A stretch of DNA of 48,553 bases from an uncultured Prevotellaceae bacterium (GTDB taxonomy: Bacteria > Bacteroidota > Bacteroidia > Bacteroidales > Bacteroidaceae), in contig ONYA01000021.1 of assembly GCA_900321965.1 (NCBI GenBank), positions 1 to 48,553 on the forward strand, in the 5' to 3' direction. Below the pieces are notes generated by a model that was not told the DNA's origin, did no database searches, and worked only from the letters and a program-made list of their open reading frames with translations. The position numbers were made by a program, and so were the translations under genes. How positions within the stretch are numbered: the stretch's first letter is position 1; every line of letters starts with the position of its first letter. Positions 1-48,553 of the stretch are shown piece by piece.

Positions 1-118
1 ACTTGTTCGCTTGCCCCAGCAAGAACCCGTAGCCTTTCGCCGCTGAAAAGCGGCATATCTTCCTTTATCTTCCTATATCTTCTCAACATGCGAAACTTGA
101 ATAAAGAATATTATTTCA

Positions 119-360
119 GATTGTTGAGATGAATTTTTTCTTATTGTTGCTGATTTCTTTCTAAAATACAAAAAAAATCGTTTTTTGTTTTGTTCTTTGC
201 TCACTTATTCGTATCTTTGACTCCGTCTCGCTCGACGCTTGCGGCGCTTATTCGAGCCTTGCGAGTCTTAAGAAGATACTGTCGCTCGAAAGAAAAAACA
301 AAAAAAGTTGAGTTTTTGTTTTGTCCTTTGCTCACTTATTCGTATCTTTGCATCGCGCTA
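119..360. repeat. AT-rich intergenic repeat with two promoter cassettes
   Basis: The stretch before the first gene (1-428) holds no gene. Bases 119-280 recur almost unchanged at 4073-4233, including the run from ttgttgagatgaa through a promoter to a segment reading gacgcttgcggcgcttattc. It carries two copies of a cassette: an A-run/T-run hairpin (caaaaaaa...tttttgttttg), then ctttgctcacttattcg, then TATCTTTG (212-219 and 343-350). Bases 1-110 hold a tract of ttcctttatcttcctatatctt type, related to the gaagata tracts at 4014 and 35271. Bases 357-397 are a 14-base tandem repeat (cgctaaaggtaaaa). Confidence 0.75.
320..350 (+). promoter_or_regulatory. Bacteroidota-type promoter for the first ATPase
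   Basis: TTTG at 320-323, a 19-base spacer and TATCTTTG at 343-350 match the Bacteroidota sigma-ABfr consensus (TTTG, 19-21 bases, TAnnTTTG). The ATPase start lies about 75 bases downstream, with aggagaaggag just before its ATG. The -33 element lies inside the T-arm of an A/T hairpin, so the same DNA could also end upstream transcripts. Confidence 0.7.
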
Positions 361-428
361 AAGGTAAAACGCTAAAAGTAAAACGCTAAAGGTGAAATGA
401 CATTAAACATCAAAAGGAGAAGGAGACT

Positions 429-1574
429 ATGATAAAGAAAAGCAAAAAACTTCAAAACCCCTTTGTTTACGAGGGGTACGAGGGGCCAGACTATTTCTGC
501 GACCGCACCGTTGAGACAGAAAAGCTGATCGCGAACCTGACAAACGGCAGAAATACGACGCTGATTTCCCCCAGAAAAATCGGCAAAACCGGGTTGATTC
601 ACCATACTCTAAATCAGATAAAGCAGCAAAACAAGGATGCCGTATGCATCTACGCCGACATTTTCCATACGCATAACCTGCATGACTTCATACAGGCTTT
701 AGGACGAGCCATCGTCGAAGAAAAATTATTAGACAGCCGGGGGGCACTTGACAAGGTGCTCAGATTCTTCAGCCTGTGGCGACCGACGGTATCGCTCGAC
801 CCCGTCACGGGCGCGCCCACCATCTCCGTTACCTTTGAGCGTTCAGACACAGAATACACACTGAAAAGCATATTTGAATACCTGAAGAACAGCGGCAGGG
901 AAGTGTTTATAGCCATTGACGAGTTTCAGACCATCGCCGACTACCCCGAGCAAGGCACCGAAGCTCTGTTGCGTTCATACATACAGTTTATTCACAATGC
1001 GCACTTCGTGTTTTCAGGCAGCAAGCTTCACCTGATGGCAGAGATGTTTTCCTCGCCGAAACGTCCTTTCTATCAAAGCACAGACACCATCAGTCTCGAA
1101 CCGCTTCATGAAGAAATCTATTATGATTTCGCCTCACGTTTCTTCAAGGCGAAGAAGGGGTCGATAGCTACAGACGTATTCCATCAGCTTTACGAACAGT
1201 TCGACGGCTATACCTGGTATATGCAGTCTGTACTTAACAGACTTTACGAGAGCGAAATGCATGTGACGGACTACCAGCAGGTGAGGGATACCATATTAGG
1301 AATTATAACCGACAAGTCCAGCCAATATGAAACGCTGATGAATTTTCTTACCAGCAACCAGTTACAGCTTCTTAAAGCCATCGCCCTTGAAGGCCGGGTA
1401 GCACAACCGCAAGCACACGAGTTCTTACAGAAGTATGAATTGCCGAGCGCAAGCAGTATCAGGAAATCGCTCGATGTGCTGAAGGAGAAAGAGCTGGTCT
1501 ACAAGTCACAGGACGGCCTTATGGTCTACGACCGTTTCCTCGACCTGTGGCTGAAGCGAACTTTTTACAGGTAA
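429..1574 (+). CDS. P-loop ATPase (archaeal-ATPase/COG1672-like)
   Basis: A 381-residue protein with a Walker A motif in SPRKIGKTGLI (about residues 47-57) and a Walker B in VFIAIDEFQ (about residues 158-166). An FSGS motif follows near residue 196 in a sensor-like position, and a predicted winged-helix-like C-terminus ends in YDRFLDLWLKR. This matches the uncharacterised Bacteroidota AAA/STAND-like ATPases of the archaeal ATPase group, whose substrate is not known. There is no signal peptide, so it is cytoplasmic. The N-terminus NPFVYEGYEGPDYFCDR is matched by NPFIVVGKIKPEYFCDR in the paralogue at 7162-8280. The start is supported by an upstream aggagaaggag. It begins an island of toxin-antitoxin genes, which hints at a defence or stress role, but that is inference. 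Confidence 0.8.
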   Translation: MIKKSKKLQNPFVYEGYEGPDYFCDRTVETEKLIANLTNGRNTTLISPRKIGKTGLIHHTLNQIKQQNKDAVCIYADIFHTHNLHDFIQALGRAIVEEKLLDSRGALDKVLRFFSLWRPTVSLDPVTGAPTISVTFERSDTEYTLKSIFEYLKNSGREVFIAIDEFQTIADYPEQGTEALLRSYIQFIHNAHFVFSGSKLHLMAEMFSSPKRPFYQSTDTISLEPLHEEIYYDFASRFFKAKKGSIATDVFHQLYEQFDGYTWYMQSVLNRLYESEMHVTDYQQVRDTILGIITDKSSQYETLMNFLTSNQLQLLKAIALEGRVAQPQAHEFLQKYELPSASSIRKSLDVLKEKELVYKSQDGLMVYDRFLDLWLKRTFYR

Positions 1575-2157
1575 TGATTACGGCAATTCGTTTCTTTTAG
1601 AAAACAGACAGAAGCATATCGTTTTGTTTCGGAAAAGAATTCATGGGTCGCTGCGCTCAAAATTCTTGCTCTGGCAAGCGTCTCCTTCGTCGCCGAGCGA
1701 TAAGAAAATTCGTTTCGAAAATTATACAGAAGACTATTTTTTATTTTAACACGAATTCTTGCTTAGGCAAGCGTCCCTTTGGGCCGAGCGACCACTTAAT
1801 TGTCCATTAATTTTTGCTGCGCGTAGCAAATTCGTGTAATTAGTGAAATTCGTAGTTCATTATTCAATTAGAGTGAAATTAGTGGTTCATTATAGTGTAA
1901 TCTTTGTCGTCTGTCGGCTCAAAATCTTTTAAATCTTAAAATCTTTGTTCATTATAAAACGAATTGCTGTATTTTATTTTGGAAAACAATTGGAAAAAAT
2001 TAGAATAATCTGTCTCAAACATTCTATAACGCGAGTCTTTTTAAAACGAATTTCCACAAATGAACACAAATTTTTATGTGACAGTTGCGCCACATGGCAT
2101 TATATGGTTCATTATATGGTCTAAGATACTGTCGCTCGAAAGAAAAAACAAAAAAAT
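1575..2157. repeat. Gene-free AT-rich repeat region
   Basis: No convincing reading frame in 580 bases. It contains degenerate palindromic pieces: acacgaatt at 1749-1757 pairs with aattcgtgt at 1830-1838; cttgctctggcaagcg and cttgcttaggcaagcg are two related short hairpins; and ttcgtagttcattattcaattagagtgaaattagtggttcattat is a loose tandem repeat. The 3' end (about 2121-2200) is another copy of the hairpin-plus-promoter cassette. Confidence 0.5.
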
Positions 2158-2169
2158 TTGGGTTTTTGT

Positions 2170-2200
2170 TTTGTCCTTTGCTCACTTATTCGTATCTTTG
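2170..2200 (+). promoter_or_regulatory. Cassette promoter for the RelE-type toxin-antitoxin pair
   Basis: TTTG, a 19-base spacer and TATCTTTG (2193-2200) lie 20 bases before the antitoxin start at 2221. The sequence from gaaagaaaaaacaaaaaaa to the -7 element is nearly identical to the copies ending at 350, 3124 and 4339. Confidence 0.7.
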
Positions 2201-2220
2201 CAGAAAATAACGAATACAAA

Positions 2221-2514
2221 ATGTATATGACGACTACCATTTCACTTCCCATCAACGAGTATCATCGTGCAGAAGCCTATGCCAAAGAACGAAACCTGAG
2301 TATGGACGACCTGTTCATATCACTCATCAATCAGCTGACTCTTAACGAGGAATACGAGAAATGGAGTATGCCTGAGACAAACAGTTCCCCTTTATCATTA
2401 GAGGAGCTTAATGCCCGAATAGAACAGGGAGAACAACAATTCGAAAACGGTGAATATAAGACACACGAACAACTTATGACCGAACTTCAGCACGAATTCT
2501 CATGGCTAAAGTAA
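2221..2514 (+). CDS. Antitoxin of a type II RelE/ParE-like system
   Basis: A 97-residue protein whose N-terminus (TTTISLPINEYHRAEAYAKE) looks like a ribbon-helix-helix DNA-binding segment, followed by an acidic, helical C-terminus that would wrap the toxin. The start at 2221 was chosen because it lies just downstream of the TATCTTTG promoter element; 2227 (MTTTISL) is an alternative. A longer upstream frame would begin inside the promoter. It overlaps the toxin gene by 13 bases, the usual coupling for these pairs. By analogy with the family it should bind the toxin and repress its own promoter. The exact antitoxin family is not recognisable by eye. Confidence 0.75.
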   Translation: MYMTTTISLPINEYHRAEAYAKERNLSMDDLFISLINQLTLNEEYEKWSMPETNSSPLSLEELNARIEQGEQQFENGEYKTHEQLMTELQHEFSWLK

Positions 2515-2822
2515 TATGGAACAAACAGGCCGAGACAGAGTGGAGAAAAAGATTACTCTACGGATTAAACGAGTTCGGCAAGACGACAGCCATCCATTAT
2601 GTGCAAAGAACAAACCACATCATCGGTATCATTAGAAAACACCCTATGATGGGACCTATCGAACCGTTAATCAAGGGAAAGAAGCATCAGTATCGTCATT
2701 TCCGTCTTATCGGTCCGCTGAAGCTCATCTATTATTACATTGAGAGTTCGGACACCATCAGAATCGTAGATGTCTGGGATTCTCGTCGCGAGCCGAAAAA
2801 GCTCTCAAAAAGGATATCATAG
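2502..2822 (+). CDS. RelE/ParE-family toxin
   Basis: A 106-residue basic protein with the fold signature of the RelE/ParE superfamily: an N-terminal strand (MAKVIWNKQAETEWRK), two helices, then strands HFRLIGPLKLIYYYI and IRIVDVWDSRREPKKL with the typical late D-x-R/R-x-P pattern. It starts inside the last codons of the antitoxin gene. RelE members cut mRNA on the ribosome and ParE members poison gyrase; the sequence alone does not show which applies. The region after it (2823-3143) is a repeat-rich spacer. Confidence 0.8.
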   Translation: MAKVIWNKQAETEWRKRLLYGLNEFGKTTAIHYVQRTNHIIGIIRKHPMMGPIEPLIKGKKHQYRHFRLIGPLKLIYYYIESSDTIRIVDVWDSRREPKKLSKRIS

Positions 2823-3143
2823 TAAGTCACTCGACGCTTGCGGCACTTATTCGAGCCATTGTCTTATGTCTAAGGAATCGAGGCGCTCGGCGACGCAAGG
2901 AGACGCATTCTTCGCAAGCGAAGCGGCAAAGCCGAGCGGTCAAGAAAAAGGCAAGAATAAAGGAAGGCTAGGGCCGAGAAGAATTCCTATGTTCCGAAAT
3001 TCCTTAGAACATAAAAACTGTCGTTCTTGCGTCCCGATGGTAGCAAGCGCTACGCGATTACGAAAGAAAAAACAAAAAAAGTTGGTTTTTTGTTTTGTCC
3101 TTTGCTCACTTATTCGTATCTTTGCAAAAAATAATGTGAGGAC
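2823..3143. repeat. Gene-free spacer with inverted repeat and promoter cassette
   Basis: No credible gene. ttatgtctaaggaat near 2863 pairs with attccttagaacataa near 2999, forming a large imperfect inverted repeat around a GC-richer core (ggcgctcggcgacgcaagg). Bases from gttcttgcgtcccgatggta (about 3023) to 3124 repeat nearly exactly at 4239-4339, including the hairpin-plus-promoter cassette with TATCTTTG at 3117-3124, which would drive the MntA-HepT pair. A 126-codon open frame across the spacer (2770-3150) is only repeat translation. Confidence 0.55.
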
Positions 3144-3437
3144 ATGTTAGTACTTCAAGATTGCATACAGAAGCTACAGATGTTCAAGAGTGAATTCGGC
3201 AAGGAATTCGGAATCTTGAAATTAGGAATCTTCGGTTCAGTTGCACGACAGCAGAATCGTGAAGATAGTGATATTGACATTGTGGTGGAAGTAGAAAAGC
3301 CCACGCTAAGTTTGATGTACAAACTAAGGGAAATGCTAAAACGCCTGTTTAATGCAGAAGTTGATCTTGTCAGGTTCCGCGATTCTTTGCGTCCTTTGTT
3401 TAAGTCCAACATTCAAAGAGATGCCATCTATGTCTGA
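3144..3437 (+). CDS. MntA-like nucleotidyltransferase antitoxin
   Basis: A 97-residue minimal nucleotidyltransferase. GSVARQQNREDSDIDIVVEV contains GS-x10-D-x-D exactly, the family's catalytic signature, with the two aspartates expected to bind metal. In characterised MntA-HepT systems this enzyme adds AMP groups to a tyrosine of the HEPN toxin and so silences it. The start at 3144 follows the TATCTTTG promoter by about 20 bases and a gaggac ribosome-binding-like site. Its end overlaps the start of the HEPN gene, consistent with translational coupling. Core motifs appear intact and the length is normal. Confidence 0.88.
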   Translation: MLVLQDCIQKLQMFKSEFGKEFGILKLGIFGSVARQQNREDSDIDIVVEVEKPTLSLMYKLREMLKRLFNAEVDLVRFRDSLRPLFKSNIQRDAIYV

Positions 3438-3819
3438 AGACCAAACTACATTATACGACAGGCTTGAAGACATTCTTGAGTCAATTAATCTTATACAAGA
3501 ATGGACTATAGGCAGAACCACAGTGGATGATTTCATGACCTCTTCAACAGGTGTAATGGCGTTCAATGCATGTGTTATGCGATTTCAAGTCATAGGTGAG
3601 CATGTCGGAAAACTTTTGAAATCAGAAAAGCCATTGTTGGATAACTACCCACAGATTCCGTGGCATGCCATTTATGGGTTGAGAAATATCATATCTCATG
3701 AATACGCAAATATTGACGAAGACATTATTGTCTCTGTTATAAACGATGATCTTCAGCCGTTGAAAGATGCCATAGAAGATATGATGAATGAAGCAAAGAT
3801 ACAAAGTTATTGCGAATAA
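3421..3819 (+). CDS. HepT-like HEPN ribonuclease toxin
   Basis: A 132-residue HEPN-domain protein. RNIISHEY contains the complete R-x4-H-x-Y motif: Arg and His form the RNase active site, and Tyr is the residue AMPylated by the partner in studied HepT proteins. Starts at 3421 and 3430 both overlap the upstream nucleotidyltransferase gene, by 17 or 8 bases; 3421 is used here. In the family the HEPN protein cleaves RNA, and the pair acts in phage defence or plasmid maintenance. An inverted repeat at 3819-3880 lies at its stop and could terminate the transcript. Confidence 0.88.
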   Translation: MPSMSEDQTTLYDRLEDILESINLIQEWTIGRTTVDDFMTSSTGVMAFNACVMRFQVIGEHVGKLLKSEKPLLDNYPQIPWHAIYGLRNIISHEYANIDEDIIVSVINDDLQPLKDAIEDMMNEAKIQSYCE

Positions 3820-3880
3820 TATATCAAATCGGGTATATCTTTTTTGCTTACCAGCCGATATTATACCCGAACTGATATAT
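3819..3880 (+). terminator. Inverted repeat after the MntA-HepT pair
   Basis: atatatcaaatcgggtata (3819-3837) pairs with tatacccgaactgatatat (3862-3880) with two mismatches around a 24-base loop containing ttttttgc. It is placed to end the toxin transcript, though the loop is long for a classic terminator. Confidence 0.5.
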
Positions 3881-4426
3881 ATACAGCGTCTCAATAATCC
3901 GTAATATCCATAATAAGTTCTGGTCCTTTTTCGGAAAAAAAATGAGAAAGAATGAGAAAGAATTATTTACAACAATTATAAAGAATACAAATTTCGCAAG
4001 CTCCGCTTGCCTTGAAGATAAAAGGAGATAGAAGGAGATAAAAGACATTACTTCACGCTCGAGCTTGCCAAGAATTGTTGAGATGAATTTTTTCTTATTG
4101 TTGCTAATTTCTTTCTAAAAACAAAAAAAGTTGGGTTTTTGTTTTGTTCTTTGCTCATTTATTTGTACCTTTGACTCCGTCTCGCTCGACGCTTGCGGCG
4201 CTTATTCGAGCCTTGCGAGTCTTAAGAAGATACTCGCGTTCTTGCGTCCCGATGGTAGCAAGCGCTACGCGATTACGAAAGAAAAAACAAAAAAAATCGA
4301 GTTTTTGTTTTGTTCTTTGCTCACTTATTCGTATCTTTGCACCAGATTTGCGGAAATAGTCCGCACTCGGTTCAATCGGGAACTAAATACAATACTTATT
4401 AATATACTAAATCAAAAGCAAAACGT
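3881..4426. repeat. Gene-free spacer; second copy of the long direct repeat
   Basis: After a tract of aatgagaaag units (about 3940) and a gaagata/ggagata tract (4014-4043), bases 4073-4233 repeat 119-280 almost exactly, including a variant promoter TACCTTTG (4166-4173). This is fused to bases 4239-4339, which repeat 3023-3124. The final promoter is TTTG at 4309-4312 with TATCTTTG at 4332-4339, about 90 bases before the secreted protein gene. So the toxin-antitoxin island 429-3819 is bracketed by long direct repeats. Confidence 0.7.
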
Positions 4427-6838
4427 ATGAAACAAAAACTACTTACTCTTTTTGCGCTACTGCTGGGCGTATGCAGTGGGGCGTGGGCGGATGCTATCGG
4501 CGACTTGAAAACCATCGCCACTGACTATGTCTTTATAGCTGACAATATTACGGCAAATGGCACACAGAAACTGACAGCGAACAACTTGTACGATGGAAAT
4601 GTCATCTTTGCACCTACGGGAAATACTGTTGCAACAGGCAAAGGTTCGGTTACGTTTGACGGTAATAGCCACCTAAATTCGCTCAGACTTAAAAACACCC
4701 AGGATCAATTATGCTTTAAGGTTGGTGGTCCATGTACTGTAACTTTTTATACACAAAGTCAATCCGAGAGAGGTATCCAAGTCGGTTCATCTGCAGGCGG
4801 CACCCAATACGGTTCTCAGACTGCCAGTACAAGTGAATGGTCATGCAATATTACTGCTGCAGGTGTAGTTTACCTGTCTTCATACAATGGTGATTTCTAT
4901 TTTGCCGGCTTCAAAGTGACCTACCCAAAGACTGGCCAACCTACTATTGAAACTAATCCTGTAAGTGCAGAATATTCTCAAGGTGCAGTAGCAACAGCAC
5001 TCTCCGTAACAGCCACAGCTGCCAACAGTGGTGCACTGAGTTATCAATGGTATAAGAATGAGACGAACCAGAGTGTTTTGGATAGCGAAAGTGCCACTGC
5101 AATTGACGGAGCCACCAATTCCACATATGTTCCATCAACGACTTCAGCTGGAACAACTTACTATTTCTGTAAAGTGACGGAAGAAGGCAATGCTAATGTG
5201 GCAACAACAAGAATGGCAAAGATTCTGGTTAACCCTGCCGGATTTGACGTCGCTTTTTCTTTAGGCGAAGTGACAGGCACGGTCGGAACATTGCCAGCGG
5301 GCGCAAGTCACGTCAATTCATTTACTATTCCCGAAAACAAAACATTATATAAGGAAGGTTATACCCTTACTGCATGGAATGATGGAGAAGCCGACCATGC
5401 TATTGGGGCAACAATACCTATAACGGCCAATACGAATCTGACACCCGTATTCTCTGACAACACAAAAGAATTGGGCGACGCTGCTTCTGAAATTACATGG
5501 GACTTTCAAACAAACAATAATGCGCCAGCAATTGCACTTGAAGGTGAAGGGGCTACAGGACTTTTAGTAGCGCAGACAACAATTGGTGGAGTCAAGAGAG
5601 ATACTAAATTGGACATTGACGCAACCTCTGGAAAATTGAACAACACATCATATGGAGATTGGGCCCAAGCCAACGAAGGTACTAAATTGACAATACCAGT
5701 AACAGAGGGAGCTGTTGTACAGGCATTTGTTATGAATGAGGGAAGCAACCCCATTACTTTTGGGGGGATAGCAGGTTCTTACAATGCAAATCTATACTCC
5801 TATACGGCAACGGCAGACGGTAACCTTGATATTGTTATGGGGGATCAAAACTGGCTGCGTTATGTAACAGTAACTTACCCAAGTAAGAGCGCTGTATATA
5901 ATCTAACTACAGCAGAGGCCGAAATTCCTTTAACAAAAGCAAATATTGATGCTTACGATTACCTTGAAACAGCAAACATGTCATGGGCTACAAATAAAAC
6001 CTATGACGGCTTAACAGGCGATTTCCCAAATCTTGGTGGTGATACCAGAACAATTACTGTAAAAGTTAAGGGGGTAGCTTCATTTGAAGTTCGCAATCAG
6101 AATTCTACTGCCAATCGCCTTTATTATATTACTGTGGGAAATGGCAGTAAGCAAACAATTACTCATGGAGGTACTGGCGTAGAGTCTTCTGGTATCTTTG
6201 AAACTGGAACAACAGATGAAATCACCATTACCATCTCAGGTAGTAGTAAATCTACTTATCCTACAAAGATTATTCTTTATCAAAACGTCGTCGAGAAGAT
6301 TTCCACTAAGGCCGATCGCAACTACGCCTCATACGTGACGACCAACAAGCTCGACTTCGCTTCTGCTGAGGGTATTACAGCCTATATCGCAACGGGACTG
6401 AATGACGGTGGCACAGCTGTAGAGCTTACTCCTGTTGACGTCGTTCCGGCCAGCACTCCCATCATTGTGAAGACGGAGACGCAGGGTGCTACCGTGAACG
6501 TGCCTGTAACGACAGCTGAACCTAGTGACGTATCGGCCAACAAGCTGGTGGCCGGCGACGGTACAACAGACGCAACAGGCAGCACTTACTATTATCTTGC
6601 CAGCGATCAGTTCCACCTGGCAACAAGCGGTATTCTACAGAGCGGCAAAGCTTATCTGAATATTCCCGCTGCTGTCCGCGACCTGACATTCGTCTTTGGC
6701 GACGCCACAAGCATTGGCGCTACGCTAAAGAATAAAGAAATAGAGAATAAAGAAGTTTACAACCTGAAGGGGCAGCGCGTAGCTCAGCCTAAGAAGGGTC
6801 TGTACATTCAAAGTGGTAAGAAGGTAATCATTAAGTAA
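4427..6838 (+). CDS. Secreted Ig-like/InlB-like repeat protein with sorting-type tail
   Basis: An 803-residue exported protein. Residues 1-21 are a signal peptide (MKQKLLTLFALLLGVCSGAWA). An Ig-like segment lies at about 165-270 (with LSYQWYKN and TYYFCKV) and an InlB/Listeria-Bacteroides-type repeat at about 275-345 (FTIPENKTLYKEGYTLTAWN). Two beta-rich domains of carbohydrate-associated look follow. The C-terminus reads YNLKGQRVAQPKKGLYI then GKKVIIK, resembling the Por secretion (type IX) sorting tail family. No catalytic motif was recognised, so adhesion or glycan binding is only inference. Just before the tail is a low-complexity NKEIENKE stretch. A 50-residue peptide gene follows after 20 bases, the first of three such pairs in the window. 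Confidence 0.75.
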   Translation: MKQKLLTLFALLLGVCSGAWADAIGDLKTIATDYVFIADNITANGTQKLTANNLYDGNVIFAPTGNTVATGKGSVTFDGNSHLNSLRLKNTQDQLCFKVGGPCTVTFYTQSQSERGIQVGSSAGGTQYGSQTASTSEWSCNITAAGVVYLSSYNGDFYFAGFKVTYPKTGQPTIETNPVSAEYSQGAVATALSVTATAANSGALSYQWYKNETNQSVLDSESATAIDGATNSTYVPSTTSAGTTYYFCKVTEEGNANVATTRMAKILVNPAGFDVAFSLGEVTGTVGTLPAGASHVNSFTIPENKTLYKEGYTLTAWNDGEADHAIGATIPITANTNLTPVFSDNTKELGDAASEITWDFQTNNNAPAIALEGEGATGLLVAQTTIGGVKRDTKLDIDATSGKLNNTSYGDWAQANEGTKLTIPVTEGAVVQAFVMNEGSNPITFGGIAGSYNANLYSYTATADGNLDIVMGDQNWLRYVTVTYPSKSAVYNLTTAEAEIPLTKANIDAYDYLETANMSWATNKTYDGLTGDFPNLGGDTRTITVKVKGVASFEVRNQNSTANRLYYITVGNGSKQTITHGGTGVESSGIFETGTTDEITITISGSSKSTYPTKIILYQNVVEKISTKADRNYASYVTTNKLDFASAEGITAYIATGLNDGGTAVELTPVDVVPASTPIIVKTETQGATVNVPVTTAEPSDVSANKLVAGDGTTDATGSTYYYLASDQFHLATSGILQSGKAYLNIPAAVRDLTFVFGDATSIGATLKNKEIENKEVYNLKGQRVAQPKKGLYIQSGKKVIIK

Positions 6839-6858
6839 ACGAAAGGAGGACACAAATT

Positions 6859-7011
6859 ATGAAAAAAGTATATATCAATCCTGAAACAACGACTGTCATC
6901 ATTGAGCAGACACTGCAACTGATGGCAGGTTCAGAAATCCCCGTAGGCGACTCAGGCAGCGCAAACGACGCCGAAGGCCGCGACAACGCCAACGACCTCT
7001 GGGAAGAATAA
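6859..7011 (+). CDS. Small MKK-Y-P peptide, partner of secreted protein
   Basis: A 50-codon frame starting MKKVYINPETTT, with a central LQLMAGSEI and an acidic Gly/Asp/Asn-rich tail ending NANDLWEE. It is preceded by aaaggagga eight bases before the ATG, a far stronger ribosome-binding site than most genes here. It lies 20 bases after the secreted protein gene and is followed by a clear terminator, so the two form one transcript. It has no signal peptide and no recognised domain. Peptides with the same plan and the same AGGAGGA site follow the secreted proteins at 27589-30165 and 42301-44232. Function unknown. Confidence 0.75.
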   Translation: MKKVYINPETTTVIIEQTLQLMAGSEIPVGDSGSANDAEGRDNANDLWEE

Positions 7012-7038
7012 CTCAAAATCATCAATAGATACTATTTC

Positions 7039-7072
7039 AATGCCACTGCCTCGCGATGAAGCGGTGGCATTA
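7039..7072 (+). terminator. Hairpin terminator after the secreted protein/peptide pair
   Basis: aatgccactgc pairs perfectly with gcggtggcatt (one G-T) across an 11-base loop, followed by a T-rich stretch (tattctt). It separates the pair from the next promoter at 7129-7136. Confidence 0.7.
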
Positions 7073-7104
7073 TTCTTACCAATTATTCATTTTGCATTAT
7101 TTAA

Positions 7105-7136
7105 TTTGCATAATTCAAAATAAATAATTACCTTTG
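7105..7136 (+). promoter_or_regulatory. Promoter of the second ATPase
   Basis: TTTG at 7105-7108, a 20-base spacer and TACCTTTG at 7129-7136, with the ATPase ATG 26 bases downstream. Confidence 0.7.
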
Positions 7137-7161
7137 CACCGTCAATTCAACAAGCGGTGTT

Positions 7162-8280
7162 ATGGAAAATCCCTTTATCGTAGTCGGCAAGATCAAGCCC
7201 GAATATTTCTGCGACCGTCAGGAAGAGAGTCTGCGGTTAGTGCGCCAGACAACAAACGGTGCCAATACCGTCATCGTGTCACCACGGCGTCTTGGTAAGA
7301 CAGGACTCATCGAATACTGTTTCGATAAACCTGCGCTGAAACAGCACTACATTACGATGTCTGTCGACATTCTGCGCACGTCCAGCCTTAACGAACTGAT
7401 CTATATGTTAGGTAAGACGGTGTTTGAGACCATTGGCACACGCAGCCAGCGGCTGATGAAGCTGATGGTGACGACGCTCAAGACGCTGAATGGACATTTC
7501 GGCTACGACCCCGTCAGCAACACCCCCACGTTCGACATCAGACTGGGCGACATTACCAATCCCGTCTATACCTTAGAGGAGATTTTTGCCTGTATTGAAC
7601 AGGCTGACAAGCGGTGTATCATTGCCATTGACGAGTTTCAGCAGATTGTCAACTATGCAGAGAAGAACATCGAGGCTCTGCTGCGCACGCACATCCAGCA
7701 CTGCAGCAATGCCAACTTCATCTTCTCGGGCAGCGAACGACATATCATGAACGAGATGTTCCTCGACACGGCGCGCCCCTTCTACAACAGTGCAGACATG
7801 ATGATGCTGAAGCCCATAGCCGAGGATAAGTACCTGGCTTTTGTGCAGCACCACTTCAACGCTGGTGGCAAGGCCATCGACGACGACGCCGTACACACAG
7901 CCTATCAGGTCTTTGAAGGAAACACCTACTACCTTCAGAAAACATTTCGGACGCTCTTCTCTGAAACAGAAGCAGGACAAGGCGTAGGAAAGCAGCAGGT
8001 GGAGGACGTCATCACGCAGATGATAGCCGACAACAACCACCGCTACGGAGAAGTACTGTCACGTCTGACTCTCGCGCAAAAGGAGCTGCTCAATGCTGTT
8101 GCTGCCGAAGGCCGCGCCCGTCAGATTACGTCGGGGGCCTTTATCCGTCGGCATCATCTTCAGTCGGCAAGTAGCGTACAGGCAGCCTCCAAGAAGCTGC
8201 TGTCCTACGGACTGTTGTCGTCAGAGGATGGAGAGTACTACATTGACGACCAGCTGATGCGTCAGTGGCTACTGCGTTAG
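7162..8280 (+). CDS. P-loop ATPase, paralogue of the first gene
   Basis: A 372-residue protein with Walker A in SPRRLGKTGLI (about residues 47-57), Walker B in CIIAIDEFQQI (about 153-163), an FSGSERH motif near residue 191 and a C-terminal winged-helix-like segment ending in DDQLMRQWLLR. It aligns end to end with 429-1574: both share PxYFCDR, SPR(K/R)xGKTGLI, AIDEFQ, EALLRxxIQ and ARPFYNS or KRPFYQS. This is the archaeal-ATPase type widespread in Bacteroidota, with no established function. It has its own promoter and ends convergently with TrmO, overlapping it by 4 bases. It is more GC-rich than the first copy, so the two are not a recent duplication. Confidence 0.8.
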   Translation: MENPFIVVGKIKPEYFCDRQEESLRLVRQTTNGANTVIVSPRRLGKTGLIEYCFDKPALKQHYITMSVDILRTSSLNELIYMLGKTVFETIGTRSQRLMKLMVTTLKTLNGHFGYDPVSNTPTFDIRLGDITNPVYTLEEIFACIEQADKRCIIAIDEFQQIVNYAEKNIEALLRTHIQHCSNANFIFSGSERHIMNEMFLDTARPFYNSADMMMLKPIAEDKYLAFVQHHFNAGGKAIDDDAVHTAYQVFEGNTYYLQKTFRTLFSETEAGQGVGKQQVEDVITQMIADNNHRYGEVLSRLTLAQKELLNAVAAEGRARQITSGAFIRRHHLQSASSVQAASKKLLSYGLLSSEDGEYYIDDQLMRQWLLR

Positions 8281-8951
8281 TCGGCTACCGCCTCAACCAC
8301 CGTCACGACACCATCGGCGACGCGGAAGCGGACATCGCGACCAGCAAAGGGCATCCCGTAGAGGCGCTGCGGGTCGTCGTGGTAGCGGGGACGAGGGTCT
8401 TGGGCCAGCACCTCGCGCAGGGCTGTCAGCTCATCGGCCGTGAAGAGGCGGGCGACGTCGGCAGGGATGACGACGTCGAGGGGTTGCCAGACATGGGTGT
8501 CGACGAATCCGCTGCGGGCATCGGGATGGGCATCGGCATAGGCCACATAGGGTTTGACGTCGTAGATGGGCGTGCCGTCCATCAGGTCGGCACCGAGAAC
8601 GTGGATGACGGGACCGAGGTCGGGCGTCAGCTCCACCTTATTTATATATACGCACGAGAGTCCTAAGCGGTTGGGACGGAAAGGCGAGCGCGAGGCAAAC
8701 ACCCCGACCCGCTCGTTGCCACCCAAACGGGGCGGACGGACGGTGAGTCCACGGCCCTCATCGTTGGCCGAGAACTCCCAGATGAGCCAGAGATAGTCGA
8801 ACGCCTCCAGCCCCCGGACAGCCTCCTCCTGACGGTAGGCGGGGGTGAAAACAACACGCCCGGGAAGCGACCCGGCCAAGCCGCTCTGACGGGGCAGACC
8901 GAACTTCGACGTCAGCGGCGAGTGAAAAAATGCTACAGGTTCGATATTCAT
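8277..8951 (-). CDS. tRNA (N6-threonylcarbamoyladenosine37-N6)-methyltransferase TrmO
   Basis: A 224-residue TsaA/TrmO (UPF0066) protein that would use S-adenosylmethionine to methylate t6A37 in threonine tRNAs. The diagnostic motif is clear: SRSPFRPNRLGLSCV (about residues 85-99), preceded by GLTVRPPRLGG and followed by GTPIYDVKPYV (about 125-135). The C-terminal domain is of the usual length. The start MNIEPVAFFHSP was chosen because it lies right after TACTTTTG (minus strand 8964-8957), making the leader nearly absent; a longer upstream frame would run through the promoter. It is read divergently from the histidine kinase. Confidence 0.9.
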   Translation of the reverse strand: MNIEPVAFFHSPLTSKFGLPRQSGLAGSLPGRVVFTPAYRQEEAVRGLEAFDYLWLIWEFSANDEGRGLTVRPPRLGGNERVGVFASRSPFRPNRLGLSCVYINKVELTPDLGPVIHVLGADLMDGTPIYDVKPYVAYADAHPDARSGFVDTHVWQPLDVVIPADVARLFTADELTALREVLAQDPRPRYHDDPQRLYGMPFAGRDVRFRVADGVVTVVEAVAD

Positions 8952-8956
8952 CGTTG

Positions 8957-9005
8957 CAAAAGTAATAAAAAAATTTGGAGAAAACAAAAATAGTTTGTAC
9001 TTTTG
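8957..9005. promoter_or_regulatory. Divergent promoters for TrmO and the histidine kinase
   Basis: On the minus strand TACTTTTG occupies 8964-8957; on the plus strand TACTTTTG occupies 8998-9005. Both match the TAnnTTTG -7 element. They are separated by only about 33 bases, so binding of polymerase at one may affect the other. Confidence 0.65.
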
Positions 9006-9038
9006 CATCATCGGACTAATACTATTAACCCAATCGGC

Positions 9039-10784
9039 ATGAAACGGCTCATTCTTATCCTAACGCTATTAGCAGGATATATCACCATAAACGCAGCTGA
9101 CGACTACAAGCAGTCGGCGGAATACCTGGCCTTGCGCGACTCGATGCGCAACGCCTTCAACAGCGGCGACAGTGCCCGCTTCTTCCCGGCACTGAAGAAT
9201 CTGGAGGACTACCTGTTAGAGCAGGGCGACCTGCACGCCTATTACACACAACGGTGCAACGAGATAGTGTTCCAGATGAACCGCCGGCGCATCTTCGAGG
9301 CCTACAAGCGGGCACGGGAGCTATCGAAGGAGCTGACCGAGAAGAAGCTGGACAAGGAGAGGTATATGGCCTACAACATGCTCGGCCACCTGAACCGCTA
9401 CTGCGGCAACAGGGAGACGGCGAAGGAGAATTTCCGTCAGGTCATCCGCCTGATGGAGGAGGCCGGCTACTACGAGAGTATGCCGCCGATATACATGAAC
9501 CTTGTGAACGTCTCGCTGAGCGACGACCCCGACGAGGCTCAGCGGATGCTGGGAAAGGCCAAGGAGATAGCTGAGAAATATTCGCCCGAACGCGTGTTCG
9601 ACATCGAAACGCGCCAGACGCTGAGCTACTTCAACCGCGGCGATATACCACGATTCTTAGAGGGCTACAAGAAATACCGCGAGGGTGTGGCCGAAGGAAA
9701 GACCAGCGTCCACGGTCGCTTGATGGACATCTACTACGAAGCCACTCAGGGCAACATCGACAAGGCGGTGGCTATGGCTCAGGAGAGTCTCGGCGAAGAG
9801 GCGCATGAGGTCATCACGCTCATCTACGAACGGGCCGGCCGCTGGCATGAAGCCTACGAGTCGATGAAGAAACAGACGACGGCCAGCGACTCTGTCAACA
9901 ACGTCATCCTGAGTAACTCGATGCAGGAGTTCCGCGACGAGCTGCTGGTCTACGACATCGAGCGCGAGGCTGCCCACCAGCGCACCGTCACGATGGCCGT
10001 CATCATCGTGCTGCTGTTGCTGCTTATCTTAGCATTGGTCTACATCACCTACACGCGCTATCGCTATATGAAGGAGCTCAAGAAAGCCTACGAGCACGCC
10101 TTAGAATCGGACAAGCTGAAGGATGCCTTCATCCGCAACATGAGCCACGAGGTGCGCACGCCGCTGAACATCATTGCCGGCTTCGCACAGGTGTTGGCCG
10201 ACCCCGACCTGAGTCCCGATGCCGAGAAGCGTAAGGAGATGGCTCAGGTCATACAAAAGAACAACTACCTGATAACGAGTCAGATTGACGAGATGATAGA
10301 GCTGGCCCTGAACGAGTCGGCAGCCGACACAAAGATAGGAGACAGCGTCGGTATCAACGACTTGCTGCACAAACTGTTAAAAGAGAAGGGCAAGTACGTC
10401 TCAAAGGGTGTCACCATGAACGTCAGCACGACGCTGGCCGACGACTATGCCATCACCACCAACGGTGAGATGCTGCGGCGCGCTATCGTCACACTGATTG
10501 ACAACGCCATCAAGTACACAACAAAAGGAACGATAACCCTGGGCGCTGCCGTCAGCGACGGTCAGCTGGCGCTGAGCGTCGAGGACACGGGCTGCGGCAT
10601 ACCGTCTGAAGAGGCAGAGCGCATCTTCGAGCGCTTCGTGAAGCTCGACAACTTCAAGGAGGGTATCGGCTTAGGACTGCCGCTCTGCCGGAAAATCATT
10701 ACCCGTCTGGGGGGCACCATCAGCTTAGACACGAGCTACAAAGAGGGAGCACGATTCGTGATAAAATTGAAAATTGAGAATTGA
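9039..10784 (+). CDS. TPR-containing membrane sensor histidine kinase
   Basis: A 581-residue protein with a signal peptide (MKRLILILTLLAGYITINA), a periplasmic helical region of TPR-like repeats (about residues 20-310), a transmembrane helix (TVTMAVIIVLLLLLILALVY, about 320-342) and a HisKA plus HATPase pair. The H box is NMSHEVRTPLNII with His near 370, the N box LIDNAIKYTTKG, the G1 box VEDTGCGIP and the G2 box GIGLGLPLC. There is no receiver domain, so the partner regulator must be encoded elsewhere; none adjoins. The start at 9039 gives a clean signal peptide and lies after the promoter at 8998-9005. TPR-sensor kinases of this layout are common in Bacteroidota; the signal is unknown. Confidence 0.88.
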   Translation: MKRLILILTLLAGYITINAADDYKQSAEYLALRDSMRNAFNSGDSARFFPALKNLEDYLLEQGDLHAYYTQRCNEIVFQMNRRRIFEAYKRARELSKELTEKKLDKERYMAYNMLGHLNRYCGNRETAKENFRQVIRLMEEAGYYESMPPIYMNLVNVSLSDDPDEAQRMLGKAKEIAEKYSPERVFDIETRQTLSYFNRGDIPRFLEGYKKYREGVAEGKTSVHGRLMDIYYEATQGNIDKAVAMAQESLGEEAHEVITLIYERAGRWHEAYESMKKQTTASDSVNNVILSNSMQEFRDELLVYDIEREAAHQRTVTMAVIIVLLLLLILALVYITYTRYRYMKELKKAYEHALESDKLKDAFIRNMSHEVRTPLNIIAGFAQVLADPDLSPDAEKRKEMAQVIQKNNYLITSQIDEMIELALNESAADTKIGDSVGINDLLHKLLKEKGKYVSKGVTMNVSTTLADDYAITTNGEMLRRAIVTLIDNAIKYTTKGTITLGAAVSDGQLALSVEDTGCGIPSEEAERIFERFVKLDNFKEGIGLGLPLCRKIITRLGGTISLDTSYKEGARFVIKLKIEN

Positions 10785-10807
10785 ATCAAGTTACGCAAGC
10801 AGTTTTT

Positions 10808-10993
10808 AACCACAGATTGCACAGATTACACAGATTTTTGGCTGCGCGTAGGCTATTTATTTTCCAGATTTATGATGGATTATTGCAACTAAAGTCGCTG
10901 ATTGACAAGCGAAACCAATCTGTTAAATCCAAAATAATCGTGGCTTTAGACACTTTAATCTGTGAAATCTGCGAAATCTGTGGTCGTTATAAA
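10808..10993. repeat. Palindromic cacagatt repeat
   Basis: The left arm aaccacagattgcacagatta... (from 10808) and the right arm aatctgtgaaatctgcgaa... (10957-10989) are imperfect reverse complements, each made of 8-9 base cacagatt units. The centre (about 10840-10955) has further weaker pairing. It lies between the kinase and the convergent nucleotidase and could end both transcripts. The open frame across it (10781-10999) is repeat translation, not a gene. Confidence 0.7.
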
Positions 10994-11008
10994 ACTTGAG
11001 AAAGATAA

Positions 11009-12427
11009 TTAGTGGACGGTCAGTCGGCGTGCGCCTTTGTAGTTGACCGTCTTCTGCTTCTCTAAATAGCGGATGATGACGTCGTGGGTCAGGTCGTCGT
11101 AGGTGTGCGAGATGACACCCTTAGGCATATTGGTCGAGGCAACATAGCTGTTGGTCACCACACGATACTTCTTTTTCATGTTCAGCGGCTTGCCGTCAGC
11201 GGTTTTCAACTTCACACTGCCGACGAGGGTCTTGTCAGCCTTGTCCGGCGTTAGTTCGCAGAGCATACCGCCCACATAGGGGAAGCTGCGCAGACGGCGC
11301 TGACAGCAACTCAGCATCAGGTCAAGCAGCTGCTTGCCCGTCAGTTCCAAGACGACGGTCTTGTTGTCGAAGGGATCCAGCCTCAGCACGTCGAGCACGG
11401 TGATGTCGCCTGCCGGCAGCTGTCCGATACGCACACCACCGGGATTGGTCAAGGCCACGTCGGCACCGTAGGCATCTTTCAGAGCGTCACAAATCATGCT
11501 GCCCAGCTCCTCTTTCACACCAAACGGCGTCTCGGCACGGGCGATGACGCGGCTGAACTTCGGACTGTTGCCGAAGGACTCTACCAGCGAGGCTATCACC
11601 TTATTCTTCTTAGGGTACTTCTTCACGTCGATATACTCCACCCGCTTGTCGGTGACGCGACCGCTGTCGACGGTCAGCGTCACATAGGCGGCACGCTGCA
11701 GATAGCCGCCACTCTGGGTGACGAGCACGCCGTTATGCAACGGCTCGTCGGCAGGCAGCTGCTTGTGGGTATGACCGCCGAGGATGACGTCGAACCAGGG
11801 AAACTTGTCGGCCGTCTCGACATCGGTGAAATAGCCTAAGTGTGACAGCAGGACGACGACGTCGCACTGGCGACGCATCCACTCATACTTGCCAAGCACC
11901 TCGCTGGCCTGTACGAAGTGTATGCCGTGCAGGTTGTCGGGGTGACTGCTGGGAATACCCTTTGCGCCAACCTGTATAGCACCGACAACACCTACTTTCA
12001 CGCCGCCGACGTCGAACACCTGATGAGGTATCGTTGCGATACCGACGGTGTTGTCAATCTGGATATTGGCACAGAGATAGCGGAACGCACTCAGCCCCAC
12101 CAGACGCGGCAGCGTACCGCTGTCGAACTCATGGTTGCCGATAGCCGAGGCGTTGAAGCCCACCAGGTTCATCAGCGCCACTATCGGGTACGACGGAATC
12201 TCGTACTGGTCGTTCAGCGGGTTGCCCGTACGGTTGTCGCCAGCCGAGAACACCAACAGTCCGGGGTCTATGCCGCGCAGACTATCGACAATAGCCGCCA
12301 ACTGCGGGAAGTTCTCAATGGAGGCGTGCATATCGTTGGTGACCAGCATGTGGATGTCACGTTTTTCGCCAAAGGTAGCGACGGCCAGCAGCAAGGCGAC
12401 CGTCAAGATCCATAGTTTCCTGTGCAT
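11009..12427 (-). CDS. 5'-nucleotidase / metallophosphatase (UshA-like)
   Basis: A 472-residue exported enzyme. After a signal peptide (MHRKLWILTVALLLAVATFG) the N-terminal metallophosphoesterase domain shows its metal ligands: LVTNDMHA (D-x-H), FSAGDNR, GNHEFDSG (about residue 118) and GGHTHKQLP (about 218). The C-terminal 5'-nucleotidase domain follows, with substrate-binding NPGGVRIGQLPAG (about 330) and FDNKTVVLELTG. It would remove phosphate from nucleotides or related sugars in the periplasm, feeding nucleosides to salvage. The alpha/beta hydrolase gene lies 12 bases upstream on the same strand, with MerR overlapping that, suggesting a minus-strand unit of MerR, hydrolase and nucleotidase. 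Confidence 0.85.
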   Translation of the reverse strand: MHRKLWILTVALLLAVATFGEKRDIHMLVTNDMHASIENFPQLAAIVDSLRGIDPGLLVFSAGDNRTGNPLNDQYEIPSYPIVALMNLVGFNASAIGNHEFDSGTLPRLVGLSAFRYLCANIQIDNTVGIATIPHQVFDVGGVKVGVVGAIQVGAKGIPSSHPDNLHGIHFVQASEVLGKYEWMRRQCDVVVLLSHLGYFTDVETADKFPWFDVILGGHTHKQLPADEPLHNGVLVTQSGGYLQRAAYVTLTVDSGRVTDKRVEYIDVKKYPKKNKVIASLVESFGNSPKFSRVIARAETPFGVKEELGSMICDALKDAYGADVALTNPGGVRIGQLPAGDITVLDVLRLDPFDNKTVVLELTGKQLLDLMLSCCQRRLRSFPYVGGMLCELTPDKADKTLVGSVKLKTADGKPLNMKKKYRVVTNSYVASTNMPKGVISHTYDDLTHDVIIRYLEKQKTVNYKGARRLTVH

Positions 12428-12439
12428 ATCTATCTTTTT

Positions 12440-13621
12440 TTACAAGTGTTTCTTAAAGAACTGCAAGACACGTTCCTGCGCTTTCAGCGGACAGCTGTGG
12501 GGGATGTCCCACAGCTCGGTCTCGAGTTTGTCATCAGCTCCCTGCGAGCGCCAGACGTCGTGCATGATAGCAAAAGCCTTCTCGACGCCCGCCACGGGGA
12601 ACAGCTTGTCTTGCGACCCGTTGATGAAGAGCATCGGCTTGGGACAGGCCATGCTGGCCACATGCGGGTAGTCAAGCCAGCGGCGCAGACCGGGGAAACA
12701 GTTGGCAAAGCCACCATTCTCCGTGCGTTTGTACTTGAACGACATCTGTTCGTCGGTGGTTGTGAGCCAGCAGATGGCAGCGCCGACCTTGATGCGGTCG
12801 CTCAAGGCCGAGAGCATCCACGCGCGGTAAGCGCCCATCGAACAGCCCGTACAGCCTATGCGCTGCGGGTCTACCTCGGGCATCTGGGCCAGGAATTCCG
12901 TACCACTGATGTCGTCGTAGGTCATATAGGCACTGAGGTCGATGCCGTACATCATCATGTTGCCGGCAATCATGTCGTAGCGGTCGCGCCGAGGACCTTC
13001 CTCCTGACCGCGCTCACCCCACATCGGGGCATCGGCCGAGAATACCACGTAGCCGTGACGGGCCAGATAGTCGCCGAAGAACTGGCCTTCATAGAGCTGG
13101 GCGGCCCACTCGTCGGCATCCTTGATGACCGTGGAGTCCTCGCAGGCTAACGGCCGTATCATCTTCTCCTTGCCTATAAAGAGGTGGGCACCGTGGTCGT
13201 GCAGCACGTTAACAGCGGGGAACGGCCCCTTGCCGTCGGGAATGAGCACGTAGGCCGGCACGGTGTAGTAGCGCGACAGGCGGATCTCAATCTTCCGTGC
13301 CGTATAGCCGTCGCGCTGCTCCTCAAATAAAAGTGAAGAGTGAAGAGTTGAGTGTTGAGAGTTGAGTGTTGAGTGTTGAGTGTTGGGGGCAGGGGGAGGT
13401 ATGAGCATGCAGTCGAAGACCTTCTGACGGGCTGCTTGACGCCATGCGTCGAAGTCCTTGATGGGACTGTTGCCCCACGCCATCGGGAATGTCAAGTCCT
13501 TGATGAGCGAGTCGGCATAGACAGGCAGGTTGCGCTTGAACTCATATTTCGCCCGCTTCTGTGCCGTAGCACAGAAGCTGAAGGCCAGAAGCCAAACGCC
13601 AAGAGCCAGGAGCCTTCTCAT
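12440..13621 (-). CDS. Secreted alpha/beta hydrolase (dienelactone hydrolase/acetyl xylan esterase-like)
   Basis: A 393-residue protein with a signal peptide (MRRLLALGVWLLAFSFCATA) and an alpha/beta hydrolase fold. The nucleophile elbow is GCTGCSMGAYRAW (G-x-S-x-G, about residues 258-270), an oxyanion-type HDHGAH occurs near 142, a possible acid lies in INGSQDKLFPV (about 336) and a possible catalytic His in WDIPHSCP near 375. An esterase acting on glycans or xenobiotics is likely; the substrate is unknown. Residues about 78-97 (TQHSTLNSQHSTLHSS) are encoded by a heptamer tandem repeat (13331-13386) inserted in the N-terminal part. The start overlaps the MerR stop by 4 bases (ATGA). Confidence 0.8.
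   Translation of the reverse strand: MRRLLALGVWLLAFSFCATAQKRAKYEFKRNLPVYADSLIKDLTFPMAWGNSPIKDFDAWRQAARQKVFDCMLIPPPAPNTQHSTLNSQHSTLHSSLLFEEQRDGYTARKIEIRLSRYYTVPAYVLIPDGKGPFPAVNVLHDHGAHLFIGKEKMIRPLACEDSTVIKDADEWAAQLYEGQFFGDYLARHGYVVFSADAPMWGERGQEEGPRRDRYDMIAGNMMMYGIDLSAYMTYDDISGTEFLAQMPEVDPQRIGCTGCSMGAYRAWMLSALSDRIKVGAAICWLTTTDEQMSFKYKRTENGGFANCFPGLRRWLDYPHVASMACPKPMLFINGSQDKLFPVAGVEKAFAIMHDVWRSQGADDKLETELWDIPHSCPLKAQERVLQFFKKHL
13331..13386. repeat. In-frame 7-base tandem tract in the hydrolase gene
   Basis: The tract consists of agtgaag, then ttgagtg/ttgagag units, nearly all 7 bases long. Read on the coding strand it gives a 7-residue period (TQHSTLN, SQHSTLH). It introduces no stop or frameshift. 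Confidence 0.75.
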
Positions 13622-13968
13622 TGCACGTAGTCTAACTGTCGCTTCAGTGCCATTAGCTCGTCGCGCACGCCGATGAGGCGTGTCAGCACGTCGGCCGTCT
13701 TGTCGGCACCGTCGCGGTTGCTGTTAATAATCTTCTTAGCCGCAGCCAACTTAAAGCCGCGAACCTTCACCAGGTTATGGATGAGCTTGATCTGCTCAAT
13801 ATCCTTCTCCTGATACTGGCGCACCTTAGCCGGCCCTGAAGTCTTCGGCTTCAGGAAGGGGAACTCCGTCTCCCAGTAGCGCAACGTACTCTCGTTCAGG
13901 CCGAACATCTCGGCCACCTCCTTGATGCTGTAGTACAGCTTCTGTGGTTTGTATGCATTCAACGCCAT
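13618..13968 (-). CDS. MerR-family transcriptional regulator
   Basis: A 116-residue protein with an N-terminal MerR winged helix: YYSIKEVAEMFGLNESTLRYWE (about residues 12-33), then FPFLKPKTSGPAKVRQY and a helical dimerisation segment. It has no C-terminal ligand domain and no cysteine cluster, as in the short MerR proteins conserved across Bacteroidota. The following hydrolase gene overlaps it by 4 bases, so it is probably co-transcribed with the hydrolase and nucleotidase, but control of those genes is only an inference. Confidence 0.88.
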   Translation of the reverse strand: MALNAYKPQKLYYSIKEVAEMFGLNESTLRYWETEFPFLKPKTSGPAKVRQYQEKDIEQIKLIHNLVKVRGFKLAAAKKIINSNRDGADKTADVLTRLIGVRDELMALKRQLDYVQ

Positions 13969-13988
13969 ATCTTCAATTTTTCAATTCT

Positions 13989-14933
13989 TCAATTTTTCAA
14001 GATTTCTTGTACATGATAGAGCGGACGACACTTCACCTCAGTGAAGATCTTACCGACGTAAGTGCCTATGATACCCATTGAGATGAGGATGAATCCGCCG
14101 ACCAGCCAGATAGACAGGATGAGCGACGCCCAGCCCGGGACAGCCGTGCCGACAACCAATGAGTAGACCACGTAGACACCGATGCAGAAGGCAATGACCA
14201 GGAACAACAGGCCAATATTAAATATAAGGTATAACGGACGCACCGAGAAGGCGGTGATGCCGTTGAGTGCCAGTCCGAGCATTTTTCCTAATGTGTATTT
14301 CGACTTGCCGGCGAAACGCTCGCTGATAACGTCGTCGACGGTGGTATGGGGCAGACCTATCATGGGTATCAAGCCACGCAGGTAGAGGTTGTGCTCGCCA
14401 TACTCCGACAACATGTCAAGTGCGCGACGACTCATCAAGCGGAAGTCAGCGTGGTTGTAGACACTCTCCACACCCATCGAGTTCTGTAGCTTATAAAAAG
14501 CCTGAGCCGTCATTTTCTTCATAAAGGGGTCGGCCTCGCGCGACACCTTCACGCCGTAGACAATGTCGTTGCCGGCCTCCATCTTCTGCACCATCTGGGG
14601 GATGCACTCGATGTCGTCTTGCAGGTCGGCGTCGAGGGTGATGATAGCGTCAGCCCACGTGCGGACGGTCATCATACCAGCCATGATAGCGTTCTGATGA
14701 CCCACGTTGTGGGCCAGATTGATGCCACAGACGAACTTGTTCTCGCGATGCAGTTCGCTGATAATCTCCCACGTACGGTCGCGGCTGCCGTCGTTGACGA
14801 ACACCATCATCGAGTCGCTGCTGATGAGACCATCCTTTATCATACGCTCGAACAAGGCCGTCAGCCGCTCCACACTGTGGCGCAGCACCTCTTCCTCGTT
14901 ATAACAGGGCGATACGGTTGCTAACTTAATCAT
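13989..14933 (-). CDS. Family 2 glycosyltransferase (DPM1/GtrB-like) with two membrane helices
   Basis: A 314-residue protein. The GT2 A-fold is at the N-terminus: VSPCYNEEEVL (about residues 6-16), FVNDGSRDRTWE, the catalytic DADLQDD (about 100) and a glycine-rich loop before the C-terminal part. Two transmembrane helices (YLIFNIGLLFLVIAFCIGVY; LILSIWLVGGFILISMGIIG) follow. This matches polyprenyl-phosphate sugar transferases such as DPM1, GtrB and ArnC, which load a sugar onto undecaprenyl phosphate at the inner membrane. The start MIKLATVSPC is favoured; an ATG three codons earlier is possible. TAATTTTG at minus strand 14986-14979 is a likely promoter. Confidence 0.87.
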   Translation of the reverse strand: MIKLATVSPCYNEEEVLRHSVERLTALFERMIKDGLISSDSMMVFVNDGSRDRTWEIISELHRENKFVCGINLAHNVGHQNAIMAGMMTVRTWADAIITLDADLQDDIECIPQMVQKMEAGNDIVYGVKVSREADPFMKKMTAQAFYKLQNSMGVESVYNHADFRLMSRRALDMLSEYGEHNLYLRGLIPMIGLPHTTVDDVISERFAGKSKYTLGKMLGLALNGITAFSVRPLYLIFNIGLLFLVIAFCIGVYVVYSLVVGTAVPGWASLILSIWLVGGFILISMGIIGTYVGKIFTEVKCRPLYHVQEILKN

Positions 14934-14978
14934 TGGGATCATTCATTATTTCGTGATGACGATTTATCATTCCGACTG

Positions 14979-15036
14979 CAAAATTATATAAAAATTTCAA
15001 GAATCAGCAGATTTTGAGAATTATTTAGTACCTTTG
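14979..15036. promoter_or_regulatory. Divergent promoters for the glycosyltransferase and alaS
   Basis: TAATTTTG lies at minus strand 14986-14979 and TACCTTTG at plus strand 15029-15036. No good -33 TTTG at standard spacing was found for the plus-strand one. Confidence 0.6.
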
Positions 15037-15049
15037 CACCCAAATTTTT

Positions 15050-15155
15050 AAATAGCAAATAGTAAATCGTCAAATAGTAAATAGTAAATCGTCAAATAGT
15101 AAATAGTAAATCGTCAAATAGTAAATAGTAAATAGTAAATCGTCAAATAGTAAAT
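15050..15155. repeat. Heptamer tandem array filling the alaS leader
   Basis: About 105 bases of aaatagt units (7 bases) interrupted by aaatcgtc (8 bases). It runs from just after the expected transcription start to 5 bases before the alaS ATG, so the whole 5' leader is repeat. The unit lacks a Shine-Dalgarno sequence; the leader is AT-rich and unstructured. Confidence 0.8.
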
Positions 15156-15159
15156 CAAT

Positions 15160-17877
15160 ATGATGACAGCAAAAGAGATCCGCGACTCGTTCAAACAGTT
15201 CTTCGAGTCGAAACAGCACGCCATTGTGCCGTCAGCACCGATGGTCATTAAGGATGACCCCACGCTGATGTTCACCAATGCCGGTATGAACCAGTGGAAG
15301 GATATTATATTAGGTACGCGTGACCCGGAGCCGCGCCGCCGTGCCGACACGCAGAAGTGCCTGCGCGTCAGCGGTAAGCACAACGACTTGGAAGAGGTGG
15401 GACACGACACGTACCACCACACAATGTTCGAGATGCTGGGCAACTGGTCGTTTGGTGACTACTTCAAGGAGGGTGCCATCGACATGGCCTGGGAGTACCT
15501 GGTCGACGTGCTGAAACTGAATCCCGAGGATCTCTACGTCACCGTCTTCGAGGGCGACGCCTCGGAGGGTCTGGAGCGCGACGACGAGGCTGCCGGCTAC
15601 TGGCTGAAGCACGTTCCCGCCGACCACATCATCAACGGCAACAAGCACGACAACTTCTGGGAGATGGGCGACACGGGACCCTGCGGTCCCTGTTCGGAGA
15701 TCCACGTCGACTCGCGTCCCGCTGAAGAGAAGAAAAACGGCAAGCCCGGCCGTGAGCTGGTGAACCAGGACGACCCGCAGGTCATCGAAATCTGGAACCT
15801 CGTCTTCATGCAGTACAACCGCAAGGCCGACGGTTCGCTGGAAAAGCTGTCGATGAACGTCATCGACACGGGTATGGGCTTCGAGCGTCTGGTGCGTATG
15901 CTGCAGGGTAAGCACTCTAACTACGACACCGACATCTTCCAGCCCATCATCAGGATGGAAGAGCAGATCAGCGGTCTGAAATACGAAGCCCCCCTGTCGT
16001 CCCCCGAGGGGGACACAAGTGTCCTGCCGCAAGGTAATGAAGCCCCCTCGGGGGCCGTAGGGGGGGCTGACGACATGGTGTCCATTGCCATGCGCGTCTG
16101 CGCCGACCACCTGCGTGCCGTTGCCTTCTCGATTGCCGACGGTCAGCTGCCGTCGAACGCCAAGGCCGGCTACGTCATCCGCCGCATCCTGCGCCGTGCC
16201 GTCCGCTACGCCTACACGTTCCTCGGACAGAAGGAGGCTTTCCTCTACAAACTGCTGCCCACACTCGTCGAGGAGATGGGCGACGCCTTCCCCGAACTGA
16301 AGGCCCAGCAGACGCTCATCGCCAAGGTGATGAAGGAGGAGGAGGACTCGTTCCTGCGTACCCTCGACAAGGGTATCTCACTGCTCGACAAGGCTATGGA
16401 GCAACTGAAGGCTGAGAACAAGACAGAGCTGAGCGGCGAACAGGCTTTCCGCCTCTTCGATACCTACGGATTCCCCCTCGACCTGACAGAGCTTATCTGC
16501 CGCGAGAACGGCTTCACGGTCAACGAGGAGCAGTTCAACGTGGAGATGCAGAAGCAGAAGGAACGCGCCCGCAATGCCGCCGCCGTCGAGAATAGCGACT
16601 GGGTCACTGTGGCCGACGGTCTGCCTGTCGGCACCGAACAGCAGTTCGTAGGTTACGACTACACCGAATACACCTGCCACATCCTGCGCTACCGCAAGGT
16701 GACCCAGAAGAAGAACGAGTTCTATGAGCTCGTCCTCGACTATACACCGTTCTACGGCGAGATGGGCGGTCAGGTGGGCGACCAGGGCGTACTCGTCTCT
16801 GAGAATGAGACCATCCAGGTCATCGACTCTAAGCGCGAGAACGGACAGACCGTCCATATCGTGAAGCAGCTGCCGAAAGACCCGACAGCTGAGTTCATGG
16901 CCTGCGTCGACACCGACAAGCGCGATGCCTCGGCTGCCAACCACACGGCAACCCACCTGCTGGACTACGCCCTGAAACAGGTGCTCGGCGACCACGTCGA
17001 GCAGAAGGGCTCGTTTGTCTCGCCTGACACGCTGCGCTTCGACTTCTCACACTTCGAGAAGGTCAGCGACGAGCAGCTGCGCCAGGTGGAGCGCATAGTG
17101 AACGACATGATCCGTCAGGACCTGCCCCGCGACGAGCATCGCGACATGCCGATGGAGGAGGCCAAGAAGTTAGGTGCCATAGCACTCTTCGGCGAGAAGT
17201 ACGGCGACAAGGTGCGCGTCATGCGCTTCGGTCCGTCGTGCGAACTCTGTGGTGGTATCCACGCCACGTCGACCGGCCGTATCGGTTTCTTCAAGATTGT
17301 CTCCGAAAGTTCTGTGGCTGCCGGCATCCGCCGTATCGAGGCCAAGACAGGCCGCGAGTGCGAGGAGCTGCTCTACCACATCGAGGACACGCTGAAGGCC
17401 ATCAAGTCGTTCTTCGTGGGTGCCAAGGACCTGGAAGCCGTCATCCGCAAGTACATCGAGGAGCACGACACGATGAAGAAGGAGATAGAGTCGTTCCAGG
17501 CTCAGGCCGTGGAGCGCTACGCCAAGCAGCTGGTGGAGAAGGCCCGCGACATCAATGGCGTGAAGGTTGTCACGGCCGTGATGCCCTTGGAGCCTGCCGC
17601 CGCCAAGGACTTAGCCTTCAAGATCCGTGCCGCCGTCGAGGGTACGTTGCTCTGCGTCCTCGGCACGAAGCATCAGGACAAACCCCAGCTCACCATCATG
17701 ATGAGTGACGACATGGTCAGCGACCACGGTCTGAACGCCGGACAGATGGTGCGCGAGGCCGCCAAGCTCATTCAGGGCGGCGGCGGCGGACAGCCCCACT
17801 TCGCCCAGGCTGGCGGTAAGAATGCCGACGGCCTCAGCGCTGCCGTCGACAAGGTCATAGAACTGGCAAAACTGTAA
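15160..17877 (+). CDS. alaS: Alanyl-tRNA synthetase
   Basis: A 905-residue class II synthetase that charges tRNA-Ala and edits mischarged Ser or Gly. Seen in order: the catalytic domain from [17 protein letters not shown] with [11 protein letters not shown], motif 2 region [30 protein letters not shown] and motif 3 DTGMGFERL; the tRNA-recognition domain with [19 protein letters not shown]; the editing domain with zinc ligands NHTATHLL and CELCGGIHA; and the C-Ala domain ending [16 protein letters not shown]. Residues about 276-304, between the catalytic and tRNA domains, are an extra loop encoded by a GC-rich palindrome (15985-16070). An ATG at 15163 is an equally possible start. Confidence 0.97.
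15985..16070. repeat. In-frame GC-rich palindromic insertion in alaS
   Basis: agccccccct near the left end pairs with agggggggct at the right end, with inner pairs cccccgaggggg and acacaagtgt. It encodes [15 protein letters not shown] and [12 protein letters not shown] at residues about 276-304. Related AlaS proteins normally have a short loop here, leading straight to [11 protein letters not shown]. The composition (C and G runs) is unlike the flanks. Confidence 0.75.
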
Positions 17878-17892
17878 ATACAGGATAAGCAG

Positions 17893-17961
17893 AAAGACAA
17901 CCTAAACAACAAAGGCAACAGTCTGCAGACACAAGTTGTCTTAGTTGTATAGGTTGTCTTT
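17893..17961. terminator. Inverted repeat between alaS and the phosphopantetheinyl transferase
   Basis: aaagacaacctaaacaac... pairs with ...gttgtataggttgtcttt over about 27 bases with few mismatches around a 13-base loop, followed by tctt. It could terminate alaS. The arms consist of loosely repeated acaac units, like other palindromes in this window. Confidence 0.6.
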
Positions 17962-17972
17962 CTTAATCATAT

Positions 17973-18554
17973 ATGGTATATATCGACGAACATATTGACG
18001 ACTTCGACCTGCAGGCGGCACTTGCCGAACTGTCGGAACAGCGGCGCCAGCAGGCGTTGCGCTTCAGGTTTGAGCACGGCCAGCGGACGTGTGCCTTAGC
18101 CTATCTCCTGCTGAGGAGGGCACTGCGCGAAGAGTTCGGCATCGACGAACAGCCGTTGTTCGATTACGGTGAACACGGCAAACCGGTGCTGGTGGGCCAT
18201 CCCGACATCCACTTCAACCTGAGCCACTGCCGCGAGGCGGTGGCCTGTGTGGTGAGCCGCCGTCCCGTAGGCATCGACGTGGAGTCGGTAAGCCACTATA
18301 AGGAGTCGGTAGCGCGTTATACGATGAACGACGAGGAACTCGCGATGATCGAGGCGGCCGAGCGGCCCGAGGCGGCATTCATCCGACTGTGGACCATGAA
18401 GGAGGCACGGCTGAAACTGACGGGCGAGGGCATCACCGACGACCTGAAGACGGCGCTGGCCGACAGTTCACGCTACCGCTTCACAACGACGGAAAGACTG
18501 ACACACAACTACATCTACACGGTATGCGAGGAGAAAGAATCATACGATTTGTAA
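17973..18554 (+). CDS. 4'-phosphopantetheinyl transferase (Sfp type)
   Basis: A 193-residue enzyme that would move the phosphopantetheine arm of CoA onto a carrier-protein serine. The family motifs are present: FNLSHCREAVACVV (about residues 75-88), VGIDVESV (about 95, Mg-binding Asp and Glu) and WTMKEARLKLTGEG (about 139-152, the W-x-x-K-E-A motif). The size suits the short Sfp/HetI class. It overlaps the next gene by 31 bases, so the two are probably co-translated. The partner carrier protein is not in the window. Confidence 0.88.
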   Translation: MVYIDEHIDDFDLQAALAELSEQRRQQALRFRFEHGQRTCALAYLLLRRALREEFGIDEQPLFDYGEHGKPVLVGHPDIHFNLSHCREAVACVVSRRPVGIDVESVSHYKESVARYTMNDEELAMIEAAERPEAAFIRLWTMKEARLKLTGEGITDDLKTALADSSRYRFTTTERLTHNYIYTVCEEKESYDL

Positions 18555-19495
18555 AAGACTGGACCTTACCAGTGGCCATGGGAGCGGGAGCACTGCTCTA
18601 CCTGCTGTTTGCCTTCACCCCGCAGTTAGACGACATGGCGACGGCAATGGGACCGTTCTTCGCCACGATTCTCCCGCTGTTTATGTTCCTCATCCTGTTT
18701 GTGACGTTCTGCAAGGTGGATTTCCGCCAGCTGCGTCCCGTGGCGTGGCACGGGTGGGTGGCACTGTTTCAGGTGCTGTTCATCGGTGTGCTGATGGCTC
18801 TGATGCTCATGCCGTCGGGCGAACCGTCGGCACAGGCGAAGGTCTTGATGGAGGCACTGCTGATGTGCTGCATATCGCCCTGCGCGACGGCAGCAGCGGT
18901 GGTGACACAGAAACTTGGCGGCTCATTGGAGCAGATGACGACGTACACCTTCCTGTCGAACTTCCTGACGGTGCTGCTGGCGCCGGTCTGTTTCCCGCTG
19001 ATAGAGAAGGGAGCCGACATCACGTTCTTAGCGGCGTTTACTAAGATTCTGCACGAGGTATTCCTGGTGCTGGTCGTGCCGATGCTGCTGGCCTACGTTG
19101 TGAAGCACCATATAAAAGGACTGCACCGCCGTATCGTGGCCGTGCGCGACCTGTCATACTACCTCTGGGCCTGTTCGCTGATGATTGTGACAGGCACGAC
19201 GGTAAAGAATATCGTGCATGCCGAGGTCTCCGTCTGGCTGCTGTCGGCCATCGCCCTGCTGGGGCTGCTCATCTGCGTCGTACAGTTTGCCGTAGGCCGT
19301 TTCATCGGTCATTATTTCAACCATACACAAGAGGCCGGCCAGGCCTTGGGCCAGAAGAACACCGCCTTTGCCATCTGGCTCTCCTCAGCCTATCTGAACC
19401 CGCTCAGTTCAGTAGGTCCCGGCTGCTACATCCTCTGGCAGAATATCGTGAACTCTGTGGAGATTTGGCAGTACAGGAAGAAGGCAACTCCTTAG
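18524..19495 (+). CDS. Bile acid:sodium symporter (BASS) family transporter
   Basis: A 323-residue membrane protein with about nine hydrophobic helices (for example FFATILPLFMFLILFVTFC and VFLVLVVPMLLAYVV). The conserved BASS core appears as CISPCATAAAVVTQKLGGS (about residues 112-130) and GQKNTAFAIWLSSAYLNPLS (about 281-300). The start ATGCGAGGAG at 18524 sits inside the end of the preceding gene; the longer upstream frame is a shadow of that gene. The substrate is unknown: BASS members carry bile acids, pantothenate or keto acids. Coupling to a phosphopantetheinyl transferase makes a pantothenate-like substrate worth testing, but nothing in the sequence proves it. Confidence 0.8.
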   Translation: MRGERIIRFVKDWTLPVAMGAGALLYLLFAFTPQLDDMATAMGPFFATILPLFMFLILFVTFCKVDFRQLRPVAWHGWVALFQVLFIGVLMALMLMPSGEPSAQAKVLMEALLMCCISPCATAAAVVTQKLGGSLEQMTTYTFLSNFLTVLLAPVCFPLIEKGADITFLAAFTKILHEVFLVLVVPMLLAYVVKHHIKGLHRRIVAVRDLSYYLWACSLMIVTGTTVKNIVHAEVSVWLLSAIALLGLLICVVQFAVGRFIGHYFNHTQEAGQALGQKNTAFAIWLSSAYLNPLSSVGPGCYILWQNIVNSVEIWQYRKKATP

Positions 19496-19576
19496 TTATT
19501 CTCAACAATGACTGTAAAGTTTCGCACTTTCAGATGATTTTCCAAGAAAAAAGTTGGATGATTGGAAAATAATCCT

Positions 19577-19584
19577 TATCTTTG
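19577..19584 (+). promoter_or_regulatory. Promoter -7 element for the DUF4332 gene
   Basis: TATCTTTG, about 54 bases before the ATG at 19638. Confidence 0.6.
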
Positions 19585-19637
19585 CAGTCAAACAATGAAG
19601 AAATCCTGAGTTATTAACTAAAAACCAATTAAGCATT

Positions 19638-20045
19638 ATGGATTACAAGATTATCGACATCGAGGGCGTAGGCGAGGTGTACGCTGAGAAACTCATCGCA
19701 GCAGGTATCAACAAGGTCAGCGAACTGTTGGAGAAGTGCGCCGCCCCCAAGGGACGTAAGGAACTGGCTGAGGCTACGGGCATCTCTGAGAAGCTCATCC
19801 TGAAGTGGACGAACCATGCCGACCTGTTCCGCATCAACGGCGTTGGCCCGCAGTTTGCTGAGCTGCTTGAGGCTGCTGGCGTCGACACCGTCAAGGAGTT
19901 CCGCCACCGCGTAGCCGAGAACCTGCATCCGAAGCTGGCTGAGGTGAACGAGCAGAAGAACATCTGCAACCGCGTGCCCGTCGTGAGCGAGATTCAGAAG
20001 ATGATTGACCAGGCCAAGGAGCTTGAGCCGAAAGTCACTTACTAA
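19638..20045 (+). CDS. DUF4332 helix-hairpin-helix protein
   Basis: A 135-residue soluble protein made of two helix-hairpin-helix-like units: IEGVGEVYAEKLIAAGI (about residues 8-24) and INGVGPQFAELLEAAGV (about 66-82). These match the DUF4332 family, whose HhH units resemble DNA-binding modules, though no function is established. The length is typical. It has its own promoter and ends convergently with the helicase gene, overlapping by 4 bases. Confidence 0.8.
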   Translation: MDYKIIDIEGVGEVYAEKLIAAGINKVSELLEKCAAPKGRKELAEATGISEKLILKWTNHADLFRINGVGPQFAELLEAAGVDTVKEFRHRVAENLHPKLAEVNEQKNICNRVPVVSEIQKMIDQAKELEPKVTY

Positions 20046-21505
20046 TCCTCTTCCACCTGTGTTCCTGGCCAATTGACCAGGAACAATTTTTCTGTAGCGC
20101 GCGTAAAAGCGGTATAGAGCCAGTGCAGATAGTCGCTGTTCAGCATGTCGTCGGTCATATAGCCCTGGTCGATATAGACGTGCTGCCACTGTCCGCCCTG
20201 TGCCTTATGGCAGGTGACGGCGTAGGCAAACTTCACCTGCAGGGCGTTATAGTAACGGTCTTCCTTGATTTTCTTCATGCGGTCGGCCTTCAGGGGAATG
20301 TCGGCATAATCTTCTTGCACCCGTTCATAAAGCTGCTGTTGCTGCTCACGCGTCAGGGCGGGTGCTTCTGCCGTCAGCGTGTCGAGCAGGGTCGTGGCCG
20401 TCAGTTCGTAGTCGTCGTAGTCGGGGAAGGTCATCGTCACCTCGGCAAAGCGGAACCCATACTGCTCATGAATGTTACGCACCCGCTGCACAACAGCCAC
20501 GTCGCCATTGGCAATGAACTCAATCCCGCTGCTATTCTCCTTATTCTTTACTCCTTCCTCCTTACTCCAATAATAATTATTCTTCACAATCATCAGGCGG
20601 TCGCCGCGACACAACTCGTCCTCGCGGTCGAGAACGGTATTGCGGATGCCCTGATTATAGATATTGGCCCGCTTGTTGCTGCGGGTGATGACGATGGTGT
20701 CGTCAGCACCCGCACGACTGTAGCTGGTGGCCAACGACTCTATCAACTCGTCGCCGGGAACAATCCGTATGTCGTCAAAGTTGCGGAGACGAATCTGCGG
20801 CATCAGTATTCTCTCTCCTCTCTCCTCTCTCCTCTCTCCTCTAAATTCTCTCCTCTCTCCTCTAAATTCTCTCCCCTCTCCTCTAATTCTCGTCGCATTA
20901 AACAGGATGCCCGACTCCTGCGACTGTCGCAGCACCTCGTTCAGGTCGGCCTCAAAAACGGTCATGCCATAGCAACGCAGCACGGAGGCCTGCAGCGCCG
21001 GACTCTCCTGCTCGCCAACAGGCGGCAGCTGGGCACGGTCGCCAATAAGCAACAGACGGCAGTTGCGGTCGTTATAGACGAAACGCATCAGGTCGTCGAG
21101 CAACGGGGTATCGCCATTGGCTATCATCGATGCCTCGTCAACGATGAACAGCGTATCGTGGGCACCATTGAAGTTCAAGTCGAAACCACCCTCCAAGGAC
21201 TTCTGACGGTAGATACGGCGATGGATGGTGTAGGCCGGACAGCCAGCATAGAGCGAGAACACTTTGGCAGCACGACCTGTAGGCGCCATCAGCACCAGTT
21301 TCTGCTTCAGCGCCATCATACCACGGACGATAGCAGCGGCCAACGTCGTCTTGCCCGTGCCTGCCGACCCGCGCAATACCATGATAGCCTGACTGTCGCG
21401 ACAGGTCATAAAGTCGGCAAACACACGCACCGCCTCAGCCTGTTCCGCCGTCGGCGTCAGACGAAATGACTGTAAAATGCGATATTTTAGCTCATCGCCT
21501 ATCAT
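20042..21505 (-). CDS. RecD-like SF1B DNA helicase
   Basis: A 487-residue superfamily 1 helicase of the RecD/Dda type. Motifs: Q-like LTPTAEQAEAV; Walker A LRGSAGTGKTTLAAAIV (about residues 44-60); motif II LFIVDEASMI (about 118); motif III LLLIGDRAQLPPVG (about 153); motif V/VI VTCHKAQGGQWQHVYID and LHWLYTAFTRATEKL near the C-terminus. It would unwind DNA 5' to 3' in repair. Two low-complexity tracts sit between domains: RGEGREFRGERREFRGERRE (about 205-232; 20809-20890) and SKEEGVKNKENSS (about 311-324; 20533-20572). Its promoter TATCTTTG lies at minus strand 21544-21537, back to back with that of DUF3822. Confidence 0.88.
   Translation of the reverse strand: MIGDELKYRILQSFRLTPTAEQAEAVRVFADFMTCRDSQAIMVLRGSAGTGKTTLAAAIVRGMMALKQKLVLMAPTGRAAKVFSLYAGCPAYTIHRRIYRQKSLEGGFDLNFNGAHDTLFIVDEASMIANGDTPLLDDLMRFVYNDRNCRLLLIGDRAQLPPVGEQESPALQASVLRCYGMTVFEADLNEVLRQSQESGILFNATRIRGEGREFRGERREFRGERREERGERILMPQIRLRNFDDIRIVPGDELIESLATSYSRAGADDTIVITRSNKRANIYNQGIRNTVLDREDELCRGDRLMIVKNNYYWSKEEGVKNKENSSGIEFIANGDVAVVQRVRNIHEQYGFRFAEVTMTFPDYDDYELTATTLLDTLTAEAPALTREQQQQLYERVQEDYADIPLKADRMKKIKEDRYYNALQVKFAYAVTCHKAQGGQWQHVYIDQGYMTDDMLNSDYLHWLYTAFTRATEKLFLVNWPGTQVEED
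20809..20890. repeat. In-frame ctctcct heptamer tract in the helicase gene
   Basis: About 11 units of ctctcct with ctaaatt variants. On the coding strand this reads as alternating RGERREE/RGERREF. The tract contains no stop in the frame used. The same unit recurs in queE at 24470-24508. Confidence 0.8.
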
Positions 21506-21522
21506 TATTCAGAATAATTTAT

Positions 21523-21544
21523 TATCTTTGCAGCGGCAAAGATA
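21523..21544. promoter_or_regulatory. Back-to-back promoters for DUF3822 and the helicase
   Basis: TATCTTTG at plus 21523-21530 and TATCTTTG at minus 21544-21537 are only 6 bases apart and point away from each other, so polymerases at the two sites would likely exclude each other. Confidence 0.6.
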
Positions 21545-21554
21545 CGAAAAATAA

Positions 21555-22358
21555 ATGATAAACCAAAGAAAAGGGCGGATTATCATCCGCATCGGACAGC
21601 GCCACCTGTCGTTCTCGGCCTTAGATCCCATGCAGGCCGATGACCCCGTCACCTACGAGCCGTATGTGATGAAGAGCGGCATCTCGCTGTCTGCCAACCT
21701 ACGTGAAGCACTCGGCGAAGCCGACCTCATGCAACTGGGGTACAAGAAGGCACTGGCACTGATTGACACACCGACACTGCTCATCCCCGTCGAGCAGTTT
21801 GAGGAAGACAACGTCGAGACGATGTATCTCCACGCTTTCCCCCGCAAGGAGACGGGCATGGTGCTCTTCAACGTGCTGTCTGACTTGAACGCCGTCGCCG
21901 CCTTCGCCATCAGCAAGGACCTGAACACCGTCTTGCGCGACAACTTCATCGACGTCCAGATGATGCCCGTCATGTCACCGGTCTGGCGACATCTGCACCA
22001 CCGGTCGTTCACGGGCAACCGCAACAAGGTGTACGGCTATTTCCACGACCGCAAGCTCGACATCTTCTCGTTCCATCAGAACAGGTTTAAGTTCTGTAAC
22101 CAGTTTGAGGCTTCACGTCCACAGGATGCCCTTTATTTCCTGCTTTACGTCTGGAAGCAGCTGATGCTCGACAGCGAGACCGACGAGATGCACCTGGCAG
22201 GTACATTCAGCGAGATGCCGGAACTGGCCAGCGAACTGCGGAAATACGTTCAGAAAGTGTATGTCATCAATCCCTCGGCAGAGTTCAACCGTGCACCGGC
22301 AACGAAAATCAAGGATATGCCATTCGACCTGATGACACTGATTACGAAAGGCAGGTGA
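21555..22358 (+). CDS. DUF3822 family protein
   Basis: A 267-residue soluble protein that matches DUF3822, a Bacteroidota family with an actin/hexokinase-like look (duplicated beta-rich halves, IIIRIGQRHLSFSAL at the start). Its function is not established. It lies 12 bases before rsmD, an arrangement I believe is common in this phylum, so a link to ribosome assembly is possible but unproven. The promoter is TATCTTTG at 21523-21530. Confidence 0.75.
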   Translation: MINQRKGRIIIRIGQRHLSFSALDPMQADDPVTYEPYVMKSGISLSANLREALGEADLMQLGYKKALALIDTPTLLIPVEQFEEDNVETMYLHAFPRKETGMVLFNVLSDLNAVAAFAISKDLNTVLRDNFIDVQMMPVMSPVWRHLHHRSFTGNRNKVYGYFHDRKLDIFSFHQNRFKFCNQFEASRPQDALYFLLYVWKQLMLDSETDEMHLAGTFSEMPELASELRKYVQKVYVINPSAEFNRAPATKIKDMPFDLMTLITKGR

Positions 22359-22370
22359 TAAGTAAAAGGT

Positions 22371-22946
22371 ATGAGGATTATTACCGGAATATACAAGGGA
22401 CGGCATTTCGATATTCCCCGCTCGTTCAAGGCCCGCCCGACGACGGACTTTGCCAAGGAGAATATCTTCAACGTGCTGACGGGCTACATCGACTTCGACG
22501 GAGCCACGGCGCTCGACCTCTTCTCGGGCACGGGCAGCATCACGCTCGAGTTGTTGTCACGCGGCTGTAGCCATGTGGTCAGCATCGAGCAAGACCGCGA
22601 CCACCACCGCTTCATCTGCGACTGTGTGAAGAAGCTGGGTACTGATGCCTGCATACCGTTGAGGGGCGATGTCTTCCGCTTTGTCAAAAGCTGCAAGCAG
22701 CAGTTCGACTTCATCTTTGCCGACCCGCCATACGCCCTGAAAGAACTACCCCAGATTCCCGACCTTGTGCTGGAGAAAGGCCTGCTGGCACCCGACGGTG
22801 TCTTTGTCTTCGAACATGGCAAAGACCACGACTTCTCTCAGCATCCCTGCTTCCGCGAGCACCGTGCTTACGGTAGCGTCAACTTCAGCATCTTCACATC
22901 AGCGGCGCTAACAGCCGAAGCAGACTCTCCGTCAGCCGAGCAATAA
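22371..22946 (+). CDS. rsmD: 16S rRNA (guanine966-N2)-methyltransferase RsmD
   Basis: A 191-residue Rossmann methyltransferase. The N-terminus RIITGIYKGRHFDIP and RPTTDFAKENIFNVL are typical of RsmD. The SAM-binding motif is ALDLFSGTGSITLELLSRG (about residues 48-66) and the catalytic motif is FADPPY (about 115-120). It methylates G966 of 16S rRNA during small-subunit assembly. The last 18 codons overlap the end of the convergent cardiolipin synthase gene by 53 bases; RsmD homologues usually end near FSIFT, so the extra tail SAALTAEADSPSAEQ looks like an extension into the neighbour. Confidence 0.92.
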   Translation: MRIITGIYKGRHFDIPRSFKARPTTDFAKENIFNVLTGYIDFDGATALDLFSGTGSITLELLSRGCSHVVSIEQDRDHHRFICDCVKKLGTDACIPLRGDVFRFVKSCKQQFDFIFADPPYALKELPQIPDLVLEKGLLAPDGVFVFEHGKDHDFSQHPCFREHRAYGSVNFSIFTSAALTAEADSPSAEQ

Positions 22947-24246
22947 ATGTCGGACGGCTATACCGACGCAGCTCCTTCAATGGTACCGACTGTTCTTCGT
23001 CGGCGATGAAAAGCTGTTTGATGGCCATGGCCGTCTCATGACCATAGAAGAAGACATTTGCCTCGAAATTGTTCTCGAACGAACGGAAATCGACGTTTGT
23101 CGAGCCACAGGTACTAATGGTGTCGTCGCACACCATCAGCTTGGAGTGCAGGAAGCCCGCCGTATAGAATTTCACACGGATGCCAGTCTTCTGCACCTCA
23201 CGCAGGTAGCTGCGACCAGCCCACTCCACAAACCACGAATCGTTCTCCTTAGGTACTAAAATGCGAACGTCGACACCTGCCGACGCAGCCGTCTTCAACG
23301 CGAAAAGCACCGATTCCGTAGGCAGGAAATAAGGTGTTTCGATATACACATACTGCTTGGCACCTATAATGGTGCGCACATAGTCCTGCATAATCTCCGG
23401 CTGCGGCGAGTCGGGACCGCTGGTGACCATCTGCATAGAGCTAAGAGATGAGGAAGAAGCGGTGAGAGTCGAAGGATAATACTTACGGTCGTTAATCAGG
23501 GTGCGGTCAACGAAATACCAGTCAATAAGGAAGGCACGCTGTAGGGCATGAACCTCCGTGCCCGTCACCTTAACCATCGTATCGCGCCAGGGTTGTGTCT
23601 TTGTTCCCTTGACATAGCGCAGGGCGATATTCATACCACCGACAAAGCCAACCCTGCCGTCGATGACCACCAACTTACGGTGGTTGCGGTAGTTCACCTT
23701 ACTGGTGAACGACGGAAAGCGCACGGGCAGAAACGGCACCACCTCGATACCTTCCTCACGCATCCGCTCGAAGAAGCGGTGAGGCACGCGCCAACAACCT
23801 ACGTCATCGTAGATGACACGCACCTTGACCCCCTGCCGTGCCTTGTCTATCAGAGCGTCAGCCACGAGATTACCCAAAGGGTCGTTCTCGAAGATATACA
23901 TATTGATATGAATATGGTCTGTAGCTGAAGCTATGGAATGCAACAAAACGGGAAAGAACTGATAGCCGTCGGTATAGGTCTCGATATGCGATGCCTCGTA
24001 TGGCACGGCATCAAGCATCGAACGTTTCGACAGCTCGTTTAACGAACGTCGGCTGACAAGCCGCTTCTTACGGGTGTTGACGCCAAAGAACAGGTAGAGG
24101 ATGAAGCCAACGACAGGAACGAACCAGATGACCAGCGCCCATGCCATCGTCTTCGCCGGCTGGCGGTTGTCCATCACCACATGGATGATGGTCAGCGCAG
24201 CGACGACGTAATAGACGGCGGCCAGTATGAGGTTCAGTTCGTGCAT
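22894..24246 (-). CDS. Cardiolipin synthase (phospholipase D family)
   Basis: A 450-residue membrane enzyme with two N-terminal transmembrane helices (LILAAVYYVVAALTIIHVVM; MAWALVIWFVPVVGFILYLF), a short basic linker, and two HKD active sites: NHRKLVVIDGRVGFVGG (about residues 198-214) and LHSKLMVCDDTISTCGS (about 369-385). It would join two phosphatidylglycerols into cardiolipin at the inner membrane. It is the last gene of a minus-strand run that begins with the acetylesterase; one base separates it from queE. Residues about 258-266 (TASSSSLSS) are low-complexity at a spot where homologues have a short loop. Confidence 0.9.
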   Translation of the reverse strand: MHELNLILAAVYYVVAALTIIHVVMDNRQPAKTMAWALVIWFVPVVGFILYLFFGVNTRKKRLVSRRSLNELSKRSMLDAVPYEASHIETYTDGYQFFPVLLHSIASATDHIHINMYIFENDPLGNLVADALIDKARQGVKVRVIYDDVGCWRVPHRFFERMREEGIEVVPFLPVRFPSFTSKVNYRNHRKLVVIDGRVGFVGGMNIALRYVKGTKTQPWRDTMVKVTGTEVHALQRAFLIDWYFVDRTLINDRKYYPSTLTASSSSLSSMQMVTSGPDSPQPEIMQDYVRTIIGAKQYVYIETPYFLPTESVLFALKTAASAGVDVRILVPKENDSWFVEWAGRSYLREVQKTGIRVKFYTAGFLHSKLMVCDDTISTCGSTNVDFRSFENNFEANVFFYGHETAMAIKQLFIADEEQSVPLKELRRYSRPTFIARLTESLLRLLAPLM

Positions 24247-24247
24247 A

Positions 24248-24955
24248 CTATTTGAAACCTACAAGTTTGTGTGTCTGCAATGAGAGCCGCCAGTGGGGAT
24301 GCTCCTTGATATACTCCACACACCTATTTATTATACGCGCGTTACGCTCGGCATCGCCCGTGTCGCAGGGTTGGAGATAGAGATGTCGAGGTGCGAGGTG
24401 CGAGATACAAGGTACGAGATATGCTTCAGGATCAGTATTCTCGTCAAACACCACTTTCAGTTCATCAGGTACTCTCTCTCCTCTCTCCTCTCTCCTCTCT
24501 CCTCTAAGTTTCGGCGACACCGTCAGCCAGTCGAGGTTCTGAGGTGCTGGACGGGTGCCGTTGCTCTCCATAGCCACCTCAAAGCCGTGCTGGTGAAGCA
24601 GGTCAACGAACGCCTCGTCCACCTGCAGCGTCGGTTCGCCACCGGTCAGCACGACTAATAGGTTTCGAGGTACGAGGTGCGAGGTGCGAGGTGCGAGGTG
24701 CGAGGTACGAGGTGCGAGATTACTACCTATCGAAGAATCAGCCTCCATGGTATTCTCGTACCTCGTACCTCGAACCTCGTACCTCGAAATCTCGGTCAAG
24801 ATCTCGTCGTCCGTCATTTCGCGGTACGTGTCGAACTCCGTATCGCAGAACGGACAACGGAGGTTACAACCGGCAAAGCGGACGAACACTGCTGCCCGTC
24901 CTGTGTTATAGCCCTCACCCTGCAGCGAATAGAAGATGTCGTTAATCCTTCTCAT
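24248..24955 (-). CDS. queE: 7-carboxy-7-deazaguanine synthase QueE, with repeat insertions
   Basis: A 235-residue radical-SAM enzyme of queuosine synthesis, turning carboxytetrahydropterin into 7-carboxy-7-deazaguanine. It shows the N-terminal YSLQGEGYNTGRAAVFVRF, the iron-sulfur motif CNLRCPFC (C-x3-C-x2-C, about residues 32-39), VVLTGGEPTLQ (about 100) and a C-terminal LSLQTHKLVGF. Three tracts encode extra residues: about 55-97 (the element at 24665-24792), about 149-162 (24470-24508) and about 178-190 (24387-24421). Each falls between conserved strands. The ATG at 24955 overlaps queD by 14 bases; a TTG nine bases earlier is unlikely. Confidence 0.92.
   Translation of the reverse strand: MRRINDIFYSLQGEGYNTGRAAVFVRFAGCNLRCPFCDTEFDTYREMTDDEILTEISRYEVRGTRYENTMEADSSIGSNLAPRTSHLAPRTSHLVPRNLLVVLTGGEPTLQVDEAFVDLLHQHGFEVAMESNGTRPAPQNLDWLTVSPKLRGERREERGERVPDELKVVFDENTDPEAYLVPCISHLAPRHLYLQPCDTGDAERNARIINRCVEYIKEHPHWRLSLQTHKLVGFK
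24387..24421. repeat. Short gaggtgc heptamer tract in queE
   Basis: cgaggtgcgaggtgcgagat followed by acaaggtacgagat: about five 7-base units of the family seen at 24665-24792 but without loop or second arm. On the coding strand it gives LVPCISHLAPRHL. Confidence 0.75.
24470..24508. repeat. ctctcct heptamer tract in queE
   Basis: Five or more units of ctctcct ending in ctaagtt, the same unit as in the helicase gene at 20809-20890. It encodes KLRGERREERGERV. Confidence 0.75.
24665..24792. repeat. In-frame palindromic heptamer element 1 (in queE)
   Basis: The left arm (24665-24719) has about eight gaggtgc/gaggtac units. The loop (about 24720-24752) contains agaatcagcctcc. The right arm (24753-24788) has units of ctcgtac. 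The arms are reverse complements. Coding strand: EVRGTRYEN, then MEADSS, then NLAPRTSHLAPRTSHLVPR. The element sits just before the strand carrying TGGEP. Confidence 0.85.
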
Positions 24956-25274
24956 ACGTTGCAATATTTCCCTCGCTCTCCTGAACGGTAGCCTTATAGC
25001 AGTGGGGCACGCGCTCCACGCACCAGCGGGCCAAGTTCTCGGCCGTCGGATTGAAGGGCAGCACCTCGTTCAGAATGCGGTGGTCCAGCGGTTCCTTGAC
25101 AAGCCGCTTGATCTCGCTGAAGTCAATCACCATACCGTTACGGTCAAGCTTCTCCGAACGGCAGTAAATCATAATCATCCAGTTATGACCGTGTACGCGG
25201 GTACACTTGCTCTCATAGTCCAACTCCAGACTATGACAAGCCGAGATTTCTATTTTCTTTTGTACGTAATACAT
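24942..25274 (-). CDS. queD: 6-carboxy-5,6,7,8-tetrahydropterin synthase QueD
   Basis: A 110-residue enzyme that makes carboxytetrahydropterin from dihydroneopterin triphosphate, the step before QueE. Zinc-binding histidines are visible in SACHSL (about residue 14) and RVHGHNW (about 28-34). The catalytic region includes DRNGMVIDFSEIK and PLDHRILNE, and PTAENLARW is typical of the family. It starts 7 bases after dnaG stops and overlaps queE, so it is clearly in the same transcript. Unlike its neighbours it contains no repeat insertion; a 110-residue enzyme packed around its active site may tolerate none. Confidence 0.93.
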   Translation of the reverse strand: MYYVQKKIEISACHSLELDYESKCTRVHGHNWMIMIYCRSEKLDRNGMVIDFSEIKRLVKEPLDHRILNEVLPFNPTAENLARWCVERVPHCYKATVQESEGNIATYEKD

Positions 25275-25281
25275 ATCCCTA

Positions 25282-27381
25282 TTATTTCATCACATCACTT
25301 CCCAACTTCTTAGCTAACGCATCGCGCAGTTCCTGCGTCTCCTTATATTCTTGCATCAGTTTCATGACGTGGTCCATGTCGTTCGACGCCTGACGCATGG
25401 CTAACTGTATCTGTTTCAGTCGCTGGCTGACCAAATCCATCCGCAAGTCCATCACCAAATGGACGACCCGCTGACGAAGAGCTCCCTCACGCGGCTCCAC
25501 GGCAAAGCGTCCTCCTAACTGATGACGATCGACAGCCAACTGCATAGCCACCTTACTCACCTCAATATCAGGGTGGTTCATAAAGTAAGACTCAGCCTTG
25601 AAGCCCTCATCCCCACTATGCGCCACAGCCTCGGCCAGTATCTGGTTATAGAGCGGGTTCGAGAACTGGATATTATCCTGCCCTAAATCGTAGTCGACAT
25701 ACTGCGCCACGTTGAAATCGATGAACTGACCATCGTCAGTCTCCACGTTTTCGTAGATAATCTCTTCACCGTGACGGACGACCTCGCGGATAAGTAGGGC
25801 CTCGACCGTGTTTTCTCGAGATGCGAGGTGCGAGATACGAGGTGCGAGATTACTCTCTGTCGTAGAATCAGCCTCCAAGCTATTTTCGGGCCTCGGTCCT
25901 CGGACCTCAGAGCTCGAATGCTCCTCCTCGTTACTCGTTCCTCCTTTCTCCTTACTCTTATCTTCAATATCCTTCTTGATGAAGTTATTCATCGACGTCA
26001 GCAACGTCTGTTCCTTCAGTCCGAGACGCGAAGACAGGTCGCTGAGATAGGTTGAGCGCAGGATAGCATCGGGGATGACGGAGATGCTCTTGACAATGCC
26101 ACTAATAGCTTCAGAGCGCTTCACAGGGTCGCTGACGCCCTCCACAGTCAGATGCGTCTTGAATGAGATGAAGTCCTCCTGATGTTCCTCAATATACCGT
26201 TTTAGTTCCTCAGTAGAGTGCTTACGGGCAAAGGAGTCCGGGTCGTCACCATCGGGCAGCAGCAAGACCTTCACGTTCATGCCTTCGGCCAGCAGCATAT
26301 CCGTACCACGCATAGCAGCGTGAATACCAGCCTCGTCGCCGTCGTAGAGTAGCGTGATGTTCTGAGTGAAGCGGCGCAGCATCTTGATTTGGTAGATGCT
26401 GAGTGCCGTACCAGAGTTGGCCACCACGTTCTCAACACCTGCCTGATGCATAGCGATGACGTCGGTATAGCCTTCGACCATAAACACGCGATCTTCTTTG
26501 ACGATGGCTTTCTTGGCCTGGTAGATGCCATAGAGCTCACGTTCCTTATGGTAGATATCGGAATCGGGCGAGTTGACGTATTTCTGCGCCACACCCTTCG
26601 TCCGCGAATCGAGCACACGTCCGCCGAAAGCCACCACCTTACCACTGACGTTCAGCCAGGGGAAGATGGCGCGGCCGGAGTAGCGGTCTACCAATCGAGG
26701 TGCGAGGTGCGAGGTGCGAGGTGCGAGATTACCTTCTTCCGTAGAATCAGCCTCCTTTCTATTCTCGTACCTCGTATCTCGTACCTCGTACCTCGAATTA
26801 TCTTTCTCGTTTCTCTCGAAGCACAGTCCCGTCTTCACCAAGAACTCGGCCTTATAGCCAGCCTTCTTGGCTGCCAAAGCCAGCGCATCACGTTTCTGCG
26901 GCGAGTAGCCCAACTGGAACTTCTCGATGATGTCGTCGCGGATGCCGCGGCTGCGGAAGTACTGCTTACCGATGGCGATGCCGTCAGGATCGTTCTTCAG
27001 CGTCTGATGGAACCAGTCCTTCGCCCACTCGTTAACAATGAACATCGACTCGCGCTCGTTCTGCTCCTGACGCTCCTCGTCAGTCAGTTCTTTCTCGACA
27101 ATCTCGATATTGTACTTCTTAGCCAACCACCGCAGTGCCTCGGGATAGGTAATCTGCTCGTGCTCCATCAGGAAGCCGGCAGGCGTACCGCCCTTGCCGC
27201 AGACGAAACAGTGGCAGATGTTCTTGGCAGGCGACACCATGAACGACGGATTACGGTCGTCGTGGAAAGGACAAAGGCCCTTGTAGTTCACGCCACTCTT
27301 ACGGAGTGTCACGAACTCACCGACCACGTCGACAATCTGCGCAGCGTCGATAATCTTGTCTACTGTCGCCCTGTCAATCAT
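25282..27381 (-). CDS. dnaG: DNA primase DnaG, with two repeat insertions
   Basis: A 699-residue primase that lays RNA primers at the replication fork. The zinc finger shows CPFHDDRNPSF and CHCFVCGKGG (about residues 38-64). The polymerase core follows with IFPWLNVSGKVVAFGGRVLD (about 240), and TOPRIM motifs are FMVEGYTDVIAMHQAG (about 300), LLYDGDEAGIHA and LLPDGDDPDSF. The C-terminal part is the helicase-binding domain. Two in-frame palindromic elements add residues about 195-229 (26694-26797), before the conserved DRYSGRAIFP, and about 488-522 (25815-25918), in the linker. The ATG lies one base after the small peptide stop, so translation is probably coupled to it. Confidence 0.95.
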   Translation of the reverse strand: MIDRATVDKIIDAAQIVDVVGEFVTLRKSGVNYKGLCPFHDDRNPSFMVSPAKNICHCFVCGKGGTPAGFLMEHEQITYPEALRWLAKKYNIEIVEKELTDEERQEQNERESMFIVNEWAKDWFHQTLKNDPDGIAIGKQYFRSRGIRDDIIEKFQLGYSPQKRDALALAAKKAGYKAEFLVKTGLCFERNEKDNSRYEVRDTRYENRKEADSTEEGNLAPRTSHLAPRLVDRYSGRAIFPWLNVSGKVVAFGGRVLDSRTKGVAQKYVNSPDSDIYHKERELYGIYQAKKAIVKEDRVFMVEGYTDVIAMHQAGVENVVANSGTALSIYQIKMLRRFTQNITLLYDGDEAGIHAAMRGTDMLLAEGMNVKVLLLPDGDDPDSFARKHSTEELKRYIEEHQEDFISFKTHLTVEGVSDPVKRSEAISGIVKSISVIPDAILRSTYLSDLSSRLGLKEQTLLTSMNNFIKKDIEDKSKEKGGTSNEEEHSSSEVRGPRPENSLEADSTTESNLAPRISHLASRENTVEALLIREVVRHGEEIIYENVETDDGQFIDFNVAQYVDYDLGQDNIQFSNPLYNQILAEAVAHSGDEGFKAESYFMNHPDIEVSKVAMQLAVDRHQLGGRFAVEPREGALRQRVVHLVMDLRMDLVSQRLKQIQLAMRQASNDMDHVMKLMQEYKETQELRDALAKKLGSDVMK
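25815..25918. repeat. In-frame palindromic heptamer element 2 (dnaG linker)
   Basis: Arms of tcgagatgcgaggtgcgaga and ctcggtcctcggacctcaga types flank a loop with gtagaatcagcctcc. Coding strand: EVRGPRPEN, LEADSTTES, NLAPRISHLASR. The right arm has diverged (ggcctcggtcct), suggesting an older copy. A separate low-complexity SKEKGGTSNEEE stretch adjoins it. Confidence 0.82.
26694..26797. repeat. In-frame palindromic heptamer element 3 (dnaG core)
   Basis: The left arm is cgaggtgc repeated, the loop contains ccgtagaatcagcctcc and the right arm is ctcgtacctcgtatctcgta. Coding strand: SRYEVRDTRYEN, KEADSTEEG, NLAPRTSHLAPR. It sits in the catalytic part of primase, ahead of DRYSGRAIFP. Confidence 0.85.
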
Positions 27382-27382
27382 A

Positions 27383-27571
27383 TCAATTCGTCAGGTTGAA
27401 TAGCGGGTTATCACTCCACAGCAGGTTATCGGACGAGAACAGGTCTTCGTCGTCACGGCTACCCACCGTCGGGTCACTCTGGTCACCGGCGTTAGGTCCT
27501 GATCCAGCCAGTATCACCACTTTATCTATCATTACCCACTCTGTAGCGGGCTTCATATATTGCTTCTTCAT
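27383..27571 (-). CDS. Small MKK-Y-P peptide after the C10 protease
   Basis: A 62-residue peptide starting MKKQYMKPATEW, with a short hydrophobic VVILAGSG (about residues 18-25) and an acidic tail rich in Asp, Ser and Asn (DDEDLFSSDN). It lies 17 bases after the C10 protease gene behind AGGAGGA and 7 bases before its ATG. Its TGA stop is one base from the dnaG start. It has the same plan as 6859-7011 and 42098-42286. It has no recognised domain; the N-terminus is too short and polar for a signal peptide. Function unknown. Confidence 0.75.
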   Translation of the reverse strand: MKKQYMKPATEWVMIDKVVILAGSGPNAGDQSDPTVGSRDDEDLFSSDNLLWSDNPLFNLTN

Positions 27572-27588
27572 AATGCGTTCCTCCTACT

Positions 27589-30165
27589 CTACTTGATGAT
27601 GACTTTCTTTCCGTCCTTGATGTACAGTCCCTTCTTCGGCTGAGCCACGCGACGGCCCTGCAGGTCAAGGACCTCACCGTTCACTATTCCCTCTTCATTA
27701 TTCATTAGCGAAGCGCCAATGCCCGTCGCGCCGTCGTCTTCGGAACCGATAATCAACGCTCCTAAGCTGCTAAGACCTACGGCTTCGAAATAAGCGCGGA
27801 AGGGATCTACTGTGGTAGAGCTATTTACAAACTGAGTACCTGCAGCGTTTAGTACATAACGGTTGGTAACAGATGTACCAGGCAGAGAGCCTACAAATCT
27901 GAATTTGCTACGCATAGTGGCTGTTCCTGTGGAGGGCAAAACCTGAACGCTGCTGCCTTCGAAGGTAATATCCTTATTCGTCAGATCCCAGGTTGCTCCA
28001 TAACTGTTGCCTGGCACGGCAATGATGTATGGGGTATTGGCGGCCATCTGAGTAGCGTAACCGAAGTTAACGGTATTACCACTCTCGCTGCTAAATTCTT
28101 TCAGCCAGAAGTTCTTACCCGTATCACTGCCGGAGTGGAACCAGTCGATCACCTTGCTACCCTGCTTCACCGTCGATACGTTGAAGGGCACGACGATGGT
28201 GCTCCAACCGCCGGTGCCGTTGGCAGCTGTCGTGAACTGACGGGTATAGGTAGCCTTGGTGGCCGTGAACTGTTTCGGAGCATAGAAACCTTGACCGTCG
28301 GTCAGCGTCAGCGTAGCTGCCGTACCGTTCTGTACCACATTCTTTCCTGTCAGCCCTGAAGGTACGCTGCTGCCGACGAAGTAAAGCGTATTCGGGTTGC
28401 TGTTCGGTGTTACTGAGGTCACGACACTAACCTGCGAAACGTCGAGTGCAAGTGCATTTTCAGGTGTTGTGACATCAGAAGTGTTATACACAACCGTTTC
28501 TGTTCCGTCAGCTGCATAGGTTTTGATTGCTCCGATATTTTCAAACGACATTATCTGTCCATTAGAACTAACTGTGACCTTCACATAAGTTTCATCGGAA
28601 CCAATGCACTTCCGCCACGTATCTGTGCCGTTTTTGCGACAGACGAGAACTAACTTATATTCTCCATCTGACAGTTTCTCACCAAATCCAAAACTAAAAT
28701 CGCCATAACGTCTTATCCCATTAGGATAATCAATGGTGGATGGTGTATCAAGCAGCTTCACAAAAGAATCATTTTTATAAAGGGCTAATCCCCAGTCAAA
28801 GTCAAGACTCCATCCAGTGTTGTTATTAAGAGAGTAATTCAAGCACTGAGAATATATAGTCCCACTTCCAAACGGATAATAAAAATAATCGTCATAGCCA
28901 TAAGCAATCCATTCACATGAAGGATAATAACACGAACATTGAGTTACCGTTAGACAGGCTTCGTCCGACAAACTAACACCATCATCCACAGGGCTGACGT
29001 TAATCATAGCCATCTGATTGTAATTATAGCCGTCGCCAGGATTGCCGCCACCGATACCCTGATCGTCGGGGTTCATTGCTGAAAGACGGAAACTGCCGTC
29101 ACTCGTGCTTCCCCAACCCCAGTTGACGTAGAAATAATCATCATGGTCATAACCGTCTACCACGAAAGCATGTCCACCACTACCCGACTGTCCGCTATAA
29201 AGCACAGGGCCATTGGTAGACAGTTCGGTATAGATAGCATCTACCCATTCATCATAACTATACTTATTGCGGTAGATAGACTTCGCATCGGGATCATAGC
29301 CGAAGTAGTTTATCAGTGCTGAGGTTGCAGCCTCTTGAGAAGCTGAAGAGCCACCAGATGATGCCGAGCCATACTGCATTTTTGCACCAGCACCGATATA
29401 TTCCATCAGACGAGCCACCTCATCACGAGCATCATCAGTAGTTAGCGTTGGGTCAATTTTCGTCCAATTTATTGTTCGAGCCGGCTTCTCTGGCATCGCA
29501 GTATATGGTACACCACTGAAATACCAATAGTATTGTGTTGTATTTTGATAACTTGGAATATTCGTCGTGGGTGTCGATGCAATACTATGCTTAGTGGCCT
29601 GATAATACATCACCTGAGCCGTGGCCGTAGCTACGCAGCCTGTGACAGCATCAATGGAACCACTAAGGTTCATCTTCGGACAATAAGTATTATAAGGTGT
29701 ACCCTGATCCCACTTCGTCTTCAGCATCGCAGGAATAGCTGTCTTCGACTTCTTCATACCGCCGCGACTGGCAGCCACAGACTTACTCCTGACGCCATGC
29801 TCCTGCATCCACTGTATCTGGTCGGCATAACCCTGGAGCCACGACTTGAGGTTCACGGGCATATTCTCGGCTGAGATCTCACCTTTGTCAGCATAACCTA
29901 ACACAAGGTCACCAGTACAGTCGTCGCCGCTGACAATGACGAAGCCTTCATGCTGGCCAACGTTAAACACATACAGCTGGTCGGTGACGACGCCTTCCTT
30001 CAGCTGGAGCTTTACCTGTTGCATACCACGGGCAGCAGCCACATTGCCACTTCGCCCGCTGAGGAACTGCAGCGCCTTCTGACGTGCGACATCCTGGGTT
30101 ATGGGAGCAGCCATCAGTGCAATGCCGAAAAACAGCCCCACAAAGGTCATCAATTGTCTTTTCAT
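27589..30165 (-). CDS. Secreted C10 cysteine protease (streptopain/interpain-like)
   Basis: An 858-residue exported protease: signal peptide (MKRQLMTFVGLFFGIALMAA), a Spi-type prodomain (about residues 20-125, with GFVIVSGDDCTGDLVLGY), and a C10 catalytic domain with the nucleophile in AVTGCVATATAQVMYY (about 175-190) and the histidine in SGGHAFVVDGYDHDDYFYVN (about 335-354). Beta-rich domains and a tail (LQGRRVAQPKKGLYI then GKKVIIK) of the sorting type follow. Streptopain and interpain A degrade host proteins, including immune factors. An ATG two codons earlier (30171) is possible. It lies 18-24 bases after the acetylesterase gene in the same run. Confidence 0.88.
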   Translation of the reverse strand: MKRQLMTFVGLFFGIALMAAPITQDVARQKALQFLSGRSGNVAAARGMQQVKLQLKEGVVTDQLYVFNVGQHEGFVIVSGDDCTGDLVLGYADKGEISAENMPVNLKSWLQGYADQIQWMQEHGVRSKSVAASRGGMKKSKTAIPAMLKTKWDQGTPYNTYCPKMNLSGSIDAVTGCVATATAQVMYYQATKHSIASTPTTNIPSYQNTTQYYWYFSGVPYTAMPEKPARTINWTKIDPTLTTDDARDEVARLMEYIGAGAKMQYGSASSGGSSASQEAATSALINYFGYDPDAKSIYRNKYSYDEWVDAIYTELSTNGPVLYSGQSGSGGHAFVVDGYDHDDYFYVNWGWGSTSDGSFRLSAMNPDDQGIGGGNPGDGYNYNQMAMINVSPVDDGVSLSDEACLTVTQCSCYYPSCEWIAYGYDDYFYYPFGSGTIYSQCLNYSLNNNTGWSLDFDWGLALYKNDSFVKLLDTPSTIDYPNGIRRYGDFSFGFGEKLSDGEYKLVLVCRKNGTDTWRKCIGSDETYVKVTVSSNGQIMSFENIGAIKTYAADGTETVVYNTSDVTTPENALALDVSQVSVVTSVTPNSNPNTLYFVGSSVPSGLTGKNVVQNGTAATLTLTDGQGFYAPKQFTATKATYTRQFTTAANGTGGWSTIVVPFNVSTVKQGSKVIDWFHSGSDTGKNFWLKEFSSESGNTVNFGYATQMAANTPYIIAVPGNSYGATWDLTNKDITFEGSSVQVLPSTGTATMRSKFRFVGSLPGTSVTNRYVLNAAGTQFVNSSTTVDPFRAYFEAVGLSSLGALIIGSEDDGATGIGASLMNNEEGIVNGEVLDLQGRRVAQPKKGLYIKDGKKVIIK

Positions 30166-30189
30166 AATCATTTATGTTTTTATTAGTGT

Positions 30190-31968
30190 TTATTTTTTCA
30201 GATACTTAGCTAACTCACTCTTATTCTGGCGCAGTCCCTTGGCAAACGACTGGGCGTTCATCTGGGCACCAGCCTTCGACGTGTGGGTATGGTCTTTCTT
30301 GAAGTACTTCGCGCCAGCCTTCGCCTTGATACGCTCTTCGGCAGCCTTGCGCTGTTCCTTATCGCTCATCTCCTTACTACTCAACGGCTTGCTAAACTTC
30401 TTGTCAAGGAAGTCGGCGCTGATGTTGTGAAGGTCAATGAACTCCACGCCCGTCTGCTCAACCACCTCGCGATACCATTTACCATACGAGCCGTCACGAC
30501 GTTCAATCTTGCCGCCAGGCCACTCGTTGCGCGGTGTCAGACTGACGAGGATGGGCGTGGCCCCCTTCTCGCGCACGTCGTCGATGAACTTACGGAGATA
30601 CCAGCCGAAGCTGTAGACCACCTCGTAGGTGCCGTTGTCCATCTTATAGACATGCAATGTATCCTTCGTGCCGGGGATGACACCACGGGCCTTCGCATCG
30701 GTGATGGGACAGATGTCGTTATGGCCGAACTGGATGGTCACGAAGTCGCCGGGCTGCAACGAGTTGTAGACCTTGTCCCACAGTCCCTCACGCAGGAACG
30801 AGCGGGTCGAGCGACCGGCACGGGCAGCGTTGACCAGCGTCACCTTCGACTCGTCGAAGACCGTAGCGGCCTGCGAGGCCCAGCCCCACATGCCATCCTC
30901 CTCTTTGTCGGCGTTCTTCACTGTTGAGTCGCCGGTGAAGAAGACAGTTGGTTTCTTTCGAGGTGCGAGGTACGAGGTGCGAGGTGCGAGATTACCTTGC
31001 GCACCACTCATTTCCGCCTCCGAACTATTCTCGTACCTCGAATCTCGTACCTCGTACCTCGACAAGTCCACATTCACCATCATCGTCTGCAGCGGCTTCA
31101 GCAGCGGATTGAGACTCTCCCAGAGTCCTTCGGCGGCACTGCGGGCATTCATCTCAGCGCCAAACTTCGACGTATGAATCTTGTCGCCAAGGAAGTGGTA
31201 GTCCACCTTCCATGTGCTGTACGAGTCGAGCTTCTGACCGCTGCGCTCATTCAGGTCGACGAAAGGCACGCCCTCTGTGGCAGCGATGTAGGCCGCCCAT
31301 TCCGTCTGCGGTTTACGCACAATGCGTCCCTTGTCGTCGTAGGCATTACGCGGCGTCAGCGACATCAGGATAGGATTCGCACCCTTGGCACGGGTCTCAC
31401 TGATATAGCGGCGCAGGTAGTTGCCGTAGGAGTAAACAGTATCCTGCCGCTGTGTACGCTGGTTGAAACCTACATAGCACGTGTCGGGGTCGACACCGGG
31501 GATGACGGCACGGGCCCGCTTCGCATCGAAGAACTCGCCGTTGTCGTTATGACCGATGGAGACGATGACCCAGTCACCGGGCTTCAGGGCGTCACGCACT
31601 GCCGGCCACAAGTCGGTGTAGAACGTACGGGTGGACATGCCGCCAAGAGCCTGATTCTCCACCGTTATCTTCTTTGCATCGAAATACTGGTTAGCATAGT
31701 ATCCCCAACCCCACTGTCCGTTGGAGCCGTCGCCACGGGTGCCGTTGCGCATCGTCGAGTTGCCCACGAGGAACAAAACGGGGTTCGTGCCTACACGTGT
31801 TGTGCCGGGCTTAGGCCGCGACATCAGTGCCTTAGCTATCGAGTCAGGGGTGTTGTCCACCACCTTGTTCACATCTTCTATAGGGTCTGGAAGATTATCA
31901 AATCCTTGTGCCCCTACAGCTGTCGTCATCGCAGCCACAATTGCTATTGTCAGTAGTCGTTTCATCAT
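30190..31968 (-). CDS. Tandem SGNH/GDSL esterase (rhamnogalacturonan acetylesterase-like)
   Basis: A 592-residue exported protein with two complete SGNH hydrolase domains. After a signal peptide (MMKRLLTIAIVAAMTTAVGA), domain 1 (about residues 62-290) has FLVGNSTMRNG, SIGHNDNGEFF and DKIHTSKFGAEMNA; domain 2 (about 338-575) has FFTGDSTVKNA, QFGHNDICP and DHTHTSKAGAQMNAQS. The catalytic Ser sits in GNST/GDST and the Asp-x-x-His in each last block. Family members remove acetyl groups from pectin. The linker between domains carries a palindromic heptamer element (30958-31062). The promoter is TAACTTTG at minus strand 31995-31988. It is the first gene of a run reaching cardiolipin synthase. Confidence 0.85.
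   Translation of the reverse strand: MMKRLLTIAIVAAMTTAVGAQGFDNLPDPIEDVNKVVDNTPDSIAKALMSRPKPGTTRVGTNPVLFLVGNSTMRNGTRGDGSNGQWGWGYYANQYFDAKKITVENQALGGMSTRTFYTDLWPAVRDALKPGDWVIVSIGHNDNGEFFDAKRARAVIPGVDPDTCYVGFNQRTQRQDTVYSYGNYLRRYISETRAKGANPILMSLTPRNAYDDKGRIVRKPQTEWAAYIAATEGVPFVDLNERSGQKLDSYSTWKVDYHFLGDKIHTSKFGAEMNARSAAEGLWESLNPLLKPLQTMMVNVDLSRYEVRDSRYENSSEAEMSGAQGNLAPRTSYLAPRKKPTVFFTGDSTVKNADKEEDGMWGWASQAATVFDESKVTLVNAARAGRSTRSFLREGLWDKVYNSLQPGDFVTIQFGHNDICPITDAKARGVIPGTKDTLHVYKMDNGTYEVVYSFGWYLRKFIDDVREKGATPILVSLTPRNEWPGGKIERRDGSYGKWYREVVEQTGVEFIDLHNISADFLDKKFSKPLSSKEMSDKEQRKAAEERIKAKAGAKYFKKDHTHTSKAGAQMNAQSFAKGLRQNKSELAKYLKK
30958..31062. repeat. In-frame palindromic heptamer element 4 (esterase linker)
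   Basis: The left arm is tcgaggtgcgaggtacgagg type and the right arm tctcgtacctcgaatctcgt type. The loop has diverged (accactcatttccgcctccg) but keeps cgcctcc. Coding strand: SRYEVRDSRYEN, SEAEMSGAQG, NLAPRTSYLAPR, at residues about 302-337 between two folded domains. Confidence 0.85.
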
Positions 31969-31987
31969 TTTGAAGGTTTCTTTGGTG

Positions 31988-32079
31988 CAAAGTTACGCAT
32001 TTTATTTTATTTTGCAAACATTTTCTGCGATAAATTGCCATTGGAAATTTGGCTGTTTCAAATTATTGTCATACCTTTG
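31988..32079. promoter_or_regulatory. Divergent promoters: esterase operon and ABC exporter
   Basis: TAACTTTG at minus strand 31995-31988 is ahead of the acetylesterase. On the plus strand TTTG (32048-32051), a 20-base spacer and TACCTTTG (32072-32079) precede the exporter. Confidence 0.65.
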
Positions 32080-32104
32080 CAAGCGTATTCAACCAACAAA
32101 CTAT

Positions 32105-33460
32105 ATGCTGAAACTACTGTTAAGACTCTGGGCAGACCAGCAGCGGCGCAACTTCAAATGGGGAAAGTTCTTCGGCGGACTTTACTTCTTTGCCCTGTTC
32201 CTGATTGTCAGCATCGTGATAACGGTAGCAGTCTATGAGGAAACCGGCACAACAACAGGAATGGAGGCTGTGGCCACAATACTGGCAGCCTGCATCATCA
32301 CACCGGACTTCATTAACAAACTGCTGTCGAAGCACGACGAGACGGTCATGGACCACTATCTGAAGAGCAAACCCATACCAGAACGCGACTGGAGCCGTTT
32401 TCTGCTCTTCACCAATCTGGTGAATTTCTGGAACTGGGCCATCCCGTTGCTGCTGTTCCCGTTCTGCGTGCTGTTTTTGCCTATCACAACGATGTTGCCT
32501 GCCATGTTGCTCATCACGGCAGTATCGATGGTGGGCGGCGTAGGCATCACAGCCTTCCGGCGGGCCAAAGGCTGGACCAACAAATGGCCCGTGCTGGCAG
32601 CTATGGGCTTGTGGCAGTTCTTTGCCTTCCTCTACGCCCTGCTTGCCGCCATCATGCCGTGGGGCTTACATACTGTGGGATTCCTGCTGATCTGCGCTGG
32701 TGTCATTGCCGTGTTCTATAACTACCTGCGCGACCTTCGCCGCTACGATGAGTCGAAGGCCAAGACCGGCAGGGTGTTGTTAGGCGCTTCGTCGCTCTTC
32801 TCGATGGAGTATATCAGCGTGCTGCGCTCCAAGCGTCTCAGGGTCGGTGTACTGGTGTCACTGGTATTCGTGTTCAATTCATACACGCAGTCAATCAATG
32901 GCCTGAACGTCATGTTCTACATGATGATGATGTTTACCGCCTACTTCCCCTCTATGATGTTAGGCCAGTGGGTGTTTGGTGTCGAGGCGAACTACTTCGA
33001 CGGCTTATGGACAAAGCCTGTCGACCTCAGGCAGATACTGATCAACAAGCTTTGGTTCTTTGCACTGCTCAACGCACTGGCGGTGCTGTTTCTGCTGCCA
33101 CTTATCTGGATGGTAGACCTGTCTCCCTGGCTGCTGTTAGCCACATGGCTGTTCGTTGTTGGCGTGGGCAATCCAATCCTGATGCCGACATGTCTCATCT
33201 CATCGCGCATAGAACTATTCCAGTCGGCATTCTTCAACTATCAGGGAGCATCGATGGCCGTCAACCTATACGGCATCGTCGCGCTCATCCCCGTCGCCGT
33301 CTACTGCGTCTGCACATGGCTGCTCACGCCCCTCGTGGCCGCGCTGTCGCTATCAGCGGCAGGACTGATTGGGCTCCTGTTGGAGCCACTGCTGATCCGC
33401 CGGCTGTCACAGCTCTACGAACAGCGCAGATATAAATGTTTTGAAAGATATAGGAGTTAA
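32105..33460 (+). CDS. ABC-type permease subunit (DUF5687-like membrane protein)
   Basis: A 451-residue integral membrane protein with roughly ten to twelve hydrophobic helices (for example FGGLYFFALFLIVSIVITVA and WAIPLLLFPFCVLFLPITTM). The sequence style and the adjoining ATPase gene 5 bases downstream match the Bacteroidota DUF5687 exporters, which resemble ABC-2 permeases. The start at 32105 (MLKLLLRLWADQQRRNFKWG) lies 25 bases after the promoter; the longer upstream frame is an artefact of the divergent region. The substrate is unknown. It would act with the next gene as one transporter in the inner membrane. Confidence 0.72.
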   Translation: MLKLLLRLWADQQRRNFKWGKFFGGLYFFALFLIVSIVITVAVYEETGTTTGMEAVATILAACIITPDFINKLLSKHDETVMDHYLKSKPIPERDWSRFLLFTNLVNFWNWAIPLLLFPFCVLFLPITTMLPAMLLITAVSMVGGVGITAFRRAKGWTNKWPVLAAMGLWQFFAFLYALLAAIMPWGLHTVGFLLICAGVIAVFYNYLRDLRRYDESKAKTGRVLLGASSLFSMEYISVLRSKRLRVGVLVSLVFVFNSYTQSINGLNVMFYMMMMFTAYFPSMMLGQWVFGVEANYFDGLWTKPVDLRQILINKLWFFALLNALAVLFLLPLIWMVDLSPWLLLATWLFVVGVGNPILMPTCLISSRIELFQSAFFNYQGASMAVNLYGIVALIPVAVYCVCTWLLTPLVAALSLSAAGLIGLLLEPLLIRRLSQLYEQRRYKCFERYRS

Positions 33461-33465
33461 GATAT

Positions 33466-34173
33466 ATGCAAATCAAGATTGAAAACCTCATAAAGCAGTA
33501 CGGCAAGAACACCGTACTCAACATTCCAGAACTGTCGGTCTATCCGGGTGAACTGATAGGACTGGTGGGTAACAACGGTGCCGGCAAGACGACACTGATG
33601 CGCCTAATGCTCGACCTCATCGAGGCCACGGAAGGCTCTGTAAAACTGGGCGACTACCGCGTCGACGAGGACGCGACGTGGAAACAGACGACAGGCTCTT
33701 TCATCGACGGCCGTTTCCTCATCGACTTCTACACGCCTGAAGAGTACTTCTCCTTCATTGCCCAGGCATACGGGCTGGACAAAGACACTCTCAATAGCCG
33801 GTTGGCGGAATACCATTCGCTGATGCACGACGAGATTCTGGGTACAAAGAAGTATCTGCGGCAGTTCTCGGAGGGCAACCGCCAGAAGATTGGCATCATC
33901 GGCGCCATGCTCATCAATCCGAAGGTGCTCATCCTCGACGAGCCGTTCAACTACCTTGACCCGTCGTCGCAGATTACCGTCGCCCGCCTCATCCGCGAGA
34001 TGAACGAGCGGTTAGGCACAACGGTCATCATCTCAAGCCACAACCTGAACTTCGTTTCAGAGATTTCTTCCCGCATCCTGCTCTTGGAGAAAGGCGTGGT
34101 TATCAAAGACCTGGACAACATCGACGGCAGCGCCACACAAGAGTTAGAAGACTATTTCAAGACGGCAGAATAA
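33466..34173 (+). CDS. ABC transporter ATP-binding protein
   Basis: A 235-residue nucleotide-binding subunit: Walker A GLVGNNGAGKTTLMRLML (about residues 32-49), signature motif in RQFSEGNRQKIGI (about 132-144; a variant of LSGGQ), Walker B KVLILDEPFNYLDP (about 153-166) and the H-loop in VIISSHNLNFVSE (about 187-199). Subunits with a degenerate signature are common in this two-gene exporter type. It starts 5 bases after the permease gene and is followed by a strong terminator at 34201-34232. Confidence 0.9.
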   Translation: MQIKIENLIKQYGKNTVLNIPELSVYPGELIGLVGNNGAGKTTLMRLMLDLIEATEGSVKLGDYRVDEDATWKQTTGSFIDGRFLIDFYTPEEYFSFIAQAYGLDKDTLNSRLAEYHSLMHDEILGTKKYLRQFSEGNRQKIGIIGAMLINPKVLILDEPFNYLDPSSQITVARLIREMNERLGTTVIISSHNLNFVSEISSRILLLEKGVVIKDLDNIDGSATQELEDYFKTAE

Positions 34174-34200
34174 GAATCTGCCTTTCCTTTATTGCACAAA

Positions 34201-34232
34201 ACGACCGAAATGTGCACGTTTCGGTCGTTTTT
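34201..34232 (+). terminator. Rho-independent terminator after the ABC exporter
   Basis: acgaccgaaa and tttcggtcgt pair perfectly over 10 bases with an 8-base loop (tgtgcacg), followed by ttttt. Confidence 0.85.
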
Positions 34233-34266
34233 GTGCATTTTATTTGGCTGTGTGCGCAAAAAACAG

Positions 34267-34274
34267 TACCTTTG
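34267..34274 (+). promoter_or_regulatory. Promoter -7 element for etfB
   Basis: TACCTTTG followed by a 120-base leader. The leader holds a short tandem repeat (agacatgagaacaggagtac, three partial copies between about 34286 and 34366) and little else. Confidence 0.6.
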
Positions 34275-34396
34275 CACCCGCTTTTGAACAGGAGTACAAA
34301 GGTTCAGACATGAGAACAAGAGAACTTTGTTTTCAGACATGAGAACAGGAGTACGATGTTTTAGACAGTAACACATATTTTATATATTATTTTTTT

Positions 34397-35269
34397 ATGG
34401 CTTTAAAGATTGTTGTGCTGGCCAAGCAAGTGCCAGACACCCGTAATGTGGGTAAGGATGCCATGACGGCAGAAGGTACGGTGAACCGTGCTGCCCTACC
34501 CGCCATCTTCAATCCAGAAGATTTGAACGCCTTGGAGCAGGCCCTTCGTCTGAAGGAGCAGAATCCGGGCTCAACAGTAGGAATTCTCACGATGGGTCCT
34601 CCACGTGCAGGTGAGATTATCCGTCAGGGACTTTATCGTGGCGCTGATACCGGTTGGTTGCTGACAGACCGCCTCTTCGCCGGTGCCGATACCCTCGCAA
34701 CATCTTACGCCCTGGCTACTGCCATCAAGAAGATTGGCGATGTGGACATCGTCATCGGTGGTCGTCAGGCTATCGATGGTGATACCGCTCAGGTAGGTCC
34801 TCAGGTGGCTCAGAAGTTAGGTCTTAACCAGGTGACATACGCTGAGGAAGTTCTCAGCGTAAAGGATGGTAAGGCTACCATCAAGCGTGTGATCGACGGT
34901 GGTGTTGAGACCGTAGAGGCTCCTCTGCCTGTTGTTATCACCGTTAACGGAAGCGCTGCTCCCTGTCGTCCCCAGAATGCTAAACTGGTGATGAAGTACA
35001 AGCGTGCAACTTGTCCGATGGAGCGTCCAGCCGAGGGTACACCCTACGACTATCTGTACGACGAGCGCCCTGAACTGAATCTGAATCAGTGGAGCGTGGC
35101 TGATGTGAACGGCGACGTGAACCAGTGTGGTCTGGCAGGCTCGCCTACCAAGGTAAAGGCCATCAAGAACATCGTGTTCCAGGCTAAGGAGTCGAAGACT
35201 TTGACGGCTTCTGATGCTGATATCGAGGGAATGATCAAAGAATTGTTGGAAGAGAAAATCATTGGCTAA
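34397..35269 (+). CDS. etfB: Electron transfer flavoprotein subunit beta
   Basis: A 290-residue ETF beta chain. The N-terminus KIVVLAKQVPDTRNVG, FNPEDLNALEQALRLKE, VGILTMGPPRA and the nucleotide-binding GGRQAIDGDTAQVGPQVA (about residues 118-135) are family hallmarks. With EtfA it forms the FAD/AMP-binding heterodimer that takes electrons from acyl-CoA dehydrogenase. It belongs with etfA and the dehydrogenase downstream, although intergenic palindromes separate the three genes. Confidence 0.95.
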   Translation: MALKIVVLAKQVPDTRNVGKDAMTAEGTVNRAALPAIFNPEDLNALEQALRLKEQNPGSTVGILTMGPPRAGEIIRQGLYRGADTGWLLTDRLFAGADTLATSYALATAIKKIGDVDIVIGGRQAIDGDTAQVGPQVAQKLGLNQVTYAEEVLSVKDGKATIKRVIDGGVETVEAPLPVVITVNGSAAPCRPQNAKLVMKYKRATCPMERPAEGTPYDYLYDERPELNLNQWSVADVNGDVNQCGLAGSPTKVKAIKNIVFQAKESKTLTASDADIEGMIKELLEEKIIG

Positions 35270-35270
35270 T

Positions 35271-35405
35271 GAAAGGAGATAAAAGAAGATAAAGGAAGAT
35301 AGAAGAAGATAGAGGACAATAGTTCTGCACATCTCAATTGCAAAAGTAACGTCTTCTATCTTCGTGGCGAAAGCCACATATCTCCTTCTAACTTCTTCTA
35401 TCTAC
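35271..35405. repeat. gaagata palindromic repeat between etfB and etfA
   Basis: Units of gagataaaa/gaagata (35274-35312) face a reverse-complement set of ttctatctt/tatctccttc (35352-35402), with a short hairpin gtggcgaaagccac at 35364-35377. Related tracts lie at about 60-88 and 4014-4043. It could attenuate readthrough from etfB to etfA. Confidence 0.65.
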
Positions 35406-35422
35406 ATTAAATTAAGAACAAT

Positions 35423-36445
35423 ATGAACAACGTATTTGTATATTGCGAGATTGAAGGTACGACCGTACAAGAAGTATCTCAGGAGTTGCTGACCAAAGGT
35501 CGCAAACTCGCCAATGAACTGGGAGTAGAACTCCACGCCATTGTGGCCGGTACAGGCATCAAAGGCAAGGTGGAGGACCAGATTCTGCCTTACGGTGTCG
35601 ACAAGCTGTTTGTCTTCGACGCTCCCGAGCTGTTCCCCTACACCTCGGCTCCCCACACGGATATTCTCGTGAACCTCTTCAAAGAGGAGCTGCCTCAGAT
35701 TTGCTTGATGGGTGCTACCGTCATCGGCCGCGACCTCGGTCCCCGTGTGTCGTCATCGCTGACAAGCGGCCTTACCGCTGATTGCACCGAACTGGAGATT
35801 GGCCCGTATGAGGACAAGAAGGAGGGCAAGGTCTACGAGAACCTGCTCTACCAGATTCGTCCTGCCTTCGGTGGTAACATCGTGGCTACCATCGTGAACC
35901 CCGACCACCGTCCCCAGATGGCTACCGTCCGCTCTGGTGTGATGCAGAAGGCTATCTACGAGGGTGAGTGCCGTAAGGAGGTTGTTTACCCCGAGGTTTC
36001 TAAGTATGTTAGCCCCGAGGCTTTCGTCGTCAAGGTGCTCGACCACCATGTGGAGGCTGCCAAGCACAACCTGAAGGGTGCACCTATCGTCGTAGCTGGT
36101 GGTTATGGCATGGGCTCGAAGGAGAACTTCGACATGCTGTTCCAGTTGGCAAAAGTGCTGCATGGTGAAGTAGGTGGCTCTCGTGCCGCCGTCGATGCAG
36201 GCTGGCTCGACCACGACCGTCAGATTGGTCAGACGGGTGTGACCGTTCATCCGAAGGTTTACATCGCCTGTGGTATCTCTGGACAGATTCAGCACATCGC
36301 CGGTATGCAGGACTCTGGTATCATCATCTCTGTCAACAGCGATCCCGATGCTCCTATCAACCGCATCGCTGACTACGTCATCAACGGCACGGTCGAAGAG
36401 GTAGTTCCCAAATTAATTAAGTATTACAAACAGAATTCGAAGTAA
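35423..36445 (+). CDS. etfA: Electron transfer flavoprotein subunit alpha
   Basis: A 340-residue ETF alpha chain. The C-terminal FAD-binding domain is clear: GAPIVVAGGYGMGSKENFDM, GGSRAAVDAGWLDHDRQIGQ (about residues 252-271), PKVYIACGISGQIQHIAGM and ISVNSDPDAPINRIADYVI. With EtfB it passes electrons from the acyl-CoA dehydrogenase to the respiratory chain, or bifurcates them. There is no added ferredoxin domain, so classical or bifurcating behaviour cannot be judged by eye. Confidence 0.95.
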   Translation: MNNVFVYCEIEGTTVQEVSQELLTKGRKLANELGVELHAIVAGTGIKGKVEDQILPYGVDKLFVFDAPELFPYTSAPHTDILVNLFKEELPQICLMGATVIGRDLGPRVSSSLTSGLTADCTELEIGPYEDKKEGKVYENLLYQIRPAFGGNIVATIVNPDHRPQMATVRSGVMQKAIYEGECRKEVVYPEVSKYVSPEAFVVKVLDHHVEAAKHNLKGAPIVVAGGYGMGSKENFDMLFQLAKVLHGEVGGSRAAVDAGWLDHDRQIGQTGVTVHPKVYIACGISGQIQHIAGMQDSGIIISVNSDPDAPINRIADYVINGTVEEVVPKLIKYYKQNSK

Positions 36446-36451
36446 AATATT

Positions 36452-36560
36452 TTGGAAACGAATGTGAATAATAAGAATAATTTATCCCACAAATAAGAAC
36501 GAATTAATATTATTCAAATTCGTGAACAGAATTATCCACATTATTCAGATTCGTTTCCAA
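36452..36560. repeat. Palindromic repeat between etfA and the dehydrogenase
   Basis: ttggaaacgaatgtgaataa... at 36452 pairs with ...ttattcagattcgtttccaa ending at 36560, about 30 bases with three or so mismatches. The interior holds more gaataat and attattc units that also pair. It would form a large hairpin in the transcript between two functionally linked genes. Confidence 0.75.
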
Positions 36561-36577
36561 TAAAAAGAAAGAATATT

Positions 36578-38320
36578 ATGGCAAATTACTTTTCCGACCA
36601 CCCGGAGATTGGTTTCTATCTCAATCATCCGCTGATGAAAAGAATCGTAGACCTCAAAGAGAAGGGCTACGCCGATAAAGATAAATTTGATTACGCGCCC
36701 GTTGATTTCTTTGACGCGCTCGAGAACTACAAGCAGATTCTCGACATCACTGGCGACGTGGCTGCCAATATCATCGAGCCAAACTCGGAGAGCGTTGACC
36801 TCGAAGGTCCGCACCTCGAGAACGGCCGCATGATTTACGCCTCTAAGACTTACGAGAACCTCGACGCCACCCGCAAGGCTGGTCTGTGGGGTGTCTCAAT
36901 GCCTCGTCGTTACGGCGGTCTGAACCTGCCTAACGCCGTGTTCTCTATGCTGAGCGAGATGATTTCGGCTGCCGATGCCGGTTTCCAGAACATCTGGAGC
37001 CTGCAGAGCTGTATCGATACGCTTTACGAGTTCGGTTCTGAGGAGCAGCGCCAGAAGTACATCCCCCGCGTTTGCGCTGGTGAGGGTATGTCGATGGACC
37101 TGACCGAGCCCGATGCCGGTTCCGACCTGCAGCGCGTCATGCTGAAGGCCACCTATGACGCCCAGGAGAACTGCTGGCGCCTGAACGGTGTGAAGCGTTT
37201 CATCACCAACGGCGATAGCGACATCCACCTCGTGCTGGCCCGCTCTGAGGAGGGCACGAAGGACGGTCGTGGTCTGTCGATGTTCATCTACGACAAGCGC
37301 CAGGGCGGTGTCAACGTGCGTCACATCGAGCACAAGCTGGGTATCCACGGTTCACCCACCTGTGAGCTGACCTATAAGAACGCCAAGGCAGAACTTTGCG
37401 GCTCAACCAAGATGGGTCTTATCAAGTATGTGATGGCCCTGATGAACGGCGCCCGCTTAGGCATCGCCGCCCAGTCGGTAGGTGTTGAACAGGAGGCTTA
37501 CAACGAAGGCTTAGCTTACGCCAAGGAGCGTCAGCAGTTTGGTGACAAGATCATCAACTTCCCCGCCGTCTACGACATGCTCAGCCGTATGAAGGCCAAG
37601 CTTGATGCCGGCCGTGCACTGCTCTACGAGACAGCCTGCTACGTCGACGTTTACAAGTGCCTCGAGGACATCGAGCGCGACCGCAAGCTGACGCCCGAGG
37701 AGAAGCAGGAGTGCAAGACCTACAAGCGTCTGGCCGATGCCTTCACTCCGCTCGCCAAGGGTATGAACTCCGAGTACGCTAACCAGAATGCCTACGATGC
37801 CATCTCTATCCACGGTGGTTCGGGCTTCATCATGGAGTACAAGTCGCAGCGTCTGTTCCGCGACGCTCGTATTTTCTCTATCTACGAGGGTACCACGCAG
37901 CTGCAGGTGGTCGCCGCCATCCGCTACATCACCAACGGCACCATGCTCCAGAACATCAAGGAGATGCTAGAAAGTGAAGAGTTAAGAGTGAAGAGTGAAG
38001 AATTTGCTGCCGCCTTGCTGGAGCGTGTCAAGAAATTGATTCCTGTGTATGAAGACGCTCTCGCATACGTGAAGAGTCTCGACAACCAGGACGCTCAGGA
38101 CTTCCTCGCCCGTCGTCTCTACGATATGACCGCAGAACTCGTCATGAGCCTGCTCATCATCCGCGACGCTTCGAAGGCTCCCGAACTCTTCGAGAAGTCT
38201 GCCAACGTCTATGTTCGCATGACCGAAGAGGACGTACTTGGCAAGAGCGCCTATATCAAAGCCTTCCAGGTAGAGGATTTGGCTTATTTCAAGGCTGCTG
38301 AGGAAGAGGCTGCTGAATAA
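36578..38320 (+). CDS. Acyl-CoA dehydrogenase
   Basis: A 580-residue flavoprotein, longer than the usual 380 residues, of the group with an extra C-terminal domain. Seen: LWGVSMPRRYGGLNLPNAVF, SMDLTEPDAGSDLQRV (FAD/substrate loop, about residues 170-185), RFITNGDSD, AYAKERQQFG (about 310) and the catalytic-region IHGGSGFIMEYKSQRLFRDA and SIYEGTTQLQ (about 410-437; Glu in YEGTT is the usual base position). With EtfAB it would oxidise or reduce short acyl-CoAs. A heptamer tract (37971-38002) encodes SEELRVKSEE at residues about 465-475, at the start of the extra domain. Confidence 0.88.
   Translation: MANYFSDHPEIGFYLNHPLMKRIVDLKEKGYADKDKFDYAPVDFFDALENYKQILDITGDVAANIIEPNSESVDLEGPHLENGRMIYASKTYENLDATRKAGLWGVSMPRRYGGLNLPNAVFSMLSEMISAADAGFQNIWSLQSCIDTLYEFGSEEQRQKYIPRVCAGEGMSMDLTEPDAGSDLQRVMLKATYDAQENCWRLNGVKRFITNGDSDIHLVLARSEEGTKDGRGLSMFIYDKRQGGVNVRHIEHKLGIHGSPTCELTYKNAKAELCGSTKMGLIKYVMALMNGARLGIAAQSVGVEQEAYNEGLAYAKERQQFGDKIINFPAVYDMLSRMKAKLDAGRALLYETACYVDVYKCLEDIERDRKLTPEEKQECKTYKRLADAFTPLAKGMNSEYANQNAYDAISIHGGSGFIMEYKSQRLFRDARIFSIYEGTTQLQVVAAIRYITNGTMLQNIKEMLESEELRVKSEEFAAALLERVKKLIPVYEDALAYVKSLDNQDAQDFLARRLYDMTAELVMSLLIIRDASKAPELFEKSANVYVRMTEEDVLGKSAYIKAFQVEDLAYFKAAEEEAAE
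37971..38002. repeat. agtgaag heptamer tract in the dehydrogenase gene
   Basis: agtgaagagttaagagtgaagagtgaaga: four 7-base units of the type also seen at 13331-13386. It encodes ESEELRVKSEEF without disturbing the frame, at a domain boundary. Confidence 0.7.
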
Positions 38321-38341
38321 GCATTCCAACACCACAGAATA

Positions 38342-38381
38342 AAAAAAATCCGGTGAATCGTTTGATTCATCGGATTTTTTT
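38342..38381 (+). terminator. Terminator after the acyl-CoA dehydrogenase
   Basis: aaaaaatccggtgaat pairs with attcatcggatttttt (one mismatch) around a short loop, ending in a T run. The A-run on the left would make it work in both directions. Confidence 0.85.
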
Positions 38382-38418
38382 CGTAAATTCGCACCCAAAA
38401 ACCAAAACTATTACTACT

Positions 38419-38703
38419 ATGGAACAAAGCATCGTTTTCGACATTTGCGGCTACATAGCCACGTTCGGTATGATTATGGGCTACCTGCCACAGGCTATCG
38501 CCACTATTCGCACGCGTAACACCGACGGCATCGCCCTGCCTACCTTCCTGATGATGGGCATCGGCAGCATCGCTTTCATGATACAGGGACTGATACACAA
38601 GCCCGAGATTATCTGGTCGCTGTTCCTCGCCAACTTGGTGACAGCTACCTGCAGTCTCATCATCTTCAGCATCAAGATGTATAACGACTACTTTAAGAAG
38701 TGA
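38419..38703 (+). CDS. SemiSWEET sugar transporter (PQ-loop)
   Basis: A 94-residue protein with three transmembrane helices and the PQ-loop signature GYLPQAIATIRTRNTDGIAL (about residues 22-41). SemiSWEETs dimerise to form a small sugar uniporter. The start at 38419 follows the terminator of the upstream gene; the longer open frame begins inside that terminator. A weak promoter TAAATTCG lies at about 38384. The adenine deaminase gene begins 29 bases downstream, so they may share a transcript. Confidence 0.85.
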   Translation: MEQSIVFDICGYIATFGMIMGYLPQAIATIRTRNTDGIALPTFLMMGIGSIAFMIQGLIHKPEIIWSLFLANLVTATCSLIIFSIKMYNDYFKK

Positions 38704-38732
38704 AGAGTGAAGGGTGAATAATTAAAAGCTCT

Positions 38733-40391
38733 ATGGAAAGTATCAAAGGACATATCGTCGACGTGGTGCGCCACGAGATATTCGACGGCGAACTGGTCAT
38801 CAGTAATGAGAGAATAGTAGAGGTGAAGCGGTGTGCGCTGCCCAATGGCAAGAACCCCTGGCCGTACATCATGCCAGGCTTTATCGACAGTCACGTACAC
38901 ATCGAGAGCAGTATGATGGTGCCGTATATGTTTGCACGCATCGCCGTCAGTCACGGCACCATCGGCGTCATTGCCGACCCGCACGAGATTGGCAACGTGT
39001 TAGGCGTCGAGGGTGTCGACTATATGATACACTCCGGCAGCAAGGCACGTTTCAACTTCCTCTTCGGAGCCCCAAGCTGCGTGCCGGCTGTGGGCGGCGA
39101 CGTGGAGACCAGCGGAGCCATCATCGACGCCAAGGCCATTGCAGCTCTGATGGCCCGCGACGACATCGGCTTCTTAGGCGAGATGATGAACTACCCCGGC
39201 GTGCTGGAAGGCAACCGTGAGGTGACAGACAAGATTCAGGCGGCCCTAAGCAACGGCAAGCCGGTAGACGGTCATGCCCCCGGACTGACGGGCCACCAGC
39301 GTGCCCAATATGCGGCGGCTGGCATTACCACCGACCACGAGTGCTCGACGCTCGACGAGGGCCGTTCGTGCATCCAAGCAGGCATGAAGGTCATCATCCG
39401 CGAAGGTAGTGCCGCCAAGGACTACACGCTGCTCAGTCCACTGATTGCCGAGAGTCCTAACATGGTGTTACTCTGCACGGACGACTGCCACCCCGACGAC
39501 TTCGTACGCGGACACATCAACCTCATTGTGAAGCGCGCCTTAGCCGACGGCTACGACCTCTGGGATGTGCTGCAGGCAGCCTGCGTGAATGCACAGAAAC
39601 ATTATAGCCAGAAATGGGGACTGTTGCAGGCGGGCGACCCTGCCACCTTCATCACGGTAGACAGTCTCACGCCGCACTTCCGCGTGGAGAGCACGGTCAT
39701 CCGCGGACAAGAGGTGTTCAACTATAACGCGACAAGACGTCCGACGCTTCTACCTGTCGACGGACAGGAGACGGGCATCTTCCCCAACAACTTCGTGGCC
39801 GCCCCCATTACGGCCGACGACATTGCCATCGACCTCAAGACGGGCGACAACGTACATATCATTCACGCCACGGACGGCAGTCTGCTGACCCAGCACGACG
39901 AGGTGGTGCTGACGGGCAACCCCTTGTTCGACTCACGCTATCCGTGGACGGAGGTGCAGAAGATTGTGGTGTACAACCGCTATCAGCCAGGGGCGAAACC
40001 CGTCGTCGGACTGGTGCGCGGCTTCGACATCAAGGATGGTGCCATTGCAGGCTCGGTGGCTCACGACTGTCATAACATCGTGGCCATCGGTTCCAGCGAC
40101 GAGTATATCGTGAAGGCCATCAACCGCATTGTCGAGATGCAAGGCGGACAAGTGGTGGTCAGCGCCGACGAGATGCAGGACATCCCGCTGCCCATTGCCG
40201 GCCTGATGGCGCCGATGAGCGGTCACGAGATAGCCTTCCGCACATTGTGCATCCACGACATGGTGAAGCAGATAGGCTGCCGGATGAAGTCGCCCTTCAT
40301 CACAATGGCCTTCATGTGCCTGCCGGTGATTCCTGACATCAAGATCACCGACCGTCACCTCATGGACACCAAAAACTTCAAGATTATTTAA
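38733..40391 (+). CDS. ade: Adenine deaminase
   Basis: A 552-residue amidohydrolase that converts adenine to hypoxanthine and ammonia. The metal-site motif PGFIDSHVHIESSM (about residues 49-62) is that of the AdeC family, as are TIGVIADPHEIGNVLG, GEMMNYPGVL, VDGHAPGLTG, DHECSTLDEG and LCTDDCHPDDF. The C-terminal adenine deaminase domain ends in AFMCLPVIPDIKITD. It faces the guanine deaminase gene and overlaps it by 8 bases, so two purine-base deaminases are paired tail to tail. Confidence 0.95.
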   Translation: MESIKGHIVDVVRHEIFDGELVISNERIVEVKRCALPNGKNPWPYIMPGFIDSHVHIESSMMVPYMFARIAVSHGTIGVIADPHEIGNVLGVEGVDYMIHSGSKARFNFLFGAPSCVPAVGGDVETSGAIIDAKAIAALMARDDIGFLGEMMNYPGVLEGNREVTDKIQAALSNGKPVDGHAPGLTGHQRAQYAAAGITTDHECSTLDEGRSCIQAGMKVIIREGSAAKDYTLLSPLIAESPNMVLLCTDDCHPDDFVRGHINLIVKRALADGYDLWDVLQAACVNAQKHYSQKWGLLQAGDPATFITVDSLTPHFRVESTVIRGQEVFNYNATRRPTLLPVDGQETGIFPNNFVAAPITADDIAIDLKTGDNVHIIHATDGSLLTQHDEVVLTGNPLFDSRYPWTEVQKIVVYNRYQPGAKPVVGLVRGFDIKDGAIAGSVAHDCHNIVAIGSSDEYIVKAINRIVEMQGGQVVVSADEMQDIPLPIAGLMAPMSGHEIAFRTLCIHDMVKQIGCRMKSPFITMAFMCLPVIPDIKITDRHLMDTKNFKII

Positions 40392-41658
40392 CTGTCGGCT
40401 CCTTCACCTCTTGACCGCGACAGAAGCGGTGGGTGATCTGGCGGTCGTCGCCCACGTAGATGAAGCGCTCTAAGCGGTGAACCAGCGAGTATTCGTCAGG
40501 ATACAGCACGCTGTCATCGATGACCAGCGCGTCGAAGTCGTAGCCGGGCTCGAAACTGCCCACCTTGCCGAAGAAACTGCCGGCCGACTTCGTGGCTATC
40601 CAGAACGTCTCTGACAGCGTGAGGAACGGCTTGCTATGGTCGTGCTGGTAGTGCATCTTGCTGACCTGGATGGCATATACGAGCATACGGAACATGTTCA
40701 GGTCGTGACCGCCGCTGATGTCGCTGCCCAAGCCCACGCGCAGTCCCTCGTCGAGGAACGTGCGGAGGGGAGCCATACCCGACGACAGATTGAAATTCGA
40801 CGTGGGACAGTGGGCCACCATAACGCCATTGCGCTTCATCATATCCAGCTCCTCGCCCGACGTCCACACACAGTGGGCCATGATAGTGGGTGTCTGCCCA
40901 AAGAGTCCGTAGCGGTTGTAGGCATCGCCATAGCACGTGCTCTCCTTCTCAAGATCCTGTACCCAAGCTATCTCCGACATATTCTCCGACAGATGCGACT
41001 GCACCGGCAACTGGTACGTATTAGCCAGCCGGCCACAGGCCTTCAGTAGCTCCGGCGTACACGACGGTACGAAGCGTGGCGTGATGATGGGGCGCACCAG
41101 CGCGTCGGGCTGGTTAAACTCAGCTATCAACTGCTCGTTGCCCTCGACGGCGGCCTCCACGTCTTCGCAGAGGTTGTCGGGACAGTTGCGATTCATGGCC
41201 ACCTTACCCACCAGCGCTCCCATGCCAGCTTCCTGATAGAGCTGCATCAGCAGACGCGTGCTCTCCGTATGGACGGTGCCGAAGACGCACGAGCGCATCG
41301 TGCCGAAGAGCCACTGGGTATGCAGGAAGCGGCGGTACATTCGCTCGGCGTAACGCACGTCGGCATATTTCGCCTCCTCGGGGAAGGTGTACTGCTGCAG
41401 CCACGGCAGCAGTTCCAAGTCCATGGCCACACCCTGATTATGTACCTGCGGGGCGTGAACGTGCATATCGTTCATCGCCGGAATGAGCAGGCAGTTGCCG
41501 AAATCAGTCACCTCTGCACCCTCGCAATCCAGTTCCGACAGGTCGGTAGAGACACCTATCACACGACCATCTTCCACAGCGATATAGCCGTTCTCGAACA
41601 CCTCAAACCTGTCTTTCTCTTTCGTAAAGAGAATATGTGCTTTATATACCTTTCTCAT
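40384..41658 (-). CDS. Guanine deaminase-like amidohydrolase
   Basis: A 424-residue amidohydrolase most like guanine deaminase, which makes xanthine from guanine. Metal ligands: NDMHVHAPQ (about residues 65-73), HLSENMSE (about 217), AHCVWTSGEEL (about 255) and GSDISGGHDL (about 310). The stretch LLPWLQQYTFPEEAKYAD fits guanine deaminases. The start MRKVYKAHI was chosen because TAATTTTG at minus strand 41672-41665 lies only 7 bases upstream of the ATG; longer frames would cross that promoter, giving an almost leaderless mRNA. Another amidohydrolase substrate is possible. Confidence 0.82.
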   Translation of the reverse strand: MRKVYKAHILFTKEKDRFEVFENGYIAVEDGRVIGVSTDLSELDCEGAEVTDFGNCLLIPAMNDMHVHAPQVHNQGVAMDLELLPWLQQYTFPEEAKYADVRYAERMYRRFLHTQWLFGTMRSCVFGTVHTESTRLLMQLYQEAGMGALVGKVAMNRNCPDNLCEDVEAAVEGNEQLIAEFNQPDALVRPIITPRFVPSCTPELLKACGRLANTYQLPVQSHLSENMSEIAWVQDLEKESTCYGDAYNRYGLFGQTPTIMAHCVWTSGEELDMMKRNGVMVAHCPTSNFNLSSGMAPLRTFLDEGLRVGLGSDISGGHDLNMFRMLVYAIQVSKMHYQHDHSKPFLTLSETFWIATKSAGSFFGKVGSFEPGYDFDALVIDDSVLYPDEYSLVHRLERFIYVGDDRQITHRFCRGQEVKEPTVK

Positions 41659-41769
41659 AGAATGCAAAATTACAAAAAAAAGGCGAAAGTGCAAGCATTT
41701 CAGCATATTTTTTGAACTGTAAAGTCGAAAGTGATACACTCACGCGCGCGTAATATGGGTAGGAAAGCG

Positions 41770-41844
41770 GAAAACATCCCGCCCACGTCGCCCATCCCAC
41801 CCGTAGCATAGGAGCGACATGGGCGACATGGGTGGGATGTTTTC
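41770..41844. repeat. Inverted repeat with gtcgccc units
   Basis: gaaaacatcccgcccacgtc at 41770 pairs with the reverse complement ending in ggtgggatgttttc at 41844. The arms are rich in gcgacatgg units, around a short loop (gtagcatagga). It lies upstream of the guanine deaminase gene in a 439-base gene-free gap (41659-42097). Confidence 0.7.
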
Positions 41845-41887
41845 GAGTTAAGACTACCATATATATAGACAAGACAAAATGAGAATG

Positions 41888-41938
41888 TCGAGATACGAGG
41901 TTTCTATATTCGAGATACGAGGTGCGAGGTACGAGGTA
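41888..41938. repeat. Intergenic gaggtac heptamer tract
   Basis: cgagatacgagg, a break, then cgagatacgaggtgcgaggt: the same unit as the in-frame elements of queE, dnaG and the esterase, but here intergenic and lacking the conserved loop. Confidence 0.75.
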
Positions 41939-41951
41939 TGTAAACGTAACG

Positions 41952-42050
41952 GCCGCTCGTAAAAAAATATAAGCGTCTCGTAAAAAAATATAAGCCGCTC
42001 GTGAAAAAATATAAGCCGCTCATGAAAACGTCACGGCCGCTCGTACTGAA
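41952..42050. repeat. 21-base tandem array
   Basis: Units of gccgctcgtaaaaaaatataa (41952-41972), gcgtctcg... (41973-41993), gccgctcgtg... (41994-42014), a diverged unit with acgtcacg (42015-42035) and a partial last copy. The period is 21, three times seven. cgtaacggccgctcgt at the start is echoed by cgtcacggccgctcgt at the end. Confidence 0.8.
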
Positions 42051-42084
42051 GGAAAAAGGCCAACCTCAATGGTTGGCCTTTTCC
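42051..42084. terminator. Bidirectional terminator hairpin
   Basis: ggaaaaaggccaacc pairs with ggttggccttttcc around a tiny loop, with A and T runs on either side. It ends the secreted protein/peptide transcript on the minus strand (peptide stop at 42098) and would also stop plus-strand readthrough. Confidence 0.8.
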
Positions 42085-42097
42085 GTTTTATTGCCTG

Positions 42098-42286
42098 TTA
42101 GAAATTCCAATCGCCAAAAAGCATACGGCCTAAGGCTTCATCTGCGTCACCGCCATTATCATCGTATCCAAGGCCAAGATCGCCACCGCTGCCGTTATCC
42201 GACGAGATACTAGTAATGAGCAGCGGAGAGTTTTCTTGTATTTCCACTATCTCTACCATGGGACTGATATAAACTTTTCTTTTCAT
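42098..42286 (-). CDS. Small MKR-Y-P peptide, third copy
   Basis: A 62-residue peptide starting MKRKVYISPMVEIVEI, then LLITSISS in the hydrophobic position, then a Gly/Asp-rich acidic stretch (DNGSGGDLGLGYDDNGGDAD) and a tail ending in FGDWNF. It lies 14 bases after the secreted protein gene, with aaaggagga 7 bases before its ATG. It is more divergent than the other two in the middle but keeps the Y-x-x-P motif, position and ribosome-binding site. Function unknown. Confidence 0.75.
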   Translation of the reverse strand: MKRKVYISPMVEIVEIQENSPLLITSISSDNGSGGDLGLGYDDNGGDADEALGRMLFGDWNF

Positions 42287-42300
42287 AGTATGCTCCTCCT

Positions 42301-44232
42301 TTACTTGATTACTTTCTTACCATTGACGATGTACAGGCCCTTCTGGGGAGCAGTCACCCGTTGACCCTTCAGGTTGTAGACTTCGCCAACCTCTCCTTCA
42401 CTATTCACAAGTACGCCATTCAGACCCGTTGCTTCGTCACCAAAATCGATGCTGAACGAGCGAGCCTCTGATACAGCGGCACTGCCTTTCAGCTGGAAAT
42501 AACCGCGGAAACCTTTTATCGTACTGTCTTTGACAGGGTATGTCAGCAAATCGTTTGGAATGATAAAGAGCTTGGTTTTATCGCCAGCCGGCAGGTTCAC
42601 AGGATTGATTACGGGAATGAAATCAGCATACGTTGACCACGGATATTCAGAAGTGTAAGCATCGCTTATGATCACGTCATGGAAGGTGGGGTTGACCAGG
42701 TCGTACTCAAGTTTCACTAAATAAGCTTGGCCGGCCACAATCTGCCAGACAGAGCCACAATTAAAGACTAAATTTCCATCATTATAATCTGTACTTCTTA
42801 ACATCATGACGAAGGCAGCTCCAATAAACAACTGACTCATCTGATCATGACTGATGTTGAATGGCACAGAGAAAGTGTTCCATACATTACCTTTCAGCGT
42901 GCGCGTTAGTGTAATGTCGAATGTCTTTCCTACATGCGAAGCTATAAACGCCGAATTGTCGACCGCCTCAGACAGCGTAGCAACGCCTTTGGTCACAGTC
43001 ACGGTGCAGGTGCCCTTCTTATCAGAATTGCTATTACTGGTGGCAGTAATGGTAACGTTACCCATGTCTACGCCCTTGGCATAGACGGTAAGTGCCTCTG
43101 TGGCGGCACTACCAACGGCACTGGTACATTCTGCGTCAAAATACAGTTTCACACGACTGTTACCAGTCGTCCACTTCACGGTCTTATCGGAAGCCTGACT
43201 GGGATAGATGGTGGCCTTCAGTGAAATGACCTCGTCAATACCAATCGTTGCCGATGTCGGGCTGAGCGAAAAGCTTGTCACATCGACGTTGCCCACGGTC
43301 GCTGTACAAGAAGCCGTTTTTGAGTTGTCGGCACAACTGGTCACGGTAATGTCGGAAGAACCAACGGCAATACCCTTGACATAGACCGTGTGGACTTCTG
43401 TCTCACCGCTCACTTCATTGGTGCATGCGTAGTCGGAATACAGCTTCACGTTGCTGTTGCTGGTAGTCCACACCACCTTGGGGTTGGTAGGGTCAGAAGG
43501 GAACATAATGGCAGTCAACGTCCCCACTCCGTTCAATATGAGAGATATGCTCGAACGGTCGAGCTGCACATCTTTCACCGCACCAGCTGGGAGCTCGTTG
43601 AAGGTAAGACAGGCACGGATGGGTCGGGGATGTGATCCACTCTCATGTGAAAAATAGCCATCAGGGGTATGATATATGCCGTTTTCAAAAAGGAATAACG
43701 TGGCAACCCATTGTTGATTATTGGCTTCGTATATTGATCTGGTAAAATAGAATGATGATGGATAATACTGCATCGTTGTACAACCGGCAGCTTCCATCTT
43801 CTCTATCAGTTTTTCGAAATAATTAGCCGTTTTATCGCCGCCACCATACCCCACACCAGAATAATAATTGAAGTAACCAGCACAACCTCTCATCATATAT
43901 TCGAAGTCTTCGACTGAGGGCAAACGCCACGTACCGCCTGCGACCAAAGGTTCATGTGCTGCGGCTGCATCCTTTGCAGCAGGCCATGTATACGTATTTG
44001 CTTCGTCTGCCAATGCTATAGCCAGACCCTCACCTGTCTTTTCGTTGACATAGGCAATCATAGCTGCAGGCGTCTTACCAGCATTGGTTGCAGCAGATAC
44101 TGTGGGCTTAATACTGCCGTCAGTACAAAGCACCTTACCCACATCCGCTGTGGTGGCGGTGATGCCGTCAGCTTTTGCACCCGTCACAGCGATGATGAGT
44201 AGCGCGAGTAATGATAGTAATTTTCTTTTCAT
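42301..44232 (-). CDS. Secreted protein with two Big-2-like domains and sorting-type tail
   Basis: A 643-residue exported protein: signal peptide (MKRKLLSLLALLIIAVTGAKA), an N-terminal domain with TWRLPSVEDFEYMM that recalls DUF1566/Lcl-type lectin-like modules (about residues 100-210), two bacterial Ig-like (Big-2) repeats at about 218-318 and 319-415 (VWTTSNSNVKLYSD; VKWTTGNSRVKLYFD), a beta-rich region, and a tail YNLKGQRVTAPQKGLYI then GKKVIK. It is probably surface-exposed and may bind glycans or matrix, but no catalytic site was seen. The promoter is TATCTTTG at minus strand 44277-44270. Confidence 0.78.
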   Translation of the reverse strand: MKRKLLSLLALLIIAVTGAKADGITATTADVGKVLCTDGSIKPTVSAATNAGKTPAAMIAYVNEKTGEGLAIALADEANTYTWPAAKDAAAAHEPLVAGGTWRLPSVEDFEYMMRGCAGYFNYYSGVGYGGGDKTANYFEKLIEKMEAAGCTTMQYYPSSFYFTRSIYEANNQQWVATLFLFENGIYHTPDGYFSHESGSHPRPIRACLTFNELPAGAVKDVQLDRSSISLILNGVGTLTAIMFPSDPTNPKVVWTTSNSNVKLYSDYACTNEVSGETEVHTVYVKGIAVGSSDITVTSCADNSKTASCTATVGNVDVTSFSLSPTSATIGIDEVISLKATIYPSQASDKTVKWTTGNSRVKLYFDAECTSAVGSAATEALTVYAKGVDMGNVTITATSNSNSDKKGTCTVTVTKGVATLSEAVDNSAFIASHVGKTFDITLTRTLKGNVWNTFSVPFNISHDQMSQLFIGAAFVMMLRSTDYNDGNLVFNCGSVWQIVAGQAYLVKLEYDLVNPTFHDVIISDAYTSEYPWSTYADFIPVINPVNLPAGDKTKLFIIPNDLLTYPVKDSTIKGFRGYFQLKGSAAVSEARSFSIDFGDEATGLNGVLVNSEGEVGEVYNLKGQRVTAPQKGLYIVNGKKVIK

Positions 44233-44269
44233 GTCGGTTTCTATTTTAGGTTATTAATACTTTCGATTG

Positions 44270-44391
44270 CAAAGATAATACTTTTCCCGAAATAATTGTC
44301 TGTTTTTGGGAAAAAGTTATTAAGAAATGTGTGTTACAAGCAAAATAATAGAAATATTATTTGGAAATTACGAAAAGTATTATTATCTTTG
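44270..44391. promoter_or_regulatory. Divergent promoters around 44.3 kb
   Basis: Minus strand TATCTTTG at 44277-44270 serves the Big-2 protein. Plus strand TTTG (44360-44363), a 20-base spacer and TATCTTTG (44384-44391) serve the DUF5053 gene. Confidence 0.65.
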
Positions 44392-44411
44392 CAGCATCTT
44401 AGACAAACAAG

Positions 44412-44477
44412 ATGTATCTAATAGACGAATTGCTTTGCAAGATTAACGAGATAGACAGAGAACTGAAAAAGAAATAG
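44412..44477 (+). CDS. Possible 21-codon leader peptide
   Basis: ATG at 44412 opens a 21-codon frame (MYLIDELLCKINEIDRELKK then K and stop), which begins about 20 bases after the promoter and ends 40 bases before the DUF5053 start. The composition is helix-like and charged, not random-looking. A short hairpin (gtcct...aggac, about 44484-44500) follows. It could be a small protein or a translated leader; low certainty. Confidence 0.3.
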   Translation: MYLIDELLCKINEIDRELKKK

Positions 44478-44517
44478 TAACCCGTCCTCTCCCAGAAAGG
44501 ACATAATAGTTATTGTT

Positions 44518-44955
44518 ATGAAAGACGTACAGGAACTGATGGCAAACGAGCAACTGAGAGCCGACTTTGACAGATGGATAAATGCCACTGACGAAGAACG
44601 CATCGTATTGGCTGCCGAGAACGACGCACGCTACAAGGCAATGGACGCCGAACAGAAAGAGAAATTCCGTCAGGCTGTGATGGAAACGATAAACAACGTC
44701 TATGACGACGTGGCAGAGATGAAGGCCGAGGAAGAGACGGAACTTCTTAGGCAGCGGGTGGAAGGCTTGTCGGAGGCATTGTCTCTCAAGTATATCGCTA
44801 AGAATTATTTCGACAAGTCCAGCGCATGGCTCTACCAACGGCTGAATGGCAATGTGGTAAACGGAAAGAAGATGTTCTTCAACATGAAGGAGATTGCCCA
44901 ATTCAAGGCTGCACTGAATGATCTAAGTGCACAATTATCGGCTGCAGCAGCCTGA
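44518..44955 (+). CDS. DUF5053 family protein
   Basis: A 145-residue soluble protein whose C-terminal part (YIAKNYFDKSSAWLYQRLNG, about residues 83-102, then NGKKMFFNMKEIAQFKAAL) fits DUF5053, a Bacteroidota family of unknown function with a helix-turn-helix look. The N-terminal half is acidic and helical, likely coiled coil. Its stop lies 7 bases before the start of the next gene, so the two are co-transcribed. Confidence 0.72.
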   Translation: MKDVQELMANEQLRADFDRWINATDEERIVLAAENDARYKAMDAEQKEKFRQAVMETINNVYDDVAEMKAEEETELLRQRVEGLSEALSLKYIAKNYFDKSSAWLYQRLNGNVVNGKKMFFNMKEIAQFKAALNDLSAQLSAAAA

Positions 44956-44962
44956 TGAAGCG

Positions 44963-45442
44963 ATGATGACAAACGAAGAATTGGAAGAGCGGGTAGCCCG
45001 CGCTGTCGACAATTTTATGCAGGGCTACGGCTGCTGTCAGAGTGTGGTGGCGGCGTTTGCCGACCTTTACGGTCTCGACGACACAATGGCGAAGAAAATC
45101 GCCGCCGGGTTTGGCGGCGGCGTAGGTAGGATGCGGATGATGTGCGGTGCCGTCTCGGGCATCGTCATGCTCGTGGGCCTGGACTGCGGCCAGACGGAAG
45201 GGTCAGACCGCGAGGGGAAGTCGGCCTGCTACAAGGTAGTGCAAGACTTATTAGCGAAGTCGAAGGAGGAGAACGGCAGCCTCATCTGTGCCGAGATTCT
45301 CGGCATCAAAGGCTACGAGAAGGCGCAGTCAAGCTACGTCGCCTCTGCCCGCACCGCCGAGTACTACAAGACCCGCCCCTGTGCGGCCAAGGTGGAGAGT
45401 GCCGCCCGCATCTTCGCCGAATACCTGAAACAGAAAGGTTAG
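44963..45442 (+). CDS. C_GCAxxG_C_C family redox-type protein
   Basis: A 159-residue protein with the spaced cysteines of the C_GCAxxG_C_C family: GYGCCQSVVAAFAD (about residues 22-35), MCGAVSGIVMLVGL (about 57-70), LICAEIL (about 111) and KTRPCAAKV (about 137). Members are thought to bind iron-sulfur clusters or act in redox chemistry; none is well characterised. The start at 44963 (or 44966) lies just after the DUF5053 stop; the longer upstream frame overlaps that gene. It ends convergently with purN, overlapping by 4 bases. Confidence 0.85.
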   Translation: MMTNEELEERVARAVDNFMQGYGCCQSVVAAFADLYGLDDTMAKKIAAGFGGGVGRMRMMCGAVSGIVMLVGLDCGQTEGSDREGKSACYKVVQDLLAKSKEENGSLICAEILGIKGYEKAQSSYVASARTAEYYKTRPCAAKVESAARIFAEYLKQKG

Positions 45443-46017
45443 AACGTCTCGTTAAGCACCTGCTCGACGACCTGCGGGAAATATTTCATCTCCAGCTCGT
45501 GCTCCTTCTCAGCAATGTCGTCGACGGTATCGTCGGGCGACAGTGCCACCTTGTACTGGGCAATAATACCGCCACCGTCGCAGACGGGCGTCACCCAATG
45601 GACGGTCATACCCGTCTCTGTCTCACCGGCAGCCTTGACAGCCTCATGCACATGATGGCCCCACATACCCTTGCCGCCGTACTTCGGCAGCAAGGCCGGA
45701 TGGAGGTTCACCATACGGCGGGGGAAGGCATCGATAAGGAAGTTGGGGATGAGCGGCAGGAAGCCTGCCAGCACGATAAACTGGATATCGTACTCACGTA
45801 GCAGGGGCATCATCACCTCAGCATCGTTCAGTTCGGCCTTCGTGACGACGGCCGTCGGAACCCCCAGGTTTCTGGCACGCACCAGCGCATAGGCGTCAGG
45901 TTTGTTACTCACCACAAGGGCACAGTTCACTGAGTTGCTGTCAGCAAAGTACTTAATTAAATTCTCGCAGTTCGAGCCACTGCCTGACACAAAAATGGCT
46001 AAGTTTACTTTCTCCAT
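45439..46017 (-). CDS. purN: Phosphoribosylglycinamide formyltransferase
   Basis: A 192-residue GAR transformylase of purine synthesis, using 10-formyl-THF. Motifs: FVSGSGSNCENLI (about residues 8-20), VVLAGFLPLIP-type IVLAGFLPLIPNFLIDAF (about 82-99), the catalytic MVNLHPALLPKYGGKGMWGH (Asn, His; about 103-122), TETGMTVHWVTPVCDGGGII (His and Asp; about 132-151). The start MEKVNLAIF is preceded by TACCTTTG at minus strand 46034-46027, giving a leader of only a few bases; the frame extends four codons further but overlaps the promoter. Confidence 0.95.
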   Translation of the reverse strand: MEKVNLAIFVSGSGSNCENLIKYFADSNSVNCALVVSNKPDAYALVRARNLGVPTAVVTKAELNDAEVMMPLLREYDIQFIVLAGFLPLIPNFLIDAFPRRMVNLHPALLPKYGGKGMWGHHVHEAVKAAGETETGMTVHWVTPVCDGGGIIAQYKVALSPDDTVDDIAEKEHELEMKYFPQVVEQVLNETF

Positions 46018-46520
46018 AATCGCCTGCAAAGGTAACTCTTTTTCATAAAACCTCCAAACAATTAAATCTTTTTTCTTATCTTTGCGTCATATTAGCAGAG
46101 GAGTCACCAAATTGGCTTCTGAGGGACTATTCGAAAACAACAAGGAATCATGGGGTCGGTTCTTTGCGTGGCAAAGCGAGCAAGCTCGAGCGCTACTGAT
46201 CACTTTTGAAGTTTTTGTATTACACATAGTTCCTGCCCCCTGTGCACTTCCATCGGTTCAATTGTTTTCAAATGCGAAGGCAAAGATACGAACTTATTCT
46301 CGAACATCCAAATTCGCAAAGAACCGACCCCGTGATCCAAATAACAAGTAAACCCCTGAACATTTGTTCAGACTTTCACCCTCGGCATCCGATAATCGGA
46401 TATGCCGAGGGCGTATTTGTAGGAAAATAAAAAGAAAAACCTGTTTTCCTTTTGCATTTTGCTCCCTTATTCGTAACTTTGCAGCCAAGATAGGTTATGT
46501 ATAATAACTTTTAAGACTAA
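46018..46520. repeat. Gene-free region before the Abi gene
   Basis: It holds a plus-strand TATCTTTG (46077-46084) and a minus-strand one (46288-46281) but no convincing gene between them. ggggtcggttctttgcg near 46153 and cgcaaagaaccgacccc near 46316 form a perfect long-range inverted repeat. Then come the direct-repeat copy (46354-46387), a strong hairpin ccctcggcat...atgccgaggg (46379-46411) and the Abi promoter: TTTG 46451-46454, 19 bases, TAACTTTG 46474-46481. Confidence 0.65.
46354..46387. repeat. 34-base direct repeat, copy 1 (left of the Abi gene)
   Basis: The repeat begins ccctgaacatttgttcag and ends ctttcaccctcggca. Copy 2 at 47860-47892 differs only by one missing c. The core ctgaaca-tt-tgttcag is a palindrome. 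The two copies flank the Abi gene and a small-peptide remnant. Confidence 0.8.
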
Positions 46521-47498
46521 ATGGCAAGAATAAAAATAGCATATAACAAGCACGCGACGAACTATGATGAGCAGATCCGCCTTTTACGTGGTCGTGGGCT
46601 TGTCATTACAGATGAGAATAAAGCACGGGAATGTCTTTCTGACATAGGTTATTACCGTTTGGGCTTCTACATATTCCCATTTGAAGTGACATACCCAGCG
46701 TTAGATAATAGGCGACGCCATACTATTCAGCAAGGAACAACAATGGAGAATGTCGTATCGCTTTATTATTATGACTTGGATCTGAGAAACATTCTCAACA
46801 GGTACTTGTCACGAATAGAGGTAGCACTCCGAACGACATTTGTCTATGAACTCTCCAATAAGTACGTAGCCGATCCGTATTGGTTTGTCAATCCTGCTGT
46901 CGTATCAGTCCAGTTTATTGCTGATTTTCCAGGGGCAGCATACTGTTCCATCAAGAAAAAGCCAACCATCAAGCGACATCATCTGAAGTATCTGGGGCAA
47001 TACGCTCCGGCTTGGAAGACTATGGAGTATATGACTCTTGGCAATTTGGAGGTTCTTTATGACAGTCTGTTACTTGATGTGGACAAGCGTATTATAAGTA
47101 CACACTTCGGAGAGCCTGCAATTGCGACATTCAAGAGTTATATGACCACTATCCGGGAAGTAAGGAATGCTTGTGCTCATGGTAATGTGACGTTCGGCAT
47201 GACACTTACCTCTGGTATCAGAGTAGGTGTGGCTTGCCCTTCTTTCCCAGCGCACACTCAACAGACATTCCACGGTGCTCTCAGGGTGATAGACTATATG
47301 CTCCGTCAAGTATCTGTCAATAGGGCCAATGATATGTGGGACGAAATCTATAAGGCAACGGCAATGCTATACATGAAATCTCCAGGTCTGCAGACATTAA
47401 TTGAGACACAAACAGGTATAGTTTTGCCACAAAATATGGTCAAGAAGCCATCACTTTTACAAAAAATACTTAATAGAACAGTAAAAAAGTGGTTGTAA
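46521..47498 (+). CDS. Abi_2 family (AbiD/AbiF-like) abortive infection protein
   Basis: A 325-residue protein matching Abi_2: the N-terminal YDEQIRLLRGRGLVI and DIGYYRLGFYIFPF (about residues 41-54), LYYYDLDLRNILNRYLSRIE (about 81-100) and a C-terminal HEPN-like RNACAHGN (R-x4-H, about 215-222). Family proteins block phage growth, apparently through RNase-type HEPN activity. AT-richer than the core genes and flanked by 34-base direct repeats, it looks acquired. It has its own promoter, and no partner gene adjoins. Confidence 0.85.
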   Translation: MARIKIAYNKHATNYDEQIRLLRGRGLVITDENKARECLSDIGYYRLGFYIFPFEVTYPALDNRRRHTIQQGTTMENVVSLYYYDLDLRNILNRYLSRIEVALRTTFVYELSNKYVADPYWFVNPAVVSVQFIADFPGAAYCSIKKKPTIKRHHLKYLGQYAPAWKTMEYMTLGNLEVLYDSLLLDVDKRIISTHFGEPAIATFKSYMTTIREVRNACAHGNVTFGMTLTSGIRVGVACPSFPAHTQQTFHGALRVIDYMLRQVSVNRANDMWDEIYKATAMLYMKSPGLQTLIETQTGIVLPQNMVKKPSLLQKILNRTVKKWL

Positions 47499-47523
47499 AC
47501 TTGCATGTTTTGAGAATTATTCC

Positions 47524-47531
47524 TATCTTTG
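47524..47531 (+). promoter_or_regulatory. Promoter-like -7 element after the Abi gene
   Basis: TATCTTTG, with no intact gene downstream before 48.0 kb; it may once have served the small peptide remnant that follows. A hairpin (cgagtccca...tggggctcg, about 47594-47623, then gctttttc) lies just downstream. Confidence 0.45.
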
Positions 47532-47591
47532 CATCGCAAAAGTGTATCTGGGAAGCCCCGTTGCACCCATCTGCACTATAAAAAAGATTAA

Positions 47592-47750
47592 ATCGAGTCC
47601 CATCTGCTTGCAGTTGGGGCTCGTGCTTTTTCTACCGTCGGCCAGATTTTGGGGGCTGGAAGTCTGCCCGCAGGCAAAGGTCACAAAGGCAGTTCCGAAG
47701 ACCATATCTGGGGCCCTGATGACCTGGACGACGATGACGAGCTGAGATAA
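47592..47750 (+). pseudogene. Remnant of a small peptide of the MKK-Y-P type
   Basis: This frame is open for 52 codons with no ATG or GTG start. Its 3' half reads STVGQILGAGSLPAGKGHKG, then SSEDHIWGPDDLDDDDELR and stop. The L-x-A-G-S core and acidic tail match the small peptides at 6859 and 27383 (LQLMAGSEI; VVILAGSGP). The N-terminal KK..Y..P part is absent, replaced by hairpin sequence. I read it as a decayed copy; chance similarity cannot be excluded for so short a piece. Confidence 0.4.
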
Positions 47751-47859
47751 ACCTTCGCAGCACGAAACAAACGAGCGCTCAACTACCAGCGCACCGCAGC
47801 CGACCCACGAGCCTGTAAACACCGCAACCACCAGCTCTAATAAATAAAATCGCCCCAAA

Positions 47860-47892
47860 CCCTGAACATTTGTTCAGACTTTCACCTCGGCA
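47860..47892. repeat. 34-base direct repeat, copy 2
   Basis: Begins ccctgaacatttgttcag and ends ctttcacctcggca; matches 46354-46387 except for one c. It precedes the sigma factor region by about 150 bases. The space 47893-48038 contains a promoter-like TAACTTCG (47938-47945) and no gene. Confidence 0.8.
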
Positions 47893-48108
47893 GACACTTT
47901 TTCGGTTTTGTCGGGGGCTTTTTCGTGACGTTTTCTGTAACTTCGCACGGAAAAAGCGAGAAAGATGAAAAAAAGTTGGTCTCGCGATTATATATTTCTG
48001 CAAAAAGTGGTAATATATAAGTAGAGAACATCAAGCGAATGGAAACAATAACAGGCAAAACATCACAGGCCATACAGGACGAGACGCTGCTCATCCGAGG
48101 TGCTGCGA

Positions 48109-48553
48109 ATGGTGGCCAGCCTGATTCCTTCGCAAGAAGAAGCCGAGGAGGTAACACAGGACGCTTTGTTGGAAGCCTTTCAGAGCCTTGCACGTTTCGA
48201 TGCACGACAGGCCAGTTTCCAAACATGGCTCATGCGCACTGCCTACCATACGGCTCTGAAACATTACAGACAGCATCACAAAACCATCACGGTAGTGGAA
48301 GTGGAACAATGCAGGCTCAACACCATCCCAGATGATGAGACCGACATCTTGTTAGATGACATCAGCACTGACCGCGTGATACTCATGGAAAGAGCCATTG
48401 ACACACTGAAACCCGACGACCAGATGCTACTCAACCTTTACTACTTTGACAACCGCCCGATTCGGGAAATCTCATGCATCACGGAGCATGATGAAAGTTA
48501 TCTCCGCTCGCGGTTGCAATGGATACGGAAAAGAATCGCTATCACTATCAAAA
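48109..48553 (+). CDS. ECF sigma factor, N-terminus disrupted, runs off the window
   Basis: The open frame reads MVASLIPSQEEAEEVTQDAL, FQSLARFDARQASFQTWLMR and TAYHTALKHYRQ: the sigma-70 region 2 of an ECF factor. After a linker, LKPDDQMLLNLYYFDNRPI and YLRSRLQWIRKRI form region 4. It continues past the window end. The first helix of region 2 is missing: an ATG at 48039 opens METITGKTSQAIQDETLLIR, a plausible N-terminus, but in a different frame, so bases were probably lost near 48094-48100. Starts at GTG 48100 or ATG 48109 would give a shortened protein. An anti-sigma gene would be expected beyond the window. Confidence 0.75.
   Translation, partial: MVASLIPSQEEAEEVTQDALLEAFQSLARFDARQASFQTWLMRTAYHTALKHYRQHHKTITVVEVEQCRLNTIPDDETDILLDDISTDRVILMERAIDTLKPDDQMLLNLYYFDNRPIREISCITEHDESYLRSRLQWIRKRIAITIK

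Follow-up and report, generated by a model that had tools for sequence, protein, structure and literature searches.

A stretch of 48,553 nucleotides from an uncultured Prevotellaceae bacterium (hereafter, the window) carries palindromes built from seven-base units that are read in frame within protein-coding genes. We consider it probable that these are protein-coding palindromic insertions resembling the Rickettsia palindromic elements (RPEs) in behaviour but with a new seven-base build, their arms homogenised and their frame kept by selection. To our knowledge, Rickettsia offers the best-known cases of coding palindromes, which have no known mechanism.

The four palindromes picked out by the first-pass annotation proved to be real, in frame and located where it had placed them (Table 1). 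They share the plan proposed for them, in which a spacer separates two mutually reverse-complement arms; the arm units are GAGGTGC, GAGGTAC or GAGATAC, and the core GTAGAATCAGCCTCC is exact in two of the four, one mismatch away in element 1 and diverged in element 4. All four are stop-free and, as claimed, read in a common frame and orientation. Their lengths (104–128 nt) fall in the size range of an RPE hairpin (~100–150 bp), with weak folding in one of the four: RNA folding z scores relative to shuffled sequences were −8.7, −1.8, −6.5 and −5.7 for elements 1 to 4, and the value of −1.8 indicates that the dnaG-linker copy has decayed. Hairpins with arms of at least 20 nt numbered 62 across 952,788 bases (the window and 80 related loci), versus 0 in one block-shuffled control. 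An Rfam search of the window and six loci gave no match at the gathering score. The suggested gain of 32–43 residues agrees with the cleanly measurable case, the dnaG loop, at 32 residues (96 nt). Elements 2 (dnaG linker) and 3 (dnaG loop) coincide with low-confidence stretches (481–523 and 195–226) of a structure model; the structure models are middling overall (mean pLDDT, 67.6 and 66.8) and were used solely to locate such insert stretches. The three inserts in queE are possibly the cause of its score lying under the family cut-off. Separately, the window contains a fifth in-frame palindrome of a different family (15987–16068).

Table 1 Palindromic elements, seven-base arrays and host genes of the window
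Feature	Position	Strand	Remarks
CACTCAA-type array	13330..13391	-	In frame in ORF 12440-13621
TAAGGAG-type array	20532..20573	-	In ORF 20042-21505
GAGAGAG array	20811..20891	-	In frame in ORF 20042-21505; L147 63 nt shorter
queE, 7-carboxy-7-deazaguanine synthase	24248-24964	-	Hosts three inserts; top NCBIfam score 173.8 bits against a cut-off of 240
GAGRTRC array without matching arm (YLVPCISHLAPRH)	24386..24421	-	queE loop 2
GAGAGAG array (RGERREERGER)	24472..24505	-	queE loop 1, opposite side of PDELKVVFDE
Palindromic element 1	24665..24792	-	In frame in queE; strong fold
dnaG, DNA primase	25282-27381	-	Hosts two palindromes; TIGR01391 above NCBIfam cut-off
Palindromic element 2	25815..25918	-	In frame in dnaG linker; arms decayed; present in L143 too
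Decayed seven-base array (KSKEKGGTSNEEE)	25925..25957	-	Adjoins element 2
Palindromic element 3	26694..26797	-	In frame in dnaG loop, KTGLC / DRYSGR on either side
Two-domain esterase-like ORF	30190-31968	-	Hosts element 4; PaeY model, far under cut-off
Palindromic element 4	30958..31062	-	In frame; separates two similar halves of the ORF
GAGRTRC array	41909..41938	+	Intergenic; non-coding comparison

The further copies that such a family would imply were found in quantity, both in the genome from which the window derives (G000) and in its relatives. A 24-mer GAGRTRC pattern gave 41 + 34 overlapping matches in this genome and none when reversed; by our own grouping of overlapping matches these form 26 sites, of which 23 lie in stop-free frames (shortest, 158 aa), for example in MurA and RNase R, and the other three are read as intergenic. 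All 11 GAGAGAG sites lie in frames, although here the reversed pattern is an uninformative control because it describes the same array. Taking both unit types together, 34 of 37 sites occupy frames against an expected proportion of 0.70 (p = 0.0015), an expectation that assumes two thirds of gene insertions to be purged and uses the coding density of the window alone (0.876). The insertions sit in frame in unrelated protein genes, as RPEs do. Both GAGRTRC and GAGAGAG units are stop-free in all six frames, so such units can survive inside genes, and since seven is not a multiple of three, all three frames of one strand yield a single peptide cycle. Both strands are used and give unrelated peptides (EVRGTRC and APRTSHL; GERREER and LSPLSSL). 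The frame and orientation common to the four window elements do not extend to every copy in the genome: six of seven palindromes read EN..GNL and one is reversed, with varying spacers. Nor is the palindrome the only form: it belongs to a broader set of seven-base arrays with interchangeable unit types, among which half-elements and single arrays are common (counts for other genomes cover the array sites among the matches listed).

Comparisons of orthologous sites revealed strong frame keeping. Among the array sites listed, 101 of 102 non-zero unique length differences in coding comparisons were multiples of three, the lone exception (L405 versus L336) having anchors that overlap the arrays and giving −27 in the reverse comparison. 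Multiples of seven accounted for 29 of the same 102 differences, compared with 14.6 expected (p = 1.6e-4; p values are indicative, because genomes recur among the comparisons and some pairs were compared both ways). At intergenic sites, five of six differences were not multiples of three and three of six were multiples of seven, with one pair counted both ways. Spacers between GAGAATA and TAATCTC followed the same pattern: all 22 distinct spacers in frames of at least 200 aa were multiples of three (30–60 nt), and the three in shorter frames measured 42, 43 and 41 nt. In 19 of 159 comparisons, representing about seven of the array sites listed, one unit type had been replaced by another in place.

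Relatives also supplied the empty sites that had been anticipated. Element 3 is missing from the dnaG loop of the sister locus L143, which is 96 nt shorter and retains TCGCGA, equivalent to the two arm tips of the element; these tips point to loss, and the site was probably once filled rather than never occupied. The dnaG loop is short in many wider relatives (80 dnaG loci, minus three dropped for want of anchors), and 21 of the 35 longer loops had no strong hairpin. At element 1, L143 and L146 are 21 nt shorter, the left arm in the window being three units longer than in both sisters, and at element 4 the sites of L143, L146 and L147 are 78 nt shorter. A half-filled state was seen in HolB, where the window genome has the TATTCTC half of an element that is whole in G444 (90 nt; flanks 99/96% identical).

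In queE, the two expanded loops tend to mirror each other. Loop 1 scored a mean of 16.2 against the reverse complement of loop 2 from its own sequence and 8.0 (s.d. 0.64) against permuted partners (n = 39, after 17 of 56 ORFs without anchors were dropped, several with short unexpanded loops; p = 1e-4, the floor of the permutation test). Arm sequences differ between species yet tend to match within one, reach 105 nt and include irregular units mirrored on both sides (L167, 66 nt; L207, 53 nt). The signal is uneven: the own partner ranked first in just 10 of 39 rows, 19 of 39 rows stayed at or below the 99th percentile of their shuffled counterparts, and the two loops of the window queE have different unit types and showed no pairing with each other. 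In a MetH gene, and in the queE genes of other species, the arms flank conserved host codons and not an element spacer (the MetH codons can be aligned with the solved methionine synthase, 4ccz), an arrangement that insertion of a finished palindrome fails to explain.

How the elements move was approached through two kinds of mobile repeat. In G055 and G100, an intergenic MITE has the GAGRTRC palindrome as its interior, with terminal repeats present and a target duplication judged by eye. The MITE end pattern is absent from the window genome at up to two mismatches, which led us to reject the MITE as direct carrier of the in-gene copies; these have no MITE ends, and we found no mobilising enzyme for them. 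The arrays might instead resemble REPINs and owe their mobility to a RAYT (Y1) transposase, single arrays then corresponding to REP singlets. The inverted doublets, with their spacer, and a half-element would suit such a system, and the window genome does carry a Y1 transposase gene ~1.1 kb from an array cluster (contig C45). Yet this gene is flanked by palindromes of different sequence, and Y1_Tnp matches (E ≤ 0.001) do not track the arrays, occurring in 6 of the 8 genomes with arrays and in 10 of the 20 others (array-bearing G014 and G034 lie outside this set) and in neither of the two genomes with MITE-borne copies, both incomplete. RAYT as mover is thus unsupported, and we judge the REPIN-like origin quite unlikely.

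A slightly better, though still improbable, case can be made that the hairpins are kept for a structural function in mRNA or DNA, such as translation pausing or attenuation, with complementarity reflecting selection on base pairing. The strong folding of three window elements and the tendency of queE arms to match within a species speak for it; against it, the element is missing from the corresponding site in close relatives, half-elements are common, as are single arrays, the window queE arms are unpaired and whole arrays switch unit type, which stepwise compensation does not readily give. Selection on the inserted peptides themselves, for example as flexible surface loops, could account for expansion of the same loops in many species, but identical DNA encodes unrelated peptides on its two strands and close relatives manage without the insert; we reject protein-level selection on the ground of strand usage and regard it as very unlikely. 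That the arrays are assembly or contamination artefacts of metagenome bins is scarcely credible: the window genome comprises 92 contigs, with a completeness rating of 79%, but arrays recur in independent assemblies and in the one-contig genome G116, and the inserts keep frame.

Returning to coding insertions with homogenised arms, we propose an element plan of a (GAGNNNN)n arm, GAGAATA, a spacer, TATTCTC or TAATCTC and a reverse-complement arm, accompanied by half-elements and single arrays. Slippage would alter arrays by whole units, and template switching during replication, or conversion between arrays, would copy one arm into the other and also swap one unit type for another. Purifying selection would then retain the in-frame versions in loops, where the inserts would be translated. 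First entry into genes is the weakest step, for which a MITE may seed the palindrome. More tentatively, and on balance somewhat doubtful, stop-free arrays may enter conserved genes, make a mirror arm beyond conserved host codons by inverted copying and be overwritten in place by other unit types. If true, Prevotella would have a self-perpetuating class of intragenic DNA, a coding element whose spread depends on copying during replication or repair and needs no transposase of its own. Several sequenced rumen Prevotella hold a dense system of emptied, half and full sites with flank identity of at least 95%, and this system, together with queE arms co-varying around conserved codons, makes the origin of palindromes inside genes testable, as well as the role of template switching in keeping arms matched and the extra sequence that conserved enzymes tolerate.

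REPINs are small non-autonomous inverted repeats, a likeness to our elements that MITEs share, with MITE-borne copies in G055 and G100; unlike either, the Prevotella in-gene copies lack the terminal repeats of MITEs and showed no RAYT association. Heptanucleotide tandem repeats of Xanthomonas, Nostoc and Beggiatoaceae are dispersed and often have few copies per site (PMC4692102, PMC4679880), but are described there as enriched in non-coding DNA or as lying mostly upstream of genes, whereas the Prevotella sites lie mainly in frames (34/37). A single template-switch event can generate both halves of a hairpin stem or restore the match between them (Monttinen and Loytynoja 2022; PMC8794818); those hairpins are in RNA genes (for example rRNA, microRNA) and mostly have short stems, unlike the coding genes and queE arms of up to 105 nt here, where mirrored arms and unit switching were observed and both halves may change together in one event. 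Nematomorpha mitochondria have inverted repeats in coding genes, with arms kept identical and template switching discussed as a cause (PMC6649704), but their arms encode conserved protein, whereas in Prevotella the loops encoded by the arms are variable and the intervening stretch can be conserved.

The nearest parallel remains the one first proposed, RPEs, and the likeness is one of behaviour. RPEs are ~150 bp palindromes of several families, inserted in frame in unrelated genes within non-structured segments (PMC10969869, PMC2996958), and their repeats are reported to lose identity over time (PMC6649704). The same likeness, in-frame palindromes in unrelated genes, extends to coding palindromes of Wolbachia and Methanocaldococcus. 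In the accessible literature, we likewise found no description of such a family for Prevotella. The Prevotella inserts differ from RPEs in belonging to a different phylum, in their tandem seven-base arms, in their half-elements and in the in-place replacement of units; the seven-base build of coding palindromes is what is new.

We confirmed the four palindromes that the first-pass annotation had reported: one in queE, two in dnaG and one in an esterase-like ORF, all of them in frame on the minus strand. Three of the four fold far better than shuffled controls, and the dnaG-linker palindrome is a decayed copy. Across 952,788 bases, made up of the window together with 80 related loci, a hairpin survey revealed 62 hairpins, 41 of them located in stop-free frames of at least 200 aa; one block-shuffled control gave 0.

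Positions of palindromes and other repeats in the window, and of a transposase gene elsewhere in the same genome
Feature	Position	Context
Palindrome	24665-24792	queE
Palindrome	25815-25918	dnaG linker
Palindrome	26694-26797	dnaG loop
Palindrome	30958-31062	Esterase-like ORF
GC-rich palindrome, another family	15987-16068	In frame in ORF 15160-17877
Inverted repeat	36452-36560	Outside long frames
Inverted repeat	17891-17963	Outside long frames
110-nt sequence, four copies	243-352, 2093-2202, 3017-3126, 4232-4341	65-94% identical to reference copy; three between listed ORFs, one within ORF 2770-3150
21-nt tandem array	41952-42028	Adjoins intergenic GAGRTRC array
GGCTTCT-like seven-base units	13540-13620	Sisters L386 and L414 instead have a GAGRTRC palindrome at the orthologous site
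Y1 (RAYT-like) transposase gene	L334:2836-3312 (contig C45)	Palindromes of other sequence on its flanks

Further copies occur in the same genome. Searching for GAGRTRC units as 24-mer runs with one mismatch allowed yielded 41 + 34 overlapping matches (reversed-pattern control, 0), which by our own grouping represent 26 sites, 23 of them in stop-free frames of at least 158 aa. Host genes included MurA, RNase R and 5-formyltetrahydrofolate cyclo-ligase (names over the NCBIfam cut-off), HolB and an RsmF-like methyltransferase (below it), and a sulfatase, an MFS transporter, an MMPL protein and a MetH activation domain (Pfam). Three sites read as intergenic; one of these (contig C74) lies in a stop-free frame that continues into the following gene, and it precedes that gene's likely start. 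The second unit type, GAGAGAG, was found at 11 sites (12 exact matches), all in stop-free frames of at least 273 aa, with hosts including PrmC and dihydroorotase. Neither unit contains a stop in any frame and, because 7 is not a multiple of 3, the three frames of a strand all give the same peptide cycle.

Inside genes, lengths almost always respected the reading frame. All 22 distinct GAGAATA...TAATCTC spacers in frames of at least 200 aa were multiples of 3 (30, 33, 36, 42, 45 or 60 nt); three distinct spacers in shorter frames measured 42, 43 and 41 nt. We also compared orthologous sites systematically (159 comparisons, 151 coding), with the caveat that the comparisons have genomes in common and are not independent. 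Among 102 unique non-zero coding differences, 101 were multiples of 3 and 29 were multiples of 7 (14.6 expected). The six non-zero intergenic differences (-6, 22, 28, -22, -28 and 49, with 22 and -22 being a single pair counted both ways) included five that were not multiples of 3 and three that were multiples of 7.

The GAGRTRC pattern was detected in 10 of 150 genomes at genus level and 3 of 295 order-wide, the source genome included in each, and in 5 of 5 close relatives, one of which (G447) has coordinates identical to those of G066 from the genus sample. Among the matches listed for nine other genomes, 42 of the 57 array clusters read were in stop-free frames of at least 200 aa. In two of these nine genomes (G100 and G055), intergenic copies form the inner part of a MITE whose ends read AGTAAY(N4)AAAAAATAAsTTGGTA; this end pattern was present in 23 of 150 genomes and was not found in the source genome with up to 2 mismatches. 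The members of a MITE family at loci L252-L271 share conserved ends and differ greatly inside: some are almost empty, others contain long structured inserts (61 to 339 bp in members with both ends found).

In queE the two arms tend to be complementary across a conserved stretch of the protein. The conserved strand PDELKVVFDE sits between the two loops, and loop 1 scored a mean of 16.2 against the reverse complement of its own loop 2 (n = 39 records), compared to 8.0 (sd 0.64) with permuted partners (P = 1e-4, the lowest value that 10,000 permutations allow). Scores exceeded the 99th percentile of base-shuffled controls in 20 of 39 records, and the own partner ranked best in 10 of 39. Irregular units were mirrored over 66 nt (L167), 53 nt (L207) and 105 nt (L197). 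Both loops carry GAGRTRC in L147 and GAGAGAG in L144; the window is an exception, with GAGAGAG in loop 1 and GAGRTRC in loop 2. In MetH of G066 (L120), codons between the arms, including LSGL, align with methionine synthase structure 4ccz, which we take to be the human enzyme. Of the 159 comparisons, 19 showed a switch between GAGRTRC and GAGAGAG at orthologous sites, covering about seven distinct sites. Only L387 versus L417 combined equal unit number with like junctions, the remainder having other lengths or opposite orientation. We read the switching as a probable exchange of entire arrays rather than a gradual change.

An empty site, anticipated in sister species, was found in the dnaG loop of L143, which is 96 nt shorter than the window with flanks ~95% identical, but it looks like a loss. 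The coding strand reads TTCGCGACTTGTA in L143 versus TTCGAGG...CACCTCGATTGGTA in the window, so the tips of both arms are still there; since the element is also present in L142 and survives as a remnant in L147, an in-frame deletion appears probable. Across 77 loci with anchors, this loop was at most 33 nt in 42 and longer in 35, with 14 of the latter containing a strong hairpin from several unrelated arm families. The loops of L154, L180 and L215 hold the GC-rich palindrome type of the window. Elsewhere, RNase R of the source genome is 21 nt longer than in G022 and G007, MurA of relatives carries different arrays at the same loop, and HolB of the source genome contains half of the element that G444 has whole (flanks 99/96% identical).

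The first queE insert (residues 68-98) and both dnaG inserts (195-226 and 481-523) correspond to low-confidence stretches in the AlphaFold models, which are of middling confidence and contain other such stretches. In alignments of DnaG to PDB structures, the loop insert falls between matched blocks.

Literature searches for comparable inserts in Prevotella or Bacteroidetes found nothing judged relevant, and the available portion of a Porphyromonas repeat paper (PMC5771137) does not describe them. The behavior of the arms fits template switching, or conversion between arrays, either of which might operate here; template switching is described for RNA genes in the available text of PMC8794818 and discussed for nematomorph mitochondrial genes in that of PMC6649704. 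The closest parallel is still the Rickettsia palindromic elements, which, as far as the accessible part of PMC10969869 describes them, work in the same way. We do not file the window elements as members of that family, because their build differs and the parallel drawn is one of behavior.
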